Part shown: one piece after another, positions 1 through 49,257 of the stretch
Position numbering within the stretch: position 1 is the first letter of the stretch
Layout of the letters: each line of letters begins with the position of its first letter
Virus record (IMG/VR): IMGVR_UViG_3300006920_000066
Span: 1-49,257 of that record
Direction: 5' to 3' (one strand)
Source: a virus
DNA length: 49,257 nucleotides
Notes under the pieces: model-generated
Seen by the model: only the letters and a program-made list of their open reading frames with translations
What the model was told of the DNA's origin: nothing
Database searches by the model: none
Translations under genes and position numbers: made by a program

Positions 1-9
1 ATTACTTGA

Positions 10-150
10 TTGAAAATTTTAAGAAATGAAAACTTTTATGGTACTTATGCTAATAGTTCAGCAAAGCAAAGATATGAACAGGCTTTGTGCCGATTCTATA
101 AGCACGTGTTGAAGGCAAAAAAACGAATAGATAAGTTCTGCGCTTTTTAG
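10..150 (+). CDS. Small ORF, uncertain, 46 aa
   Basis: Open frame from a TTG codon giving a basic, aromatic-rich 46-residue peptide that ends inside a hairpin. No family is recognised. A competing reading is a 28-residue ORF from the ATG at 26-28 to 112, which overlaps the stop of an upstream frame (ATGA). Only one of the two can be the main product. The TTG start and lack of homology keep confidence low. Confidence 0.25.
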   Translation: MKILRNENFYGTYANSSAKQRYEQALCRFYKHVLKAKKRIDKFCAF

Positions 151-182
151 CGTTGAATCTTATCGGCTGTTATCTTTTTTTT
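130..182 (+). terminator. Probable hairpin terminator
   Basis: Nested stem: GATAAG (130-135) pairs with CTTATC (159-164), TTC with GAA, and CGCT (141-144) with AGCG (149-152) around a T4 loop. A run of eight T follows at 175-182, after a 10-nt gap. A shorter alternative pairs GATAA with TTATC (170-174) directly before the T run, which is the more terminator-like form. Confidence 0.5.
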
Positions 183-201
183 AACTAAAATATAAAACAA
201 T

Positions 202-270
202 ATGATGGAATTTTTAGTGTTAAGTCAATTGGCGTTATGGATGCTTATTGCATATGCGCTTTCTAAATAA
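202..270 (+). CDS. Tiny hydrophobic peptide, 22 aa
   Basis: Begins with tandem Met codons and encodes a single hydrophobic stretch (LALWMLIAYAL) followed by a short polar end, consistent with one membrane-spanning segment. It sits just after a terminator-like hairpin and just before the lysozyme-like gene, so a lysis accessory role is conceivable. There is no homology support. It may be non-coding. Confidence 0.3.
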   Translation: MMEFLVLSQLALWMLIAYALSK

Positions 271-285
271 ATAGATTTGAGAGAA

Positions 286-684
286 ATGATTAAATTAATA
301 CCAATAATACTTTCTGTGATTTCTGTAATTGAAAGTAATAGTGATCCATGTGCAATGGGAGATTGGAACAAGTACAGTTGCGACTTTGATGCTATTGGGG
401 CATTTCAGATACATAGGGCGGCACTACAAGACGTTAACGACACTTACGGCTACTGTTATCAACACGAAGAAATGCTTGACTACAAGAAGGCTTATGTGGT
501 TGCAGAGGGGTATTTAAAGATACTACATACTAGATTTACTAGAGAGTATGGATTTGAGCCGACTGAGAGTCAGTTGGTGATGATGTACAATGGAGGTTTT
601 GGCTCAGATTTTCAGAATATAAGATATTTTATACGTTATGAAGAATTTAAAGAAGATATATATGGCAAAGAGGAAGAGAATTAA
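286..684 (+). CDS. Lysozyme / transglycosylase-like endolysin, 132 aa
   Basis: Small protein of the lysozyme-fold (SLT/goose-type-like) phage group that would cleave peptidoglycan glycan strands during lysis. Visible motifs are the helix ending in the putative catalytic Glu, IESNSDP (E16), then GAFQIH (38-43), an aspartate/asparagine pair QDVND, and YNGG (101-104), in the order expected for this fold. The hydrophobic N-terminus (residues 3-14) is probably the helix carrying the catalytic Glu, though it could also serve as an export or signal-anchor segment. I chose the ATG at 286 over the TTG nine bases upstream. The 3' end overlaps the next small gene by 23 bases. The fold assignment is fairly secure; the exact bond cleaved is inferred. 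Confidence 0.7.
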   Translation: MIKLIPIILSVISVIESNSDPCAMGDWNKYSCDFDAIGAFQIHRAALQDVNDTYGYCYQHEEMLDYKKAYVVAEGYLKILHTRFTREYGFEPTESQLVMMYNGGFGSDFQNIRYFIRYEEFKEDIYGKEEEN

Positions 685-784
685 GTACTTAAATGGTATT
701 CCTCACGTATTAGTTCGTATCATTGACCACGAGCAAGAAGTTGGGGTACTAGATAAGTCTAAAAAAGTATACAAAGTGAATTAG
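662..784 (+). CDS. Small basic protein, 40 aa
   Basis: Starts inside the end of the lysozyme-like gene, suggesting translational coupling. The peptide opens with a Lys/Arg cluster (MAKRKRIKYLNG) and ends with another lysine-rich segment. No family recognised. The overlap, clean ATG and short gap to the next gene make it plausible, but its length gives little statistical support. Confidence 0.45.
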   Translation: MAKRKRIKYLNGIPHVLVRIIDHEQEVGVLDKSKKVYKVN

Positions 785-851
785 ATATAACTCACCAAGC
801 CATTCAAATTAGGGTTAGTGTCTGTTATTTCATACAAAAAAACTGAAGTTA

Positions 852-2120
852 ATGAAAGTAAGAACTAGGTTAATGCCAGAGGAAGCGAAGTCTTTGGGTT
901 TAGAAGTAAAGAGTAACGATGAAGGTAGGGATACTGCTAGGTATTATATTACTCAAGAGCAAAGAGATTTTATTGGTATTTCAGATCGAAAGAAGAAATC
1001 TGTCAAAAAAGCAAAGTCTACTAAGGTAGTTGATGATCCGAAACCATTTGTATTAAGTGCTTGGAATTTCGTGACAGGTAAGATGCTTGATATAGATGAG
1101 TATTGCGAGTTTTACAGCTTACCTAGAGAGGATGTTAAGAGTTATAAGTTAGTATCTCATACTGGAACACCGTTTTTCAATATACTATTTAGAGAAAACA
1201 CAACAGATAACAAAGAACCTGATTTAGTTAATTTGTTAAGCGAATCAATAGAGGAGTTATATAAAGGAACGAAACCTATTAAAACAACTGTCAAAGATAT
1301 TGATAGTAGTTATCTTTTTGATGTTTCTGTCTTTACTGATACCCATATTGCAATGAATCCAAATCCTAATGGGTACGGTTTATATGGGGGTAAATGGGAT
1401 GAGTACGAAGTTGAAGAAAGGTTATCTATTTACGCAAGTAAAATAATAGAAAATAAGAAGTCTAATAAATTAATTTTATTTGATTTAGGTGATTTCATGG
1501 ATGGATGGGATGGCGAAACGGTACGTAAAGGGCATGAGTTACCTCAAAACATGGATAACGAAAAAGCTTTCGATGTTGGGTTATCTTTTAAGGTTCGATT
1601 AATTGACGAATTAGTAAAGCATTACTCACAGATTGATGTTATAAATATTTGTGATGACAACCATTCTGGAAGCTTTTCTTATGTGGTTAATTCATCATTT
1701 AAGAAGTTTATAGAGTATAAGTATAATAATGTAAACATAACTAACCAACGTAAATTTATAAATCATTACGTGTACGGTAATAAAGTATTTGTATCTACTC
1801 ATGGTAAGGATGGCAAAAATTTAAAGTTTGGGTTTAAGCCTAAATTAGATGCTATTCAGATTGAAAAAATAGAGAACTATCTATATGATAACAATTTAGT
1901 TAGTAAAGATTTAGAAATATACTTTATTAAAGGAGATAGCCATCAAGATATATTTGATAACTCCACATCTCAAAAATTCAAATATTGGAATTTCCCTGCT
2001 TTTAGTCCTTCATCTAATTGGGTTCAAACTAATTTCAAAAAAGGTATAAGCGGTTTTTATAATTTCAATTTTAAGGAAGATTGCTACCATTCGCACCCTT
2101 ATTATTTTAAGTGGAAATGA
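852..2120 (+). CDS. Calcineurin-like metallophosphoesterase, 422 aa
   Basis: Two-metal phosphoesterase, probably acting on nucleic acid or nucleotides in the cytoplasm. Signature motifs appear in order: DTH (D163-H165), GDFMD (G213 onward), DDNH (268-271) in place of the usual GNHD/E, STHGKD (H317) and GDSHQ (H364). The first ~155 residues precede the catalytic domain and are not recognised; they are charged and contain a lysine-rich segment near residue 50. Members of this superfamily often lie near terminase genes in Bacteroidota phages, and that is the case here. The substrate is unknown; exonuclease-like and general phosphodiesterase roles are both possible. The first ATG is used; an ATG seven codons later is an alternative start. 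Confidence 0.72.
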   Translation: MKVRTRLMPEEAKSLGLEVKSNDEGRDTARYYITQEQRDFIGISDRKKKSVKKAKSTKVVDDPKPFVLSAWNFVTGKMLDIDEYCEFYSLPREDVKSYKLVSHTGTPFFNILFRENTTDNKEPDLVNLLSESIEELYKGTKPIKTTVKDIDSSYLFDVSVFTDTHIAMNPNPNGYGLYGGKWDEYEVEERLSIYASKIIENKKSNKLILFDLGDFMDGWDGETVRKGHELPQNMDNEKAFDVGLSFKVRLIDELVKHYSQIDVINICDDNHSGSFSYVVNSSFKKFIEYKYNNVNITNQRKFINHYVYGNKVFVSTHGKDGKNLKFGFKPKLDAIQIEKIENYLYDNNLVSKDLEIYFIKGDSHQDIFDNSTSQKFKYWNFPAFSPSSNWVQTNFKKGISGFYNFNFKEDCYHSHPYYFKWK

Positions 2121-2144
2121 TTCGTGATTAACATGATTGTTTTG

Positions 2145-2172
2145 TATATTTGTATCTTAAACATATAAGATA
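2145..2172 (+). promoter_or_regulatory. -7 box plus inverted repeat at HNH gene start
   Basis: TATATTTG (2145-2152) matches the Bacteroidota -7 consensus TAnnTTTG; no good -33 TTG is seen at the right distance. It is followed at once by an inverted repeat, TATCTTA (2153-2159) and TAAGATA (2166-2172), whose right arm runs into the A of the start codon. It could be an operator at the transcription start or a hairpin limiting translation. Confidence 0.45.
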
Positions 2173-2552
2173 TGACAAAACGAGAAATTGAAAACAAAAA
2201 GCAAAGATTAAGAAGAGTTAAAGACAACAATAAAAACACTAAGAAATACGAAAAAACAAAGAAAGGGTTTTTAGTTAGGTGTTATAGGAATATGAAAAGC
2301 AGAGTTACGGGTGTGACTAAGAATAAAAATCATCTTTATTTAGGCTTGGAAATACTAGATAAAGATTTATTCTATGAATTTTCATTAAATAGTAATGAAT
2401 TTAATGTGTTATTTGATAAGTGGGAATCTGTAAGCTACGAAAGGAGAATATGCCCTAGTATAGATAGGATAGACCCAGAGAAAGGGTATTTAATAGGGAA
2501 TATACAATGGATAACTTTTAGTGAAAACTGCTCTAAAGTAAGGCGATGTTAG
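2172..2552 (+). CDS. HNH-like (putative homing) endonuclease, 126 aa
   Basis: The N-terminus is very basic (Lys/Arg-rich to residue ~45), as expected for DNA binding. The C-terminal part carries PSIDRIDPEKGY, then GNIQWITFSENCSK: the conserved half of a small phage nuclease group related to HNH enzymes (pattern S-D-R-I-D...GY...N-x-Q-W). These genes usually behave as free-standing mobile or homing endonucleases. The gene has its own promoter-like box and sits between a phosphoesterase gene and small genes, consistent with insertion as an independent unit. No intron is seen nearby. Activity is inferred from the motif only. Confidence 0.6.
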   Translation: MTKREIENKKQRLRRVKDNNKNTKKYEKTKKGFLVRCYRNMKSRVTGVTKNKNHLYLGLEILDKDLFYEFSLNSNEFNVLFDKWESVSYERRICPSIDRIDPEKGYLIGNIQWITFSENCSKVRRC

Positions 2553-2589
2553 GGTACAATACTAATTATGGTTGTTTTTATATGGAATA

Positions 2590-2664
2590 ATGGGAAAAAT
2601 AGACCACAATTCTTTAACGGATCAGTATAACGAATATGAAGAAGCAAAAATTAAAGCAGTTTAG
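2590..2664 (+). CDS. Possible 24-aa leader peptide ORF
   Basis: A short acidic ORF with an ATG start overlaps the start of the following gene by 29 bases. A second tiny ORF (2568-2630) overlaps it in another frame. Neither has homology support. A coupling leader for the next gene is the only role suggested by position. Confidence 0.15.
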   Translation: MGKIDHNSLTDQYNEYEEAKIKAV

Positions 2665-2974
2665 AGACTTGGCAAACTCAATGCCATTAGACATAAGTAT
2701 CGACAAGAATGGATTTCCCCATGCAAACTGTAGGTATCGTCAAATGAAGAAGATATACAGAATTAAAGGAGAGGATGCTGTAGTGGACTACTGTAAGAGC
2801 GTTATGGATAATCTCGATAAGATCAATGCTGACAATGCTGAGATAAATAAGATTATAGCCGAGAGGTTGGCTTTAGCAAAAGAAAGTAATGATAATTACA
2901 TACGAAAAACCGATAGTGTTATAGGTTCTATCGTTAAAAAAACATGGAAATGGGTTACGAAGATTTTCAAATAG
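2636..2974 (+). CDS. Hypothetical protein, 112 aa
   Basis: Not recognised. Basic N-terminus, a mostly charged and helical middle with an acidic/Asn-rich helix (about residues 55-85), and an amphipathic aromatic C-terminus (KKTWKWVTKIFK) that could touch a membrane. Its end overlaps the next gene by 31 bases, indicating co-translation within the pre-terminase operon. No catalytic motif is visible. Confidence 0.6.
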   Translation: MKKQKLKQFRDLANSMPLDISIDKNGFPHANCRYRQMKKIYRIKGEDAVVDYCKSVMDNLDKINADNAEINKIIAERLALAKESNDNYIRKTDSVIGSIVKKTWKWVTKIFK

Positions 2975-3168
2975 ACTCTAGTAAGGTATGGGTGGATAGG
3001 TATGGCATATCAGAATTTAAGATGTGTTATAGAGGATTGCCTTGCAAGACTAAGTGTGATGGATGCAAAAGGGTGTGGAATGATACAGCGACAAAAACTG
3101 TTAGTTATGCAATAGATACATCTGGTAAGGGTAGGAATCTATGCCAATCTTGTGTAAGTGAGTTATAA
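2944..3168 (+). CDS. Small zinc-ribbon-like protein, 74 aa
   Basis: Contains five or six cysteines in a spacing that suggests metal binding: CYRGLPCKTKCDGC in the middle and LCQSC near the C-terminus, so a CxxC ... CxxC zinc ribbon is likely. Starts 31 bases inside the preceding gene. Such small zinc ribbons are frequent in phages, as nucleic-acid-binding or host-takeover proteins, but the partner is not evident. Confidence 0.55.
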   Translation: MEMGYEDFQIDSSKVWVDRYGISEFKMCYRGLPCKTKCDGCKRVWNDTATKTVSYAIDTSGKGRNLCQSCVSEL

Positions 3169-3200
3169 TTTGTAGTTTTACGGAATAAAATCATCACAAA

Positions 3201-3629
3201 ATGGAGGTAACACAATTCTTATTAGTTAGATCAGAGGATCATCCACATCAAAAGTTGGGTAATCTATATATAATGCATGGAGCGAAGATACTGTTTAAGT
3301 GCAAAACATTAGAATTAGCGTGGAGAAACAATAGGAAGGACATTTCTTGTGTGCCAGAAGGAACTTATCCAATTGTATTGGAGTACTCCCCTAAATTTGG
3401 GTATTCTTGGGAACTGAAGCAAGTACCCAATAGGTCTGAGGTTAAGATACATCAAGGTAATTTCTTTAGACAGATAGAAGGATGTATACTTGTTGGAGAT
3501 ATGCATATCAAGATAGATGATGATAATGAACCAGACGTAAGGAACTCGATGGCTACTAAAGTTAGGATGCAGAAGGTAATGGAGGATATGAACGTAAATA
3601 AAACAACTATAACAATAATAGAAATATGA
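3201..3629 (+). CDS. DUF5675-like protein, 142 aa
   Basis: Matches the pattern I know for the DUF5675 phage family: an early beta segment, then TLELAWRNN, ISCVPEGTYPI, VPNRSEVKIHQGNF and GCILVGD. The conserved Asn/Cys/His/Gly-Cys positions are all present and the length is normal for the family. The family is often found near lysis genes and has been suggested to act on cell-wall substrates; here it lies in the same segment as the lysozyme-like gene. The biochemical activity is not established, so a cell-wall role is an inference. The last bases overlap the next ATG (ATGA). Confidence 0.68.
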   Translation: MEVTQFLLVRSEDHPHQKLGNLYIMHGAKILFKCKTLELAWRNNRKDISCVPEGTYPIVLEYSPKFGYSWELKQVPNRSEVKIHQGNFFRQIEGCILVGDMHIKIDDDNEPDVRNSMATKVRMQKVMEDMNVNKTTITIIEI

Positions 3630-3829
3630 AATATAGGAAAGTAGATGAAATGTCACCTTTAGAGAAGGATACTTTATTCGTGTTGGTACTTAATATAGTA
3701 ATGGAAGGTGTTGTCATTGTGTTCCCTGGAGGGAAGTATAGCCCATTGAGGTGGTTTAGTTTATCTAAGTGGATAAAGTTAGGTAAGCTTATGTTGAGGA
3801 TTATAAATTTATTTCGTTCAGACAAATAA
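3626..3829 (+). CDS. Small membrane-associated protein, 67 aa
   Basis: Starts at an ATGA overlap with the DUF5675-like gene. Residues ~15-34 are hydrophobic (LFVLVLNIVMEGVVIVFP) and could span or dip into the membrane; the remainder is basic and aromatic. Its position beside cell-wall genes makes a lysis accessory role possible, but there is no second clear transmembrane segment and no known holin pattern. Confidence 0.5.
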   Translation: MKYRKVDEMSPLEKDTLFVLVLNIVMEGVVIVFPGGKYSPLRWFSLSKWIKLGKLMLRIINLFRSDK

Positions 3830-3834
3830 TTAAT

Positions 3835-4092
3835 ATGGTAATTGAAGTTGTTAATATGAGTTGGGATGATTTAAACAATGTGTATTCCAACAGATTGGTT
3901 ATGCATATGTCTGATGTGTTAAGTGTGCAAGAGTATATGCCATCTTTAAATATGCCACTATCTGATGAGTTGGAGTACTGTAAATTAGTATTAAGAGATG
4001 ATACAGTGCTAATAGTTAACGAAGATTACGATCAATTATCTTCATTGTACAAGATATATTACGATGGTGGTGTAACGTACAGTATGAATTAA
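3835..4092 (+). CDS. Hypothetical acidic protein, 85 aa
   Basis: Not recognised. Acidic protein with alternating short strands and helices. An internal ATG at residue 8 is an equally possible start. It lies 5 bases after the previous gene and 15 before the small terminase gene, so it is almost certainly in the same transcription unit. Confidence 0.5.
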   Translation: MVIEVVNMSWDDLNNVYSNRLVMHMSDVLSVQEYMPSLNMPLSDELEYCKLVLRDDTVLIVNEDYDQLSSLYKIYYDGGVTYSMN

Positions 4093-4107
4093 AAAAGCTT
4101 TAAGTGT

Positions 4108-4716
4108 ATGGCTAAGAAATATAAGAGAAAAACGGTAAGAAGGTATACCGTACAAGTACCATCTATAAGTAATGATGGATTGCCTACAACTGAGGGTGTT
4201 AGGATTCCAATGCCATGCAAAGGTATAACCCTGTCTAATGATCACAAGAAAGAGGTTGTAGAGGCATTTGTGGCTATATACTTATCTGATGGAGAAAGTA
4301 TGGATAGTGCCGCATCTAAAATGAATTTTCAAAGATCAACATTGCATCATTGGAAGCGAGACAATAAAGAGATTGCAAGGATGATTGAGGATGCTCAGTC
4401 GCAGAAGAAAGAGTTGAGGATGCAAACTGAGCGCAATACAGCAAGAAGCTCTGCCCAGAGACTAATGGAAGGTTACTTTGTTGACTTGGAGTCTAAGAAG
4501 ATGGTGAAAGTCCTAAACATGAAGGGAGAGGAAGAGTGGGTAGCCCAGGAAGTGAAAATCGCTCAACAGTATATTAAGCCATCTGAGGGGCTTATTACTC
4601 GCAGGCTAGAGAATGATGACGAACATTGGAGAAAGGATGCAGGAGAACTCACAAAAGGCAAACAGAACATACCATTAATCTCTTGGATTGGCGGTGAAAC
4701 AGAAGAAGAGGAATAA
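4108..4716 (+). CDS. Terminase small subunit (TerS), 202 aa
   Basis: The DNA-recognition subunit that selects the phage packaging site and recruits the large subunit. Residues ~65-90 form a helix-turn-helix of the small-terminase type (SMDSAASKMNFQRSTLHHWK), followed by a long charged helix typical of the oligomerisation region. The N-terminus is very basic. The last base overlaps the start of the large subunit gene, the classic terS-terL arrangement, which is the strongest argument for the assignment. The C-terminus is acidic (GGETEEEE), probably the contact with TerL. Confidence 0.78.
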   Translation: MAKKYKRKTVRRYTVQVPSISNDGLPTTEGVRIPMPCKGITLSNDHKKEVVEAFVAIYLSDGESMDSAASKMNFQRSTLHHWKRDNKEIARMIEDAQSQKKELRMQTERNTARSSAQRLMEGYFVDLESKKMVKVLNMKGEEEWVAQEVKIAQQYIKPSEGLITRRLENDDEHWRKDAGELTKGKQNIPLISWIGGETEEEE

Positions 4717-6059
4717 TGGGATATGATCCACTGCTTACAGAAGAGAATGATGTAAAGACAATACCTATCCATATATCATTTAAGCCTATGTATACTACAA
4801 AACGTAGGTATATATTACTTACTGGTGGTAGGGGTAGTTTGAAGTCGTCCACAACGCATGATTTTGTCGTCCGACTATCATATGAGGCTGGGCATGGTAT
4901 CTTGTTTACCAGGTACATACTCCGTTCAGCGAATGATTCTATTATACCAGAATTTAGGGCTTGTGTACAAAGGTTAGGGGTAGAGGGAGACTTCCACATA
5001 ACAGCAGACCGAGCGACCAATAAGACCAATGGATCATTTATCCTATTTAGGGGTATTAATACATCTAGTGGTGATCAGACTGCAAACCTAAAGTCTATAC
5101 ATGGTATAACAACATGGGTAGTAGAGGAAGGTGAGGATTTCAAGGATGAAGCTAAATTTAACATTATTGATGATTCGGTTCGTTCTTCAGAAAAACAGAA
5201 CAGAGTTATATGGATAATGAATCCTACTACCAAAGAACACTTCATATATCAGAAATGGATAAGACCTAAGAGCAAACAAAAGGTTGTGCATGGGTTTAAT
5301 GTCACAATGTCAAATGACCCATCCGTTGAACACATACACACTACTTATCATATTGCAGAGGAACTGGGTTACTTACCTAAAGATTGGTTAAGTAAAGCGA
5401 ACAGCTACTTAGAGGAACTAAACGAGAGGTTAGCTAAGTCCAAAGATGAATGGGTAAGGAGTGAAATTGAACTAATCAATGAACTGAATATCATACGGCA
5501 CGATAGCCACTACTACAAGAATTATATAGGTGGATGGAGGGAAAGGGCTGAAGGGGTGATATTTGACAATTGGATAGAAGGAAAATTTAATGAACGAATA
5601 CCATCTGTGTATGGACTAGATTTTGGCTATGCAGACCCTTTAGCAGTAGTCCGAGTTGCTGTAGATAGAAGGCAGAGGAAGATTTATCTTAAAGAATATA
5701 TCTACGAAACTGAGTTGGACGAGGTAGAGAACCAACTTCACAAGGTAGGTATAAGTAAGGTTTCATTGATTGTATGTGACACGAATGAAGGGAGGACTAT
5801 AAAAAGAATACAAAAGAGTGGGTATAACATACAGAAAGCGGTCAAAAACATCATTGTAGAGGACATAAGAGAGATGAAGCAATACTTGATAATTGTAGAC
5901 CCCAACTCCAATAATCTAAAATCTGAATTAAATAACTACGAGTGGAACGATAAGAAAAGTGATATTCCAATTGACACATGGAATCACTTGCTTGATGCCT
6001 CACGATACGGATTCAGAAGATTAGTTAAAAGAAAAGTAGGTCTTAGAAGAAGAAATTAA
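4716..6059 (+). CDS. Terminase large subunit (TerL), 447 aa
   Basis: Packaging motor ATPase and headful/cos nuclease of the Terminase_3 (PBSX-like) type. Walker A is GGRGSLKS (37-44), Walker B is TTWVVEE (~132-138) with the catalytic Glu pair, and the RNase H-like nuclease domain begins with VYGLDFGYADP (D302) and ends with an acidic motif in LLDASRYGF near the C-terminus. The arginine-rich tail may contact DNA or portal. Length is normal for the family. It overlaps TerS by one base. Function in packaging DNA into the prohead is secure; the packaging mode (cos or pac) cannot be read from the sequence. Confidence 0.95.
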   Translation: MGYDPLLTEENDVKTIPIHISFKPMYTTKRRYILLTGGRGSLKSSTTHDFVVRLSYEAGHGILFTRYILRSANDSIIPEFRACVQRLGVEGDFHITADRATNKTNGSFILFRGINTSSGDQTANLKSIHGITTWVVEEGEDFKDEAKFNIIDDSVRSSEKQNRVIWIMNPTTKEHFIYQKWIRPKSKQKVVHGFNVTMSNDPSVEHIHTTYHIAEELGYLPKDWLSKANSYLEELNERLAKSKDEWVRSEIELINELNIIRHDSHYYKNYIGGWRERAEGVIFDNWIEGKFNERIPSVYGLDFGYADPLAVVRVAVDRRQRKIYLKEYIYETELDEVENQLHKVGISKVSLIVCDTNEGRTIKRIQKSGYNIQKAVKNIIVEDIREMKQYLIIVDPNSNNLKSELNNYEWNDKKSDIPIDTWNHLLDASRYGFRRLVKRKVGLRRRN

Positions 6060-6111
6060 TGTTTTTTGCATCTTTTTTGTTTAAAAGTTAGGATAAAGTG
6101 AAAACTTATAC

Positions 6112-6119
6112 TATATTTA
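6112..6119 (+). promoter_or_regulatory. Promoter-like -7 box before 6144 gene
   Basis: TATATTTA, followed by C, resembles the Bacteroidota -7 element and lies 25 bases before the next start codon, in an 84-base gap after terL. The same TATATTTAC string occurs in the better promoter at 9250-9285 on the other strand. The -33 element is weak here. Confidence 0.4.
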
Positions 6120-6143
6120 CAACTCACTAAACAACTAAGAGTT

Positions 6144-6713
6144 ATGAAAACGGTTAAAGATTGGTTACTAGAATTGCCACAAGAGTTAAGTGGAAGAGCA
6201 ATATATTACTCAAGAGCAGAAGGTACATTAGATGCACCAAGTTTACGTGATAATTTAGGCGATGTTTTGTCTGGCGCATTTAATTGGTCAGAAACTGAAG
6301 AGAAGAATGCGTTCTGGAGTGACGTTGCTGTAAATAACGGATGGGATGCGATGAAAGTAAAAAAGGAAACACATTCAACTGCCAAATTAATTTTTCAAAC
6401 TATAAAACAAGCGGAGAACTTCTGCAAGGAGTGGTCTAGAAAGACTCTAAAGGGTCATACTATTGGTGCAGGTTCTGAGAAGGTAGAAGTTTCTGTATAT
6501 GAAGTAAACGATGCGGAGAAGTCATGGATTGACAAGTATGTAAGTGAGAATAACAAGTACGATTGGTCTTTGGTTCAGAATGTCGAAATATCGAATGATG
6601 GAGAGGTTGAGGATTCTTACATCTCATATGCTGAATACAATGGCGTTGAAATGACAGACGAGCAAAGAGAAGAATTACAGCATCAAGGATTTCCAATTGA
6701 TCCTTGGTCATAA
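6144..6713 (+). CDS. Conserved-type phage hypothetical protein, 189 aa
   Basis: Not assigned to a named family. Residues ~35-60 contain a segment, LSGAFNWSETEEKNAFW, of a kind I recognise from small phage proteins of unknown role (aFxWseTxExxxFW). The middle is basic and the C-terminus acidic, ending in a Pro-Trp-Ser. It is the first gene of an accessory set after terL and has its own promoter-like box. Confidence 0.6.
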   Translation: MKTVKDWLLELPQELSGRAIYYSRAEGTLDAPSLRDNLGDVLSGAFNWSETEEKNAFWSDVAVNNGWDAMKVKKETHSTAKLIFQTIKQAENFCKEWSRKTLKGHTIGAGSEKVEVSVYEVNDAEKSWIDKYVSENNKYDWSLVQNVEISNDGEVEDSYISYAEYNGVEMTDEQREELQHQGFPIDPWS

Positions 6714-6755
6714 TAAAATAAGTGTAGATGATTATTTACTTAAAAAACTAAAGAA

Positions 6756-7241
6756 ATGAGAAAATTATTTATTACAATATTCCTAGCCTCATGGTTTGTT
6801 ATCAATATGTCGTCATGTGTAAATAATGATCACCTAGAAGACAACTTTATTTATGTCGCTGGAGACACCATTTATGATCCAATTGTATACGCAGAGGAAA
6901 AAGTGTTTTGTTATGGTGGTTACCGATTCAAAGTGAATGTCGAAGGAATAATGCCAGATGGCAATAAAGTTAGCTTCGTGTTAATTGCAGATGATTTAGA
7001 CGAATCTATGGAATTAGGAATACACGAGTACAATATCAACACGATTAATTCTGAATGTGGAGAAGGTGGAGTAGTTTCCCCATGGGGCAACATTGTGCAA
7101 GGCGGCTTTTCTGATATAGGAGAGACATTTAGCTTGGTTGGTTCTGTTGGGATGGAGTGCAAGAAGCTAGATGGTAGTTGGTCGCCAATAGATTCTGACT
7201 TGTACATAAACTTAACTAATATTAAAAACCCTAAAAACTGA
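6756..7241 (+). CDS. Phage-encoded lipoprotein, 161 aa
   Basis: The N-terminus is a lipoprotein signal: Met-Arg-Lys, a hydrophobic stretch, then a lipobox-like NMSSC with the acceptor Cys at residue 21. The mature part is acidic and predicted beta-rich, with three more cysteines that could form disulfides in the periplasm or on the surface. After the Cys come residues VNNDHLEDN; acid-rich sequences close to the Cys can direct surface export in Bacteroidota, but this is only suggestive. Phage lipoproteins often block superinfection or DNA entry. No family is recognised. Confidence 0.6.
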   Translation: MRKLFITIFLASWFVINMSSCVNNDHLEDNFIYVAGDTIYDPIVYAEEKVFCYGGYRFKVNVEGIMPDGNKVSFVLIADDLDESMELGIHEYNINTINSECGEGGVVSPWGNIVQGGFSDIGETFSLVGSVGMECKKLDGSWSPIDSDLYINLTNIKNPKN

Positions 7242-7246
7242 AAATT

Positions 7247-7408
7247 ATGGCATCTAATTCAAAATTAAGAGTATACACAAACGAAGTACACGTACATAAG
7301 TTATGTCAAGTATATGACGTAACATATGAAGCTATATACAAGAAGTATGGACATCTCATTGACGAGAAGGGTATGGTTCAGTCCGAGAACCTTAAATTGC
7401 AGAACTAA
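7247..7408 (+). CDS. Small hypothetical protein, 53 aa
   Basis: Clean ATG-initiated frame 5 bases after the lipoprotein gene, whose stop codon overlaps the next ATG (taATG). The sequence is Tyr/Lys-rich with a helical centre (KLCQVYDVTYEAIYKKYG) that faintly resembles a helix-turn-helix half. No family recognised. Confidence 0.5.
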   Translation: MASNSKLRVYTNEVHVHKLCQVYDVTYEAIYKKYGHLIDEKGMVQSENLKLQN

Positions 7409-7479
7409 TGATTGAATTGATACAATTGATTTTTATCATAGCATTCTTCGCCATGTTTTTTGACGATGATATGTATTAA
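7408..7479 (+). CDS. Tiny membrane peptide, 23 aa
   Basis: Starts on the stop codon of the previous gene. Encodes one strongly hydrophobic helix (LIQLIFIIAFFAMFF) followed by an acidic DDD end: a typical single-pass micropeptide. Coupling to its neighbours argues that it is expressed. Role unknown. Confidence 0.45.
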   Translation: MIELIQLIFIIAFFAMFFDDDMY

Positions 7480-7489
7480 AAACTGAACT

Positions 7490-7774
7490 ATGTACCCAAC
7501 CACAAAGGAAGTAAACGCAAGAATAAGGAAAGCAAGGGAAGAAGGAGACTTGGAGACTATAACGATGTTAGAACATTACCATCAGCTTCGTTTTTCTTGG
7601 ATTCCACAAGTAAAGAAAAGGTTTTTAGAGCCAGATTTTGGAGGATTGTACACGCCTCACAGGTCAGTACTAAGAGAAGATGTCGTTAGAAAATGGGCTA
7701 AGAAATATAAGATCCGATACTCTGAGAAAGATATGGATGATGCGTATGATAAGGGATGGCATGATGGTCAGTAA
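7490..7774 (+). CDS. Hypothetical protein, 94 aa
   Basis: Not recognised. Highly charged, helical, with Lys/Arg-rich patches and several tryptophans; the N-terminal ~30 residues look like an amphipathic helix. Last gene before a terminator, so it closes the small operon that begins around 6144. Confidence 0.5.
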   Translation: MYPTTKEVNARIRKAREEGDLETITMLEHYHQLRFSWIPQVKKRFLEPDFGGLYTPHRSVLREDVVRKWAKKYKIRYSEKDMDDAYDKGWHDGQ

Positions 7775-7788
7775 GAAATATAAGATTT

Positions 7789-7811
7789 ATTAATCATTGA
7801 GATTGATTAAT
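7789..7811. repeat. Perfect inverted repeat, 8-bp arms
   Basis: ATTAATCA (7789-7796) and TGATTAAT (7804-7811) flank a 7-base spacer. There is no T run. An operator or an RNA stem upstream of the true terminator are both possible. Confidence 0.5.
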
Positions 7812-7822
7812 GTAGTTTTCTA

Positions 7823-7857
7823 GGAGCGTGTATGGTTTGCCCTGCGCTCCGTTTTTT
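7823..7857 (+). terminator. Rho-independent terminator
   Basis: GGAGCG (7823-7828) pairs with CGCTCC (7845-7850), loop of 16 bases, followed by G and six T. It ends the gene group before it. Confidence 0.75.
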
Positions 7858-7860
7858 ACA

Positions 7861-7875
7861 AATAATTTTCAAACT
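7861..7875 (+). repeat. 15-bp motif AATAATTTTCAAACT, copy 1
   Basis: First of three exact copies (others at 8276-8290 and 8610-8624). It ends 21 bases before the start codon of the next gene. Confidence 0.7.
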
Positions 7876-7896
7876 CAAAATAGAATATAGGAACTC

Positions 7897-8280
7897 ATGA
7901 TTAAAGCAACAGAATTAAGGATAGGGAATAAAATTAAATTTATGGGGAGTACTTTAACCGTATCCCCTAAGACAATAAGTAATATATGTTACACTTTAGG
8001 TGAGCCATCTCAACTCTATGAACCAATACCCATTACTAAAGATTGGCTATTGAAGTTTGGGCTTGTAACACAAAATCGGTTTTTTGGGGTGGGCTACAAG
8101 ATAACAATGGAAATAGAACCATCGTACATACTAGGGGAGTCATCAAGAGAACTAACAGTAAGTCCAGATGGAGAAAAATACTTCCTTGATGGGAACTATT
8201 TGATGAGGCTCAAATACATACACCAACTACAAAACCTATACTTCGCACTAACTGGTGAGGAATTAAAACTTATAAAATAA
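7897..8280 (+). CDS. Conserved Bacteroidota phage/prophage protein, 127 aa
   Basis: I recognise the general layout from proteins of unknown function common in Bacteroidota genomes and phages: an opening IKATELRIGNKI, a central PITKDWLLKFGL, and a closing YIHQLQNLYFALTGEEL. All three blocks are present and the length is typical, so this is a real gene. The biochemical role is not known. It is preceded by the 15-bp motif and followed by another copy overlapping its stop codon. Confidence 0.75.
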   Translation: MIKATELRIGNKIKFMGSTLTVSPKTISNICYTLGEPSQLYEPIPITKDWLLKFGLVTQNRFFGVGYKITMEIEPSYILGESSRELTVSPDGEKYFLDGNYLMRLKYIHQLQNLYFALTGEELKLIK

Positions 8281-8290
8281 TTTTCAAACT
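8276..8290 (+). repeat. 15-bp motif, copy 2
   Basis: Exact copy overlapping the stop codon of the 7897 gene and lying 48 bases before the next ATG. Confidence 0.7.
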
Positions 8291-8295
8291 GAATT

Positions 8296-8317
8296 TTATC
8301 GCCTCTAGGCACGATAA
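8296..8317. promoter_or_regulatory. Imperfect palindrome / hairpin
   Basis: TTATC-GCCT-CT-AGGC-AC-GATAA: arms pair with a two-base bulge. No T run follows, so an operator or leader hairpin is more likely than a terminator. It lies between the second 15-bp motif and the next gene. Confidence 0.45.
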
Positions 8318-8338
8318 TCAATTAAACAATAAACTGAA

Positions 8339-8605
8339 ATGAAAAGAGTAACAGTAAACCAGGAAGTACTAGAGAACCTATTCAAAGTGATCTCAAATTC
8401 TAGGGATAATGATGGAATGATATGTCTAGGTACTCCAGCTAAACGATTTTGCAAGACATGGTTGGCAGAACTTGATCCAAAAGATCTATCTGATACGCAT
8501 TTAAAAATGCCTATAGCCTATAAGATTAAGGAAGTAGACCTAACCAACCCTGCGGAGGTATTCGACCTAGAGGAAGAGGGTCATAATGGAAAGTGGAAGT
8601 TCTAG
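8339..8605 (+). CDS. Hypothetical protein, 88 aa
   Basis: Not recognised. Mixed alpha/beta, acidic toward the C-terminus (FDLEEEGHNGKWKF), with two cysteines. Preceded by motif copy 2 and a palindrome, followed five bases later by motif copy 3, so it is framed by the same regulatory element as the 7897 gene. Confidence 0.5.
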   Translation: MKRVTVNQEVLENLFKVISNSRDNDGMICLGTPAKRFCKTWLAELDPKDLSDTHLKMPIAYKIKEVDLTNPAEVFDLEEEGHNGKWKF

Positions 8606-8609
8606 CGGG

Positions 8610-8624
8610 AATAATTTTCAAACT
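8610..8624 (+). repeat. 15-bp motif, copy 3
   Basis: Exact copy that leads into the 18-bp tandem array; the CAAACT core is common to both. Confidence 0.7.
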
Positions 8625-8631
8625 AGGTTTT

Positions 8632-8739
8632 CAAACTGAGAATAAATTGGAAACTGAAAAAGATTTGCAAACTGGAATTATTTTGCAAACCAGAAAAAAA
8701 TTGCAAACTGGAAAATATTTGCAAACTCGATTTTCTAGA
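8632..8739 (+). repeat. Tandem 18-bp repeat array, six units
   Basis: Units begin at 8632, 8650, 8668, 8686, 8704 and 8722, exactly 18 bases apart. Consensus roughly CAAACTGGAAAAAATTTG; the last unit keeps only CAAACTCGA. Because 18 is a multiple of three, a 63-codon frame (8593-8784) stays open and would encode a six-residue repeat (QTxxxL), so coding cannot be excluded. Iteron-like operator or replication-origin roles are the main alternatives. Confidence 0.8.
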
Positions 8740-8839
8740 GAGTATGGTAAACTGAACCATATGTTAGTAACAAACAAACACTAATACCATACACACAAGA
8801 CAAAGATAGCAACCATTCACTCACAGCAAACATCAATTG

Positions 8840-8871
8840 AGCCTCTCAGACACGATCTAAGGGGCTTTCTT
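8840..8871 (+). terminator. Possible terminator
   Basis: AGCCTCT (8840-8846) pairs with AGGGGCT (8860-8866) with one G-U pair; a weak T-rich tail follows. The interval 8740-8918 otherwise shows no convincing gene. Confidence 0.4.
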
Positions 8872-8918
8872 GTGTTCTGTGGCATGATAGTATATGTTTT
8901 GGCATAACATCGCTAGAA

Positions 8919-9227
8919 TCACTCGCTAGGTATCACAGTCTGAATATTATGCTCACTCAAGTACTCAGAGAGAACAGAATCATCAAAGTATTCATCCATA
9001 TAGTCACCCATAGTAACAACAGATTCGTAAGTAGTGTGATCACCATCGTCGTTCAGAGCATCAACTGAAACAGAACCTACCAGACCCTTACCAACTAACC
9101 AACACTCAATCTTATCTATAGGAACTCTAAAGTAGAACAGACTATCCCAATCGTTACCGTAATACGCACTTCCAACTAACTCTAAGTATACGTGATCGAA
9201 GTGTTCTACCGTTATATTTCTTTTCAT
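8919..9227 (-). CDS. Reverse-strand hypothetical protein, 102 aa
   Basis: A lone gene opposite to its neighbours. I place the start at the ATG at 9225-9227 rather than at the longer frame reaching 9296, because the promoter lies inside that extension and the extra residues look like translated AT-rich DNA. The product is acidic, with segments such as VGSAYYGNDWDSLFYF and a C-terminal acidic helix. Not recognised. A good Bacteroidota promoter and a repeat array sit just upstream, suggesting separately controlled, possibly early expression. Confidence 0.6.
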   Translation of the reverse strand: MKRNITVEHFDHVYLELVGSAYYGNDWDSLFYFRVPIDKIECWLVGKGLVGSVSVDALNDDGDHTTYESVVTMGDYMDEYFDDSVLSEYLSEHNIQTVIPSE

Positions 9228-9249
9228 CTCAATTAATTTTATGTTGTTT

Positions 9250-9285
9250 ATTGTGTAAATATAGTAATAAAATAACAAAAACAAA
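9250..9285 (-). promoter_or_regulatory. Bacteroidota-type promoter (reverse strand)
   Basis: Reading the reverse strand, TTTG (9285-9282), an 18-base spacer and TATATTTA (9263-9256) match the -33/-7 consensus TTTG ... TAnnTTTG closely. The expected start near 9250 gives a leader of about 22 bases before the ATG of the 8919-9227 gene. Confidence 0.65.
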
Positions 9286-9289
9286 CTTA

Positions 9290-9394
9290 TGCCCAATGCG
9301 ATCTCTAGGGAAATAAAATTTGCCCAACGGACTTTCTAGGGAAATTTGCCCAGAGCGATTTCTAGGGAATTTGCCCAATGGGCTTTCTAGGGAA
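9290..9394. repeat. Four-copy repeat TGCCCA...TCTAGGGAA
   Basis: TGCCCA begins at 9290, 9321, 9347 and 9372; each copy ends in TCTAGGGAA after a variable core that includes CGA, GGA or GGG. Spacing is 31, 26 and 25 bases. Copy 4 contains the perfect palindrome GCCCAATGGGC. The array adjoins the reverse promoter at its -33 side, the usual position for an operator cluster. Confidence 0.75.
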
Positions 9395-9727
9395 AACGAG
9401 GCTGCATTTTCTGACGATAGAGATACTAGGACAACCAGGTTCGTGTGAGATCTACACTAAGGATAGTGTCAAATGTACACTAAGTAGATTGGATTCATCA
9501 TATTGTATAAATTCATATGTGTTAACGGCAAAATTTAGGCAAAGAAATATTTGCATATGTGAAAATTTTAGTTACGTGCGTGTGTGTTCCTTTATATAGT
9601 GTATATGATCAAAACATATTACAATAATAAAAATATATCTTTTTTTCGCAATAACTAGAATATATCAGATATTAATACGATATTTGAATTATAATTGGTA
9701 GTTAGCTAATTTATAAAACTTTTAAAA
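9395..9727. other. No convincing gene; AT-rich gap
   Basis: A frame at 9378-9599 begins within the last repeat and shows no protein-like features, so I leave it out. From 9600 the DNA is strongly AT-rich with T and A runs. It probably holds the promoter for the 9728 gene, but I cannot place one with confidence. An easily melted origin region is possible. Confidence 0.4.
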
Positions 9728-10183
9728 ATGAGGAATTTAAAACAAGTAGCAAAGTACATCATTGACAATAAGGGTATATCATTTAATCCTAATTTAATCG
9801 ACGCAAAAGGTAACTATTTAGTGCCTAAAAGTGGGTATATGGTGAGCGATAAGGGTAGCGAATTAATAACATCTATTGAAGATGTTAAACCTTTACTAAA
9901 GAGTTACATTTTTAAGTATGCTTACAACTTAAAAAAAGATAAATATTTTGGTCTTTGGATAGATAAAGAAATATGTATTTTTGATATTTCTACAAATATA
10001 CAGGATCTTAAGACGGCAATAATTCAAGGTATGGAAAATAACCAAGAAGCCATATACAATATAGATAATAAAAAAACAATATATATACCAACTAACCAAA
10101 TTGGTACAAATTACCAGAAAAAAGAATATAGGAAAATGAAAGCAGAAATGTATGTAAAGATTGGGAGTTTTTACCAGTCATAA
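9728..10183 (+). CDS. Hypothetical protein, 151 aa
   Basis: Not recognised. Lys/Asn/Ile-rich, fitting the AT-rich local DNA. It opens with a helix (LKQVAKYIIDNKG), continues with mixed strand and helix, and ends in a basic tail. The 3' end runs close to the start of the HhH-GPD-like gene (26 bases before its ATG). The lower G+C than the flanks may indicate recent acquisition. Confidence 0.55.
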   Translation: MRNLKQVAKYIIDNKGISFNPNLIDAKGNYLVPKSGYMVSDKGSELITSIEDVKPLLKSYIFKYAYNLKKDKYFGLWIDKEICIFDISTNIQDLKTAIIQGMENNQEAIYNIDNKKTIYIPTNQIGTNYQKKEYRKMKAEMYVKIGSFYQS

Positions 10184-10208
10184 AAAAAAGAACATAAAAA
10201 GAAAGGAT

Positions 10209-10811
10209 ATGAAAAAACTAACAAAATACGAATTATCAAAAATATCTAAAAACTTAGATATAATATTTAACGCATCTACATTAGAAGATCAAGCGAATGG
10301 CAAGAAATGGTATGAGCAAGCGAATCAATTTTGTGTAGAGAATGCGAAAATATACAATACGACACCATTAATAGTAGCCTCTATAGTATCATCACTTTCA
10401 CCACGTAACAAATGGATACAAAACTTAAAAGATGCTATTACAGTCTTAGAGGCTATAAAAGAGGGAAAGAATGCTGAAGATGTGAAAGTATGCACTTTCC
10501 ATAAAAATAAATTTAAGGCATTCGCTTTAGGACGTGGAGAAATTGCAATAACTGAAGATAGCCGAAAGACTTATAATTTTGTTAGAAATATTGCACACTT
10601 AGATAGTACTAATGTTACTGTGGATATTTGGCATATTAGAGCTTGTTTATTAGAATTAAAAAGTATAAAATCCGCAGCAATAGGGAAGTTAGCATATGAC
10701 CAAATTAAGAAATTAACCATTAAAAAGGCTGAAAAAATCGGGATTTATGGTTTTGAGTACCAAGCAATCATATGGCTATCCGCACAAAATAACCAATATC
10801 TAATCAATTAA
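10209..10811 (+). CDS. HhH-GPD-like phage protein (DUF7178-type), 200 aa
   Basis: Resembles a phage family related in fold to helix-hairpin-helix base-excision glycosylases. Visible blocks are GKKWYEQANQFC, the core VASIVSSLSPRNKWIQN, a KTYNFVRNI segment and VTVDIWHIRACL, where the Asp corresponds to the conserved VTID-x-H position. The start is set at the ATG at 10209, preceded by GAAAGGA, rather than 16 codons upstream. Enzymatic activity is not established for the group; DNA repair or modification is an inference from fold resemblance. Typical position in an accessory region. Confidence 0.62.
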   Translation: MKKLTKYELSKISKNLDIIFNASTLEDQANGKKWYEQANQFCVENAKIYNTTPLIVASIVSSLSPRNKWIQNLKDAITVLEAIKEGKNAEDVKVCTFHKNKFKAFALGRGEIAITEDSRKTYNFVRNIAHLDSTNVTVDIWHIRACLLELKSIKSAAIGKLAYDQIKKLTIKKAEKIGIYGFEYQAIIWLSAQNNQYLIN

Positions 10812-10829
10812 CCTATTAAATTTAAAAAC

Positions 10830-10889
10830 ATGGATATAATACTATTTTTAATATTCGTACCAATTTATCTAATAATCAAAAATAAGTGA
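10830..10889 (+). CDS. Tiny membrane peptide, 19 aa
   Basis: ATG-initiated frame encoding a single hydrophobic helix (IILFLIFVPIYLII) with a lysine end, so inside-positive topology. It lies 18 bases after the previous gene and 4 before the next. Role unknown. Confidence 0.4.
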   Translation: MDIILFLIFVPIYLIIKNK

Positions 10890-10893
10890 AAAA

Positions 10894-11055
10894 ATGGAAA
10901 ATAACATATTAATTAGGGCACAAATTACCATATCAAAAGAGCGTATAAAACAAATAGATAGCGCTATACTCGAGTTACAAATAGAGAAATTAGCATGGTT
11001 GAATGAAATAAAGGTAAACTTTGACAAATTAGAGAAAAAAAAGGGTAAAAACTGA
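10894..11055 (+). CDS. Small coiled-coil protein, 53 aa
   Basis: Heptad-like pattern of Ile/Leu through residues ~10-48 (ISKERIKQIDSAILELQIEK), ending with a lysine-rich tail. Likely a short coiled coil that dimerises or binds a partner. Closely follows the 19-aa peptide gene. Not recognised. Confidence 0.5.
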   Translation: MENNILIRAQITISKERIKQIDSAILELQIEKLAWLNEIKVNFDKLEKKKGKN

Positions 11056-11349
11056 AAAGAATGCTGTTCAAAACTACCTAAGGGAGAAACAATACATATA
11101 AAAGATAGATACTCCTACAATACAAGGGAAACGGTAACAGATAACAATGTATACAATACAAGTACAATAATAAGAATACAACGGAGTCCATATATAGCGC
11201 AAAATGAATACCACAGTACTATAAGACAATACACAACCATAAAGAGTATACACACCACCTATATAACACACAATACAATTTAATTAATAAGGGTATATGT
11301 AAGAATTTACACAAGAAAACAAATTTTCATTTTTCAAAAAATTACTAAT
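11056..11349. other. Gap rich in ACAATACA motifs, no gene
   Basis: ACAATACA occurs about five times between 11086 and 11280, with related strings (AATACAA, ACAATAA) between. No plus-strand frame is open; a reverse frame (11074-11271) has an unnatural Tyr/Cys/Val composition and I reject it. It may be an operator or binding cluster, or simple-sequence drift. Confidence 0.4.
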
Positions 11350-11547
11350 ATGACTAATACAGACAATAACAACTTAAACGGATACAAGGCATTCTATAAG
11401 GGCAAAACGCTTGACGTATATGCTAGTACTAGCATACAAGCTAGAGATAAGGCTGCAAGACTCTTTAAGGCAAGAAAAGCGTATGATGTAACGGTGGTAT
11501 TATGTGAACTAGCAGGAAGCCAAGTTACACATATAGCAGTTGATTAA
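11350..11547 (+). CDS. Conserved-type small phage protein, 65 aa
   Basis: Pattern known from many phages: YKAFYKGKTLDVYA, ST...ARDKAARLFKA, VTVVLCEL and THIAVD. Compact alpha/beta protein of unknown function, typically in early or accessory regions. Conservation of the aromatic and Gly-Lys positions makes it clearly a real gene. Confidence 0.7.
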   Translation: MTNTDNNNLNGYKAFYKGKTLDVYASTSIQARDKAARLFKARKAYDVTVVLCELAGSQVTHIAVD

Positions 11548-11603
11548 CTGACCGCATACAATAACCTAACAATCAATTAATTAACAACTAAATAAACAAT
11601 ACA

Positions 11604-11987
11604 ATGAATATAATCAAGCAAGTAATTGAGGAACTAACAAACATAAGTAGTAAGATACAAGAACTTCAGAGAGAAAACACTCTACTATCTAAGTCAGAGG
11701 CGCAGCTGACTAAGACGCTAAGATATAGAAATGCAGAGGTAAGTAGTCTTAATGCATTGATACAAGAAAGAAATGATAATATAGAAGTGCTAGAAGATGA
11801 CATAGATATATTAAGCGATAAGATAAGCAAAAGAGACGCCACAATTAGCAGACTGAAGCAAGAAAATGAAAGGTATGCATGGCGAATACTAGAACTATCA
11901 AACGACCGAAGTGCTCAAGATAGATTAATAAGTAGTCAAAACAAGGTATTAAATGCATACCGAGAATGTTCAAACAGAACAAAATAG
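11604..11987 (+). CDS. Coiled-coil protein, 127 aa
   Basis: Almost the whole protein is a long coiled coil with heptads of Ile/Leu/Val (for example LIQERNDNIEVLEDDIDILS), acidic and Ser-rich. No enzyme motif. Last plus-strand gene before a convergent intergenic region. It could be a host-interaction or scaffold-type protein; no family assigned. Confidence 0.6.
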   Translation: MNIIKQVIEELTNISSKIQELQRENTLLSKSEAQLTKTLRYRNAEVSSLNALIQERNDNIEVLEDDIDILSDKISKRDATISRLKQENERYAWRILELSNDRSAQDRLISSQNKVLNAYRECSNRTK

Positions 11988-11997
11988 GGCAATACCT

Positions 11998-12031
11998 GGC
12001 GATCACATCATAATAATACGGTGTGGTCGCC
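11998..12031 (+). terminator. Strong hairpin after 11987 gene
   Basis: GGCGATCACA (11998-12007) pairs with TGTGGTCGCC (12022-12031), ten base pairs including one G-U, loop of 14 bases. No T run follows, so it is an atypical terminator or a transcript-end stabiliser between convergent units. Confidence 0.45.
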
Positions 12032-12310
12032 ATATAACCCTATATAAAGACCTTATTACTCTTGTTTTGGGGTGTTGATACCTCAAGAAAAGATCTATCG
12101 CCCTTTACCCCATCCTAAAATTTTTTCTGATTCATTTCCAAAAAGGGTAGGGGTAAAAAAGGGGTGTGTGTTGAGGTTGTACTGCTATATTCAGTGTATT
12201 CAGAATATAATACTGCGTTCGCTTAATTAGTTGGAATTATATATTTTGGGGTGTATTTGCCAGGTATTCCGTTATATGGGAATTTGGGCTAATTATTGCG
12301 AGGGATGTAT
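12032..12310. other. Convergent intergenic gap, no gene
   Basis: Contains G- and C-runs with partial self-complementarity (CCCTTTACCCC near 12102 against GGGGTAAAAAAGGGG near 12151) but no credible frame. It is probably a 3'-end region shared by the opposing transcripts. Confidence 0.4.
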
Positions 12311-12343
12311 AAAAATGCCCCACCAAATATAATTCGGTAGGGC
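12311..12343 (-). terminator. Terminator of the reverse operon
   Basis: On the reverse strand GCCCTACC pairs with GGTGGGGC (plus-strand 12336-12343 and 12317-12324), one G-U, loop of 11, followed by a T run read from plus-strand A at 12311-12315. It lies 23 bases past the last reverse gene. Confidence 0.75.
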
Positions 12344-12365
12344 GTCTGAGATTTTTTGGGTTTGA

Positions 12366-12686
12366 TTATTGAATTTCAGTTTCGTATTTAGCTTTCAGTT
12401 CAGCTAGAATTCTGAGGTCGTAGGCTTTTGCCTTTTCTTCTCCCTGTTTCAGTAGGGCTATTCTTTGTTCGTACTGCTCATCTGTCTCTAATTCTTCGTA
12501 TGTTGCTGACACTTCTAGCATACTGGTATCCTCATCCCATCCTTCTTCTATTCCTATATACATATGGGTTGCTCCTAGCTTCAGTGCGTCATCTAGATCT
12601 TTCTTCATTTGAGATATTTCCACTCCACCATCCCAATCAAAGTATAGGCTTACGTCTTTTGTTCTTGTTTCTCTTTCTGTGTTCAT
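12366..12686 (-). CDS. Hypothetical acidic protein, 106 aa
   Basis: Last gene of the reverse operon. Opens with a polar segment, then SLYFDWDGGVEIS and a Met/Tyr/Gly stretch (THMYIGIEEGWDEDTS), followed by a C-terminal charged helix. Alpha/beta, very acidic. Not recognised. Fifteen bases separate it from the gene before it in the operon. Confidence 0.6.
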   Translation of the reverse strand: MNTERETRTKDVSLYFDWDGGVEISQMKKDLDDALKLGATHMYIGIEEGWDEDTSMLEVSATYEELETDEQYEQRIALLKQGEEKAKAYDLRILAELKAKYETEIQ

Positions 12687-12701
12687 GATATTGTATTTTT
12701 G

Positions 12702-12968
12702 TTATATGTTTTTAAATTCTTGATTCAGTGTCTCCTGTTTATCTCTTAGGCGTCTTAGATGTGTCTTGTAGAAATCTAGAAATCCTTTGGTATCTAGGGT
12801 TATTGCCATAGGCTTACCATATTCTGCTGTATTTCCTTTTACATCTAGCACTACACTTCCTTTATTGCTCACGTGTTCATAGAGGTTATTCAGTTCCGCT
12901 ATATCATATTCGCAATCCATTATTGCTTGGAATGTTTCATTTCCTTTGTCTAGTTGTTTTTCTGTCAT
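12702..12968 (-). CDS. Hypothetical helical protein, 88 aa
   Basis: Two charged helical regions flank a short beta segment (VVLDVKGNTAEYG). The C-terminal helix has coiled-coil character (LRRLRDKQETLNQEF). Similar small helix-strand-helix proteins occur in many phages with no known role. Third in the reverse operon. Confidence 0.6.
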   Translation of the reverse strand: MTEKQLDKGNETFQAIMDCEYDIAELNNLYEHVSNKGSVVLDVKGNTAEYGKPMAITLDTKGFLDFYKTHLRRLRDKQETLNQEFKNI

Positions 12969-12973
12969 GATTT

Positions 12974-13186
12974 TCAGTTTTTAGTTTTAAAGGTATAAGG
13001 TGTTATTTCTTCATTATTCGCTACCTCGAACTCATTTTTGTCAAATAGCCTAAGTTCTGTGGTTATTTTGCCATTAATCCTAGCTTCGCAGCCACCTCTG
13101 GGGCATGGGATCATTTTCTGCGTTGGTTCTAGTGAGTTTGCTTTACAGCGTATACACGCCCAGTAATTTTCAGTTTTTATTTTCAT
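12974..13186 (-). CDS. Small zinc-ribbon protein, 70 aa
   Basis: CIRCK (residues 11-15) and CPRGGC form a CxxC/CxxxxC pair suited to one zinc ion. The remainder is short strands. Its start overlaps the stop of the ArsR-like gene (ATGA), so the two are translationally coupled. Possibly a DNA- or protein-binding adaptor linked to that regulator. Confidence 0.6.
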   Translation of the reverse strand: MKIKTENYWACIRCKANSLEPTQKMIPCPRGGCEARINGKITTELRLFDKNEFEVANNEEITPYTFKTKN

Positions 13187-13563
13187 GATTCAGTTTTAAA
13201 TGGTTCAGAAATACTTTCTAGTGCATTAGCCACACGATTTAGATAATCAACATTTACGGAGTAGTAGTTAAAAGAACCATTCAGTATAGAGTACTCGCCT
13301 CTTTTAGATGTGACCAAGTTTGCCGCTCTCAGTATTGCTAGGTGTTGAGATGTGGCAGGTTGAGAGTATGATCCAGACAGAACGAATATCTCTTTAACAG
13401 ACAATTTGTTATCATTCTCTAGTATGACACTTATTATCTTCTTTCTATGCTCATGATTAAATGCTCTGTTTAAGTAGGCTAAAGTCTCAATATTTACATT
13501 TGGCATCCCTTCTAGGATGATCTCTTCACCTCTTACGGTGGCTTTTGAATTGTTTATTCTCAT
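13183..13563 (-). CDS. ArsR-like winged-helix transcription regulator, 126 aa
   Basis: The central 75 residues form a winged helix of ArsR type: FNHEHRKKIISVILENDN (helices 1-2), LSVKEIFVLSGS, the recognition helix QPATSQHLAILRAANLV, and a wing (TSKRGEYSILNG). An extra N-terminal ~30 residues precede the domain. No Cys-pair metal site typical of ArsR/SmtB sensors is present, so it probably does not sense metal. As first gene of the reverse operon, divergent from a small gene 38 bases away, it likely controls its own operon and perhaps the divergent gene. It is a plausible candidate for the phage's main transcription switch. Confidence 0.75.
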   Translation of the reverse strand: MRINNSKATVRGEEIILEGMPNVNIETLAYLNRAFNHEHRKKIISVILENDNKLSVKEIFVLSGSYSQPATSQHLAILRAANLVTSKRGEYSILNGSFNYYSVNVDYLNRVANALESISEPFKTES

Positions 13564-13588
13564 ATTCTTTTATTTAGTTTCAATTTAA

Positions 13589-13596
13589 TATATTTG
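13589..13596 (+). promoter_or_regulatory. -7 box in the 38-bp divergent region
   Basis: TATATTTG, only 5 bases before the ATG at 13602, so the transcript would begin at or very near the start codon. No clear -33 element. Confidence 0.45.
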
Positions 13597-13601
13597 TGAC
13601 T

Positions 13602-13748
13602 ATGTATTTACTAACTATATCTCTAGCTATCACTTCCGCTACACTAGTATCTGTCTTTTTCAAAGCTAAACCATACGCTGAATCGTCTATTGAATGCGAC
13701 GAAGATGCTCTAGAAGAGTATTATAGGAGAGATTTCAAGAACTATTAG
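13602..13748 (+). CDS. Small membrane protein, 48 aa
   Basis: An N-terminal hydrophobic helix (MYLLTISLAITSATLVSVFF) followed by an acidic then mixed-charge tail. It has its own promoter-like box upstream and a strong terminator downstream, so it is an independent transcription unit divergent from the ArsR-like gene. The very short leader suggests leaderless translation. No family assigned. Confidence 0.5.
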   Translation: MYLLTISLAITSATLVSVFFKAKPYAESSIECDEDALEEYYRRDFKNY

Positions 13749-13789
13749 ACTAACCATCCGCTTCTGAGGTGAGCATTAGGTCTATCTAG

Positions 13790-13818
13790 CCCCTATCACT
13801 AGTTGGTAGGGGTTTTTT
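13790..13818 (+). terminator. Rho-independent terminator
   Basis: CCCCTATCA (13790-13798) pairs with TGGTAGGGG (13804-13812), one G-U, five-base loop, then six T. It insulates the structural operon from the upstream gene. Confidence 0.85.
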
Positions 13819-13932
13819 AATATAAAACAAATGTAATATAAAATATCTTTATCTCATTACAATTACGCAACTATTTTTATATTCAAAATAAGATTCTGTC
13901 ACTAAGATCATTTTAAGTGTAAAATATTGTTA

Positions 13933-13940
13933 TATCTTTG
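13933..13940 (+). promoter_or_regulatory. Candidate late promoter (-7 box)
   Basis: TATCTTTG matches TAnnTTTG and lies 60 bases before the first structural gene, directly after an insulating terminator. The -33 element is not obvious, which may mean activator dependence. The AT-rich 180-base gap 13819-14000 holds no gene. Confidence 0.5.
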
Positions 13941-14000
13941 TATTTCATAGCTTCGATGGGTAGGAGATAGTTATTTATAAAAAATTAAATTTTACTTACG

Positions 14001-14663
14001 ATGATTAATTTCAGCACATTAATACTCTGTGGAGCGACAAATACAGTAATTCCAGACATCCCTTCTTCATCTTGTGAACATTTCGGAAAAGTTCAGCGAT
14101 TGATCTTTCAAAGATTGCAAGTTGATGGAACTCCTAATACTATTGTAGCAGGTATTGGGGTAGGAGGTTTCGGAGTTGTAGCCACATGGGATGGATTGAC
14201 AGCAGCGGTTGATGGAACTAAGGCTCAGTTTAGCCCATTCACAGAATCACCAGCATTTACAGATGGTACAGTTAGGACTGCTAGAGGCGGTAATGATTCT
14301 TATGGTGGTGTACCAATCAGTCTAGGTTACGAGCCGACAGAATTTGAGGCTCAAGTGCTAAGTGCAAGACAAGATGTAATTACTGCACTAAAGACTTTAA
14401 GAAATGAGGATTTCACTAATCTTGGTGTATATATGATATCTGCCGATGGGAAGCTGATGGCAGCAGTAGATGATGTTACAAATGTTGGAACTATAGCACC
14501 TATTCCAATTCAGCAATTTAACGTAGGTAACAAGGTAGCTGGAGGTTATGACGATGTAGATTACAATGCCATTTCTTTTCAGCTTCTAGATAATTGGTCG
14601 AATACAGTTGCGGTAATACCAGCCTCAGACTTTACTGATTTTGACTTACTTACTTACGTATAA
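14001..14663 (+). CDS. Virion structural protein, candidate tail tube, 220 aa
   Basis: First gene of the structural module. Beta-rich and Gly/Ala/Thr-rich, with early CEHFGKVQRLIFQRLQ and a series of small-residue strands. I do not recognise a named family. Reasons to consider it the major tail-tube protein: size, beta-rich composition, a long dedicated leader consistent with high expression, and the absence of an obvious tube gene between the tail-terminator candidate and the tape measure. A head decoration role is the main alternative. Confidence 0.5.
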   Translation: MINFSTLILCGATNTVIPDIPSSSCEHFGKVQRLIFQRLQVDGTPNTIVAGIGVGGFGVVATWDGLTAAVDGTKAQFSPFTESPAFTDGTVRTARGGNDSYGGVPISLGYEPTEFEAQVLSARQDVITALKTLRNEDFTNLGVYMISADGKLMAAVDDVTNVGTIAPIPIQQFNVGNKVAGGYDDVDYNAISFQLLDNWSNTVAVIPASDFTDFDLLTYV

Positions 14664-14672
14664 TAGTTAAAC

Positions 14673-14882
14673 ATGACTAAAAAAATAAAATTTTTACTAA
14701 CTCATCCGATACAAGGGGATTGTATTACTAATAAGATTCATGCCGAAAGAATAATGGCGAAGAATACTGATGGAGGATTTGAGTGGATTCAACCAAAAGC
14801 TAAGAAAGATGGTAACAGTAAATCAACTCAAGGCGAAACTGGAGAGTCCAAAGAACAAGTTGGCTCTACAGAGAGCATCTAG
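14673..14882 (+). CDS. Small basic linker-type protein, 69 aa
   Basis: N-terminal half folded-looking (KFLLTHPIQGDCITNKIHAE), C-terminal half polar and low-complexity (Ser, Gly, Glu, Lys). Its 3' part overlaps the portal start by 74 bases or more, so coupling with portal translation is likely. Role unknown. Confidence 0.55.
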   Translation: MTKKIKFLLTHPIQGDCITNKIHAERIMAKNTDGGFEWIQPKAKKDGNSKSTQGETGESKEQVGSTESI

Positions 14883-16569
14883 ACATGAAGAAAGGGTAAG
14901 ATTTCATGTAGATGCACAGCAAGAGTCTAGTCAGAGTCATGCCTTAAAACGATTCTTAAAAAGTGTCGATAGAAGGCTGCCGAAAGATAAGGCTCAGAAC
15001 TTTAGGGCTTATTTAGATTTCCCTATAGATACAGTTTCACTTACAGGTGAATCATTTAATCTATTAGAGAAAGTTTATGATGGGCGTGATCCTGTTTACC
15101 ATTGTCACTTTACTGACAAAGATGTTGAAGAGGATTGGATGAGGTATCGTATAGATACTTTAGATAGTAAGACATTCTGGCGTAGAGACGCATGGAGTAA
15201 ACTGAAGAGTAGGCACAATAGCGTAATGGTTGTTGATTTGCCTGCGGAGCAAGAGGGTCTACGACCAGAGCCATATGTTTATTTCGTTGACGTTACGAGT
15301 GTTGTAGATTACGGTGGAGCAGACGAGCAGTTTGATTGGTTGGTGTATAGCATTGGAGATAATAAGTATGTCCATGTAGATGAAACCCACTTTCAAGTGT
15401 TTGATATGTTTGTTGGAGACTTGTATGCTAAAGAGTTGTCAAGTTCAGAGCATGGATTAGGCAGATGTCCTGCTAGATTCTTCCTTAGTGATCATTTGAA
15501 AGACGGAGAAAAGGGCGTGATGCGATCACCCATTAGTGGAGAGGTTGGTAATTTAGACTACTTGCAATTTATTATGACTAGCAAGAAGATTGCTGACAGT
15601 CATGGTAGTTTTCCTATCTATTGGCAGTATACGCAAGAGTGCGACTTTACTAGGGATCATGACAATGCTAGTTGTAGCGGTGGGTACTTAAAGACAAATG
15701 ATGGCATCAACGTCATGCGAGGTAATTCGCCAGAGAAATGCCCAGTATGTGCTGAAAGCAGCCTTACAGGAGCAGGGAGTTTAATTGAGGTAGATCCACC
15801 GAGTAGTAAGGATGATCCCATGATTACGCCACCAGCAGGCATTATTCAGACTGACGTACTTACTCTAAAGTATCTTGTGGAAGAGGAAACAAGGAGAAGG
15901 AGACAGTTCATTACTGCGGTTACAGGAAATCCGATAGAGGTTACAAGTGACCAGGCGGTGAATGTTACTCAAGTAATGAGTCTGATGGAGCAAGGTAAAG
16001 CTGCCATATTGAAAGTTAAGCGTTCTTTAGAGCAAGCCCACCAATGGGTTGATACTACTATATGCGAGCTTAGATACGGAAGTTTCTTTACGAATTGCAG
16101 TGTGAATTATGGAACTGAGTTCTTTATGGTAAGTGCAGACATGATGTTGAATCTTTATATAGAGGCTAGGGCTAAGAAACTTGATGGTACTATACTAGAT
16201 GGGTTGTTAGATCAGTACTACGAGACAAAGCATAGGCACGCTCCAGAGAAGATACAAAGAGAGATGATCATTAGTCATATTGATCCTTTTAGGCACTTAT
16301 GGGAAGATGCTGTTACGAGTATGTATTCTATGGGATATATAGACTTTAAGGATTACATGACAAAGGTTAACTTGACAAGTTATATAAAGAGATTCGAGAG
16401 AGAGAATGGTGATGTTACTCACTTTGCGAGTCAAGCATATGACGAAGATGGAATTAAATTGTCTTTTGACAGAAAAATAGCTAAGATTCGAGATGTGATT
16501 AAAACATACATTGGAGATCCGAAGCCAATCATTATTGAAGAACCATTAAATAACACAGTAAATGAGTGA
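14809..16569 (+). CDS. Portal protein, 586 aa
   Basis: Dodecameric portal through which DNA enters and leaves the head. Assigned from position (before scaffold and capsid), length, and portal-like features: an N-terminal arm with a long helix, a beta-rich wing, and a helical stem/crown region (LVEEETRRRRQFITAVTGNP and following). An insertion contains a possible zinc site: Cys278, a Cys about 11 residues later, and a CPVC pair at 311-314. I prefer the ATG at 14809 to that at 14770 because it shortens the overlap. The C-terminus runs 8 bases into the next gene. Sequence similarity to classic portals is low, so confidence is moderate-high. Confidence 0.7.
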   Translation: MVTVNQLKAKLESPKNKLALQRASRHEERVRFHVDAQQESSQSHALKRFLKSVDRRLPKDKAQNFRAYLDFPIDTVSLTGESFNLLEKVYDGRDPVYHCHFTDKDVEEDWMRYRIDTLDSKTFWRRDAWSKLKSRHNSVMVVDLPAEQEGLRPEPYVYFVDVTSVVDYGGADEQFDWLVYSIGDNKYVHVDETHFQVFDMFVGDLYAKELSSSEHGLGRCPARFFLSDHLKDGEKGVMRSPISGEVGNLDYLQFIMTSKKIADSHGSFPIYWQYTQECDFTRDHDNASCSGGYLKTNDGINVMRGNSPEKCPVCAESSLTGAGSLIEVDPPSSKDDPMITPPAGIIQTDVLTLKYLVEEETRRRRQFITAVTGNPIEVTSDQAVNVTQVMSLMEQGKAAILKVKRSLEQAHQWVDTTICELRYGSFFTNCSVNYGTEFFMVSADMMLNLYIEARAKKLDGTILDGLLDQYYETKHRHAPEKIQREMIISHIDPFRHLWEDAVTSMYSMGYIDFKDYMTKVNLTSYIKRFERENGDVTHFASQAYDEDGIKLSFDRKIAKIRDVIKTYIGDPKPIIIEEPLNNTVNE

Positions 16570-16876
16570 TGAAAAAGTTGTAAAGAAAGTAGTCAAAAAG
16601 GCTGCGCCAGTAGTTGAGAAGAATACTTCTGACAAGGTTATCCTTCAGATAGAGAGGATTGAATATGAGCCATCTAATGGCATTGATCCACCAACGAAGA
16701 AGTCTAAGCCGTATGAGTTTATTACTGACGCAAGGGCGTTTGAGACAAACTTTTTAAAGTACCACCGTACACAAGGGCTTACGATAGTAAAGGTTACCTC
16801 TATGCCAGATCGAATAAAGTTTGATCACGCAGAGTACTTAGAAGGATTGAAGCCGAAGAAAACTAAGAGTAGATAA
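16562..16876 (+). CDS. Small structural-module protein, 104 aa
   Basis: Lysine-rich low-complexity N-terminus (VVKKVVKKAAPVVEKN), then a small alpha/beta domain (residues ~28-95) and a basic tail. Lies between portal and scaffold. May be a head accessory or DNA-binding protein; family not recognised. Confidence 0.55.
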   Translation: MSDEKVVKKVVKKAAPVVEKNTSDKVILQIERIEYEPSNGIDPPTKKSKPYEFITDARAFETNFLKYHRTQGLTIVKVTSMPDRIKFDHAEYLEGLKPKKTKSR

Positions 16877-16902
16877 TATTATTAACCAAACATAAAGAGT
16901 CA

Positions 16903-17817
16903 ATGTTAAAGAAGGATATCATATTACAGCAAGAAGTATTGAAAGACCTTACTGCTGAACAAATTAGTGCGATTGAGACATTATCTAAAAATGATGAAGA
17001 TATCGTATTGGGAGAGAAAACTGGAAGAGATGCACAAGGTATAGAAACTGATGTGCTTGAAGCTACAGGCATCCCAAAGAATCAAGGAGAGAAATATTAT
17101 GACTATATGAAAAGGGCTTATGCCGAATACAAAGGTCAGATAGACACTCTCTCTAGTAAGAATGAAACTCTAGCAGCACAGTTAGCTGATGGAAGTGGGG
17201 ACAAGGTTTCTGCTGCTCAGTTTGAGGCGACAAAACAAGAGTTGATTGATGCCAATACAAAGATAGAGGCATTTAATTCTCAAATCTCTACTCTTGAGGC
17301 TGATTTTGCAACGCAACTTGCCGATAGAGACAAGGCGACATTAATGCTAGGTCTAAACAGTGAGATAAGTGGAGCAACGGCAGGGCTAAAGCCTAAGTCT
17401 GGCTATGGAGAGGACGAGTTTCTTGATATAGTGCAGATGAAAACTGACAGGTTGCTACAGACGCACGATGTAGAGAATATTGGTACGGCAACAGAGCCTA
17501 TATACCAATGGAGAGATAAAGCAGGAAAGTTACTTGTTAATCCACAGAATGCCAATAACCCATACTCGACTAAAGAGTTGATTATGAGAGAGGTTGGCAA
17601 CTATGTTGATGCAGGGAAAAAGAGTAACGGTACAGGAGTGAAGGGAGCAGAGTCAAAAACTCAGAGTCTTGGATCAGCAAGTACTAAAGACGAGGCAAGA
17701 ATAGCTATTGAGGCTGACTTGGCGAGTAGAGGAATTGCCAAAGGTGGAGACAAATACCAAGCAGCTTTCACAGAGATGTATAATACGCCAGAGGTGAAAG
17801 CCTTACCAATGCAATAA
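16903..17817 (+). CDS. Capsid scaffolding protein, 304 aa
   Basis: Acts inside the prohead to template capsid assembly and is then removed. Evidence: position just before the major capsid gene, an extended central coiled coil (about residues 70-150, for example FEATKQELIDANTKIEAFNS), high Glu/Lys/Ala content, and low-complexity Gly/Ser stretches. Overall like the minor structural GP20-type scaffolds. No protease gene is seen next to it, so processing, if any, is not explained. The 73-base gap to the capsid gene holds no real gene. Confidence 0.7.
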   Translation: MLKKDIILQQEVLKDLTAEQISAIETLSKNDEDIVLGEKTGRDAQGIETDVLEATGIPKNQGEKYYDYMKRAYAEYKGQIDTLSSKNETLAAQLADGSGDKVSAAQFEATKQELIDANTKIEAFNSQISTLEADFATQLADRDKATLMLGLNSEISGATAGLKPKSGYGEDEFLDIVQMKTDRLLQTHDVENIGTATEPIYQWRDKAGKLLVNPQNANNPYSTKELIMREVGNYVDAGKKSNGTGVKGAESKTQSLGSASTKDEARIAIEADLASRGIAKGGDKYQAAFTEMYNTPEVKALPMQ

Positions 17818-17890
17818 ACAATGAACACGCAACAAGTAAAAGGGGTCATTACTGCGAAATATTTTTTTTAATCAATAAATACTTGATACT

Positions 17891-18985
17891 ATGTTATTAG
17901 CAACATTATCACAAGAATTTCGATCAGCAAACCCCGAATTTGATAGCAACGAAATTAAAATTACGAGAGCAGGGGCTTTCAACACATTTGCAAGACAGTC
18001 GCAAGGAGCAATGTCATTTATCACAGAGGACTTACGCCAAAAGGCAGGAGTTAGTATGGGTAGAGCATTGAAGATGCCAGTCCTTAATTACAAGGATGTG
18101 ACGATTAGGTCTACTAGACCAATTACTATAGCTGCTGACGAGAATACTTCAGCATTCTATACTGTAGTGTTTACAACTTTAGCTTATGGCTTTAGAATGT
18201 ATCCTAGACAACACTTCAACAACGATATTGACTATCAGATGGATTTCAACCACAAGATGAGAGCATTCATCTCTAAGTTGATGTCTACACTTGATGGGAT
18301 GGCTGTTACTGCGTTAGATGCAGGAAAGACTCAGATTATCGGTGGAGTAGAAGGAGGTGCAGCAGCTTCTGGAGTAACTACTGTAGGTGGTCACGAGTGG
18401 GAAGAAGATGTTGTATCTGAAGTAGGTGTTGGTGCGAAACTGAAAGACTCAGTTATACTTCACGATTTGGGATCAATGATGATTTCTAATGACTTCGAGC
18501 CTAACCGCATGGACATTGTTGGTAATCAAGGTTTAAGATCTATCGCTAGTAGAATGGAAGGATTTGGTGCTTACAATAGTGAGAACAGAGCGTATCTTCT
18601 TGATGGCTATAATTGGTCTTTCTCTAATGCGATCACAAACGCAACAGGGAAATCTGCGACAGCTTATGCTATCGAGGATGGAACATTAGGTATGCTTACT
18701 AGAGTTGAGCCAGACTCAATTTATGGAACTACTACTGGTGATGGTCACAGATGGGGGCAAGTAAATCTTCCTGGAATAAACTTCAACGTAGGTACTTACG
18801 AGTATGACGATGTAGTTTCTCTTGGAGATGGAGAAGCAAACGATCTAGGAGCAGGAACTGAGTACTTAACTAGAACTGCTATGGAAGTAGTTGATTTCGC
18901 ATTTGATATTGCGTTATTCACAAAGTACAATAGTGCGCCAGCTACTATACCATCTGGAATTATTAAGTTTGATATTGCAGTTTAA
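17891..18985 (+). CDS. Major capsid protein (HK97-like), 364 aa
   Basis: Main shell protein. Supported by length, location after the scaffold, a strong downstream terminator, and HK97-like composition: an N-terminal arm without signal peptide, alternating strand and helix, a P-domain-like Gly-rich stretch (GGVEGGAAASGVTTVGG) and a C-terminal strand pair. The central EPNRMDIVGNQGLRSIASRM suggests the spine helix and adjoining loop. Sequence similarity to named capsids is not obvious by eye, as is usual for this fold. Confidence 0.75.
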   Translation: MLLATLSQEFRSANPEFDSNEIKITRAGAFNTFARQSQGAMSFITEDLRQKAGVSMGRALKMPVLNYKDVTIRSTRPITIAADENTSAFYTVVFTTLAYGFRMYPRQHFNNDIDYQMDFNHKMRAFISKLMSTLDGMAVTALDAGKTQIIGGVEGGAAASGVTTVGGHEWEEDVVSEVGVGAKLKDSVILHDLGSMMISNDFEPNRMDIVGNQGLRSIASRMEGFGAYNSENRAYLLDGYNWSFSNAITNATGKSATAYAIEDGTLGMLTRVEPDSIYGTTTGDGHRWGQVNLPGINFNVGTYEYDDVVSLGDGEANDLGAGTEYLTRTAMEVVDFAFDIALFTKYNSAPATIPSGIIKFDIAV

Positions 18986-19023
18986 TACTGATATTCTTTT
19001 TCAATTTTGATATTTAAGGTGAA

Positions 19024-19057
19024 GGGGCAAGCCTAGTTATAGGTTAGCCCCTTTTTT
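19024..19057 (+). terminator. Rho-independent terminator after capsid gene
   Basis: GGGGC...GCCTA (from 19024) pairs with TAGGTTAGCCCC (19040-19051) with a mismatch, four-base loop, then six T. It probably raises capsid mRNA relative to downstream genes. Confidence 0.8.
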
Positions 19058-19071
19058 AATACAACAACATC

Positions 19072-20283
19072 ATGGATATAACGCTACTCAAGACAGATTT
19101 CCTATCAGTAAATGGATGGAAGCAGAATAAGAACCCTAGTGGGATGCAGATTACAGATATGCTCACTAGCGATAGTGGGTTGTGGTTTAACGACATCCAT
19201 CCAATGTTGACCTACTCTAATATAGAGTGCTTGATAGAAGATGATAGTGAATTTGTATACCCAGCGTTCGATGTGTTGAAAGTAGACTATGCGGTAGGAG
19301 ACTTAGTTGATGACGGAGGATCTTTATTTAAGCGTGTAGCCGTCTCTGTAAGCGCACAGCCGACAAGTGATACATTGTATTGGAAAGCATACGATTATGC
19401 CACAGAGTGGCTTAGAGAGAAAACTGAGGGTGCTATTGGAGATGTTATCTCAGACTGGAAAACACTTAGGGCAAAAACACTAGGGGCGAGAAATTTATTG
19501 GGTAACGGAAAGTTATTTACCAATATAATGATTGGGGATGACTATATACTTAGCGATAAGATTGTGGGTCATTATTTCAGTTTGCCATACAGTAGTGGAT
19601 TAAAGACTTCTGTACACAAGATAGCCACCCACTTTAGTGAGGCTCAAACGTTGAGTTTGAAGCTATTCAAGTTTGGCAATCTGTTCCCTGTTCAAACAAT
19701 CAGCCTAGTGTACACAACTCCTAATCAAGAGCAGTGGCATGATGTATCTTTAGATCTAGAGTCAGACTCTAAGTACTATTTGGTATATGATGAATCTGCC
19801 ATAAGTGGAGTACCCATAACTAGCTACTACGGTGGAACATGGAGTATGGGTAATTACGTAAAGGTTTCTGGATTCAAGGCAGATCAAGGTTTTAATGAGA
19901 CATGGGATACTGACTTCAACGATTGGACTAACGAGAGTAACTTTGGACTTAACTTCAAATTTAACGTAACGTGCGACCCTACTGACTTCCTTATAGAGCA
20001 GAAGATTCTGTTTGCTGATTGTCTGTACTATCGAATGGGTGTAAATATGCTCAAGGAGATGGCTTACAATGCAGGGGTTAAGATTAATCGACACACTAAG
20101 AATATGGAGTGGAACAAGAATGAGATTCTGTTTGCGATAGAAGGTAATCCAGATGGACATAAGAACGGACTTGTCTATGAGTATAATCGTAGACTGAATA
20201 CATTAAACGTAGACTTGAGTGGCATGGATAGAGTTTGTCAAGGCTGCGTTAAGCAAAAAGTGAGAAACAGTGCAATCAGATGA
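19072..20283 (+). CDS. Head-tail connector or virion protein, 403 aa
   Basis: First gene after the capsid terminator. N-terminal ~110 residues contain a short beta module (DYAVGDLVDDGGSLFKR ... TLYWKAYD) resembling small carbohydrate-binding modules of the GDxV...YW kind. Then a connector-like segment (ATEWLREKTEGAIGDVIS), a large beta-rich domain (residues ~140-300), and a C-terminal helix-rich part with a CQGC pair. Position suggests a head completion or neck protein. The 3' end overlaps the next gene by 14 bases. Confidence 0.5.
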   Translation: MDITLLKTDFLSVNGWKQNKNPSGMQITDMLTSDSGLWFNDIHPMLTYSNIECLIEDDSEFVYPAFDVLKVDYAVGDLVDDGGSLFKRVAVSVSAQPTSDTLYWKAYDYATEWLREKTEGAIGDVISDWKTLRAKTLGARNLLGNGKLFTNIMIGDDYILSDKIVGHYFSLPYSSGLKTSVHKIATHFSEAQTLSLKLFKFGNLFPVQTISLVYTTPNQEQWHDVSLDLESDSKYYLVYDESAISGVPITSYYGGTWSMGNYVKVSGFKADQGFNETWDTDFNDWTNESNFGLNFKFNVTCDPTDFLIEQKILFADCLYYRMGVNMLKEMAYNAGVKINRHTKNMEWNKNEILFAIEGNPDGHKNGLVYEYNRRLNTLNVDLSGMDRVCQGCVKQKVRNSAIR

Positions 20284-20734
20284 TCCATTAGTGAAGATAG
20301 ACTCTTTGATTGAATCTCTTGAAGATTTTAATCCACAGTCTGCTGCACTTACGATAGTAATGGAGAGCTTCTATGAAGAGGTAAAGAAAATGAACTCTGA
20401 TAGGATAAGCGAGAAAAGTATGTATGTTTCTGGAAAGGTTATTACGCCAAACTATCATCCATACACTGCTCGAAGAAAAGGTACTTATACGCCAGATTTA
20501 TATGAAACAGGAGCGTTTTCAAGATCGTTTGAATTGATTCGTGATGACAAAGATTCTTTAGATGGAGGCTCAATTGAAGTCATTAATACTGATAGTAAGT
20601 ATCAAGCAGGGTTATTATCTAAGTACGAGGAAGATGGGGAATTATTTGGACTTAGTGAAGAGGACAAGGCTATATTAGCAGAGAAGGTAAAGCCTATATT
20701 AATTAATAATTTTGTAAAATCAATACTAGGATGA
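20270..20734 (+). CDS. Neck/tail completion protein, 154 aa
   Basis: Likely a gp10/virion-morphogenesis-type protein. Supporting pattern: a helical N-terminus, then HPYTARRKGTYTPDLYETGAFSRSFEL, which recalls the 'LxxTGxLxxS' turn shared by tail completion proteins that coat the head-proximal tail end, and a C-terminal helix. Sits between the connector and the tail-terminator candidate, overlapping both, in the standard siphovirus order. Confidence 0.6.
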   Translation: MQSDDPLVKIDSLIESLEDFNPQSAALTIVMESFYEEVKKMNSDRISEKSMYVSGKVITPNYHPYTARRKGTYTPDLYETGAFSRSFELIRDDKDSLDGGSIEVINTDSKYQAGLLSKYEEDGELFGLSEEDKAILAEKVKPILINNFVKSILG

Positions 20735-21303
20735 TGAATATAGTAGAACCTAAATTAGCGGATCTTGTTTGTATCGAGATTGCAGAAGCGTTTGAGTGCG
20801 GACTTCCTTGGTTAACGACTTCATATGGCAAAGTTGAGAAGAGGGAACGTGGATTCGGCTCTAACAAATACATAGAAAGAACCAAAAGGAGGTTCTATCC
20901 TGCCGTTGCATTAGATAATGATACCTATCTGGAACTATTCCCAGATGAGGAACTTGGGAATTTCTCGTATATAGACTTTAAGAGGCAGTACGTTAAGGAT
21001 GTAGGTGCTAAAATAGTAAAGTCTACATACGAGATAGGAATAGTATTTTGGTTTAATTTCAGAGACGTGTACGGAGACGATTCTGAAATAAAGACTAGTG
21101 AGAACGTAAAGTACGAGGTGTTGTCTGCGCTAAAGAATCATTCATGGAATAACTCAAAGGTAAAGGTTTTGGGGTTTCAAGATAAGGTAGAGGATATTTA
21201 CAATGGTTATTTCTATGAAGAGTTGGAGGAGCAATCACATATGCGACCATACGGAGGATTTAGGCTTAATTTAGAAGTAGAGAAATTGTCTTTTTGTATT
21301 TAA
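20731..21303 (+). CDS. Tail terminator candidate, 190 aa
   Basis: Assigned mainly by order (connector, completion protein, this gene). Alpha/beta protein with an N-terminal helix, two beta hairpins and a terminal beta strand (PYGGFRLNLEVEKLSF) of the kind that ends many tail-terminator/closure proteins. Larger than the usual 130-150 residues. It starts at an ATGATGA overlap with the previous gene. Confidence 0.5.
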   Translation: MMNIVEPKLADLVCIEIAEAFECGLPWLTTSYGKVEKRERGFGSNKYIERTKRRFYPAVALDNDTYLELFPDEELGNFSYIDFKRQYVKDVGAKIVKSTYEIGIVFWFNFRDVYGDDSEIKTSENVKYEVLSALKNHSWNNSKVKVLGFQDKVEDIYNGYFYEELEEQSHMRPYGGFRLNLEVEKLSFCI

Positions 21304-21329
21304 TAATACCCTTTTGTAAAATATAAGTA

Positions 21330-21632
21330 ATGGAGAATAGTGTAATAGTTGGGGGTTTGGCATCTGTAGGTACTTTTATAGCCACAATTTGGGGTAAGGA
21401 AGGTTGGAACTTCTTAATAAAAAAGAAGGAAATTGAATCTGAGGTTAGCTGTAAAGAAAAAATACGAAAACTTGAGGTAGAGATTGCTAACGAGCGAGTC
21501 CGTACATCTCAGTTAGTGACTGGTGTGGACATGATGCTTACTATGTTTGAAGATGAATTTGGTGATGACAGTCGATATACTAATGTGATACTAAAGGTTC
21601 GTGAATTTATAAAGAGAAAGAGCAATGATTAA
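21330..21632 (+). CDS. Membrane-anchored coiled-coil protein, 100 aa
   Basis: Residues ~4-22 form one hydrophobic segment (VIVGGLASVGTFIATIWG); residues ~30-60 form a charged coiled coil. Overlaps the PAS-cupin gene by 8 bases, so the two are made together. Possibilities are a membrane partner of that protein, a spanin/holin accessory, or a virion inner protein. No known family. Confidence 0.55.
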   Translation: MENSVIVGGLASVGTFIATIWGKEGWNFLIKKKEIESEVSCKEKIRKLEVEIANERVRTSQLVTGVDMMLTMFEDEFGDDSRYTNVILKVREFIKRKSND

Positions 21633-22464
21633 CGATAGATTATGCGACATGACTCCAATGCACAAGCTTCAATTTATGCTATCAAGCATCAATGGAGCAA
21701 ATTACGAACAAGCTTTTTCGAGACTAATGAAGTCTGGGCTAGATGATAATTCATTAGGGTTTTGGGTATGGGATATTGAAAGTAATGTAGAGATGTATTC
21801 CCCTAAATTTAGAGAGTCGCTACAGTACGAGGGAGAACACGATTTTCCAAGCACCCCATTATCTTGGCAGTCTACAATGTTTACGTGCGATGCTGTTTTG
21901 GCTAACAGTAATTTTAGTAAGCATGTTGAATCAAAGGGGGAATACGAGTATTTGCAACGAGTTAGGTATCATAAGAAATACGATGGCGTATTAGATGTTT
22001 TGTGCTATGGTGTGGTTGTTCAATGGGATGGAGACGATCCTTTGGTAGTTATTGGGGTTCATATGCCATTAAGTGGGATGTATCAATCTACACTAGATAA
22101 ATTTGGAGACGAATTAGATATAGACGTTTCTTACAAGGATATACTTAATCTTCCTACAGGAAAGTGTGTAGAACTTTCAAAAGGAGTTACGCTTAAACTA
22201 TTAAGTAAAAACGATGGTTCTTGGGATGGGGTTTGTAAGATGTCAACCTTGTCAGAATTAGCTAAACATCATCACTCAGACTTTAATGAGACATTTAAAG
22301 TTAAGAGTGGAGCAATTAAAGACTTAATATCTGGCATTATCTTAAAAAAAGGTGATGCACATACATTTAAAAGAGGTAAAACTCACCTAATGTTATGTTT
22401 AAGTGAGTCGACAATTGAAATTAAAGGTATTTATGATCCGTTTTTTGTTAACTTTACGGAATAA
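21625..22464 (+). CDS. PAS-domain plus cupin-like protein, 279 aa
   Basis: Two recognisable folds. Residues ~43-148 follow the PAS pattern: LGFWVWDIESNVEMYSPKF, a W80 segment, a central D/N-rich stretch, then RVRYHKKYDGVLDVLCYG and VVIGVHM, as in small-molecule-sensing PAS domains. Residues ~205-270 follow a cupin pattern: HHH (215-217), E222, LKKGD (240-244) and H254, the spacing of a metal-binding beta barrel. No kinase, transmitter or DNA-binding domain is attached. The gene is inside the tail operon, overlapping a membrane coiled-coil gene and preceding the tail-assembly chaperones. A virion-borne sensor or adhesin, or a host-signal modulator, are inferences. The PAS call is the more secure of the two. 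Confidence 0.65.
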   Translation: MINDRLCDMTPMHKLQFMLSSINGANYEQAFSRLMKSGLDDNSLGFWVWDIESNVEMYSPKFRESLQYEGEHDFPSTPLSWQSTMFTCDAVLANSNFSKHVESKGEYEYLQRVRYHKKYDGVLDVLCYGVVVQWDGDDPLVVIGVHMPLSGMYQSTLDKFGDELDIDVSYKDILNLPTGKCVELSKGVTLKLLSKNDGSWDGVCKMSTLSELAKHHHSDFNETFKVKSGAIKDLISGIILKKGDAHTFKRGKTHLMLCLSESTIEIKGIYDPFFVNFTE

Positions 22465-22475
22465 AATATCATAAA

Positions 22476-22916
22476 ATGAGAAAAGAGAAACATAATGGGT
22501 TGATAATTGAGATCTATGACAGCATAGAGGAACGTCCTGCTTACAAACACATGAATTTCAATAAGAATCTAATGATTGAGGCTGGTGTAGGGTCTGATTT
22601 GAATGCTTACTACGCCAAACAGGGCAATATAATTGCTCACATAGAGAAAGGGAATAAAGTAGAGGCTAGGCAGGAGATGGAGAATCTGAGACAGAACCTA
22701 GCATTTATAATGCAGAGTATATCACCAAAGATGATTGCATTTTGCTATATTATTCACTCTATCAATGGTAAGAAGGTTGGGCTGATGACTGATGATAAGG
22801 CTCAAGACTTGATAGATAATGTGCTTAATAACGTGACGGTTGGATTTATAGATAGAATACTTGCTGCTGTTAAAAAAAAAACGAATTTGAGTTCTCTCAT
22901 TACTTCCCAGAGTTAG
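22476..22916 (+). CDS. Tail assembly chaperone, short form, 146 aa
   Basis: Corresponds by position and architecture to gpG of lambda: a soluble helical protein just upstream of the tape measure gene. It contains mostly helices (KMIAFCYIIHSINGKKVGL, residues ~88-106) and ends 12 codons after an A10 run. The short form binds the tape measure protein during tail assembly. A probable -1 ribosomal shift at the A run produces the long form described separately. No sequence similarity to lambda gpG is claimed; the assignment is architectural. Confidence 0.7.
   Translation: MRKEKHNGLIIEIYDSIEERPAYKHMNFNKNLMIEAGVGSDLNAYYAKQGNIIAHIEKGNKVEARQEMENLRQNLAFIMQSISPKMIAFCYIIHSINGKKVGLMTDDKAQDLIDNVLNNVTVGFIDRILAAVKKKTNLSSLITSQS
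22872..22881 (+). promoter_or_regulatory. Slippery A10 run: -1 frameshift site
   Basis: Ten A in a row, read in the gpG-like frame as AAA AAA AAA A. A heptamer A-AAA-AAA allows both tRNAs to re-pair in the -1 frame. The -1 frame is open from 22874 to 23227, and its first ATG is only at 22967. Confidence 0.7.
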
Positions 22917-23227
22917 GGTCTAGTACTAAGAACTTAGAATACTTGAGTAACTTGAAGAAAAGGGCTATGCTTCAGTTGGATAAGATACAGGGTAGTTCTG
23001 TGGATGAAGAGATAGAGAGAGTTGAGGATTACTTATTTATGCTTTTTAAGCCTAAGAAATACTCTGGATCTAATGGACTAGAGGTTAAGGCGGTTAATGC
23101 GTTCGAGGATATGTGTTTCATTATAGGTAAAGAGATGCCTCGTGATCCAAGACTCGTAACAACACTTACTTTTTATAGAACATTGGAGAACATTAAGAAA
23201 CAGAACGCTCCACCAAAAAAGAAATAG
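22880..23227 (+). CDS. Tail assembly chaperone, frameshift extension
   Basis: The -1 frame continues without a stop from the A run through AACGAATTT... to 23227, giving 115 residues that would be fused to the first 135 of the short form (a ~250-residue protein like lambda gpGT). The frame has no ATG in its first ~29 codons, so independent initiation would lose that part or need TTG at 22943. The extension is Lys/Arg-rich and ends in PPKKK. The tape measure gene starts 1 base after its stop. The gpT-like role, recruiting tail-tube protein, is inferred. Confidence 0.7.
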   Translation, partial: NEFEFSHYFPELGSSTKNLEYLSNLKKRAMLQLDKIQGSSVDEEIERVEDYLFMLFKPKKYSGSNGLEVKAVNAFEDMCFIIGKEMPRDPRLVTTLTFYRTLENIKKQNAPPKKK

Positions 23228-23228
23228 T

Positions 23229-26200
23229 ATGAGTAAGATAACGGCAAAAGATTTATATGGAGGTGGGCAAGAAATAGATGATGCTATAAAACAATTGAAA
23301 GCCCTAAAAGAAACCTATGTAGAAGTGAAAAAGGATATAGTAGCTAAAGCAGGCGATCTCCAATCATCTTTCTCTAAAACAAATGTAGTTCTAGGTGTTC
23401 AGAAGGAAGAGTTCGGTAAGCTACTAACAAAGGTTGCTGAATTAACGAAGCAGTACGAGTTGATGGAGTCTAAGATAAAGGGCATCGACAAGTCAATAGA
23501 CGATTACACTAAGGCACAGAAGGCGGCTGCTGCGGCAACTGCTAAAGCGGCAAAAGAAGCTAGAGAGGCAGCGAAGGCTAACGAAGCTCACGAAAGTTCA
23601 ATATCAGCATTAAAGAAGTCGCTTAAAACAGCTTCGGACGATTTCGATAAGTTAGTTCGAGCAAATAACGCAACAGGTGAGGCTGGGAAGAAGCTGATTA
23701 AGACAATGGCTAAACTGAAAGCCGAGATAGACCTAACTAATAAAGAAAAGAAGAAGGCAGCTAACCTAGCTAGACTACAAGTAACGATTAATAATGCGGA
23801 GGTAGGGTCATACAATCAACTAGCGGCTCAGTATGACCTATTAAAAATTAAGCTGAACGCAATGGGTACAGCTAGGCGCAAGAATACGGCAAGTGGCAGA
23901 GACATGGAGGCTCAAGCAATTAGGATCAGAGAGCAAATGAAGAGATTGCAAGAGGCGACTGGCAAAAATACTTTATCCGTAGGTAATTATTCTGGGTCAC
24001 TTCGTAGTGTAGGGGCTAGTTTAAGGAATTTAATTGCGGTGTACTTTTCAGTTACTCAAGCTGCTGAATTGTTCAGAAAGGTATTTACAGATACTAAGAA
24101 GTTAGATTCACTGAATCTTGCATTTGAAAAGACTATCCCAAACCTACAAGAGAATGCACAAGTGCAGCAGTTTTTAGCAGAGACAGCTGAGAAATACGGT
24201 CAAAACATACTGGTACTTAGTAAGGCTTACTTGAGGTTTAATGCAGCGTCTAAATCTAGTACTCTTTCAATGGAAGATCAACAGCAGATATTTGACTCTG
24301 TAGCTAAGTCTGCGGCTGTACTCGGATTAGAAGCAGCAAAGACAGATAGGGTATTCAATGCGCTCGAGCAGATTATGTCAAAGGGTACAGTATCAGCAGA
24401 GGAACTTAGGCAGCAATTAGGTGATAGTTTACCAGGTTCAGTAGAGATCATGGCGAGGGCTTTAAATGTTACAACTAAGGAGTTGGCAGATATGATAAAG
24501 AAGGGAGAGGTTCTTGCTTCTGATGCACTACCTAAGTTTGCTAGAGAGTTAGAGAAAACATATGGAATAGAGAATGTAAATAAGGTAGACAATCTTGTCG
24601 CAGCGCAAGGAAGGTTTGAGACTGCAATAGTAAACTTGGTCAAAGAGTTAGATGGAGCAGGTGTATTTAAGGATTTCTTCGATGCTCTTACAGCAGGAGC
24701 AAAAGCCATTAAAGATAATATTGGTGCGCTGGTGCTGCTAGGAAAAGGACTTGCGATCGCACTTCCAGCGTTATTGGCATATAAGCTAGGTGTTATTGCG
24801 ACAACTAGAGCGCAAAATGCGATGGCTTTGTCTTTAACTGAGTTACGTATAGCAATGTCTTTAAATCCATTCGGTGTGGCTCTTACAGTAATAACCGCTG
24901 TTGCTATTGGGGTCTACGCATTGAATGAGTCAATGGTTGAATCCATAAATGTACACGACAAACTATCAGAATCTGTTAAGGATTTGAATATAGAGTTGGG
25001 AGTGGAAAAGAAAAAGACAGGTCAGTTATTTGATGCACTGAAAGATTTTAATATACCTCTCGAACGTAGGCAAGAGATTTACTTAGAGTTGCTCCGTATG
25101 CATCCAGATATATTGAAAAATATAGACTTGGAGAAAAGTGGATTAGAAGATTTAGAAAATGCTCAAGAAAATGTCAATGCTGCAATTCGAAGAAACATAG
25201 CTGCAAGGCTACAGCAAGAAGAGGTAGATAAGATTCAAGCAAGGAGGGATAAGATAATAGATAAGCAAGTAAGATTTCAAGTTGAGGGTGCAGAAGGGCT
25301 GAGTGCTTTAGAGAGAGCAGGAGTAGTAAATGGCAGAACTCCAAGAACAGTAGATGAGGAAGGCTTAACAACTAGAGAACTTTTCGCTAAAAGGTATAAC
25401 GAATTATTGGATAAGCAACTTGCTAAAGAAGATGAATTACTAACTAAAACTAAGGAGTTATACGAACTGTACAGAGACGATCCGCAAGTTGACAGGGTTT
25501 TTGGAGACAGAGGCGATAGTGCTAGGGATAAGATTCTTGCAAGATTAGGATTGGGCATTGGAGGTAGAGGGAAAGATAAGCCAAAAGTACTTTCTAAAGA
25601 AGAAATTGCTGCTGACAGAGCAAGAAAAGCTGCTGCCGATAAAGCCATTTCAGATGAATTTAAGCGTAGAACACTGAGAGCGCAATTAATAGAGGATGAT
25701 GAAACTCGTGAGTTGGCATTATTAGAAATAAAGAACGACAAGCTAATTAGAGAGTTTGAGCAGTTGAAAGTTAGTACGGTAGGTATAGAAGAGAAGTATC
25801 AACGTGAGATACAGAAGATCGAAGAGAAGTACGACAAGAAGGCTCAAGGTAAGTTAGATAAACAAAGACAACTAAATATTGACTTTATAGAGGATCGTAC
25901 AGAAAGAGAGCGAGAGCAACTAGATTTAGATACAGAAGTATTTGGAAGGCACATTGATAACAAGTTGTTAATTTTAGCTTTCTACGCAAGAGGGTTAAAG
26001 AAAATAGAGGATAGGCTAGAGAAAGAGAATTTAGCTAGGATTAAGAAAGCGGAACAAGATAGAAGGAAACTTTACGAGAGTAATTTAGCTGAATTTGACA
26101 AAAAACAACAAGCTGAAAGGGCGAATAATTTTGCTAAATCAGCAAAAACCCCTACGCCATTTGAAACTGCTTTGTCTGATAATGACCTAGAAAAGAAAAG

Positions 26201-27200
26201 GCTGGAGTTTGATTTGTTCCAAAGGACATTCGTTAGTAAAGACCTTACTGCTTCAGATGCTGAACTATTTAAAGCTAATTTGGCAAAAATAGACAAGGAG
26301 AGAGAGAATATACTGAAAAAAGGAGAGGCGAAAGAAGATAAGGACTTATACGACCTATTAGGAATCGATGTAGACGATAAGAGCAAGCAAGCTGTAGGTG
26401 ATGCATTTGCTTATGCTAAGAAGCAGTTGACAGACTTTGCCAATTTCAGAAAGCAAGTTGCGGATCAGAATGTGTCGGCAGCCAACAGAGAGGTTGCTAG
26501 TGCGGAGCAAGCATTGAATAGAGAGATAGCTGCTAGGAATGCAGGATTTGCCAATTCAGTAACTACTGCGGAGGCTGAACTTGCTGCAAAGAAGAAGATA
26601 CAAGCGCAAGCACTTAAAGAACAGAAAGCGGCACAGAAAGAACAACAGACTATTCAGAGTATTGAGCAGACAGTCAATTTAGCTACAGCAGCAAGTAAGA
26701 TATTCAGTCAAGTAGGTAATCCATTTATATCTATTCCACTTGTAGGGTTGATGTTTGGTGCGTATGCTGCGGCTAAGATCAGAGCGAACAACTTAACTAA
26801 AGAGTATGCTGGTGGTGCGTATGAAGAGTTTGATTATGGTGGTTCTCACAAGAGTGGCAATGATATGTCTCTAGGAATGACTAAAGATGGTAGACAGAGA
26901 AGAGTAGAGAGAGGTGAGAGTATGATGATATTACCTAAGTCTGCTACAAAGAAATACAAGAACGTAATGCCTAGTTTATTTAAGCAACTGAAATCTGGAA
27001 CTTATGATCCTATGGACATGGACATGAGCAGAGAGAATGACGTTAACTATTGGACTAACACTACTGAGGTAAACAATGATGGTCTTTTAGATTACTTTAA
27101 GTCTAGGGATCGCAGAGGTAGAAAAGGCAAGAATGTTATATACTCTAATGGAGTAGAAATAGTTACAAACGGAAACACTAAAACATACATACATGGCTAG
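23229..27200 (+). CDS. Tail tape measure protein, 1323 aa
   Basis: Sets tail length and is ejected with DNA. Residues ~265-445 carry the tape-measure N-terminal domain: AAELFRKVFTDTKKLDSLN, LSMEDQQQIFDSVAKSAAVL, MSKGTVSAEELRQQLGD and MARALNVTTKELADMIKKG, as in TIGR02675. Before it is a helical segment rich in Ala/Lys. Hydrophobic helices at ~500-560 probably insert into the host membrane, and a long charged coiled coil (~800-1090) follows. The C-terminus is Gly/Tyr-rich. By the usual ~1.5 angstrom per residue of helix, the tail would be near 200 nm, a rough estimate. Overlaps the next gene by 8 bases. Confidence 0.93.
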   Translation: MSKITAKDLYGGGQEIDDAIKQLKALKETYVEVKKDIVAKAGDLQSSFSKTNVVLGVQKEEFGKLLTKVAELTKQYELMESKIKGIDKSIDDYTKAQKAAAAATAKAAKEAREAAKANEAHESSISALKKSLKTASDDFDKLVRANNATGEAGKKLIKTMAKLKAEIDLTNKEKKKAANLARLQVTINNAEVGSYNQLAAQYDLLKIKLNAMGTARRKNTASGRDMEAQAIRIREQMKRLQEATGKNTLSVGNYSGSLRSVGASLRNLIAVYFSVTQAAELFRKVFTDTKKLDSLNLAFEKTIPNLQENAQVQQFLAETAEKYGQNILVLSKAYLRFNAASKSSTLSMEDQQQIFDSVAKSAAVLGLEAAKTDRVFNALEQIMSKGTVSAEELRQQLGDSLPGSVEIMARALNVTTKELADMIKKGEVLASDALPKFARELEKTYGIENVNKVDNLVAAQGRFETAIVNLVKELDGAGVFKDFFDALTAGAKAIKDNIGALVLLGKGLAIALPALLAYKLGVIATTRAQNAMALSLTELRIAMSLNPFGVALTVITAVAIGVYALNESMVESINVHDKLSESVKDLNIELGVEKKKTGQLFDALKDFNIPLERRQEIYLELLRMHPDILKNIDLEKSGLEDLENAQENVNAAIRRNIAARLQQEEVDKIQARRDKIIDKQVRFQVEGAEGLSALERAGVVNGRTPRTVDEEGLTTRELFAKRYNELLDKQLAKEDELLTKTKELYELYRDDPQVDRVFGDRGDSARDKILARLGLGIGGRGKDKPKVLSKEEIAADRARKAAADKAISDEFKRRTLRAQLIEDDETRELALLEIKNDKLIREFEQLKVSTVGIEEKYQREIQKIEEKYDKKAQGKLDKQRQLNIDFIEDRTEREREQLDLDTEVFGRHIDNKLLILAFYARGLKKIEDRLEKENLARIKKAEQDRRKLYESNLAEFDKKQQAERANNFAKSAKTPTPFETALSDNDLEKKRLEFDLFQRTFVSKDLTASDAELFKANLAKIDKERENILKKGEAKEDKDLYDLLGIDVDDKSKQAVGDAFAYAKKQLTDFANFRKQVADQNVSAANREVASAEQALNREIAARNAGFANSVTTAEAELAAKKKIQAQALKEQKAAQKEQQTIQSIEQTVNLATAASKIFSQVGNPFISIPLVGLMFGAYAAAKIRANNLTKEYAGGAYEEFDYGGSHKSGNDMSLGMTKDGRQRRVERGESMMILPKSATKKYKNVMPSLFKQLKSGTYDPMDMDMSRENDVNYWTNTTEVNNDGLLDYFKSRDRRGRKGKNVIYSNGVEIVTNGNTKTYIHG

Positions 27201-29262
27201 TCAGTTAAAGTTTAATGACATTACATATGAAACGCACCCTCTTTATGGCACTAAGACTATAAAGAAGGATGTGTCATTTAACTATGAGACTACATTGGAT
27301 AGTGTTGAGTTCTCTAATGGTGATGCTGACTTGATTATTAATGCAGATTATGAGACTGAGTTTATTCTGTGGGATGGAACAACTAGATACAAGTTCTATA
27401 AGAATGACTGCGTAATAAGAAGAGGTGACAGAGTAGTAACGGCAAAGGTTACTGTTATTGGAGACTACGCTGATGTAAAAGGGAAACTGAATACAGAGGT
27501 TAACATAGCCGACAACAAGTATATAAAGAGAGAACTAAACATTCCATATGCACCTATAGTGCAGTTTTATTGGGGTAACGGTATAATATCTTCAATTACT
27601 AATGAAGTGGTTTTTCAGTCTGACTCAAGTAGCGCATTGGAAGGAAATGGATGGTACGAACTCTTAGAAGGTTCATTGTTTGGGAATAAATGTTTCATTG
27701 TTCAACAGCTAGATGATCCTGTACCATTACATCCTGTTGGGGGCATATATATACCAATAGAATCTTTCGGTGGCACTAATCCTAAGGCAAGACTACAAAA
27801 TGAGGGAGGGTTACCATCCTCATATACTCTTGTTTGGGAAGAAGAAACTGGAAAATACTATATACAGTTTGTAACTGTAACCACTCTTTATAAGAGTGAC
27901 TTATCATTTGACAATAACCCACTGTTTAGTCAAAGTACGGCATATGGGGATGCTGTAGTTATGTCTAATGTAGACGATAGTACGGATAAGTTACTAATTT
28001 ATTCTTATGTAAATCCTAAGTTTAGGATAATTACAACAAAAGAGCAAGTTCCTGGATGGAGTACTATCGAGTTAAATGGTGACGATACATTGCCGAATAG
28101 TGCATACACACACGCTTTAATACATAGTAACGACCAACAGCGGGATTTATTAAAACAGAATCTTGGGTTTGACATTTCTAGTATTCCTAACGATATATGG
28201 TTTTTCTCAGATGACTTTGATGATGATAGAGGGGAGTTTGGACTGTGCAGTGACCAAAGCCCACTCTACGCAGGTAAGTACTTTGATAGACCAATAGGGG
28301 TAAATGGGTTACTACCTATAATGGATAATTATTGGAAATACGGAGGTCTTTTCTTTAATTTAAAGGATGAAGTAAAGGATATATTGCTTTTGGCACAAGG
28401 TGAGCAAACAGCATTGTTTTATGACTTCGAGGATGTATTATCAGATATGACAGGGCTGACAGTAAATTCAAGTTTTCTAAACGGATTAACTCCACTTAAA
28501 GATAATAGAAAATTATACTTAACTCCATTATCAAATATAAAAGTAAAGAACTACGATGAGCCAGCAACCAAGCAGATATTAACCATTGCTGATATGCTCC
28601 TATTTTTAGAGCGAGTGTATAACTGCTACTGGGATATTTATGGCGGAGAATTGAGGGTTGAACATTATTCATTTTTTGACAATGGCGGTAGCTATATGGG
28701 AGATAAGGTAACAACTGATCTTGTAAGCGAAACCAACTCTTGGAACGGCAGAAGTATATATGGAGACGAATTTACATTTGTCAAGGAAGAGAGCAAGAAG
28801 AATAAAATATGGAAATTCCAGAATAAACATAACGAATTGTACGAAGCTACTGTTATTACTGATAGTCCATACATAGAAGATGGAAATGACGATAAGGCAG
28901 TAGGGAAGATGAATATAGATTTAATCACTATATTGTTACAAGATGTGTCGAATGATGGGGTGTTAGTGATAGAGGTAGATCAAAACGACAATATTATCTT
29001 TGATGACAGATTGATCAATGGTGGACTTGCAATGACGAAAGCTATAGGAAAGTACCACTTATATGGAGAAGGTGGCTCTACGACGAACTATGGGGCTGCT
29101 AAGAGCAGGGCTAGACTGAAAGAAGAGACGATAACGCACAGTGTACCAATAAGTGACGTTCAAGGGCTGATACGTACTAGAGAGGGTAACGGTAAAATAG
29201 ATTCTGTAACTATCGACAATGATGGGGTTGTTGTAATAAAACTGAGACATGACGAATATTAA
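27193..29262 (+). CDS. Tail tip (distal tail / hub) protein, 689 aa
   Basis: Follows the tape measure, the standard place for the distal tail and hub proteins. The N-terminal ~110 residues are beta-rich with a Dit-like start (FNDITYETHPLYGTKTIKK). The middle contains long beta segments and an acidic SDDFDDDRGEF stretch; the C-terminal third resembles a hub/Tal-like domain with helices and strands. No lytic enzyme motif seen. Overlaps the next gene by 14 bases. Exact role among Dit/Tal proteins is inferred from gene order. Confidence 0.6.
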   Translation: MASQLKFNDITYETHPLYGTKTIKKDVSFNYETTLDSVEFSNGDADLIINADYETEFILWDGTTRYKFYKNDCVIRRGDRVVTAKVTVIGDYADVKGKLNTEVNIADNKYIKRELNIPYAPIVQFYWGNGIISSITNEVVFQSDSSSALEGNGWYELLEGSLFGNKCFIVQQLDDPVPLHPVGGIYIPIESFGGTNPKARLQNEGGLPSSYTLVWEEETGKYYIQFVTVTTLYKSDLSFDNNPLFSQSTAYGDAVVMSNVDDSTDKLLIYSYVNPKFRIITTKEQVPGWSTIELNGDDTLPNSAYTHALIHSNDQQRDLLKQNLGFDISSIPNDIWFFSDDFDDDRGEFGLCSDQSPLYAGKYFDRPIGVNGLLPIMDNYWKYGGLFFNLKDEVKDILLLAQGEQTALFYDFEDVLSDMTGLTVNSSFLNGLTPLKDNRKLYLTPLSNIKVKNYDEPATKQILTIADMLLFLERVYNCYWDIYGGELRVEHYSFFDNGGSYMGDKVTTDLVSETNSWNGRSIYGDEFTFVKEESKKNKIWKFQNKHNELYEATVITDSPYIEDGNDDKAVGKMNIDLITILLQDVSNDGVLVIEVDQNDNIIFDDRLINGGLAMTKAIGKYHLYGEGGSTTNYGAAKSRARLKEETITHSVPISDVQGLIRTREGNGKIDSVTIDNDGVVVIKLRHDEY

Positions 29263-30571
29263 TCCAATAGTTTTTCAAGAGGATAATACAGATGGGATAG
29301 GTTGTATTCCGACAGGAGTAAAGTTATTGCCGATAGTTAGTGATAAGCTATTTCCATTTCAATTGAACTGCAATGTAGATTCAGTAGGTAGCGGAGCAGT
29401 ATCGCCAATAGCAACACTTATTGATAGTGCAGATGTTAGTACTGATGTTTCTTCTATTCTGTCTGTGCGAGATGTTGAATTTCTTGACAAGTATTCTGGG
29501 TCAGAAGTTACAGATTACACGCATTCAGTTTTAGGAGATACTTATGGGTACGGATTCAGTATAGGAACTGAAGCAAATACAATCAGTCATGTAGAGTTGT
29601 TGATTCAAGGTGTGGTTGGTTACACTCCGAGTACATTTACGTTAGAGATATGGGATGCTAAAGTAGGTACTGTACAAAGAACTGTCACTAAGTCAGTTAT
29701 AATATCAAGCAGTAGTCCAACTAAAGTGGTATTTGAACTTCCTACTGCATACAATTCTGCTACAAATAAGTTTCTAAGAATAAGTAGTATTAATGGTTTT
29801 TTTAGTTTAGTAGGGAGCAGTAAGGCTCTTTATGAACAAGATAATGGTATAGGTGATGAAGTACGATATGTAAAGACAGTTATCCAAGGCGCAGATGTAT
29901 ATACTTGGGAAGATGCTGCAACAGACCAATCTCATGGAGCAGTTAAGTTATACGGTGCTTTTGATGGGAGACGATACAATAGTTTGAAATATGATGGATT
30001 GGACGTATTAAGTATTGCGGATGGAACATACAGATTAGAGATTGTATGGGATTCCCAATCGTGGAACAGTGAATGGTTTAGCGTAAAAGGCTACCTAGAT
30101 AACTTCGTGAAGATAACATATTGGCACAATGAGCCGATAGCATACAATGACAGAAGAAACCCTAGACATATAGATTTCGCTGATGGCTTTAAGTATTGGT
30201 GGTATATCAATAATGATGTAGGAGGGGAAGAGGTAGAGTATGTATTTAGAGAGAAACGAAATGATGGGTATAAGTATGTTCAGAGGGTGGACTCAGAAAT
30301 CTTCCATAGACACTTTACTGTACTTAGAAAGGAGGAATTTAAGGCATTCAGACTGATACCTATACACCACAACATAGAGGTTCTTACTCAAGATGGCGAT
30401 CTGATATACATAGATAAGATGACTATGAATAATGAGTGGAATGACAGAAATTACACTGAAGTAGAAATAGAGTATTATTCTGATACAGTATTCAGTACTA
30501 CTAATAAAACAATGGAATCGTCACTCAGAGGGGAGTATAGCGATGATTATTCAGCAGATTACAATATATAG
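29249..30571 (+). CDS. Baseplate or tail tip virion protein, 440 aa
   Basis: Large beta-rich protein with no signal peptide. Residues ~60-230 look like a jelly-roll/galactose-binding-like lectin module (SNxxSVxxxxLEIWDA... KFLRISSINGFF). The C-terminal half has conserved-looking YWHNEP...WWYIN and a compact alpha/beta end. It probably attaches the fibres to the tail tip. Family not named; the lectin-like part is tentative. Confidence 0.5.
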   Translation: MTNINPIVFQEDNTDGIGCIPTGVKLLPIVSDKLFPFQLNCNVDSVGSGAVSPIATLIDSADVSTDVSSILSVRDVEFLDKYSGSEVTDYTHSVLGDTYGYGFSIGTEANTISHVELLIQGVVGYTPSTFTLEIWDAKVGTVQRTVTKSVIISSSSPTKVVFELPTAYNSATNKFLRISSINGFFSLVGSSKALYEQDNGIGDEVRYVKTVIQGADVYTWEDAATDQSHGAVKLYGAFDGRRYNSLKYDGLDVLSIADGTYRLEIVWDSQSWNSEWFSVKGYLDNFVKITYWHNEPIAYNDRRNPRHIDFADGFKYWWYINNDVGGEEVEYVFREKRNDGYKYVQRVDSEIFHRHFTVLRKEEFKAFRLIPIHHNIEVLTQDGDLIYIDKMTMNNEWNDRNYTEVEIEYYSDTVFSTTNKTMESSLRGEYSDDYSADYNI

Positions 30572-30575
30572 AACT

Positions 30576-31316
30576 ATGTGGGAAACATTAAAAAGTACGG
30601 TTGGTAACACCATAAAGACGAATAACAACAACGAGATAACTGCCGAGCAGGATCAGTTGCTTAGAAAGGAGATTATAGACCAAGTAGGAACTTACGATTT
30701 CGGTGGTGTACTAACTACCCCTGCATCTGATTCACCTAGTGCGCTAGATAGGCAGAAGTATTGGTTTAATACGGCAGGAACTTGGGTTAATTTTGGGGGA
30801 GTTGTGACAGCAGTTGATGAAGTTGGGTTTCTATACAATCCCAGCGGAACATGGCTAAAAGTAGTATTACTTACTAATGATTCATCTCCATCAACTAAAG
30901 TCGCAGGGGCTTGCAATTTAGCGGTACTAGGTGAAGTTGGAGCGTCAATAAGTTACACTGACACATCTCTACTGACTATACCACTAAACATTACAGAAGG
31001 GAGTCCTTTAAATGTAGATTATGTACAGACTAATGCTGATGCAGAGAATATGCCAAGAGTATTGATTGCAGGGTACGTCACTATTAGTGGCTCTGTGACA
31101 ATAAATGCACTGGAGTTTCCTACTTCTGCTACACTGAGTATCATTGGGAGTAATGGCAACTCACTAACTAAGCTTTTTGACTTAAATAACCCAATGACGA
31201 TAGACTTTAGTTATGTTCAGAAAGTAGACCTAGAAGAAACCTTCCATATGGTATTAGAATTAAGCGATTCGCAAGACTTCTCAATTATAACGGCAAATTT
31301 AGGTATATTGGCGTAA
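30576..31316 (+). CDS. Fibre adaptor / tail protein, 246 aa
   Basis: I use the second Met (30576): its start, MWETLKSTVGNTIKTNNNNE, matches an adaptor motif seen in many Bacteroidota phage fibre modules (WxTLKxxVxxxIKTNxxxEIT...LL), which precedes a trimeric stalk. The remainder is small-residue beta structure with Asn/Thr/Ser, a domain of the fibre or baseplate surface. The C-terminal part may be a beta-sandwich. It starts 4 bases after the previous stop. Confidence 0.62.
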   Translation: MWETLKSTVGNTIKTNNNNEITAEQDQLLRKEIIDQVGTYDFGGVLTTPASDSPSALDRQKYWFNTAGTWVNFGGVVTAVDEVGFLYNPSGTWLKVVLLTNDSSPSTKVAGACNLAVLGEVGASISYTDTSLLTIPLNITEGSPLNVDYVQTNADAENMPRVLIAGYVTISGSVTINALEFPTSATLSIIGSNGNSLTKLFDLNNPMTIDFSYVQKVDLEETFHMVLELSDSQDFSIITANLGILA

Positions 31317-31360
31317 TATACTTCTTGGAAAACTTAACAATTAAAAATATAATACTGATT

Positions 31361-31999
31361 ATGGCACTTATTCCAACTATATTAGGAACTTTAAATGGAC
31401 AGAGCGTTTCAATTTACTACAGCGACGGCAATCCAAACGGAGTAATCACATCTCAGCCTAGACTGAAGGTTATATATGACTACACTAATGATGCACTTTA
31501 CACTTGTCCAGAGTCAGACATAGGAACTAATAGCAATTGGACTGCGGTAGGCTCTAATAGTAACTTCCAATACTCCTTATCGGACGGAGTTACCTTTGTT
31601 GAAGTGTGGGCTACAGGAGCAGGAGTAACAATAGTAGAGAATGCAGCCGCAGGAGAACTAACCGTAACAGTACCTTCTGGTGTTGATTTAATAGATGTCC
31701 AAATAAAAATGTCATCTACTGCGCTAGACGTAAATAATGACTACTATATATTACTAGATTATGCTGGAGATAGAGGATTTAATTCTGCGGTAGAGAACTT
31801 ACTGCTTCCTAATGTGGCTGTTGGTAGTGGAGTTACAGGTGCGATGAGTAGAAATAGCCCTGTCTTATACAGTACTGACGGATATGCTAATGTAGATGTT
31901 GGGATCAGTGCATTTGGTGGTGGGGATGGCAGTGACTTAGAGATAGCAATAAAAGATTTCTTAATAGCAAGTACTCAGCAGGTACACTTAAAGTTTTAG
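31361..31999 (+). CDS. Tail fibre-type protein, 212 aa
   Basis: I prefer the ATG at 31361 (MALIPTILGTLNGQSVSIYY) over a TTG start 12 codons upstream. The start is a short fibre-type N-terminus and not a signal peptide. The body is Asn/Ser/Gly/Thr-rich beta structure with FVEVWATGAGVTIV and later strands, like phage surface proteins. It could be the first distal fibre part or a capping protein. Family not recognised. Confidence 0.5.
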   Translation: MALIPTILGTLNGQSVSIYYSDGNPNGVITSQPRLKVIYDYTNDALYTCPESDIGTNSNWTAVGSNSNFQYSLSDGVTFVEVWATGAGVTIVENAAAGELTVTVPSGVDLIDVQIKMSSTALDVNNDYYILLDYAGDRGFNSAVENLLLPNVAVGSGVTGAMSRNSPVLYSTDGYANVDVGISAFGGGDGSDLEIAIKDFLIASTQQVHLKF

Positions 32000-32021
32000 A
32001 TAACCAAAACAATATAAAAAG

Positions 32022-32357
32022 ATGAGCATAGGAAAATATAACTTCAAGGACATTCCAAGAGGAGACACAATGCCAAGTACAGACTTTACTGTAAAAACAG
32101 TTACTCCAGACGCTCCTGTGGACTTAACAGGGGCTGCAATAAAAGTAGCGTTCAAGAGGGGCAAATTGCTGATTGCAAAGACAATAGGCAGTGGGATTGC
32201 AGTGTCCGATCCCACTACTGGAGTTTTTACGTTAGAGCCATTTGTGTTTAGTGTAGCAGGCTGTTATGATTACGATATAGAAATAACCTATTCCAATGGC
32301 GTTATTTCAACTATAGTGAACGGAGAAATTAATGTACTAAAAGATGTAAGCATATGA
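32022..32357 (+). CDS. BppU-like baseplate protein, 111 aa
   Basis: Follows the pattern of baseplate upper protein N-terminal domains: FKDIPRGDT, then DFTVKT, VDLTGAAIKVAFKR, a GSGIAVSDPTTGVFTL segment and a final strand (GCYDYDIEITYSNG). It is about the size of a single such domain and would attach receptor-binding proteins to the baseplate. Overlaps the next gene at ATGA. Confidence 0.62.
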   Translation: MSIGKYNFKDIPRGDTMPSTDFTVKTVTPDAPVDLTGAAIKVAFKRGKLLIAKTIGSGIAVSDPTTGVFTLEPFVFSVAGCYDYDIEITYSNGVISTIVNGEINVLKDVSI

Positions 32358-33667
32358 GTGAGTTAATAATAATAATAGAAGAGACAAGCCAAAACATGGA
32401 GGTTGTAGTTTCTGAAATAACAAGCTGCGTAAATGTAATTGTTGGAGAGGAATCTAATCCAGAAGAGACTATTGTTTTGGACAATAGAGTAATAGTTAAA
32501 CAAGCCTCCGATTTTGGAACTATAGACAGCACTAAGGAATACTTCTTGGATGGCGTTATTGACATGGGATCTACTTCCATTGAAGTGCCAGTAGGAGGAT
32601 TGTATATCAGTGGATACAATTTCGATGTTTCTGGTTTAGTGTCTACGGAAGACAACTATACTTTGTTCACTTCGCCAGTAGGAGGATCTGGAAATGTACT
32701 CCTAAGTGACTTTTATGTAGATGTGTCTGGAGCATCATCTCAAGTGTATGACTTATCTAGTAATACTGGATTTGGTGCTATCGAAGTCTCTAGAATAAAC
32801 TGGAACAACTGTACATCATTAGGTACTATCTTCAATTATAGACAAGGGTTAGAATCTGGTACTGGAAGGTTTGGAGGGACACCAGAACTCACGTTAGACG
32901 GTGAGTGGGTCGGTGGTTACTTCATAGACACTTGTATAGTCAGAGGGTTATCCGATGGTAATTATTCGCTTTATAAAGCTGGAGGTACATTTACAATGGC
33001 TTCTAGATTTAGAACTAATCAAAATGTAGATCTGAATGCTAGTGTGTCTTTTTTCGACTTTTCACCAGCGAATATTATAAATACCTCTACATTGCAATTG
33101 ACAGGTTGCATTATTACAAGAAACGGAGTTTTAGATTCCACTGACACCAATATAACTCCTAATATTGATGCTACTGACCCAAAGAGTATATGGAAAGATA
33201 ATATTGGTATACACAATACGTTTGTCGGAGGAACACTTACCGTTTCGTCAGAAGTCGCTACAGAAATAAGCACACAAGGAACTTTTGTTGATTTAGCTGG
33301 AACTTTTGATACATCGTCATTGTCCCATTTCGACAGTCCTGCTAATGGACAATTGAGACATTTAGGTGACACTCCAAGAGATTATAACGTATTTATTACT
33401 GGAACTTTTGATAGTGTAGCGAATGACGATATACGAGTGAAGATAGTAGTATGGGATGATTCTGCTAGTACTTTTGTAGATTATAAATCTGTGCAGAAGG
33501 TTGTCAATAATCTATCTGGAGGTAGAGATGTAGCGTTTTATTCTTTTCCTGCTAGGGTAGTATTAGATCTAAATGATTACGTTAAGATACAAGTGGCTAA
33601 CATGAGCAATCCTAATGACATAACAGCAGAACTCACTACTGAAATAAATATAGGGGGAAGGTCGTAA
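32354..33667 (+). CDS. Tail fibre / receptor-binding protein, 437 aa
   Basis: Acidic, Ile-rich N-terminus (SELIIIIEETSQNMEVV) probably attaches to the BppU-like protein, with which its gene overlaps. The centre (~60-280) is a beta-rich fibre with Gly, Asn and Ser repeats suggesting a beta-helix. The C-terminus (~320-437) resembles a TNF/C1q-like jelly roll (FVDYKSVQKVVNNLSGGRDV). No signal peptide, unlike the following genes. Function as host-recognition fibre is inferred. Confidence 0.55.
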   Translation: MSELIIIIEETSQNMEVVVSEITSCVNVIVGEESNPEETIVLDNRVIVKQASDFGTIDSTKEYFLDGVIDMGSTSIEVPVGGLYISGYNFDVSGLVSTEDNYTLFTSPVGGSGNVLLSDFYVDVSGASSQVYDLSSNTGFGAIEVSRINWNNCTSLGTIFNYRQGLESGTGRFGGTPELTLDGEWVGGYFIDTCIVRGLSDGNYSLYKAGGTFTMASRFRTNQNVDLNASVSFFDFSPANIINTSTLQLTGCIITRNGVLDSTDTNITPNIDATDPKSIWKDNIGIHNTFVGGTLTVSSEVATEISTQGTFVDLAGTFDTSSLSHFDSPANGQLRHLGDTPRDYNVFITGTFDSVANDDIRVKIVVWDDSASTFVDYKSVQKVVNNLSGGRDVAFYSFPARVVLDLNDYVKIQVANMSNPNDITAELTTEINIGGRS

Positions 33668-33686
33668 TTTAAAATAAACATAAGGT

Positions 33687-34871
33687 ATGAATAAGATATT
33701 GATATTGATGCTAGCAGTATTCACAACTAGTGTTTGCAGTTATGCTCAAACAGTAATCCCATTAGCGGGATTTCAAGGTCAGATCACGACCTCTCCTTCA
33801 GAATCCAATGATACAATAACAGCAACTTTTCTAATTACCGACTTCAGTAACAACTTTATTGGGACAGACTTGTCTGAGACAATGAATATAGTTGTATGGA
33901 AAAATTGCCAGAGGTATGAAGTTACCGAACTTGTATCATTGTTCGCCAATGAGATTACATTAAAACTACACAAAGGAGGGAACACTACGTTGAATACAGG
34001 AGTTTGTGCCATACTTCAAGAAACTGAAAGTTTAGTTTCTCACCTAATTAGTGGTATTACTGATAGTGACCGTCAGTGTATAGATTCTTACTATAGGAGT
34101 TTAGGAGGAGGGGGCGGTATGGATAGCCTATATAATGGAGATAGAGTTATCTCAAGGGTAATGGACATAGGCGATAATTTTGAAGCTACTACATTTAGAG
34201 AATGGTTGGATTGGCACTACATCGGCAACGCAACCAACCCAACATTGACTATGAATTATTTTTCACCTACTGTTGTAGAGGTGGGAACGTCAAATAATTA
34301 TACACTATCTGGAACATTGACAAATGTGTGCGACTACACTATTACAACGCAGTTGGTTGACGCTACGCCATGGAGTGGTATATCTTACAGTAAAGCTATA
34401 ACTTTTGCTCCAACAACAGCACAGTATAAGACCTACAGTGCCTCTGCTGCATGGAATAACACTGGTAGTATATGTGCGGCTGGAGGGTCTAGTAGCGGTA
34501 CGGCAACGGCTTCAAGGTCAGTTAGTAGTGTTCATCCTGTGTTATGGGGAATGAGTGCTACAGTCTACAATGGAGGTTCAGTTCCGTACAGTATTTGGTC
34601 TAAGAGGATTATTTCAGAAGGAAACCAAACTGGATTAACAATGACAGGAACAAATGAGTATATTTACATCTTAATACCTAAAAGCTGGAGTGACTACACT
34701 GTAAATAGCATTATAGACGCTAACGGATTTGATGTTACGCCATCATTCACTGCTTATGACGTAAGTGTTACAAGTACAGGCTTAGTTAATAACTGGACGC
34801 AAGATTATAAGCTATATAAATTAAATAATTTAACTACTGCATCTGGAGCAGCATACATATATAACAGATAA
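33687..34871 (+). CDS. Secreted fibre-like protein A, 394 aa, signal peptide
   Basis: N-terminus is a clear type I signal peptide: Lys, a Leu/Met/Val core, then SVCSYAQ with cleavage likely after Ala-20 or Gln-21. The mature part is beta-rich; the C-terminal ~240 residues are homologous to those of the next gene (shared GDR..., WLDW, SGTLTN, FAPT, HPVLWGMS, SGLVNNW, YKLYKLNNLTT landmarks). That shared block has the character of a fibre-tip domain. A signal peptide on a fibre-like protein is unexpected because tails assemble in the cytoplasm. Sec signal is secure, function inferred. Confidence 0.7.
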   Translation: MNKILILMLAVFTTSVCSYAQTVIPLAGFQGQITTSPSESNDTITATFLITDFSNNFIGTDLSETMNIVVWKNCQRYEVTELVSLFANEITLKLHKGGNTTLNTGVCAILQETESLVSHLISGITDSDRQCIDSYYRSLGGGGGMDSLYNGDRVISRVMDIGDNFEATTFREWLDWHYIGNATNPTLTMNYFSPTVVEVGTSNNYTLSGTLTNVCDYTITTQLVDATPWSGISYSKAITFAPTTAQYKTYSASAAWNNTGSICAAGGSSSGTATASRSVSSVHPVLWGMSATVYNGGSVPYSIWSKRIISEGNQTGLTMTGTNEYIYILIPKSWSDYTVNSIIDANGFDVTPSFTAYDVSVTSTGLVNNWTQDYKLYKLNNLTTASGAAYIYNR

Positions 34872-34872
34872 T

Positions 34873-36750
34873 ATGAAGAATACAATATTGATTTTTTTAG
34901 GATTATTTATTGCGCAGTTTGCTGCATCGCAAATTACAGTAAATACTAATTTTAAACCAAACATTGCGGCGCCTTTAGATTTGAGGTCTAAAATAAACAC
35001 ATTAGCAGATACTGCGACTATACCATTTGTGTATGATGGTAGTATAGCTTATGTAGTAAGTGAAGATGTTTTATATTTCAAAAATTCAGTTAAATGGATT
35101 GAAGTAGGAGGTGTAGCGGAGTGGGCTACTATAGTTGGTATACCTACAGATATAGCAGATGGCGATGATGATAGCCAACTGAGCCAAGCAGAAGTTAATG
35201 CCTTTGAAACCGACCCTATATATTCGGCATGGGATAAAGACTATAATGATTTGACTAACTTACCAATCATACCATCTAATACAAGTGAATTAGTTAATGA
35301 TAGTGGATTTATTACGTCACCGAATGATGCAGATTTTGATCCTACAAATGAATTACAAACATTAACAGATGTTGGTGCGACATTTACGTTATCTGATGGC
35401 GGTGGCTCAGTTACAAAAACAGTAGATACAGATACCCAATTGTCAGAGGCACAAGTAGATGCTTATGCTGGTAATAATGGCTATTTATTAACGGAGGTCG
35501 ATGGTAGCATTGACAATGAAATTCAAACATTGACAGATGTCGGGGCAACATTTACATTATCTGATGGTGGTGGAACAGTTACAAAAACAGTAGACACTAA
35601 TACTCAATTGACCGAAGCGCAAGTAGATGCTTTCGCAGATAACAATGGTTACCTGGAAACAGAAGTTGATGGAAGCATTAGTAACGAATTACAAACTTTA
35701 ACAGATGGCGGTGCAACATTTACGTTATCTGATGGGGGAGGTACTATAGTAAAAACCGTAGACACCGACACGCAACTAACTGAGGCACAAGTAGATGCAT
35801 TTGCAGATAATAATGGTTACTTAGAATCTGAGGTGGATGGGAGTGTTACGAATGAGTTACAAACGATCAGTAAAGTTGGCTCTACAGTTACATTGTCAGA
35901 TGGAGGCGGTTCGTATACAGATGCAGTAAATGACGCTGACTTTGATCCCACAAATGAAATTCAAGACACATCTAATATAGATGGACTACAAGAGTTCGTT
36001 GAGACATATGGAAGTGGTGGGGCTTTTGATGGCGATAGAGCCATATTGAGAGTGCCAGAGGTTGGAGCAGTGTTAGGCACTAGTACTGTTGATGGGTGGT
36101 TAGATTGGTGGTATGTTGAGAACCCTCAGACAACAATCTCATTTTCTGGAACAAGCGCAACCTATGAGATAGGAACAAGCCAATCAATTTCTTATAGTGG
36201 AACGGTAACTAACTTAGGCGGTTCTACATTGTCAAATGGAGAGGTAAAACGAAGCGGAGTAGTAGTTTCTACTTTTGGCTCGAATACTACCTTTTCACAT
36301 AGTGAGACATTTGCCCCTACAGCGGTAACGACTTACACTTTCCAAGCTAACCAAGATTGGACGAGAAATGGGGATAGTGGCAATACAACAAGTAGCTCAA
36401 GAACGGTGAGAGGGGTTTACCCAGTGATTTATGGGATGAGTTCAACGGACTATAATAGTAGTGGCGATCCGTATGCAGACTTGACAAAACTTGTAGCTAC
36501 AGAGGGTAATAAAACTGTGACAATAAGTGGAAGTAATGCTTATATATACTATTTAACTCCTACCGCTTGGTCTGATGACGATCTTAGTAGTATTTTAGAC
36601 CCCAATGGCTTTGAGATTAGATCGTCTTTCACAAAGACAACTATAAGTGTGAGTAGTAGTGGTTTGGTTAATAATTGGACTCACGACTACACTTTATACA
36701 AACTTAATAATTTAACAACTGCCAACGGTAGTTACCAATTTAAGGAATAA
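34873..36750 (+). CDS. Secreted fibre-like protein B, 625 aa, signal peptide
   Basis: Signal peptide (IFLGLFIAQFAASQ), then an ~80-residue head domain (NTLADTATIPFVYDG) shared with the 1407-aa protein, then 56-residue tandem repeats (three full copies at 35347, 35515 and 35683, a partial one from 35851) with the signature FTLSDGGG...TDTQLSEAQVDAYA, then a C-terminal tip domain shared with protein A. So it joins a head from C and a tip from A: a mosaic. The repeats are strongly divergent at synonymous sites, showing age. Confidence 0.75.
   Translation: MKNTILIFLGLFIAQFAASQITVNTNFKPNIAAPLDLRSKINTLADTATIPFVYDGSIAYVVSEDVLYFKNSVKWIEVGGVAEWATIVGIPTDIADGDDDSQLSQAEVNAFETDPIYSAWDKDYNDLTNLPIIPSNTSELVNDSGFITSPNDADFDPTNELQTLTDVGATFTLSDGGGSVTKTVDTDTQLSEAQVDAYAGNNGYLLTEVDGSIDNEIQTLTDVGATFTLSDGGGTVTKTVDTNTQLTEAQVDAFADNNGYLETEVDGSISNELQTLTDGGATFTLSDGGGTIVKTVDTDTQLTEAQVDAFADNNGYLESEVDGSVTNELQTISKVGSTVTLSDGGGSYTDAVNDADFDPTNEIQDTSNIDGLQEFVETYGSGGAFDGDRAILRVPEVGAVLGTSTVDGWLDWWYVENPQTTISFSGTSATYEIGTSQSISYSGTVTNLGGSTLSNGEVKRSGVVVSTFGSNTTFSHSETFAPTAVTTYTFQANQDWTRNGDSGNTTSSSRTVRGVYPVIYGMSSTDYNSSGDPYADLTKLVATEGNKTVTISGSNAYIYYLTPTAWSDDDLSSILDPNGFEIRSSFTKTTISVSSSGLVNNWTHDYTLYKLNNLTTANGSYQFKE
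35122..35265 (+). repeat. 144-bp near-identical block, copy 1
   Basis: Matches 36998-37141 with about two mismatches (offset 1876), within the IVGIPTDIADGDDD coding segment, while flanking sequence of the two genes is much more diverged. Confidence 0.85.
35347..35850 (+). repeat. Three tandem 168-bp repeats in gene B
   Basis: Exact 168-base (56-codon) steps at 35347, 35515, 35683; a fourth, partly diverged repeat starts at 35851. Each encodes NELQTL...VDGS-like sequence. Confidence 0.85.
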
Positions 36751-36751
36751 T

Positions 36752-39700
36752 ATGAGATATACATTATGTTTAGCATTAACTTTACTTGCAATTTCTGCTA
36801 GTAGTCAAATTACAATAAACACTAGCTTTGAAGCTAATATTTCTTCTCCGCTTGATTTAAGGGCAAAAATAAATACATTAGCGGATACTGCTACTATACC
36901 ATTTGTGTATGATGGTCATATAGCATATATTGTCAGTGAGGATGCCGTTTACTACAAAGGATCTGTTAAATGGGTAGAGATCGGAGGCTCTACGTTATGG
37001 GCTACTATAGTTGGTATACCTACAGATATAGCAGATGGCGATGATGATAGCCAACTGAGTCAAGCAGAAGTTAATGCCTTTGAAACCGACCCTATATATT
37101 CGGCATGGGATAAAGACTATAATGATTTGACTAACCTACCTATTATACCCACGAACAACAATCAATTAACTAATGGGGCTGGATATATTACATCGCCAAA
37201 TGATGCAGATTTCGACCCAAATAATGAAATCCAAGACACAAACGAAATAGTTGGGTTATTAGATTTTGTGCAAAACAATAGTATAGCGGATGGAATAGGA
37301 ACAGACACTAGTGGGAATTATCACATAAGTATAGATAATGATCTAGATTCAACTAACGAGTTACAGGGATTCGATGTCCATTCTTTTGGATTGGATAACA
37401 TCCTAAAATTATCATTAAGTGATAATACTACGACGCATTTTATTGATCTATCGAGTTTAGATGATAGCGGCACAGATGATCAGATGATAGATATAGTCAG
37501 TGATTGGCTAATGATTGAAAATGGCAATTCAGTAGATTTAGAACCCTATTTGGATAACACAGACACACAATTATCAGAGGCTCAAGTAGACGCTTATGCT
37601 GACAATAATGGATACCTGGAAACAGAAGTCGATGGTAGCATATCAAATGAATTACAGACATTAACAGATAACGGAGCGACATTTACTTTATCGAACGGTG
37701 GAGGTTCGGTGACTAAGACTGTTGATACAGACACACAATTGACAGAGGCACAAGTAGACGCTTTCGCTGACAACAATGGATACTTGGAAACGGAAGTTGA
37801 TGGTAGTATTACGAATGAGATTCAAACTATATCGAAAGTTGGGCAAACGGTCACGTTATCTAATAGTGGCGGTTCATTCACCGATGATGTAAACGACGCA
37901 GATTTCGATCCGACAAATGAAATTCAAGATACTACTAACATAGTCGGTTTATTAGAATTTGTTCAAAATAATGGTGGTTCGTCTGGCGGTAAATTCGTAG
38001 ATGGTACTGATCCATTAGACGCCGTTTATATGGATGGTTATGTAGGTATCGGAACGAATACACCCGATGAACGACTAGAGATAAGGGCAGAAACTATAGA
38101 TTCTAATCCATTTAAGATGTCGGGTGCTAGTAATGAAACAAGGGGTTTTTCTATCGGGTTTGAAGGTAGTACAGAAAACGATATAGTATTTAATAGAGTG
38201 TTAAGCGATGTACCAAATACATTTATGAGGGTTGAACGAAGTGCGATTGGAGACATTTCGTTTCCAAGTGGAAATATTGGAATCGGAACGAACACACCTA
38301 GCGCAACTTTAGATGTAGTAGGTGATCTAGAAGTTAACGGGAAAGCAGCTATCGGTACAAGCGGATTAAGTCCATACGCTGATCTAATCATAGGGAACGG
38401 ATATATAGATTTTGCAAATACATCAAAGAGTGTATTTATCGGGGAGGATGCAGGAGCAAATAATATACAAGCAAGTAATATAGGTGTCGGTTTTGAGGCT
38501 TTGATGAACGGTACGGCTGGAACGTCTACGGCGATAGGATATAGGGCGGGTAAAAACAACACAGGTGGTAGTCTATTAGCAATTGGTCACTTAGCTGGTC
38601 AGTCTAATACAGGGATCAATAATACATTTATTGGTTATTTGGCTGGATTAGGTAATACAAGCGGACGGTTTAATGTGTTTATCGGTTCATCGGCGGGGGT
38701 ATCTAATACCACTGGCGAGAAAAGTGTAATAATTGGATATGATGCGGGTGATGGAGACACAGACATAGATAGGTCGGTGGTAATTGGGAATGAAGCGGGA
38801 TCAGTTTCGGTCGGTGACTTTAGTACGGTAGTTGGTTCTTTTGCGGGGAAAACGAGTGGTATAGGTAACTCTTGTTTTGGGTATAACTCAGGGGCGATTG
38901 CTGCTGGTGATTATGGGGTATATCTTGGCTTTAATGCGGGTTCGTTAGAAACAGGCTCTAACAAATTATACATAGATAATAGTAATACGACGACGCCTTT
39001 AATTTATGGCGATTTTGCAACGGATGAATTGACGGTAAACGGAGAATTGCACGTATCAGACCGAATAGGCGGTGCAGCTACAAAGTCAGCAGCGTTTGAC
39101 GCTAACGGTCAGTTAGTTGAAGTAGATTTGACTACGGCTGATGGAAAGTTTGTAGATGGTACTGATCCATTAGACGCAGTTTATTCTGATGGGAATGTTG
39201 GGATCGGGAATACTAATCCGCAAGCAAAGTTACACATAGATGGTCAGACGATATTAACAAACACAAATGGAACAGACGGCGCAAGTTTATTTTTAGGAAG
39301 GAGTGGAAACGTATCTCAAGCGGCAGAAATTAACTTTGTCGAAAATAGTAGTGCCACTTTTTCCTATGGTTTTAGATTTAGGTTGGACGGCATTGGGAAT
39401 AAGTTATACTTAGAATCTAACAACGCAACAACTGGTTCGCCATCATTATTCGACTTAATGGCATTTAATAGGGCAGGCGGGGTAGAAGTTGAGAACTCAT
39501 TAGCGATGAATGGCGTTTTTACACAAGAATTTCCAAAAGATAGCGGGTTAGCTAATACTAATTTCGGGATAGACAATTTGGCGGCAATAACTAGCGGCAA
39601 TTATAATTTTTCGGCAGGACAAGGTAATTTTAAAAGTTCGACAAGTCTGAATTATACGTTTTCTAATGGTTTAGATAACTTTAAGAATATGACTACTCCA

Positions 39701-40975
39701 TCGTCTTATCTTTTTGTAAATGGTCTCCAAAACTTTCCATCTGCGACGGATGCAGATTATTCTTTTATCAATGGGTTTAGGAACGGCTATGTTGGGACGG
39801 CTACTCTCAACTATGCTACAATCAGCGGTCACAGTAACTATTACAACACTAATTCAGGTATTTACGGCAGTACTGCGTTTGGGCTAAACAATGCATATAG
39901 TAACACTGGTAACTCCTACTATGAGTTTTATAACGGTGCTTACAATGCACAAGATGCCACATCTGTTGGGTATAATTTTATGAGTGGCTATAGGAACGCA
40001 GCGGATGCCAGTTCTATTACATATTCATTTTTGGCTGGAGATAGAAATTTATCGACAACGACTGCGGACATGACGCATAACTTTATGGTCGGAAGAAATA
40101 ACGCAGAAAAAGCATTAGATTCAGATTATAGTTTTGCGGTAGGTTATTTTAATGCGGCTAACTCCACAACTGCTGATTTAGATTACACTTTTTTAAGCGG
40201 TTACCAGAACGCTTATGTCGGTGGGAATATGGAATCTGCGTTCATTCATGGGTTTAGGAACGGATATAATTGCACGGGGTCACTAAAACGATCAATTATG
40301 ATAGGCTATGAAAATGGATATGGAGAACTAGCCAATTTGCACAATTCGATATTGTTAGGTTATCGTCAAGGATATACAGATGGAACAGATGCCGCAGGAA
40401 ATTATAAATTAGCGATCGGGATGTATCAAGACCAACCATTAATTTTTGGTGATTTTGTTACTGAGGAAGTGGAGATTACTGGGTCGTTGGCAATCTCAGA
40501 TCGGATTGTTGGCGCAGCTACAAAAAATGCTGCGTTCGATGCTGATGGTCATATCGTAGAAACAGATTTAATCGCTACTGGTTACGGTGGTGCTGAAACT
40601 GGATTGAATACTATATCATCTACGGCGGCGACACAAGTTTTATTTAATGCGGTATTCGGATCAGATATTAATACTAACACAGATATAACAACTGGCGAAG
40701 ATATCGAGGTTACTAATGCTGGGATTTGGGAGGTGTCTTTTTCTGGTAATATTGGTAGCTATACGGCCGACGAAATATTGTCTGTTAATATTTTAATAAA
40801 TGGGACACTAGATAGGTCTGTAAAAATAAAAGCGGCGGACGTAAATTCAGCCATTGCCTATACGTATCATTTGAACCTATCGGCGAACGATGCTATATCT
40901 TTAGAGTTAGACAGTACAACTGACGCTGACTATACATACAATGATGTAAGGCTCATTTTAAATAGAATCAATTAA
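36752..40975 (+). CDS. Giant secreted fibre-like protein C, 1407 aa
   Basis: Signal peptide (LCLALTLLAISASSQ), head domain shared with protein B, one or two 56-residue repeats, then a YadA-head/LbR-like beta-roll with AIGYxAG-type ~14-16-residue repeats (about 580-740), including LYIDNSNTTTPLIYGDF typical of secreted Bacteroidota proteins. A second repeat series (~930-1220, YxFxxGxxN) follows, and a C1q/TNF-like jelly roll closes the protein (~1285-1407). Two internal blocks are duplicated (KFVDGTDPLDAVY and SDRIxGAATK). No S74-type endosialidase chaperone motif is seen. Likely a host-recognition or surface protein; a host surface gene captured by phage is inferred. Confidence 0.75.
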   Translation: MRYTLCLALTLLAISASSQITINTSFEANISSPLDLRAKINTLADTATIPFVYDGHIAYIVSEDAVYYKGSVKWVEIGGSTLWATIVGIPTDIADGDDDSQLSQAEVNAFETDPIYSAWDKDYNDLTNLPIIPTNNNQLTNGAGYITSPNDADFDPNNEIQDTNEIVGLLDFVQNNSIADGIGTDTSGNYHISIDNDLDSTNELQGFDVHSFGLDNILKLSLSDNTTTHFIDLSSLDDSGTDDQMIDIVSDWLMIENGNSVDLEPYLDNTDTQLSEAQVDAYADNNGYLETEVDGSISNELQTLTDNGATFTLSNGGGSVTKTVDTDTQLTEAQVDAFADNNGYLETEVDGSITNEIQTISKVGQTVTLSNSGGSFTDDVNDADFDPTNEIQDTTNIVGLLEFVQNNGGSSGGKFVDGTDPLDAVYMDGYVGIGTNTPDERLEIRAETIDSNPFKMSGASNETRGFSIGFEGSTENDIVFNRVLSDVPNTFMRVERSAIGDISFPSGNIGIGTNTPSATLDVVGDLEVNGKAAIGTSGLSPYADLIIGNGYIDFANTSKSVFIGEDAGANNIQASNIGVGFEALMNGTAGTSTAIGYRAGKNNTGGSLLAIGHLAGQSNTGINNTFIGYLAGLGNTSGRFNVFIGSSAGVSNTTGEKSVIIGYDAGDGDTDIDRSVVIGNEAGSVSVGDFSTVVGSFAGKTSGIGNSCFGYNSGAIAAGDYGVYLGFNAGSLETGSNKLYIDNSNTTTPLIYGDFATDELTVNGELHVSDRIGGAATKSAAFDANGQLVEVDLTTADGKFVDGTDPLDAVYSDGNVGIGNTNPQAKLHIDGQTILTNTNGTDGASLFLGRSGNVSQAAEINFVENSSATFSYGFRFRLDGIGNKLYLESNNATTGSPSLFDLMAFNRAGGVEVENSLAMNGVFTQEFPKDSGLANTNFGIDNLAAITSGNYNFSAGQGNFKSSTSLNYTFSNGLDNFKNMTTPSSYLFVNGLQNFPSATDADYSFINGFRNGYVGTATLNYATISGHSNYYNTNSGIYGSTAFGLNNAYSNTGNSYYEFYNGAYNAQDATSVGYNFMSGYRNAADASSITYSFLAGDRNLSTTTADMTHNFMVGRNNAEKALDSDYSFAVGYFNAANSTTADLDYTFLSGYQNAYVGGNMESAFIHGFRNGYNCTGSLKRSIMIGYENGYGELANLHNSILLGYRQGYTDGTDAAGNYKLAIGMYQDQPLIFGDFVTEEVEITGSLAISDRIVGAATKNAAFDADGHIVETDLIATGYGGAETGLNTISSTAATQVLFNAVFGSDINTNTDITTGEDIEVTNAGIWEVSFSGNIGSYTADEILSVNILINGTLDRSVKIKAADVNSAIAYTYHLNLSANDAISLELDSTTDADYTYNDVRLILNRIN
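36998..37141 (+). repeat. 144-bp near-identical block, copy 2
   Basis: Partner of 35122-35265, suggesting recent exchange or conversion between the two genes. Confidence 0.85.
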
Positions 40976-40994
40976 TCAATAAATATTTTAACAA

Positions 40995-41333
40995 ATGAAA
41001 GTAATTTTAATAATTTTTTTAGCGGCGTTTAGTTTTACATCTACGGCTCAGTATGCGATATCGATCGTAGGGTCTGGCGATGAAAGTAAAGTTAGAATAG
41101 TTGAATATGACGACGACATAACACGCACATCGTTATATAAACCGATGGCAGAAACAGACGCAGTATTTTTGAAAGATAGCTTGACAATTGTCTACGACAG
41201 AATTAACACAAGTTTAGATGAAAACTTAATTCACATTGACGATATGATTATTCAGTTACAAGAAGAATTGAAAAGTTTTAAAAAAATGAAAAGGAAGGTA
41301 GAACGCAGAATAATAATTAGAGATCAACAATAA
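40995..41333 (+). CDS. Small secreted coiled-coil protein, 112 aa
   Basis: Signal peptide (KVILIIFLAAFSFTSTAQ, no lipobox Cys), a short mature beta part, then a C-terminal coiled coil (residues ~65-105, LIHIDDMIIQLQEELKSF) with a basic end. It lies between the fibre genes and the holin. Options: accessory to the secreted fibres, or a periplasmic lysis (spanin-like) component. No family named. Confidence 0.55.
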   Translation: MKVILIIFLAAFSFTSTAQYAISIVGSGDESKVRIVEYDDDITRTSLYKPMAETDAVFLKDSLTIVYDRINTSLDENLIHIDDMIIQLQEELKSFKKMKRKVERRIIIRDQQ

Positions 41334-41361
41334 TTTTTTTTAATCATTAAATATATTTATT

Positions 41362-41571
41362 ATGACAAAATCAGCAATTAGACACATCCTTACTGCGGTA
41401 GGTACTGTGTTGACTTTATTTGGATTAGACAACTTCGTGGATATTTTTGAGTTCGCCAATCAAAATCTAGACGGTATTTGGGCAGCAGTCGAGACTATTG
41501 CAGGAGCAGCTATCACTATCTACGGTTTTACAAAGAACGGAGGTAGACACGCTATCGAAGATGCTAAATAA
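41362..41571 (+). CDS. Holin-like protein, 69 aa
   Basis: Two hydrophobic helices: residues ~8-25 (ILTAVGTVLTLFGLDNFV) and ~40-58 (IWAAVETIAGAAITIYGF), a short basic/acidic tail and a positively charged N-terminus, the usual plan of small holins. The gene ends the virion module. It would make inner-membrane lesions so the lysozyme can reach its substrate. Assigned by topology and pattern, not by enzymatic test. Confidence 0.7.
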   Translation: MTKSAIRHILTAVGTVLTLFGLDNFVDIFEFANQNLDGIWAAVETIAGAAITIYGFTKNGGRHAIEDAK

Positions 41572-41579
41572 GATTACAT

Positions 41580-41625
41580 ATAAGTATTGCGATAAGGTGT
41601 TATGTCGCTTTATTGCAATACTTAT
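41580..41625. repeat. Perfect 11-bp inverted repeat
   Basis: ATAAGTATTGC (41580-41590) and GCAATACTTAT (41615-41625) flank a 24-base loop that is itself partly self-complementary. Ends 3 bases before a -7 box. Operator or transcript-end stem for the upstream operon. Confidence 0.7.
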
Positions 41626-41627
41626 TG

Positions 41628-41635
41628 TATATTTG
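41628..41635 (+). promoter_or_regulatory. -7 box before replication module
   Basis: TATATTTG, 26 bases before the next ATG. A TTG at 41613-41615 is only 12 bases upstream, too close for a standard -33 element. Confidence 0.45.
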
Positions 41636-41661
41636 TCCTTTAATCATTAAAATCAAAAAGT

Positions 41662-41985
41662 ATGGTAAAGGTATCATTTACAGAGAACAAAGACGAAACT
41701 TGCAACTTGACAGTTAGTTCGTATAGGAAAGAGGATGGAGCAACCACTGAAACTAGATGGGAAGGAAAAACCAAAGAAGAAGCTATGAGAATAGCACATT
41801 CTCACTTAAACGACTTCAAGAACGCATTAGACAAGCAGCAAGAAAGCTGGGATGACTTAGAAGAAAGGATTCCAAAGATGCGAAATGCACAAGAGGACAT
41901 TGTAGAAAGAGCAATACCCAATCTAAAAGCAGCCATAGAGCAACTAGAGGTAATCGTACCTAAAGACTACGAGCCTACGCAATAA
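41662..41985 (+). CDS. Hypothetical acidic helical protein, 107 aa
   Basis: Not recognised. N-terminal two-strand beta part (MVKVSFTENKDETCNLTVSS) followed by a long helix with charged heptads (residues ~45-95). It follows a -7 box and is closed by a strong terminator, so it is a monocistronic unit, presumably early. Confidence 0.55.
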   Translation: MVKVSFTENKDETCNLTVSSYRKEDGATTETRWEGKTKEEAMRIAHSHLNDFKNALDKQQESWDDLEERIPKMRNAQEDIVERAIPNLKAAIEQLEVIVPKDYEPTQ

Positions 41986-42018
41986 TATACTTTTTTTTAT
42001 TCTGGTTTGTAATTACCT

Positions 42019-42051
42019 AACACCTATTGTTAATTCAGTAGGTGTTTTTTT
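42019..42051 (+). terminator. Rho-independent terminator
   Basis: AACACCTA (42019-42026) pairs with TAGGTGTT (42039-42046), perfect 8-bp stem, then a T run. Confidence 0.85.
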
Positions 42052-42080
42052 ATTTTATTTCACAAGTATTTATTAAATAG

Positions 42081-42112
42081 TTGCAATAAAGAATAATTTA
42101 TTTGTATATTTG
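42081..42112 (+). promoter_or_regulatory. Consensus Bacteroidota promoter
   Basis: TTGC at 42081-42084, a 20-base spacer and TATATTTG at 42105-42112, a full match to the published -33 TTG / -7 TAnnTTTG form. The predicted start lies about 30 bases before the ATG at 42149. Drives the recombination-replication operon. Confidence 0.75.
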
Positions 42113-42148
42113 AGTTCTAATAAATTATTAACTAAACAATTGAATATC

Positions 42149-42400
42149 ATGAGTGAATTAAGAATGAGTAATTTTAAAGATAATGAGTCTAAGAGGATGA
42201 CTGTTTTGATGCCAATAGGACTTTTGGAGTTCTGTGATCGGTATAAAGCAGCATACGATAGAGTATCTGATGGGTTGATACACAAGAACCAGGTGTACCT
42301 CCTTATGATCGACCTTGGTGTTGCCAGTTTTTGCGATAAGGTTATCGAACTAGAGGGTGTAGTAAAGGCTAATTCTGAACTATTAAAAAACGCTAAGTAA
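42149..42400 (+). CDS. Hypothetical protein, 83 aa
   Basis: The TTG at 42110 would put the start inside the promoter, so ATG 42149 is used. The sequence begins basic (MSELRMSNFKDNESKRM) and then has a helical part. The spacing of helices resembles a ribbon-helix-helix DNA binder (MTVLMPIGLLEFCDRYKAAYDR), which would suit the first gene of an early operon. One base separates it from the annealing-protein gene. Confidence 0.5.
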   Translation: MSELRMSNFKDNESKRMTVLMPIGLLEFCDRYKAAYDRVSDGLIHKNQVYLLMIDLGVASFCDKVIELEGVVKANSELLKNAK

Positions 42401-42401
42401 T

Positions 42402-42974
42402 ATGGAACTAATAGAACACAAAGGGCAAGTAGTTCCTTATGAATTATTCCCACAAAGGAAAGTATCTAACGATGAAGGCGGTTTCGACATGGTTGCTAAG
42501 TACAATACAAATGAAGAACTGAAGGCTCTTATTGCTCACTCACCAAAATCGGAGTGGATTAAAGAAAAGTCTTTTGGTCAGAAGATTAAGTATGTACCAA
42601 TTAGAATAGGAGAGTCATTACTGAGAGAGTTGTTCCCTGCACACCAAGTGATTCAGCAAGGAGAGCCTAAGATATTAGGAAACAGTATTGTAGTGAGCGT
42701 TGAGGTTAAGGTACTTCACCCTTTCTTTGGGTGGATGTCTTACTGCGGAGTTGGTGCTGCTCCAATACAACTTGAGGCGGCAAAGTACGACAAAGAGACA
42801 AAAGAGCAAATTAGTGGTGCTAGGAATGCTATTGATTTTGAACGTATAAATGCAACAGGGTTGCACAAAGTAGTCCCTGCGGCTATGGGTTTTGCATTTT
42901 CTAACGCTGTGAAGAAGATCGGTAAGATATTTGGATCAGAACTAAACAACAAGGCTGATGAAATCTACGGATAA
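42402..42974 (+). CDS. Rad52/Sak-like ssDNA-annealing protein, 190 aa
   Basis: Probable single-strand annealing recombinase. The order of blocks fits the Rad52-like family: IKYVPIRIGESLLRELFP, VVSVEVKVLHPFFGWMSYCG with GVGAAPIQL, and a C-terminal AFSNAVKKIGKIFGSELN in the position of the conserved 'AxKRxGRxFG..LN' element. The following gene encodes an exonuclease, the standard partner in phage recombination, which supports the call. I cannot distinguish Rad52-like from RecT-like by eye with certainty. Confidence 0.6.
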   Translation: MELIEHKGQVVPYELFPQRKVSNDEGGFDMVAKYNTNEELKALIAHSPKSEWIKEKSFGQKIKYVPIRIGESLLRELFPAHQVIQQGEPKILGNSIVVSVEVKVLHPFFGWMSYCGVGAAPIQLEAAKYDKETKEQISGARNAIDFERINATGLHKVVPAAMGFAFSNAVKKIGKIFGSELNNKADEIYG

Positions 42975-43947
42975 TAAATGGATGGATAGCATTCAAGGGC
43001 TTTCTGACTCAGACGATGATATGTATGATGTGCTGCTAGAGATGGAGGTTCAGAAGCCGAAGTCATCAGAGATGAAAAGTGGTAGCCACACAGAGGATAT
43101 TGCTGACATGGAGGTATTCGTCCATGCTTCATCGTCTAGTAAATTTATGAGTGGTAAGTTTGGGCTGAGTGATGTTCAGTCTAGCAAACTGAGTACTTTG
43201 CTTGAGCGTAAGAACGGAGCGATGATTGCTGCTTCAGATGACAAAGGAAAGCCATATAAGCCATTGACAGATAACATGGAGGCTGAACTACAAGACCTTA
43301 TAGATCGCAGAGACAATCCGAAGTTAGGCAAGACTGTAAGAACTGCTATTGAGGAATCTCTTACTGCTCAGTCGTACAAAGTAGAGAAGAACACTAATTC
43401 AAAGTACACTAATCATGGTATAGCGAATGAGCCATTTAGTATTACTCAGTTGAATGCAGTTACAGGAAGAAACTTTAAGAAGTGCGAAGAGACTAAGACT
43501 GATTGTGACTTACTTCTTAGAGGAACGCCAGATATAGTGTGTGATGAAACTGATTGTATTATTGACATTAAGAATCCGTATGATGCATTTACGTTCAACA
43601 AGCAAAGAGCGTTCGAGTTGACAGATAGGACTACTGGCGATCCGAACCTGGATGCAGCGCAAAAAGAGTATTATCATCAAATGCAGGCATATATGGTTCT
43701 GTTTGACAAACCTGTTGCTTACTTGGTGTTCACTTTAAATGAGAACGACTACATGGCAGGGGATGAGTATGATGAGTTTGGAGCATTAGACAGACTGATT
43801 ATAAAGAAGGTACTGAAAGATCCAGAGTGGATCATAGAGTACACAAGAAGGCTAGAAGCATACAAAGATACCGTATTGGACGTAAAGATTAGTAGAAAGG
43901 AAAGTATGGTAGCTACTGGCGATTATTTAACTGAATTAAGCAAATAA
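42958..43947 (+). CDS. PD-(D/E)XK exonuclease, 329 aa
   Basis: YqaJ/lambda-exonuclease-like nuclease that would resect 5' ends and hand ssDNA to the annealing protein. Core motifs: a Glu in GIANEPFSITQLNAV (~150-165), then GTPDIVCDETDCIIDIKNP where D and D-x-K (IDIKN) are the catalytic acidic-Lys set. A long acidic N-terminus precedes the core. Overlaps the annealing gene by 17 bases (coupled expression). Confidence 0.72.
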   Translation: MKSTDNKWMDSIQGLSDSDDDMYDVLLEMEVQKPKSSEMKSGSHTEDIADMEVFVHASSSSKFMSGKFGLSDVQSSKLSTLLERKNGAMIAASDDKGKPYKPLTDNMEAELQDLIDRRDNPKLGKTVRTAIEESLTAQSYKVEKNTNSKYTNHGIANEPFSITQLNAVTGRNFKKCEETKTDCDLLLRGTPDIVCDETDCIIDIKNPYDAFTFNKQRAFELTDRTTGDPNLDAAQKEYYHQMQAYMVLFDKPVAYLVFTLNENDYMAGDEYDEFGALDRLIIKKVLKDPEWIIEYTRRLEAYKDTVLDVKISRKESMVATGDYLTELSK

Positions 43948-43948
43948 A

Positions 43949-44263
43949 ATGAATAGAGTAATAGAATTTGATACGGTAGACGATATATTCTTTAACAGAA
44001 GGAAAATTAAACGAATGGAGATAATAGGGAAGTCCCTATCAAACTCTACGGTAAGGTCAATATATTTAAGGCTATCCCAAACTCCACAGACAGTAACCGA
44101 GTTGTATTGCAATCTTCGTATTGAGCAATCGATGTGTTCTCGTAAATTGGGATTAATGAAAGAGTTGGGATTAGTTAAGTTTAAGCGAGATGGTAAGAAT
44201 GTTACGTACTCTATAAATAAGAATACAGAAGAGATGGTATTCCTTATCTTAAAAATGATGTAA
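43949..44263 (+). CDS. ArsR-like winged-helix protein, 104 aa
   Basis: Second winged-helix regulator of the window. After ~35 residues, RSIYLRLSQTPQTVTELYC, then LRIEQSMCSRKLGLMKELGLV (recognition helix pair) and a wing (KFKRDGKNVTYSIN). No metal-sensor Cys pair. Located inside the recombination operon, 2 bases from its neighbours on both sides. Distinct in sequence from the reverse-strand regulator, so not a recent duplicate. May regulate this operon. Confidence 0.65.
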   Translation: MNRVIEFDTVDDIFFNRRKIKRMEIIGKSLSNSTVRSIYLRLSQTPQTVTELYCNLRIEQSMCSRKLGLMKELGLVKFKRDGKNVTYSINKNTEEMVFLILKMM

Positions 44264-44264
44264 A

Positions 44265-44729
44265 ATGAAAGAAGGCGACAATGTTCTGTTAAGAGGGTAT
44301 GGAGACATAAGAGAAATCTTCAAGGCTAGAAAGTTTTACAGGAATATGGATCAAAGGAGATCTATAGCTGCCCTACTAGCAGAGAAGATTGTCAATGTCG
44401 TAATGGTAGACAAAGATGGCAGTTCTGTATACGTTGAGATTCCAGAGGATAAGTCAGAAGAAAAATTGGTATACGCTATCCCTATTCAGTGCGTGGAAGA
44501 TACAAGCGATCCTAATTACTTCAAGAAACGGCTAAAGGTTCTCGAAAAGAATCATGCTAAACAATTAGCTAAACTGCGTAAAAGGATCAGAGAGTCAGAC
44601 AAGTCACTTACAGGGCTAATTGCGAGTCTCAATAACATAGTAGACCAATATATATCAAAAGTGGCTCAGAACGGCTCAAATGACGATCTGGAGCAGTTTG
44701 AGGAACAACTCAAGAACTTATTAAACTAA
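44265..44729 (+). CDS. Hypothetical protein with coiled coil, 154 aa
   Basis: N-terminal small beta domain (DNVLLRGYGDIREIFKARKF...; SSVYVEIPED) of SH3-like appearance, C-terminal coiled coil of Lys/Arg/Leu (about residues 85-150). A DNA- or protein-binding adaptor is possible. Not recognised. Confidence 0.55.
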   Translation: MKEGDNVLLRGYGDIREIFKARKFYRNMDQRRSIAALLAEKIVNVVMVDKDGSSVYVEIPEDKSEEKLVYAIPIQCVEDTSDPNYFKKRLKVLEKNHAKQLAKLRKRIRESDKSLTGLIASLNNIVDQYISKVAQNGSNDDLEQFEEQLKNLLN

Positions 44730-44739
44730 AATTCAGAAA

Positions 44740-44898
44740 ATGACAGAGGAAGATAGGAGAGATATACTAAATTGGTGGTTTGTTGATACTAGACTTAACG
44801 ACCCAAAAAACTTAGACAAAGTGTATGACGAAATAAGGAACATAGACAAGGGCGACTTAGATATTCCAATTGAAATTATTTATAAGTACAAAAACTGA
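44740..44898 (+). CDS. Small acidic protein, 52 aa
   Basis: Short ATG-started frame, 10 bases after the previous gene and 2 before the next. Acidic helical N-terminus with a WWF aromatic cluster, and a Pro-containing C-terminus. Not recognised. Confidence 0.5.
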   Translation: MTEEDRRDILNWWFVDTRLNDPKNLDKVYDEIRNIDKGDLDIPIEIIYKYKN

Positions 44899-44900
44899 TA

Positions 44901-45194
44901 ATGAGAAAAGATTTAACTAAGAAGCAGATAGACTTTATTATAGCAAATAGGCTGAAGATTCCTATATCTGAGATGGCAAAGATATCAGATTGTTCTGTCA
45001 TTACAGTACGGAAGCATTATAACGTGAGGAAGATATCTTATTTGAATGATAGGCTGAAAATAAAGGAGTACAAAACAAAGGGTGCGCTTACTCCTAACGA
45101 CCCAAAACTCAATGGATACAAGCCTAAAAACCTAACTCAAGGAGAGAAAAAGCACATATATCAAGAGATTAAGCCTCCAGAACGTTTTTTTTAG
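44901..45194 (+). CDS. Helix-turn-helix DNA-binding protein, 97 aa
   Basis: Residues 5-41 form an HTH: LTKKQIDFIIANRLKIP, then ISEMAKISDCSVITVRKHY, similar to small homeodomain-like/resolvase-type HTH in phages. The rest is a basic, flexible, Pro- and Lys-rich tail. It closes the first part of the replication operon and is followed by the structured region at 45196-45299. Likely acts as a DNA-binding accessory. Confidence 0.62.
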   Translation: MRKDLTKKQIDFIIANRLKIPISEMAKISDCSVITVRKHYNVRKISYLNDRLKIKEYKTKGALTPNDPKLNGYKPKNLTQGEKKHIYQEIKPPERFF

Positions 45195-45195
45195 T

Positions 45196-45299
45196 TATAT
45201 TTGCATCAACGTACGTCATCTACATTTGTACGATCAAAGAAAACAAAGGCTTAATTTCGGCTGACGAGTAGATGCGTCAACTGAGATTGAGCCTTTTTT
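45196..45299 (+). ncRNA. Candidate structured RNA or attenuator A
   Basis: Two -7-like boxes (TATATTTG 45196-45203; TACATTTG 45221-45228, the latter with a TTG 17 bases upstream), then a terminator-like hairpin, AAAGGCTTAAT (45246-45256) pairing with ATTGAGCCTTT (45285-45295), ending in six T. Inside the hairpin, TGACG/CGTCA closes the loop AGTAGATG, and this loop is complementary to CATCTAC (45217-45223) upstream: an interleaved (pseudoknot-type) order if transcription starts at the first box. Start from the second box would omit that segment. An RNA gene or a leader that attenuates the following HNH gene. Confidence 0.5.
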
Positions 45300-45310
45300 A
45301 TTGTTTTAAT

Positions 45311-45844
45311 ATGGAAAAATATGAATCAACGGAGGTTTGGCGTGAAATACCAAACTATGAAGGACTTTACATGGCGTCTTCAATGGGCAGGATACGGTCT
45401 CTTGATAGACTTTCTTCTAATGGTAGATTATTCAACGGTAAAGTAAAATCACTATCTATTAACGTCTATGGCTATTTAGGTACTACACTTACTAAACTTG
45501 GTGTGAAGAGAGCAGTCTCCGTACACCAATTAGTAGCAATGTCATTTTTAGATCACATTCCTAGTGGAAATAAGGTAGTGGTAGACCACATTAACAATAT
45601 TAAGACTGACAATAGGGTAGAAAACTTACAGTTGATATCTACCAGAGAGAATCTAAGTAAAGACAAAAAAAGTGGAACTTCTGAGCATATTGGGGTTTCT
45701 TGGTATTGTAATTTAGGGAAATGGGTGTCGAGAATCTATATCAATGGAAAAGCGAAGCATTTAGGTTACTTTATTGAAGAACGAGAAGCTGCACAGGCAT
45801 ATAAGATAGCACTGAATAGTCATATCAATAAAATAAAATCATAA
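45311..45844 (+). CDS. NUMOD4-HNH-AP2 homing endonuclease, 177 aa
   Basis: Free-standing mobile nuclease. NUMOD4 at the N-terminus (EVWREIPNYEGLYMASS, GRIRSLD), HNH in the middle (VHQLVAMSFL, VVDHINNIKTDNRVENLQL: His, Asn and Asn positions visible), and an AP2-like DNA-binding domain at the C-terminus (GVSWYCNLGKWVSRIYING, EEREAAQAYKIAL). The frame can be opened at 45272, but that lies within the hairpin; the ATG at 45311 is used. It overlaps the replication protein gene by 1 base. It interrupts the order HTH gene - replication protein, suggesting insertion. Confidence 0.82.
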   Translation: MEKYESTEVWREIPNYEGLYMASSMGRIRSLDRLSSNGRLFNGKVKSLSINVYGYLGTTLTKLGVKRAVSVHQLVAMSFLDHIPSGNKVVVDHINNIKTDNRVENLQLISTRENLSKDKKSGTSEHIGVSWYCNLGKWVSRIYINGKAKHLGYFIEEREAAQAYKIALNSHINKIKS

Positions 45845-46557
45845 TGGCAAAAGATAAAAAAAGCTTTGTTCTGTACGCTGACATGATACACTCTATAGAG
45901 CATTTAACCAATGAAGAGAAGGGTATGCTTTTCCAACATCTCTTGGAATACGTGAACGATATGAGTCCGATTATGGACGATAGGTTGATATTGACAGCAT
46001 GGAAACCAATAGAATTGCAACTAAAAAGAGACTTGTGTACGTGGAGTGAAAAGAAAGGGGAAAGAAGTATATCTGGTAGAAAGGGTAACCTAAAACGCTA
46101 CCACTTAGCACTTTACACTAAGGTTGTTAATGGAGAACTTACACTAGAAGATGCAGAAGAAATGTCGCAAAATGTCGCTAAGCGAGAAGAGCGATCGCTA
46201 ACCTCGCAAGACCTCGCAAAACTCGCTGTTAATGATACTGTTACTGTTAATGTAAATGATATAAAGAATAAGAAAGAGGTCGCTAAAGCTCCTGCGCCTA
46301 CATCTCCTAAAAAGAAAACATTCAAACAGTGGACTGAGAATGACTTTAAATTAGAGTTAGGTAATTTTAGGGCAGAATACACTAATCCTCTACTTTTAGA
46401 GTTTTACAACTACTGGAGTGAACCTACAGCAAGTGGTAAACTGAGGTTAACTACAAATAAGTCATGGGATACTGCCAGGCGATTAAAAGCTTGGGCAAGC
46501 AGAAACTTCAATAAAGAATCAGTTCAACCAAAAAGCAAGTACAATGCAAGGAGATAG
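45844..46557 (+). CDS. Replication initiation/loader-type protein, 237 aa
   Basis: N-terminal ~80 residues match the DUF6291-type domain found in Bacteroidota phages: KSFVLYADMIHSIEHL, EEKGMLFQHLLEYVND, QLKRDL and GRKGN. A low-complexity linker and a C-terminal domain (LEFYNYWSEPTASGKLR, KSWDTARRLKAW) of the type found in helicase-loader/primosomal phage proteins follow. The gene overlaps the DnaB helicase gene by 14 bases, which supports a role in helicase loading at the origin. The precise function is inferred. Confidence 0.66.
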   Translation: MAKDKKSFVLYADMIHSIEHLTNEEKGMLFQHLLEYVNDMSPIMDDRLILTAWKPIELQLKRDLCTWSEKKGERSISGRKGNLKRYHLALYTKVVNGELTLEDAEEMSQNVAKREERSLTSQDLAKLAVNDTVTVNVNDIKNKKEVAKAPAPTSPKKKTFKQWTENDFKLELGNFRAEYTNPLLLEFYNYWSEPTASGKLRLTTNKSWDTARRLKAWASRNFNKESVQPKSKYNARR

Positions 46558-47911
46558 AGAACCAAAAGCAATAGAGTCTGAAGAGATAGTTATAGGCAAT
46601 TTAATGAATACAGGATCTCTATTCATTATTCACGAGTCAAAACTTACTTCCAAGTGTTTCTACTCGCACAAGCATCAAACTATTTACGCTTCAATGGAGA
46701 GGCTATTCAAGGCAGGATCAGCTATTGACACGATTACCATAATGGAAGATTTAAAGAAGGAAGGTAAGTTTGAATCTATTGGTGGGATAAGTACACTGCT
46801 TGATTTATCAAACCCTACTACGTTCTCTGGAATAGATAGCCATGTTTCGATAATCGTCGATCGGTTTAAGACAAGGGAGATTATAAGGTTGAGTCATGAG
46901 GCTTTAAGTGAATCTTACAAAGGGGAGAAACTGAACGCAGAAATAATAGCAAACCTAGAGAAAGGGCTGAATGAATCTGTAGATACTACACCTGTTAGAT
47001 CGCTATCTGATATAAAAAAGCAATTCTTAGACGAGATTCAAGGTAAAGTCGAGTCTGGTGTGGGAATGACAGGAATAAGTGCGATAGACGATGTGGTCAA
47101 GGTAAGGAAAGGAAACTTAGTGGTGATTGGTGCTAGACCATCTATGGGTAAAAGTATGTTTGCTACTACAATCCAGAACAACTTAGCTAATCAAGGTATG
47201 GCAGGGCTGTTTCAGAACTTAGAGATGACTACGGTTGAGGGGTGGAAGAGAACGGCTGCTTGTAGATATTCGATAGAGTTTTCAAAACTTGTCGATGGAG
47301 AGATTGAGTTAGGTGAGTATAATTCTGTTCAGTTTGACGAATTATTCTCTATGATGGATAAATTGTTTTTCTTTGATGATAAGACAGGAATAAATGCTCT
47401 AGCGTTAAAGAGTAAGCTGATGAGCATAATGGCAAAAACGCCATTAGAGTATATGATAGTCGATCATGGGAAGCTAATGAAACACAATCTACTCACTGGC
47501 AATAAGAGATCAGACGAAGAGATCGGTGCTACGTGTAATGCACTGAAAGAGATAGCAAAAGACTTAAATATATTTGTAATACTGCTGTGGCAATTAAAAC
47601 GTCCTACTATGGATACTGTTAGGATACCAACATTGTCTGACCTTAGGGGTTCTGGAGAGATAGAAGAGTCTGTGGATATAGCAATATTTCTTCATAGAGA
47701 TGATTACTACGGAATCGAAGGGGCAACAGAGGGTCTTACTCATGTTAGTATTGCTAAAAATAGAAATGGAGGAACTGACGTAGTAGAATGCACATTTGTT
47801 CCTAACTTCTCTAGGTTTGAAAAACTGCACGATCAAAACGATTGGATGGGTGGTTCAAAAGACTTTGTTGAAAATAAAATGAATAAAAACACATCAGAAG
47901 TCTTTTTTTAA
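46544..47911 (+). CDS. DnaB-type replicative helicase, 455 aa
   Basis: Hexameric 5'-3' helicase of the fork. N-terminal DnaB domain: ESEEIVIGNLM, FYSHKHQTIYASMERLF, LDLSNPTTF. RecA-like C-terminal domain: Walker A GARPSMGKS (~199-207), then FQNLEMTT, Walker B-type YMIVDHGKL, and the DnaB motif LSDLRGSGEIEESVD. Length is full for DnaB. Walker B has Asp-His where DnaB often has DYL, a mild variation. Would prime and unwind with host primase and polymerase, as no polymerase gene is seen. Confidence 0.93.
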   Translation: MQGDREPKAIESEEIVIGNLMNTGSLFIIHESKLTSKCFYSHKHQTIYASMERLFKAGSAIDTITIMEDLKKEGKFESIGGISTLLDLSNPTTFSGIDSHVSIIVDRFKTREIIRLSHEALSESYKGEKLNAEIIANLEKGLNESVDTTPVRSLSDIKKQFLDEIQGKVESGVGMTGISAIDDVVKVRKGNLVVIGARPSMGKSMFATTIQNNLANQGMAGLFQNLEMTTVEGWKRTAACRYSIEFSKLVDGEIELGEYNSVQFDELFSMMDKLFFFDDKTGINALALKSKLMSIMAKTPLEYMIVDHGKLMKHNLLTGNKRSDEEIGATCNALKEIAKDLNIFVILLWQLKRPTMDTVRIPTLSDLRGSGEIEESVDIAIFLHRDDYYGIEGATEGLTHVSIAKNRNGGTDVVECTFVPNFSRFEKLHDQNDWMGGSKDFVENKMNKNTSEVFF

Positions 47912-47922
47912 ATAAAAAGAAC

Positions 47923-48030
47923 TATATTTGTATCAGCGAAGCAATTCAACAAAAGATATAGAAGAAGCTTCGGATGCTCGACATTCTCAATGCTCGATAC
48001 GCTTCGCTGCCATCTGAACTTCTTCTTTTT
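47923..48030 (+). ncRNA. Candidate structured RNA or attenuator B
   Basis: -7 box TATATTTG (47923-47930) but no clear -33. CAGCGAAGC (47934-47942) is complementary over nine bases to GCTTCGCTG (48001-48009), and AGAAGAAG...TTCGGATG (47960-47976) pairs over 16 bp with CATCTGAA...CTTCTTCT (48011-48026), one bulge and one G-U, ending in a T run. The two stems are interleaved (a-b-a'-b'). A small RNA, or a regulatory leader of the next gene. Confidence 0.5.
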
Positions 48031-48044
48031 AAAAAGACAGCGAA

Positions 48045-48332
48045 ATGAATGAATTAACATTAGAATTTGTATACCGAGAGTTGAGAGACTTAACAGATAT
48101 TGATCTCGGACAGTCATTTAATGGCTTAGATGAGTTTGATATTGATAGTATCAGCAGTATACTTGCGGCAGTTTACAACGTCAGCAACAAGAGTCATGAG
48201 TCAAAATATAACTCAGATAGACTCTGTGAATTAATAGAGGATGCGTCTATGTTAGATAAAGATAAGAATCTAAAGCAGCTTTCTGACTTCGCCATTGGAG
48301 AGTGGCAGAAGTTGGAGGGTGTTGCCTTATAA
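48045..48332 (+). CDS. Hypothetical acidic protein, 95 aa
   Basis: Mostly helical and acidic, with regular Leu/Ile/Asp content (LTLEFVYRELRDLTDIDLG). Follows the structured region B by 14 bases and is followed by a strong terminator. No family recognised. Confidence 0.55.
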   Translation: MNELTLEFVYRELRDLTDIDLGQSFNGLDEFDIDSISSILAAVYNVSNKSHESKYNSDRLCELIEDASMLDKDKNLKQLSDFAIGEWQKLEGVAL

Positions 48333-48363
48333 GATAATTTCATATTTTTAGTTTTAGTTGGTT

Positions 48364-48403
48364 GAGGGGAGTTTTTTTAGTGATTTACTCCCCTCTTTTT
48401 TTT
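48364..48403 (+). terminator. Rho-independent terminator
   Basis: GAGGGGAGT (48364-48372) and ACTCCCCTC (48387-48395) form a perfect 9-bp stem followed by eight T. Confidence 0.9.
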
Positions 48404-48422
48404 ATCATTTCAAAAGTGCATT

Positions 48423-48785
48423 ATGCCAAATTATAATATAGTAGGAAGAATTATTTCAATATCAGATAAGATGTCATTCGACTCTGGAGCAGAAAAGTTG
48501 TCATTTAGAATAGACACAGGAGAGGCATGGTCAAATATAGTGGAGTTTGAACTATTTAAAGGAAAAGATTACGTTGAGCACTTAGATAAATTCGTTGAAT
48601 TTAATGAGGTTGGAGATATGGTGGATGTGGAGTTTCAACTAAAGTGCAACCACTACACAAAAGATGGTGCAGATAAAGTGTTCACTAGCCTATCTTGTTG
48701 GAGAGTAACTAAAGTAGGAACTGAAGATGCTACTGCGCCACCAGTAGAGAGTGGTTCATCAGCCGACGATGATCTTCCTTTCTAA
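48423..48785 (+). CDS. DUF3127-like ssDNA-binding protein, 120 aa
   Basis: An OB-fold SSB-type protein. Blocks fit DUF3127 of Bacteroidota: GRIISISDKMS, LSFRIDTGEAW, IVEFELFKG, VGDMVDVEFQLKC and a final aromatic strand. The acidic tip DDDLPF is the hallmark SSB C-terminal peptide that recruits replication partners. It would coat ssDNA during replication and recombination. The linker (PPVESGSSAD) is disordered. Two bases separate its stop from the next gene. Confidence 0.78.
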   Translation: MPNYNIVGRIISISDKMSFDSGAEKLSFRIDTGEAWSNIVEFELFKGKDYVEHLDKFVEFNEVGDMVDVEFQLKCNHYTKDGADKVFTSLSCWRVTKVGTEDATAPPVESGSSADDDLPF

Positions 48786-48787
48786 AA

Positions 48788-49138
48788 ATGAACACATACC
48801 AAACATCTAACGGAGAACGAGTAACCAAGCGAGCAATAGACAAGAAAACTACTGCTACTAAGCATGACTACAAGGTAATGTTTATTGACTTGAAGGGCTA
48901 CTTGTTCTGCGAAAGGTGTGGTGTTAATGGTGAGGGACTAGCAGCGTCTCATATAGTGTCAGTAAAGTATGCACAAGAGGTCGGAATGTCAGAGTTTTCA
49001 TGGGATATGAAGAATCTAGAGATCCTGTGCAATAAGTGTCATATGTCTTTCGAGGAATTTAAAAACTGGATGCGAGTAAGGTGGTACTCAAGTAGACTAG
49101 AGGGTGATAATTTCCAAGAGTTTATAGATTCTATATAA
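48788..49138 (+). CDS. HNH-like zinc-finger protein, 116 aa
   Basis: Compact HNH-type nuclease-like domain: LFCERCGVNGEG (CxxC), ASHIVSVKY (His), WDMKNLEILCNKCHM (Asn, CxxC-H). The two CxxC pairs form a structural zinc site and the His...His pair the active site; similar to the NinG/HNH-type recombination accessory proteins of phages. Located directly after the SSB-like gene. Exact activity is inferred. Confidence 0.62.
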   Translation: MNTYQTSNGERVTKRAIDKKTTATKHDYKVMFIDLKGYLFCERCGVNGEGLAASHIVSVKYAQEVGMSEFSWDMKNLEILCNKCHMSFEEFKNWMRVRWYSSRLEGDNFQEFIDSI

Positions 49139-49146
49139 CGGCAGAT

Positions 49147-49221
49147 GATATGTGTCGTACTCGTATGACATCGTATCTACTGTTATCTACAGTATCTATT
49201 TTTTAGCTGCGGAGCTTTTTT
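49147..49221 (+). terminator. Cluster of terminator-type hairpins
   Basis: Stem GATA...TGTCGTA-CTCG-TATGACA...TATC (49147-49177); then TACTGT-TATCT-ACAGTA (49178-49194) followed by TCTATTTTTT; then AGCT-GCGG-AGCT (49205-49216) followed by six T. The middle hairpin is the best terminator. Confidence 0.6.
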
Positions 49222-49241
49222 AAAATTAAAAAAATCAAATT

Positions 49242-49257
49242 ATGGAGGAAAATCAAG
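49242..49257 (+). CDS. Partial CDS start at window end
   Basis: ATG followed by GAG GAA AAT CAA G at the edge, after a GGAGG-like sequence. If the window is circular, it continues at base 1 and stops at 27-29, giving a 14-residue peptide that overlaps the next ATG (ATGA). Otherwise it is the start of an unseen gene. Confidence 0.35.

Follow-up and report, generated by a model that had tools for sequence, protein, structure and literature searches.

A cassette of putative tail fibre genes with predicted Q-rule signal peptides in a probable Bacteroidota phage

Tail fibres set the host range of tailed phages and, in the textbook view, are assembled in the cytoplasm. The receptor-binding protein pIII of filamentous phages (Inoviridae) is made with a Sec signal peptide, has a membrane anchor and is incorporated during extrusion of the particle. 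Glutamine at the +1 position of the mature protein (the "Q-rule") is a trait characteristic of Bacteroidota signal peptidase I substrates, approximately 71% on average, and this +1 glutamine is cyclised to pyroglutamate (PMC5837995, PMC10653852). Lyase proteins of the phages Ingeline and Nekkels have been mentioned as signal-peptide carriers (Bartlau et al. 2021; PMC8776804). None of the open-access journal papers searched describes the export of tail fibres as a way of assembling them.

The window, i.e. the whole stretch of DNA that was analysed, comprises 49,257 nucleotides of the IMG/VR virus record IMGVR_UViG_3300006920_000066, and its genes are named here by the position of their first nucleotide. 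It is contained, in reversed orientation and at 99.996% identity, within a longer virus record (G001). It belongs to a marine-type phage that very probably infects a Bacteroidota bacterium, since its portal and tail proteins are akin to those of phages infecting Flavobacterium, Bacteroides, Parabacteroides, Croceibacter and Elizabethkingia. A 161-aa ORF at 6756-7241 has a lipobox-like N-terminus (MRKLFITIFLASWFVINMSSC) and is a candidate phage lipoprotein. We hold with moderate confidence that the region 33687-41333 is an exported-fibre cassette, the products of which would undergo Sec export, cleavage and late joining to tails.

An earlier note on this DNA had described four consecutive genes in the fibre region with type I signal peptides. 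This description holds, as 33687, 34873, 36752 and 40995 are all ORFs with ATG starts and all pass a rule-based scorer (basic n-region, uncharged h-core, small residues at -3/-1, and a bonus for Q at +1). Among the window ORFs of at least 90 aa on both strands, only these four pass, each with a basic n-region, a hydrophobic core and small residues at -3/-1, and 0/7,511 internal control segments do so. The predicted cleavage sites are MNKILILMLAVFTTSVCSYA^QTV (33687), MKNTILIFLGLFIAQFAAS^QIT (34873), MRYTLCLALTLLAISASS^QIT (36752) and MKVILIIFLAAFSFTSTA^QYA (40995), with Q at +1 of the predicted cut in 4/4. Since the scorer gives a bonus for this residue, Q was judged from the sequences themselves; without the bonus the signal peptides of the window still pass, and the best site is at the Q or one residue before it. 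The earlier description had not taken up the Q-rule, by which the host machinery can be recognised: the four genes have the sequence features of Bacteroidota signal peptidase I (Q-rule) substrates, with cleavage predicted. The lipoprotein (signal peptidase II) route was rejected because the +1 residue is Q and never Cys. Identity as type IX secretion cargo was also rejected, as no C-terminal sorting domain was found in the four genes with Pfam and NCBIfam.

The cassette lies after the tape measure gene (23229), the tail genes 27193 and 29249 and the adaptor stub 30543 (from 27193 onwards, all genes and domains described are on the plus strand). This position, together with similarity to tail-fibre families, supports the assignment of the tagged (signal peptide-bearing) genes as putative fibres. 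The untagged tail protein 27193 (27193..29262) is conserved and serves as a synteny anchor, and the untagged tail protein 29249 (29249..30571) is conserved in related Bacteroidota siphophages. The untagged stub (30543..31316) is homologous to the N-terminal ~100 aa of the relatives' single large untagged fibre, with 28-35% identity to the fibres of P2559S, PDS1, AS73P1 and TCUEAP2. A fifth signal peptide, considered for the next listed ORF (31325-31999, TTG start), was rejected; as its relative on a related contig (G002; 76% identical) starts at an internal ATG without a signal (MTLISTILGTNDGQS...), the ATG at 31361 is the likely real start of this untagged fibre-region protein (31361..31999). 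It is followed by a small untagged baseplate-type protein (32022..32357) with a weak BppU_N-like match (Pfam E=2.1e-4, below its cut-off; phrog_1084 E=2e-9) and by an untagged fibre-like protein (32354..33667) matching a Pseudoalteromonas phage protein (56% identity over 89%), for which the scorer agrees with the earlier report of a fibre without signal. Adjoining the cassette downstream is a small membrane protein (41362..41571), 79% identical to its G002 relative and without a family match, which is putatively holin-like from its position and hydrophobicity.

The first tagged gene, 33687 (33687..34871; 394 aa), has its predicted signal peptide at 33687-33746 (score 6.64) and its mature Q at 33747. 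It is 35% identical to 34873 over 355 aa, with its C-terminal part common to both, and its relative in G002 carries a diverged signal peptide; its AlphaFold model (pLDDT 38) is too low for use. In 34873 (34873..36750; 625 aa) the predicted signal peptide (34873-34929) is followed by an attachment-type domain (34930-35112) and by 168-bp tandem repeats (35347-35864) that are confined to this gene. The same N-terminal domain is found in 36752 (36752..40975; 1407 aa; predicted signal peptide 36752-36805), the central fibre-type repeats of which resemble tail fibres of other phages, with matches annotated as tail fibre or structural. The earlier picture of three large, repeat-rich proteins fits 36752 with its fibre-type repeats but not 33687, which is neither large nor repeat-rich. 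The small protein 40995 (40995..41333; 112 aa; predicted signal peptide 40995-41048) has a mature part modelled as three beta strands and one 59-residue helix; a fold search with this model gave merely coiled-coil-like matches (E > 0.05). Its relative in G002 also has a signal peptide and the same position before the holin-like gene. PDB sequence searches gave no matches, and no relatives of the N-terminal domains turned up in hosts or prophages when bacterial genomes were scanned. Positions 34762-35375 and 36644-37254 form a 78% identical DNA repeat that runs from the end of a fibre gene into the beginning of the following one, signal peptide included, which suggests a duplication across the gene junction. 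At the far end of the longer record (60001-68946 of G001), a fibre paralogue, of which 868 aa are present, is cut off where the record stops.

Three pairs of tagged genes were compared: 33687 and its G002 relative, 34873 and 36752, and 40995 and its G002 relative. The signal regions are 32-35% identical in amino acid sequence in all three pairs, and the adjoining mature regions are 77%, 80% and 32% identical, respectively. A Q-type signal is nevertheless kept in 6/6 members. When the observed base changes were placed at random in a neutral simulation, the Q-type signal survived in 0.27-0.29% of runs per pair, an approximate value from a simple scheme (single step, 2:1 transition weight). Because the diverged pairs stay Q-type, which is rare under simulated neutral drift, the signals are maintained by selection: the sequence drifts and the function stays.

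A short motif common to 34873 and Cellulophaga phages led to the fibre/spike blocks of the latter. The layout with 3-5 Q-type fibre genes in a row is shared by other contigs and by Cellulophaga phages of three families. Tagged blocks are found in phi10:1 (Assiduviridae; gp091-095), phi18:3 (Pachyviridae; gp085-087), phi19:1 (Assiduviridae; gp101-104) and Ingeline_1 (Duneviridae; gp31-34, four genes), and also in phi19:3 (Pachyviridae) and Nekkels_1 (Assiduviridae). Throughout these blocks the +1 residue is Q, except for K in phi19:1 gp104 and its phi19:3 counterpart. The block of Ingeline_1 (within 6001-12409) sits between the integrase on its upstream side and the gene for the head maturation protease, and this placement suggests that it moves as a cassette. 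Contig G003 carries five consecutive tagged genes after a tape-measure-like gene and two tail-like genes; it also encodes, on the reverse complement at 10638-11312, a 224-aa head-region protein with a Q-type signal peptide. In G002 the block is reshuffled: a body like that of 36752 is fused to the 33687 signal and N-terminus, and the tagged 40995 relative and then the holin-like gene follow. The fused, signal peptide-bearing protein (1140 aa) matches two PHROG tail-fibre families (E 1e-21 and 3e-13). Two small Q-type signal proteins lie outside the fibre block of G002 (7220-7729 and 9799-10149).

Eleven signal peptide-bearing proteins from two families (phi10:1 gp091-094, phi18:3 gp085-087 and phi19:1 gp101-104) are recorded as virion proteins by GenBank notes of "experimental MS/MS proteomics analysis", a record in which co-purifying envelope material is possible. 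The earlier note had offered three readings without ranking them. Maturation of the fibres in the periplasm followed by late joining fits best, as the MS/MS notes list tagged fibres of the same layout among the virion proteins of three Cellulophaga phages in culture; the decoy and host-gene capture readings are weaker. Selection on the signals speaks well for export, and the virion records of equivalents in other phages speak well for virion membership of such fibres. An alternative is that the exported proteins act mainly on the host envelope, e.g. by hiding receptors, which would prevent superinfection or the loss of progeny to debris, or by degrading surface polysaccharide at release, and are not true virion parts. 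Such a role is compatible with genuine signal peptides, with the pectate lyase annotation of several tagged Cellulophaga phage proteins, which fits secreted enzymes, and with the Q-rule proteins of P. gingivalis phages that are thought to modify the outer membrane (PMC10367356). It is unlikely, however, given the eleven virion records and the gene content of phi10:1 and phi19:1, where nearly all fibre/spike candidates downstream of the tail genes are tagged and few untagged ones would be left for receptor binding. A decoy, adhesin or exclusion function, as proposed earlier, could be an extra role, but as a sole role it leaves the virion recovery and the lack of other fibre candidates unexplained. 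A secreted role additional to the virion role is thus possible, especially for lyase spikes, and a purely secreted role is less likely.

The tag and the fibre bodies can be found apart. The phi4:1 spikes gp051 and gp052, virion proteins by MS/MS note, have no signal, yet share 42-49% identity over ~650 aa with spikes of phi19:3 and Ingeline that are tagged. The phi12:1 proteins gp59/60 also have, at an untagged N-terminus, a region similar to the post-signal domain of 34873 and 36752 (hhalign probability 75%, E 2.6e-5). Similar repeats occur without a signal in Tenacibaculum PTm1 and Flavobacterium immuto phages, so the fibre repeats do not bring the signal along. P2559S, PDS1, AS73P1 and TCUEAP2 have one large untagged fibre after the tail genes, whereas the window has the stub 30543 and tagged fibre bodies. 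Judged by these comparisons, the tag is a detachable add-on to fibre bodies. Among 43 contigs found via the 27193 tail protein, which include the window's own longer record and several that end too early to judge fibres, tagged fibres occur in that record and G002 only. The export trait is patchy, gained or lost together with the cassette, and since most relatives of this lineage have untagged fibres, export is not required for the window's tail type. The signals could instead have arrived with captured host surface-protein genes and be tolerated, with enough fibre in the cytoplasm for virions and export that is inefficient or incidental. Signals of host type and similar fibre domains in both tagged and untagged form agree with this reading, which is made improbable by the strong selection that keeps the signals in three pairs, by bodies that resemble phage fibres and by recurrence of the tag across unrelated phage families. 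Wholesale capture of host surface genes, also raised earlier, is weak, because the bodies and attachment domains match phage fibres without a signal. That the hydrophobic N-terminus stays uncleaved as a membrane or virion anchor is very improbable: such a helix could enter the membrane, but a canonical -3/-1 site and Q at +1 are kept in the four genes as well as in the diverged pairs, and the phi4:1 spikes attach without a hydrophobic N-terminus.

In the preferred reading, export with late joining, the distal tail fibres would be made as Sec precursors and moved across the inner membrane by the host translocon, where signal peptidase I would cut off the signal. Host glutaminyl cyclase would probably cyclise the new N-terminal glutamine. 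The tail, together with the untagged adaptors 29249, 30543 and 32022, would be built in the cytoplasm and the mature fibres would fold in the periplasm, to join tails late, either in the periplasm or at lysis, as holin and endolysin open the envelope. We infer that the fibres are actually exported, that their glutamine is cyclised, and where and when they join the tails. A speculation is that the cut permits attachment, as the mature N-terminus, the attachment end in typical fibres, starts within a few residues of the cleavage site. A broader and more tentative proposal, to which we give slightly less than even chances, is that some Bacteroidota tailed phages assemble in two compartments, with tails in the cytoplasm and receptor-binding fibres in the periplasm after Sec and signal peptidase I. 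Cleavage would then free the attachment end so that joining occurs only after export, and the tag-plus-fibre cassette would be exchanged between unrelated families.

The evidence suggests that phages with such tagged fibres pass them across the envelope of the cell and only then attach them to the virion. That fibres recorded in virions carry a recurring, selected export signal points to another fibre assembly route and offers a candidate role for Q-rule proteins in phages. This route predicts pyroglutamate at fibre N-termini and implies that fibres could be shared in the periplasm between co-infecting phages.

Known systems each share part of this arrangement. Filamentous phage pIII is like the proposed fibres in that it binds receptors as part of the virion and is synthesised with a Sec signal peptide; unlike them it is membrane-anchored, is incorporated during extrusion and does not belong to a lytic tailed phage. 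The Q-rule proteins of P. gingivalis "Nixviridae" phages are likewise phage genes with a host Q-rule export signal, but they have no known function and were read as envelope modifiers without being identified as fibres (PMC10367356). B40-8 / B124-14 / P2559-like siphophages of Bacteroidota have the portal, tape-measure and tail backbone in common with the window, whereas their distal fibre is a single large untagged gene fused to the adaptor region. The fibre bodies of the Cellulophaga phage blocks differ from those of the window phage, and only a short motif is in common; in both, however, consecutive fibre/spike genes each open with a Q-type signal peptide.
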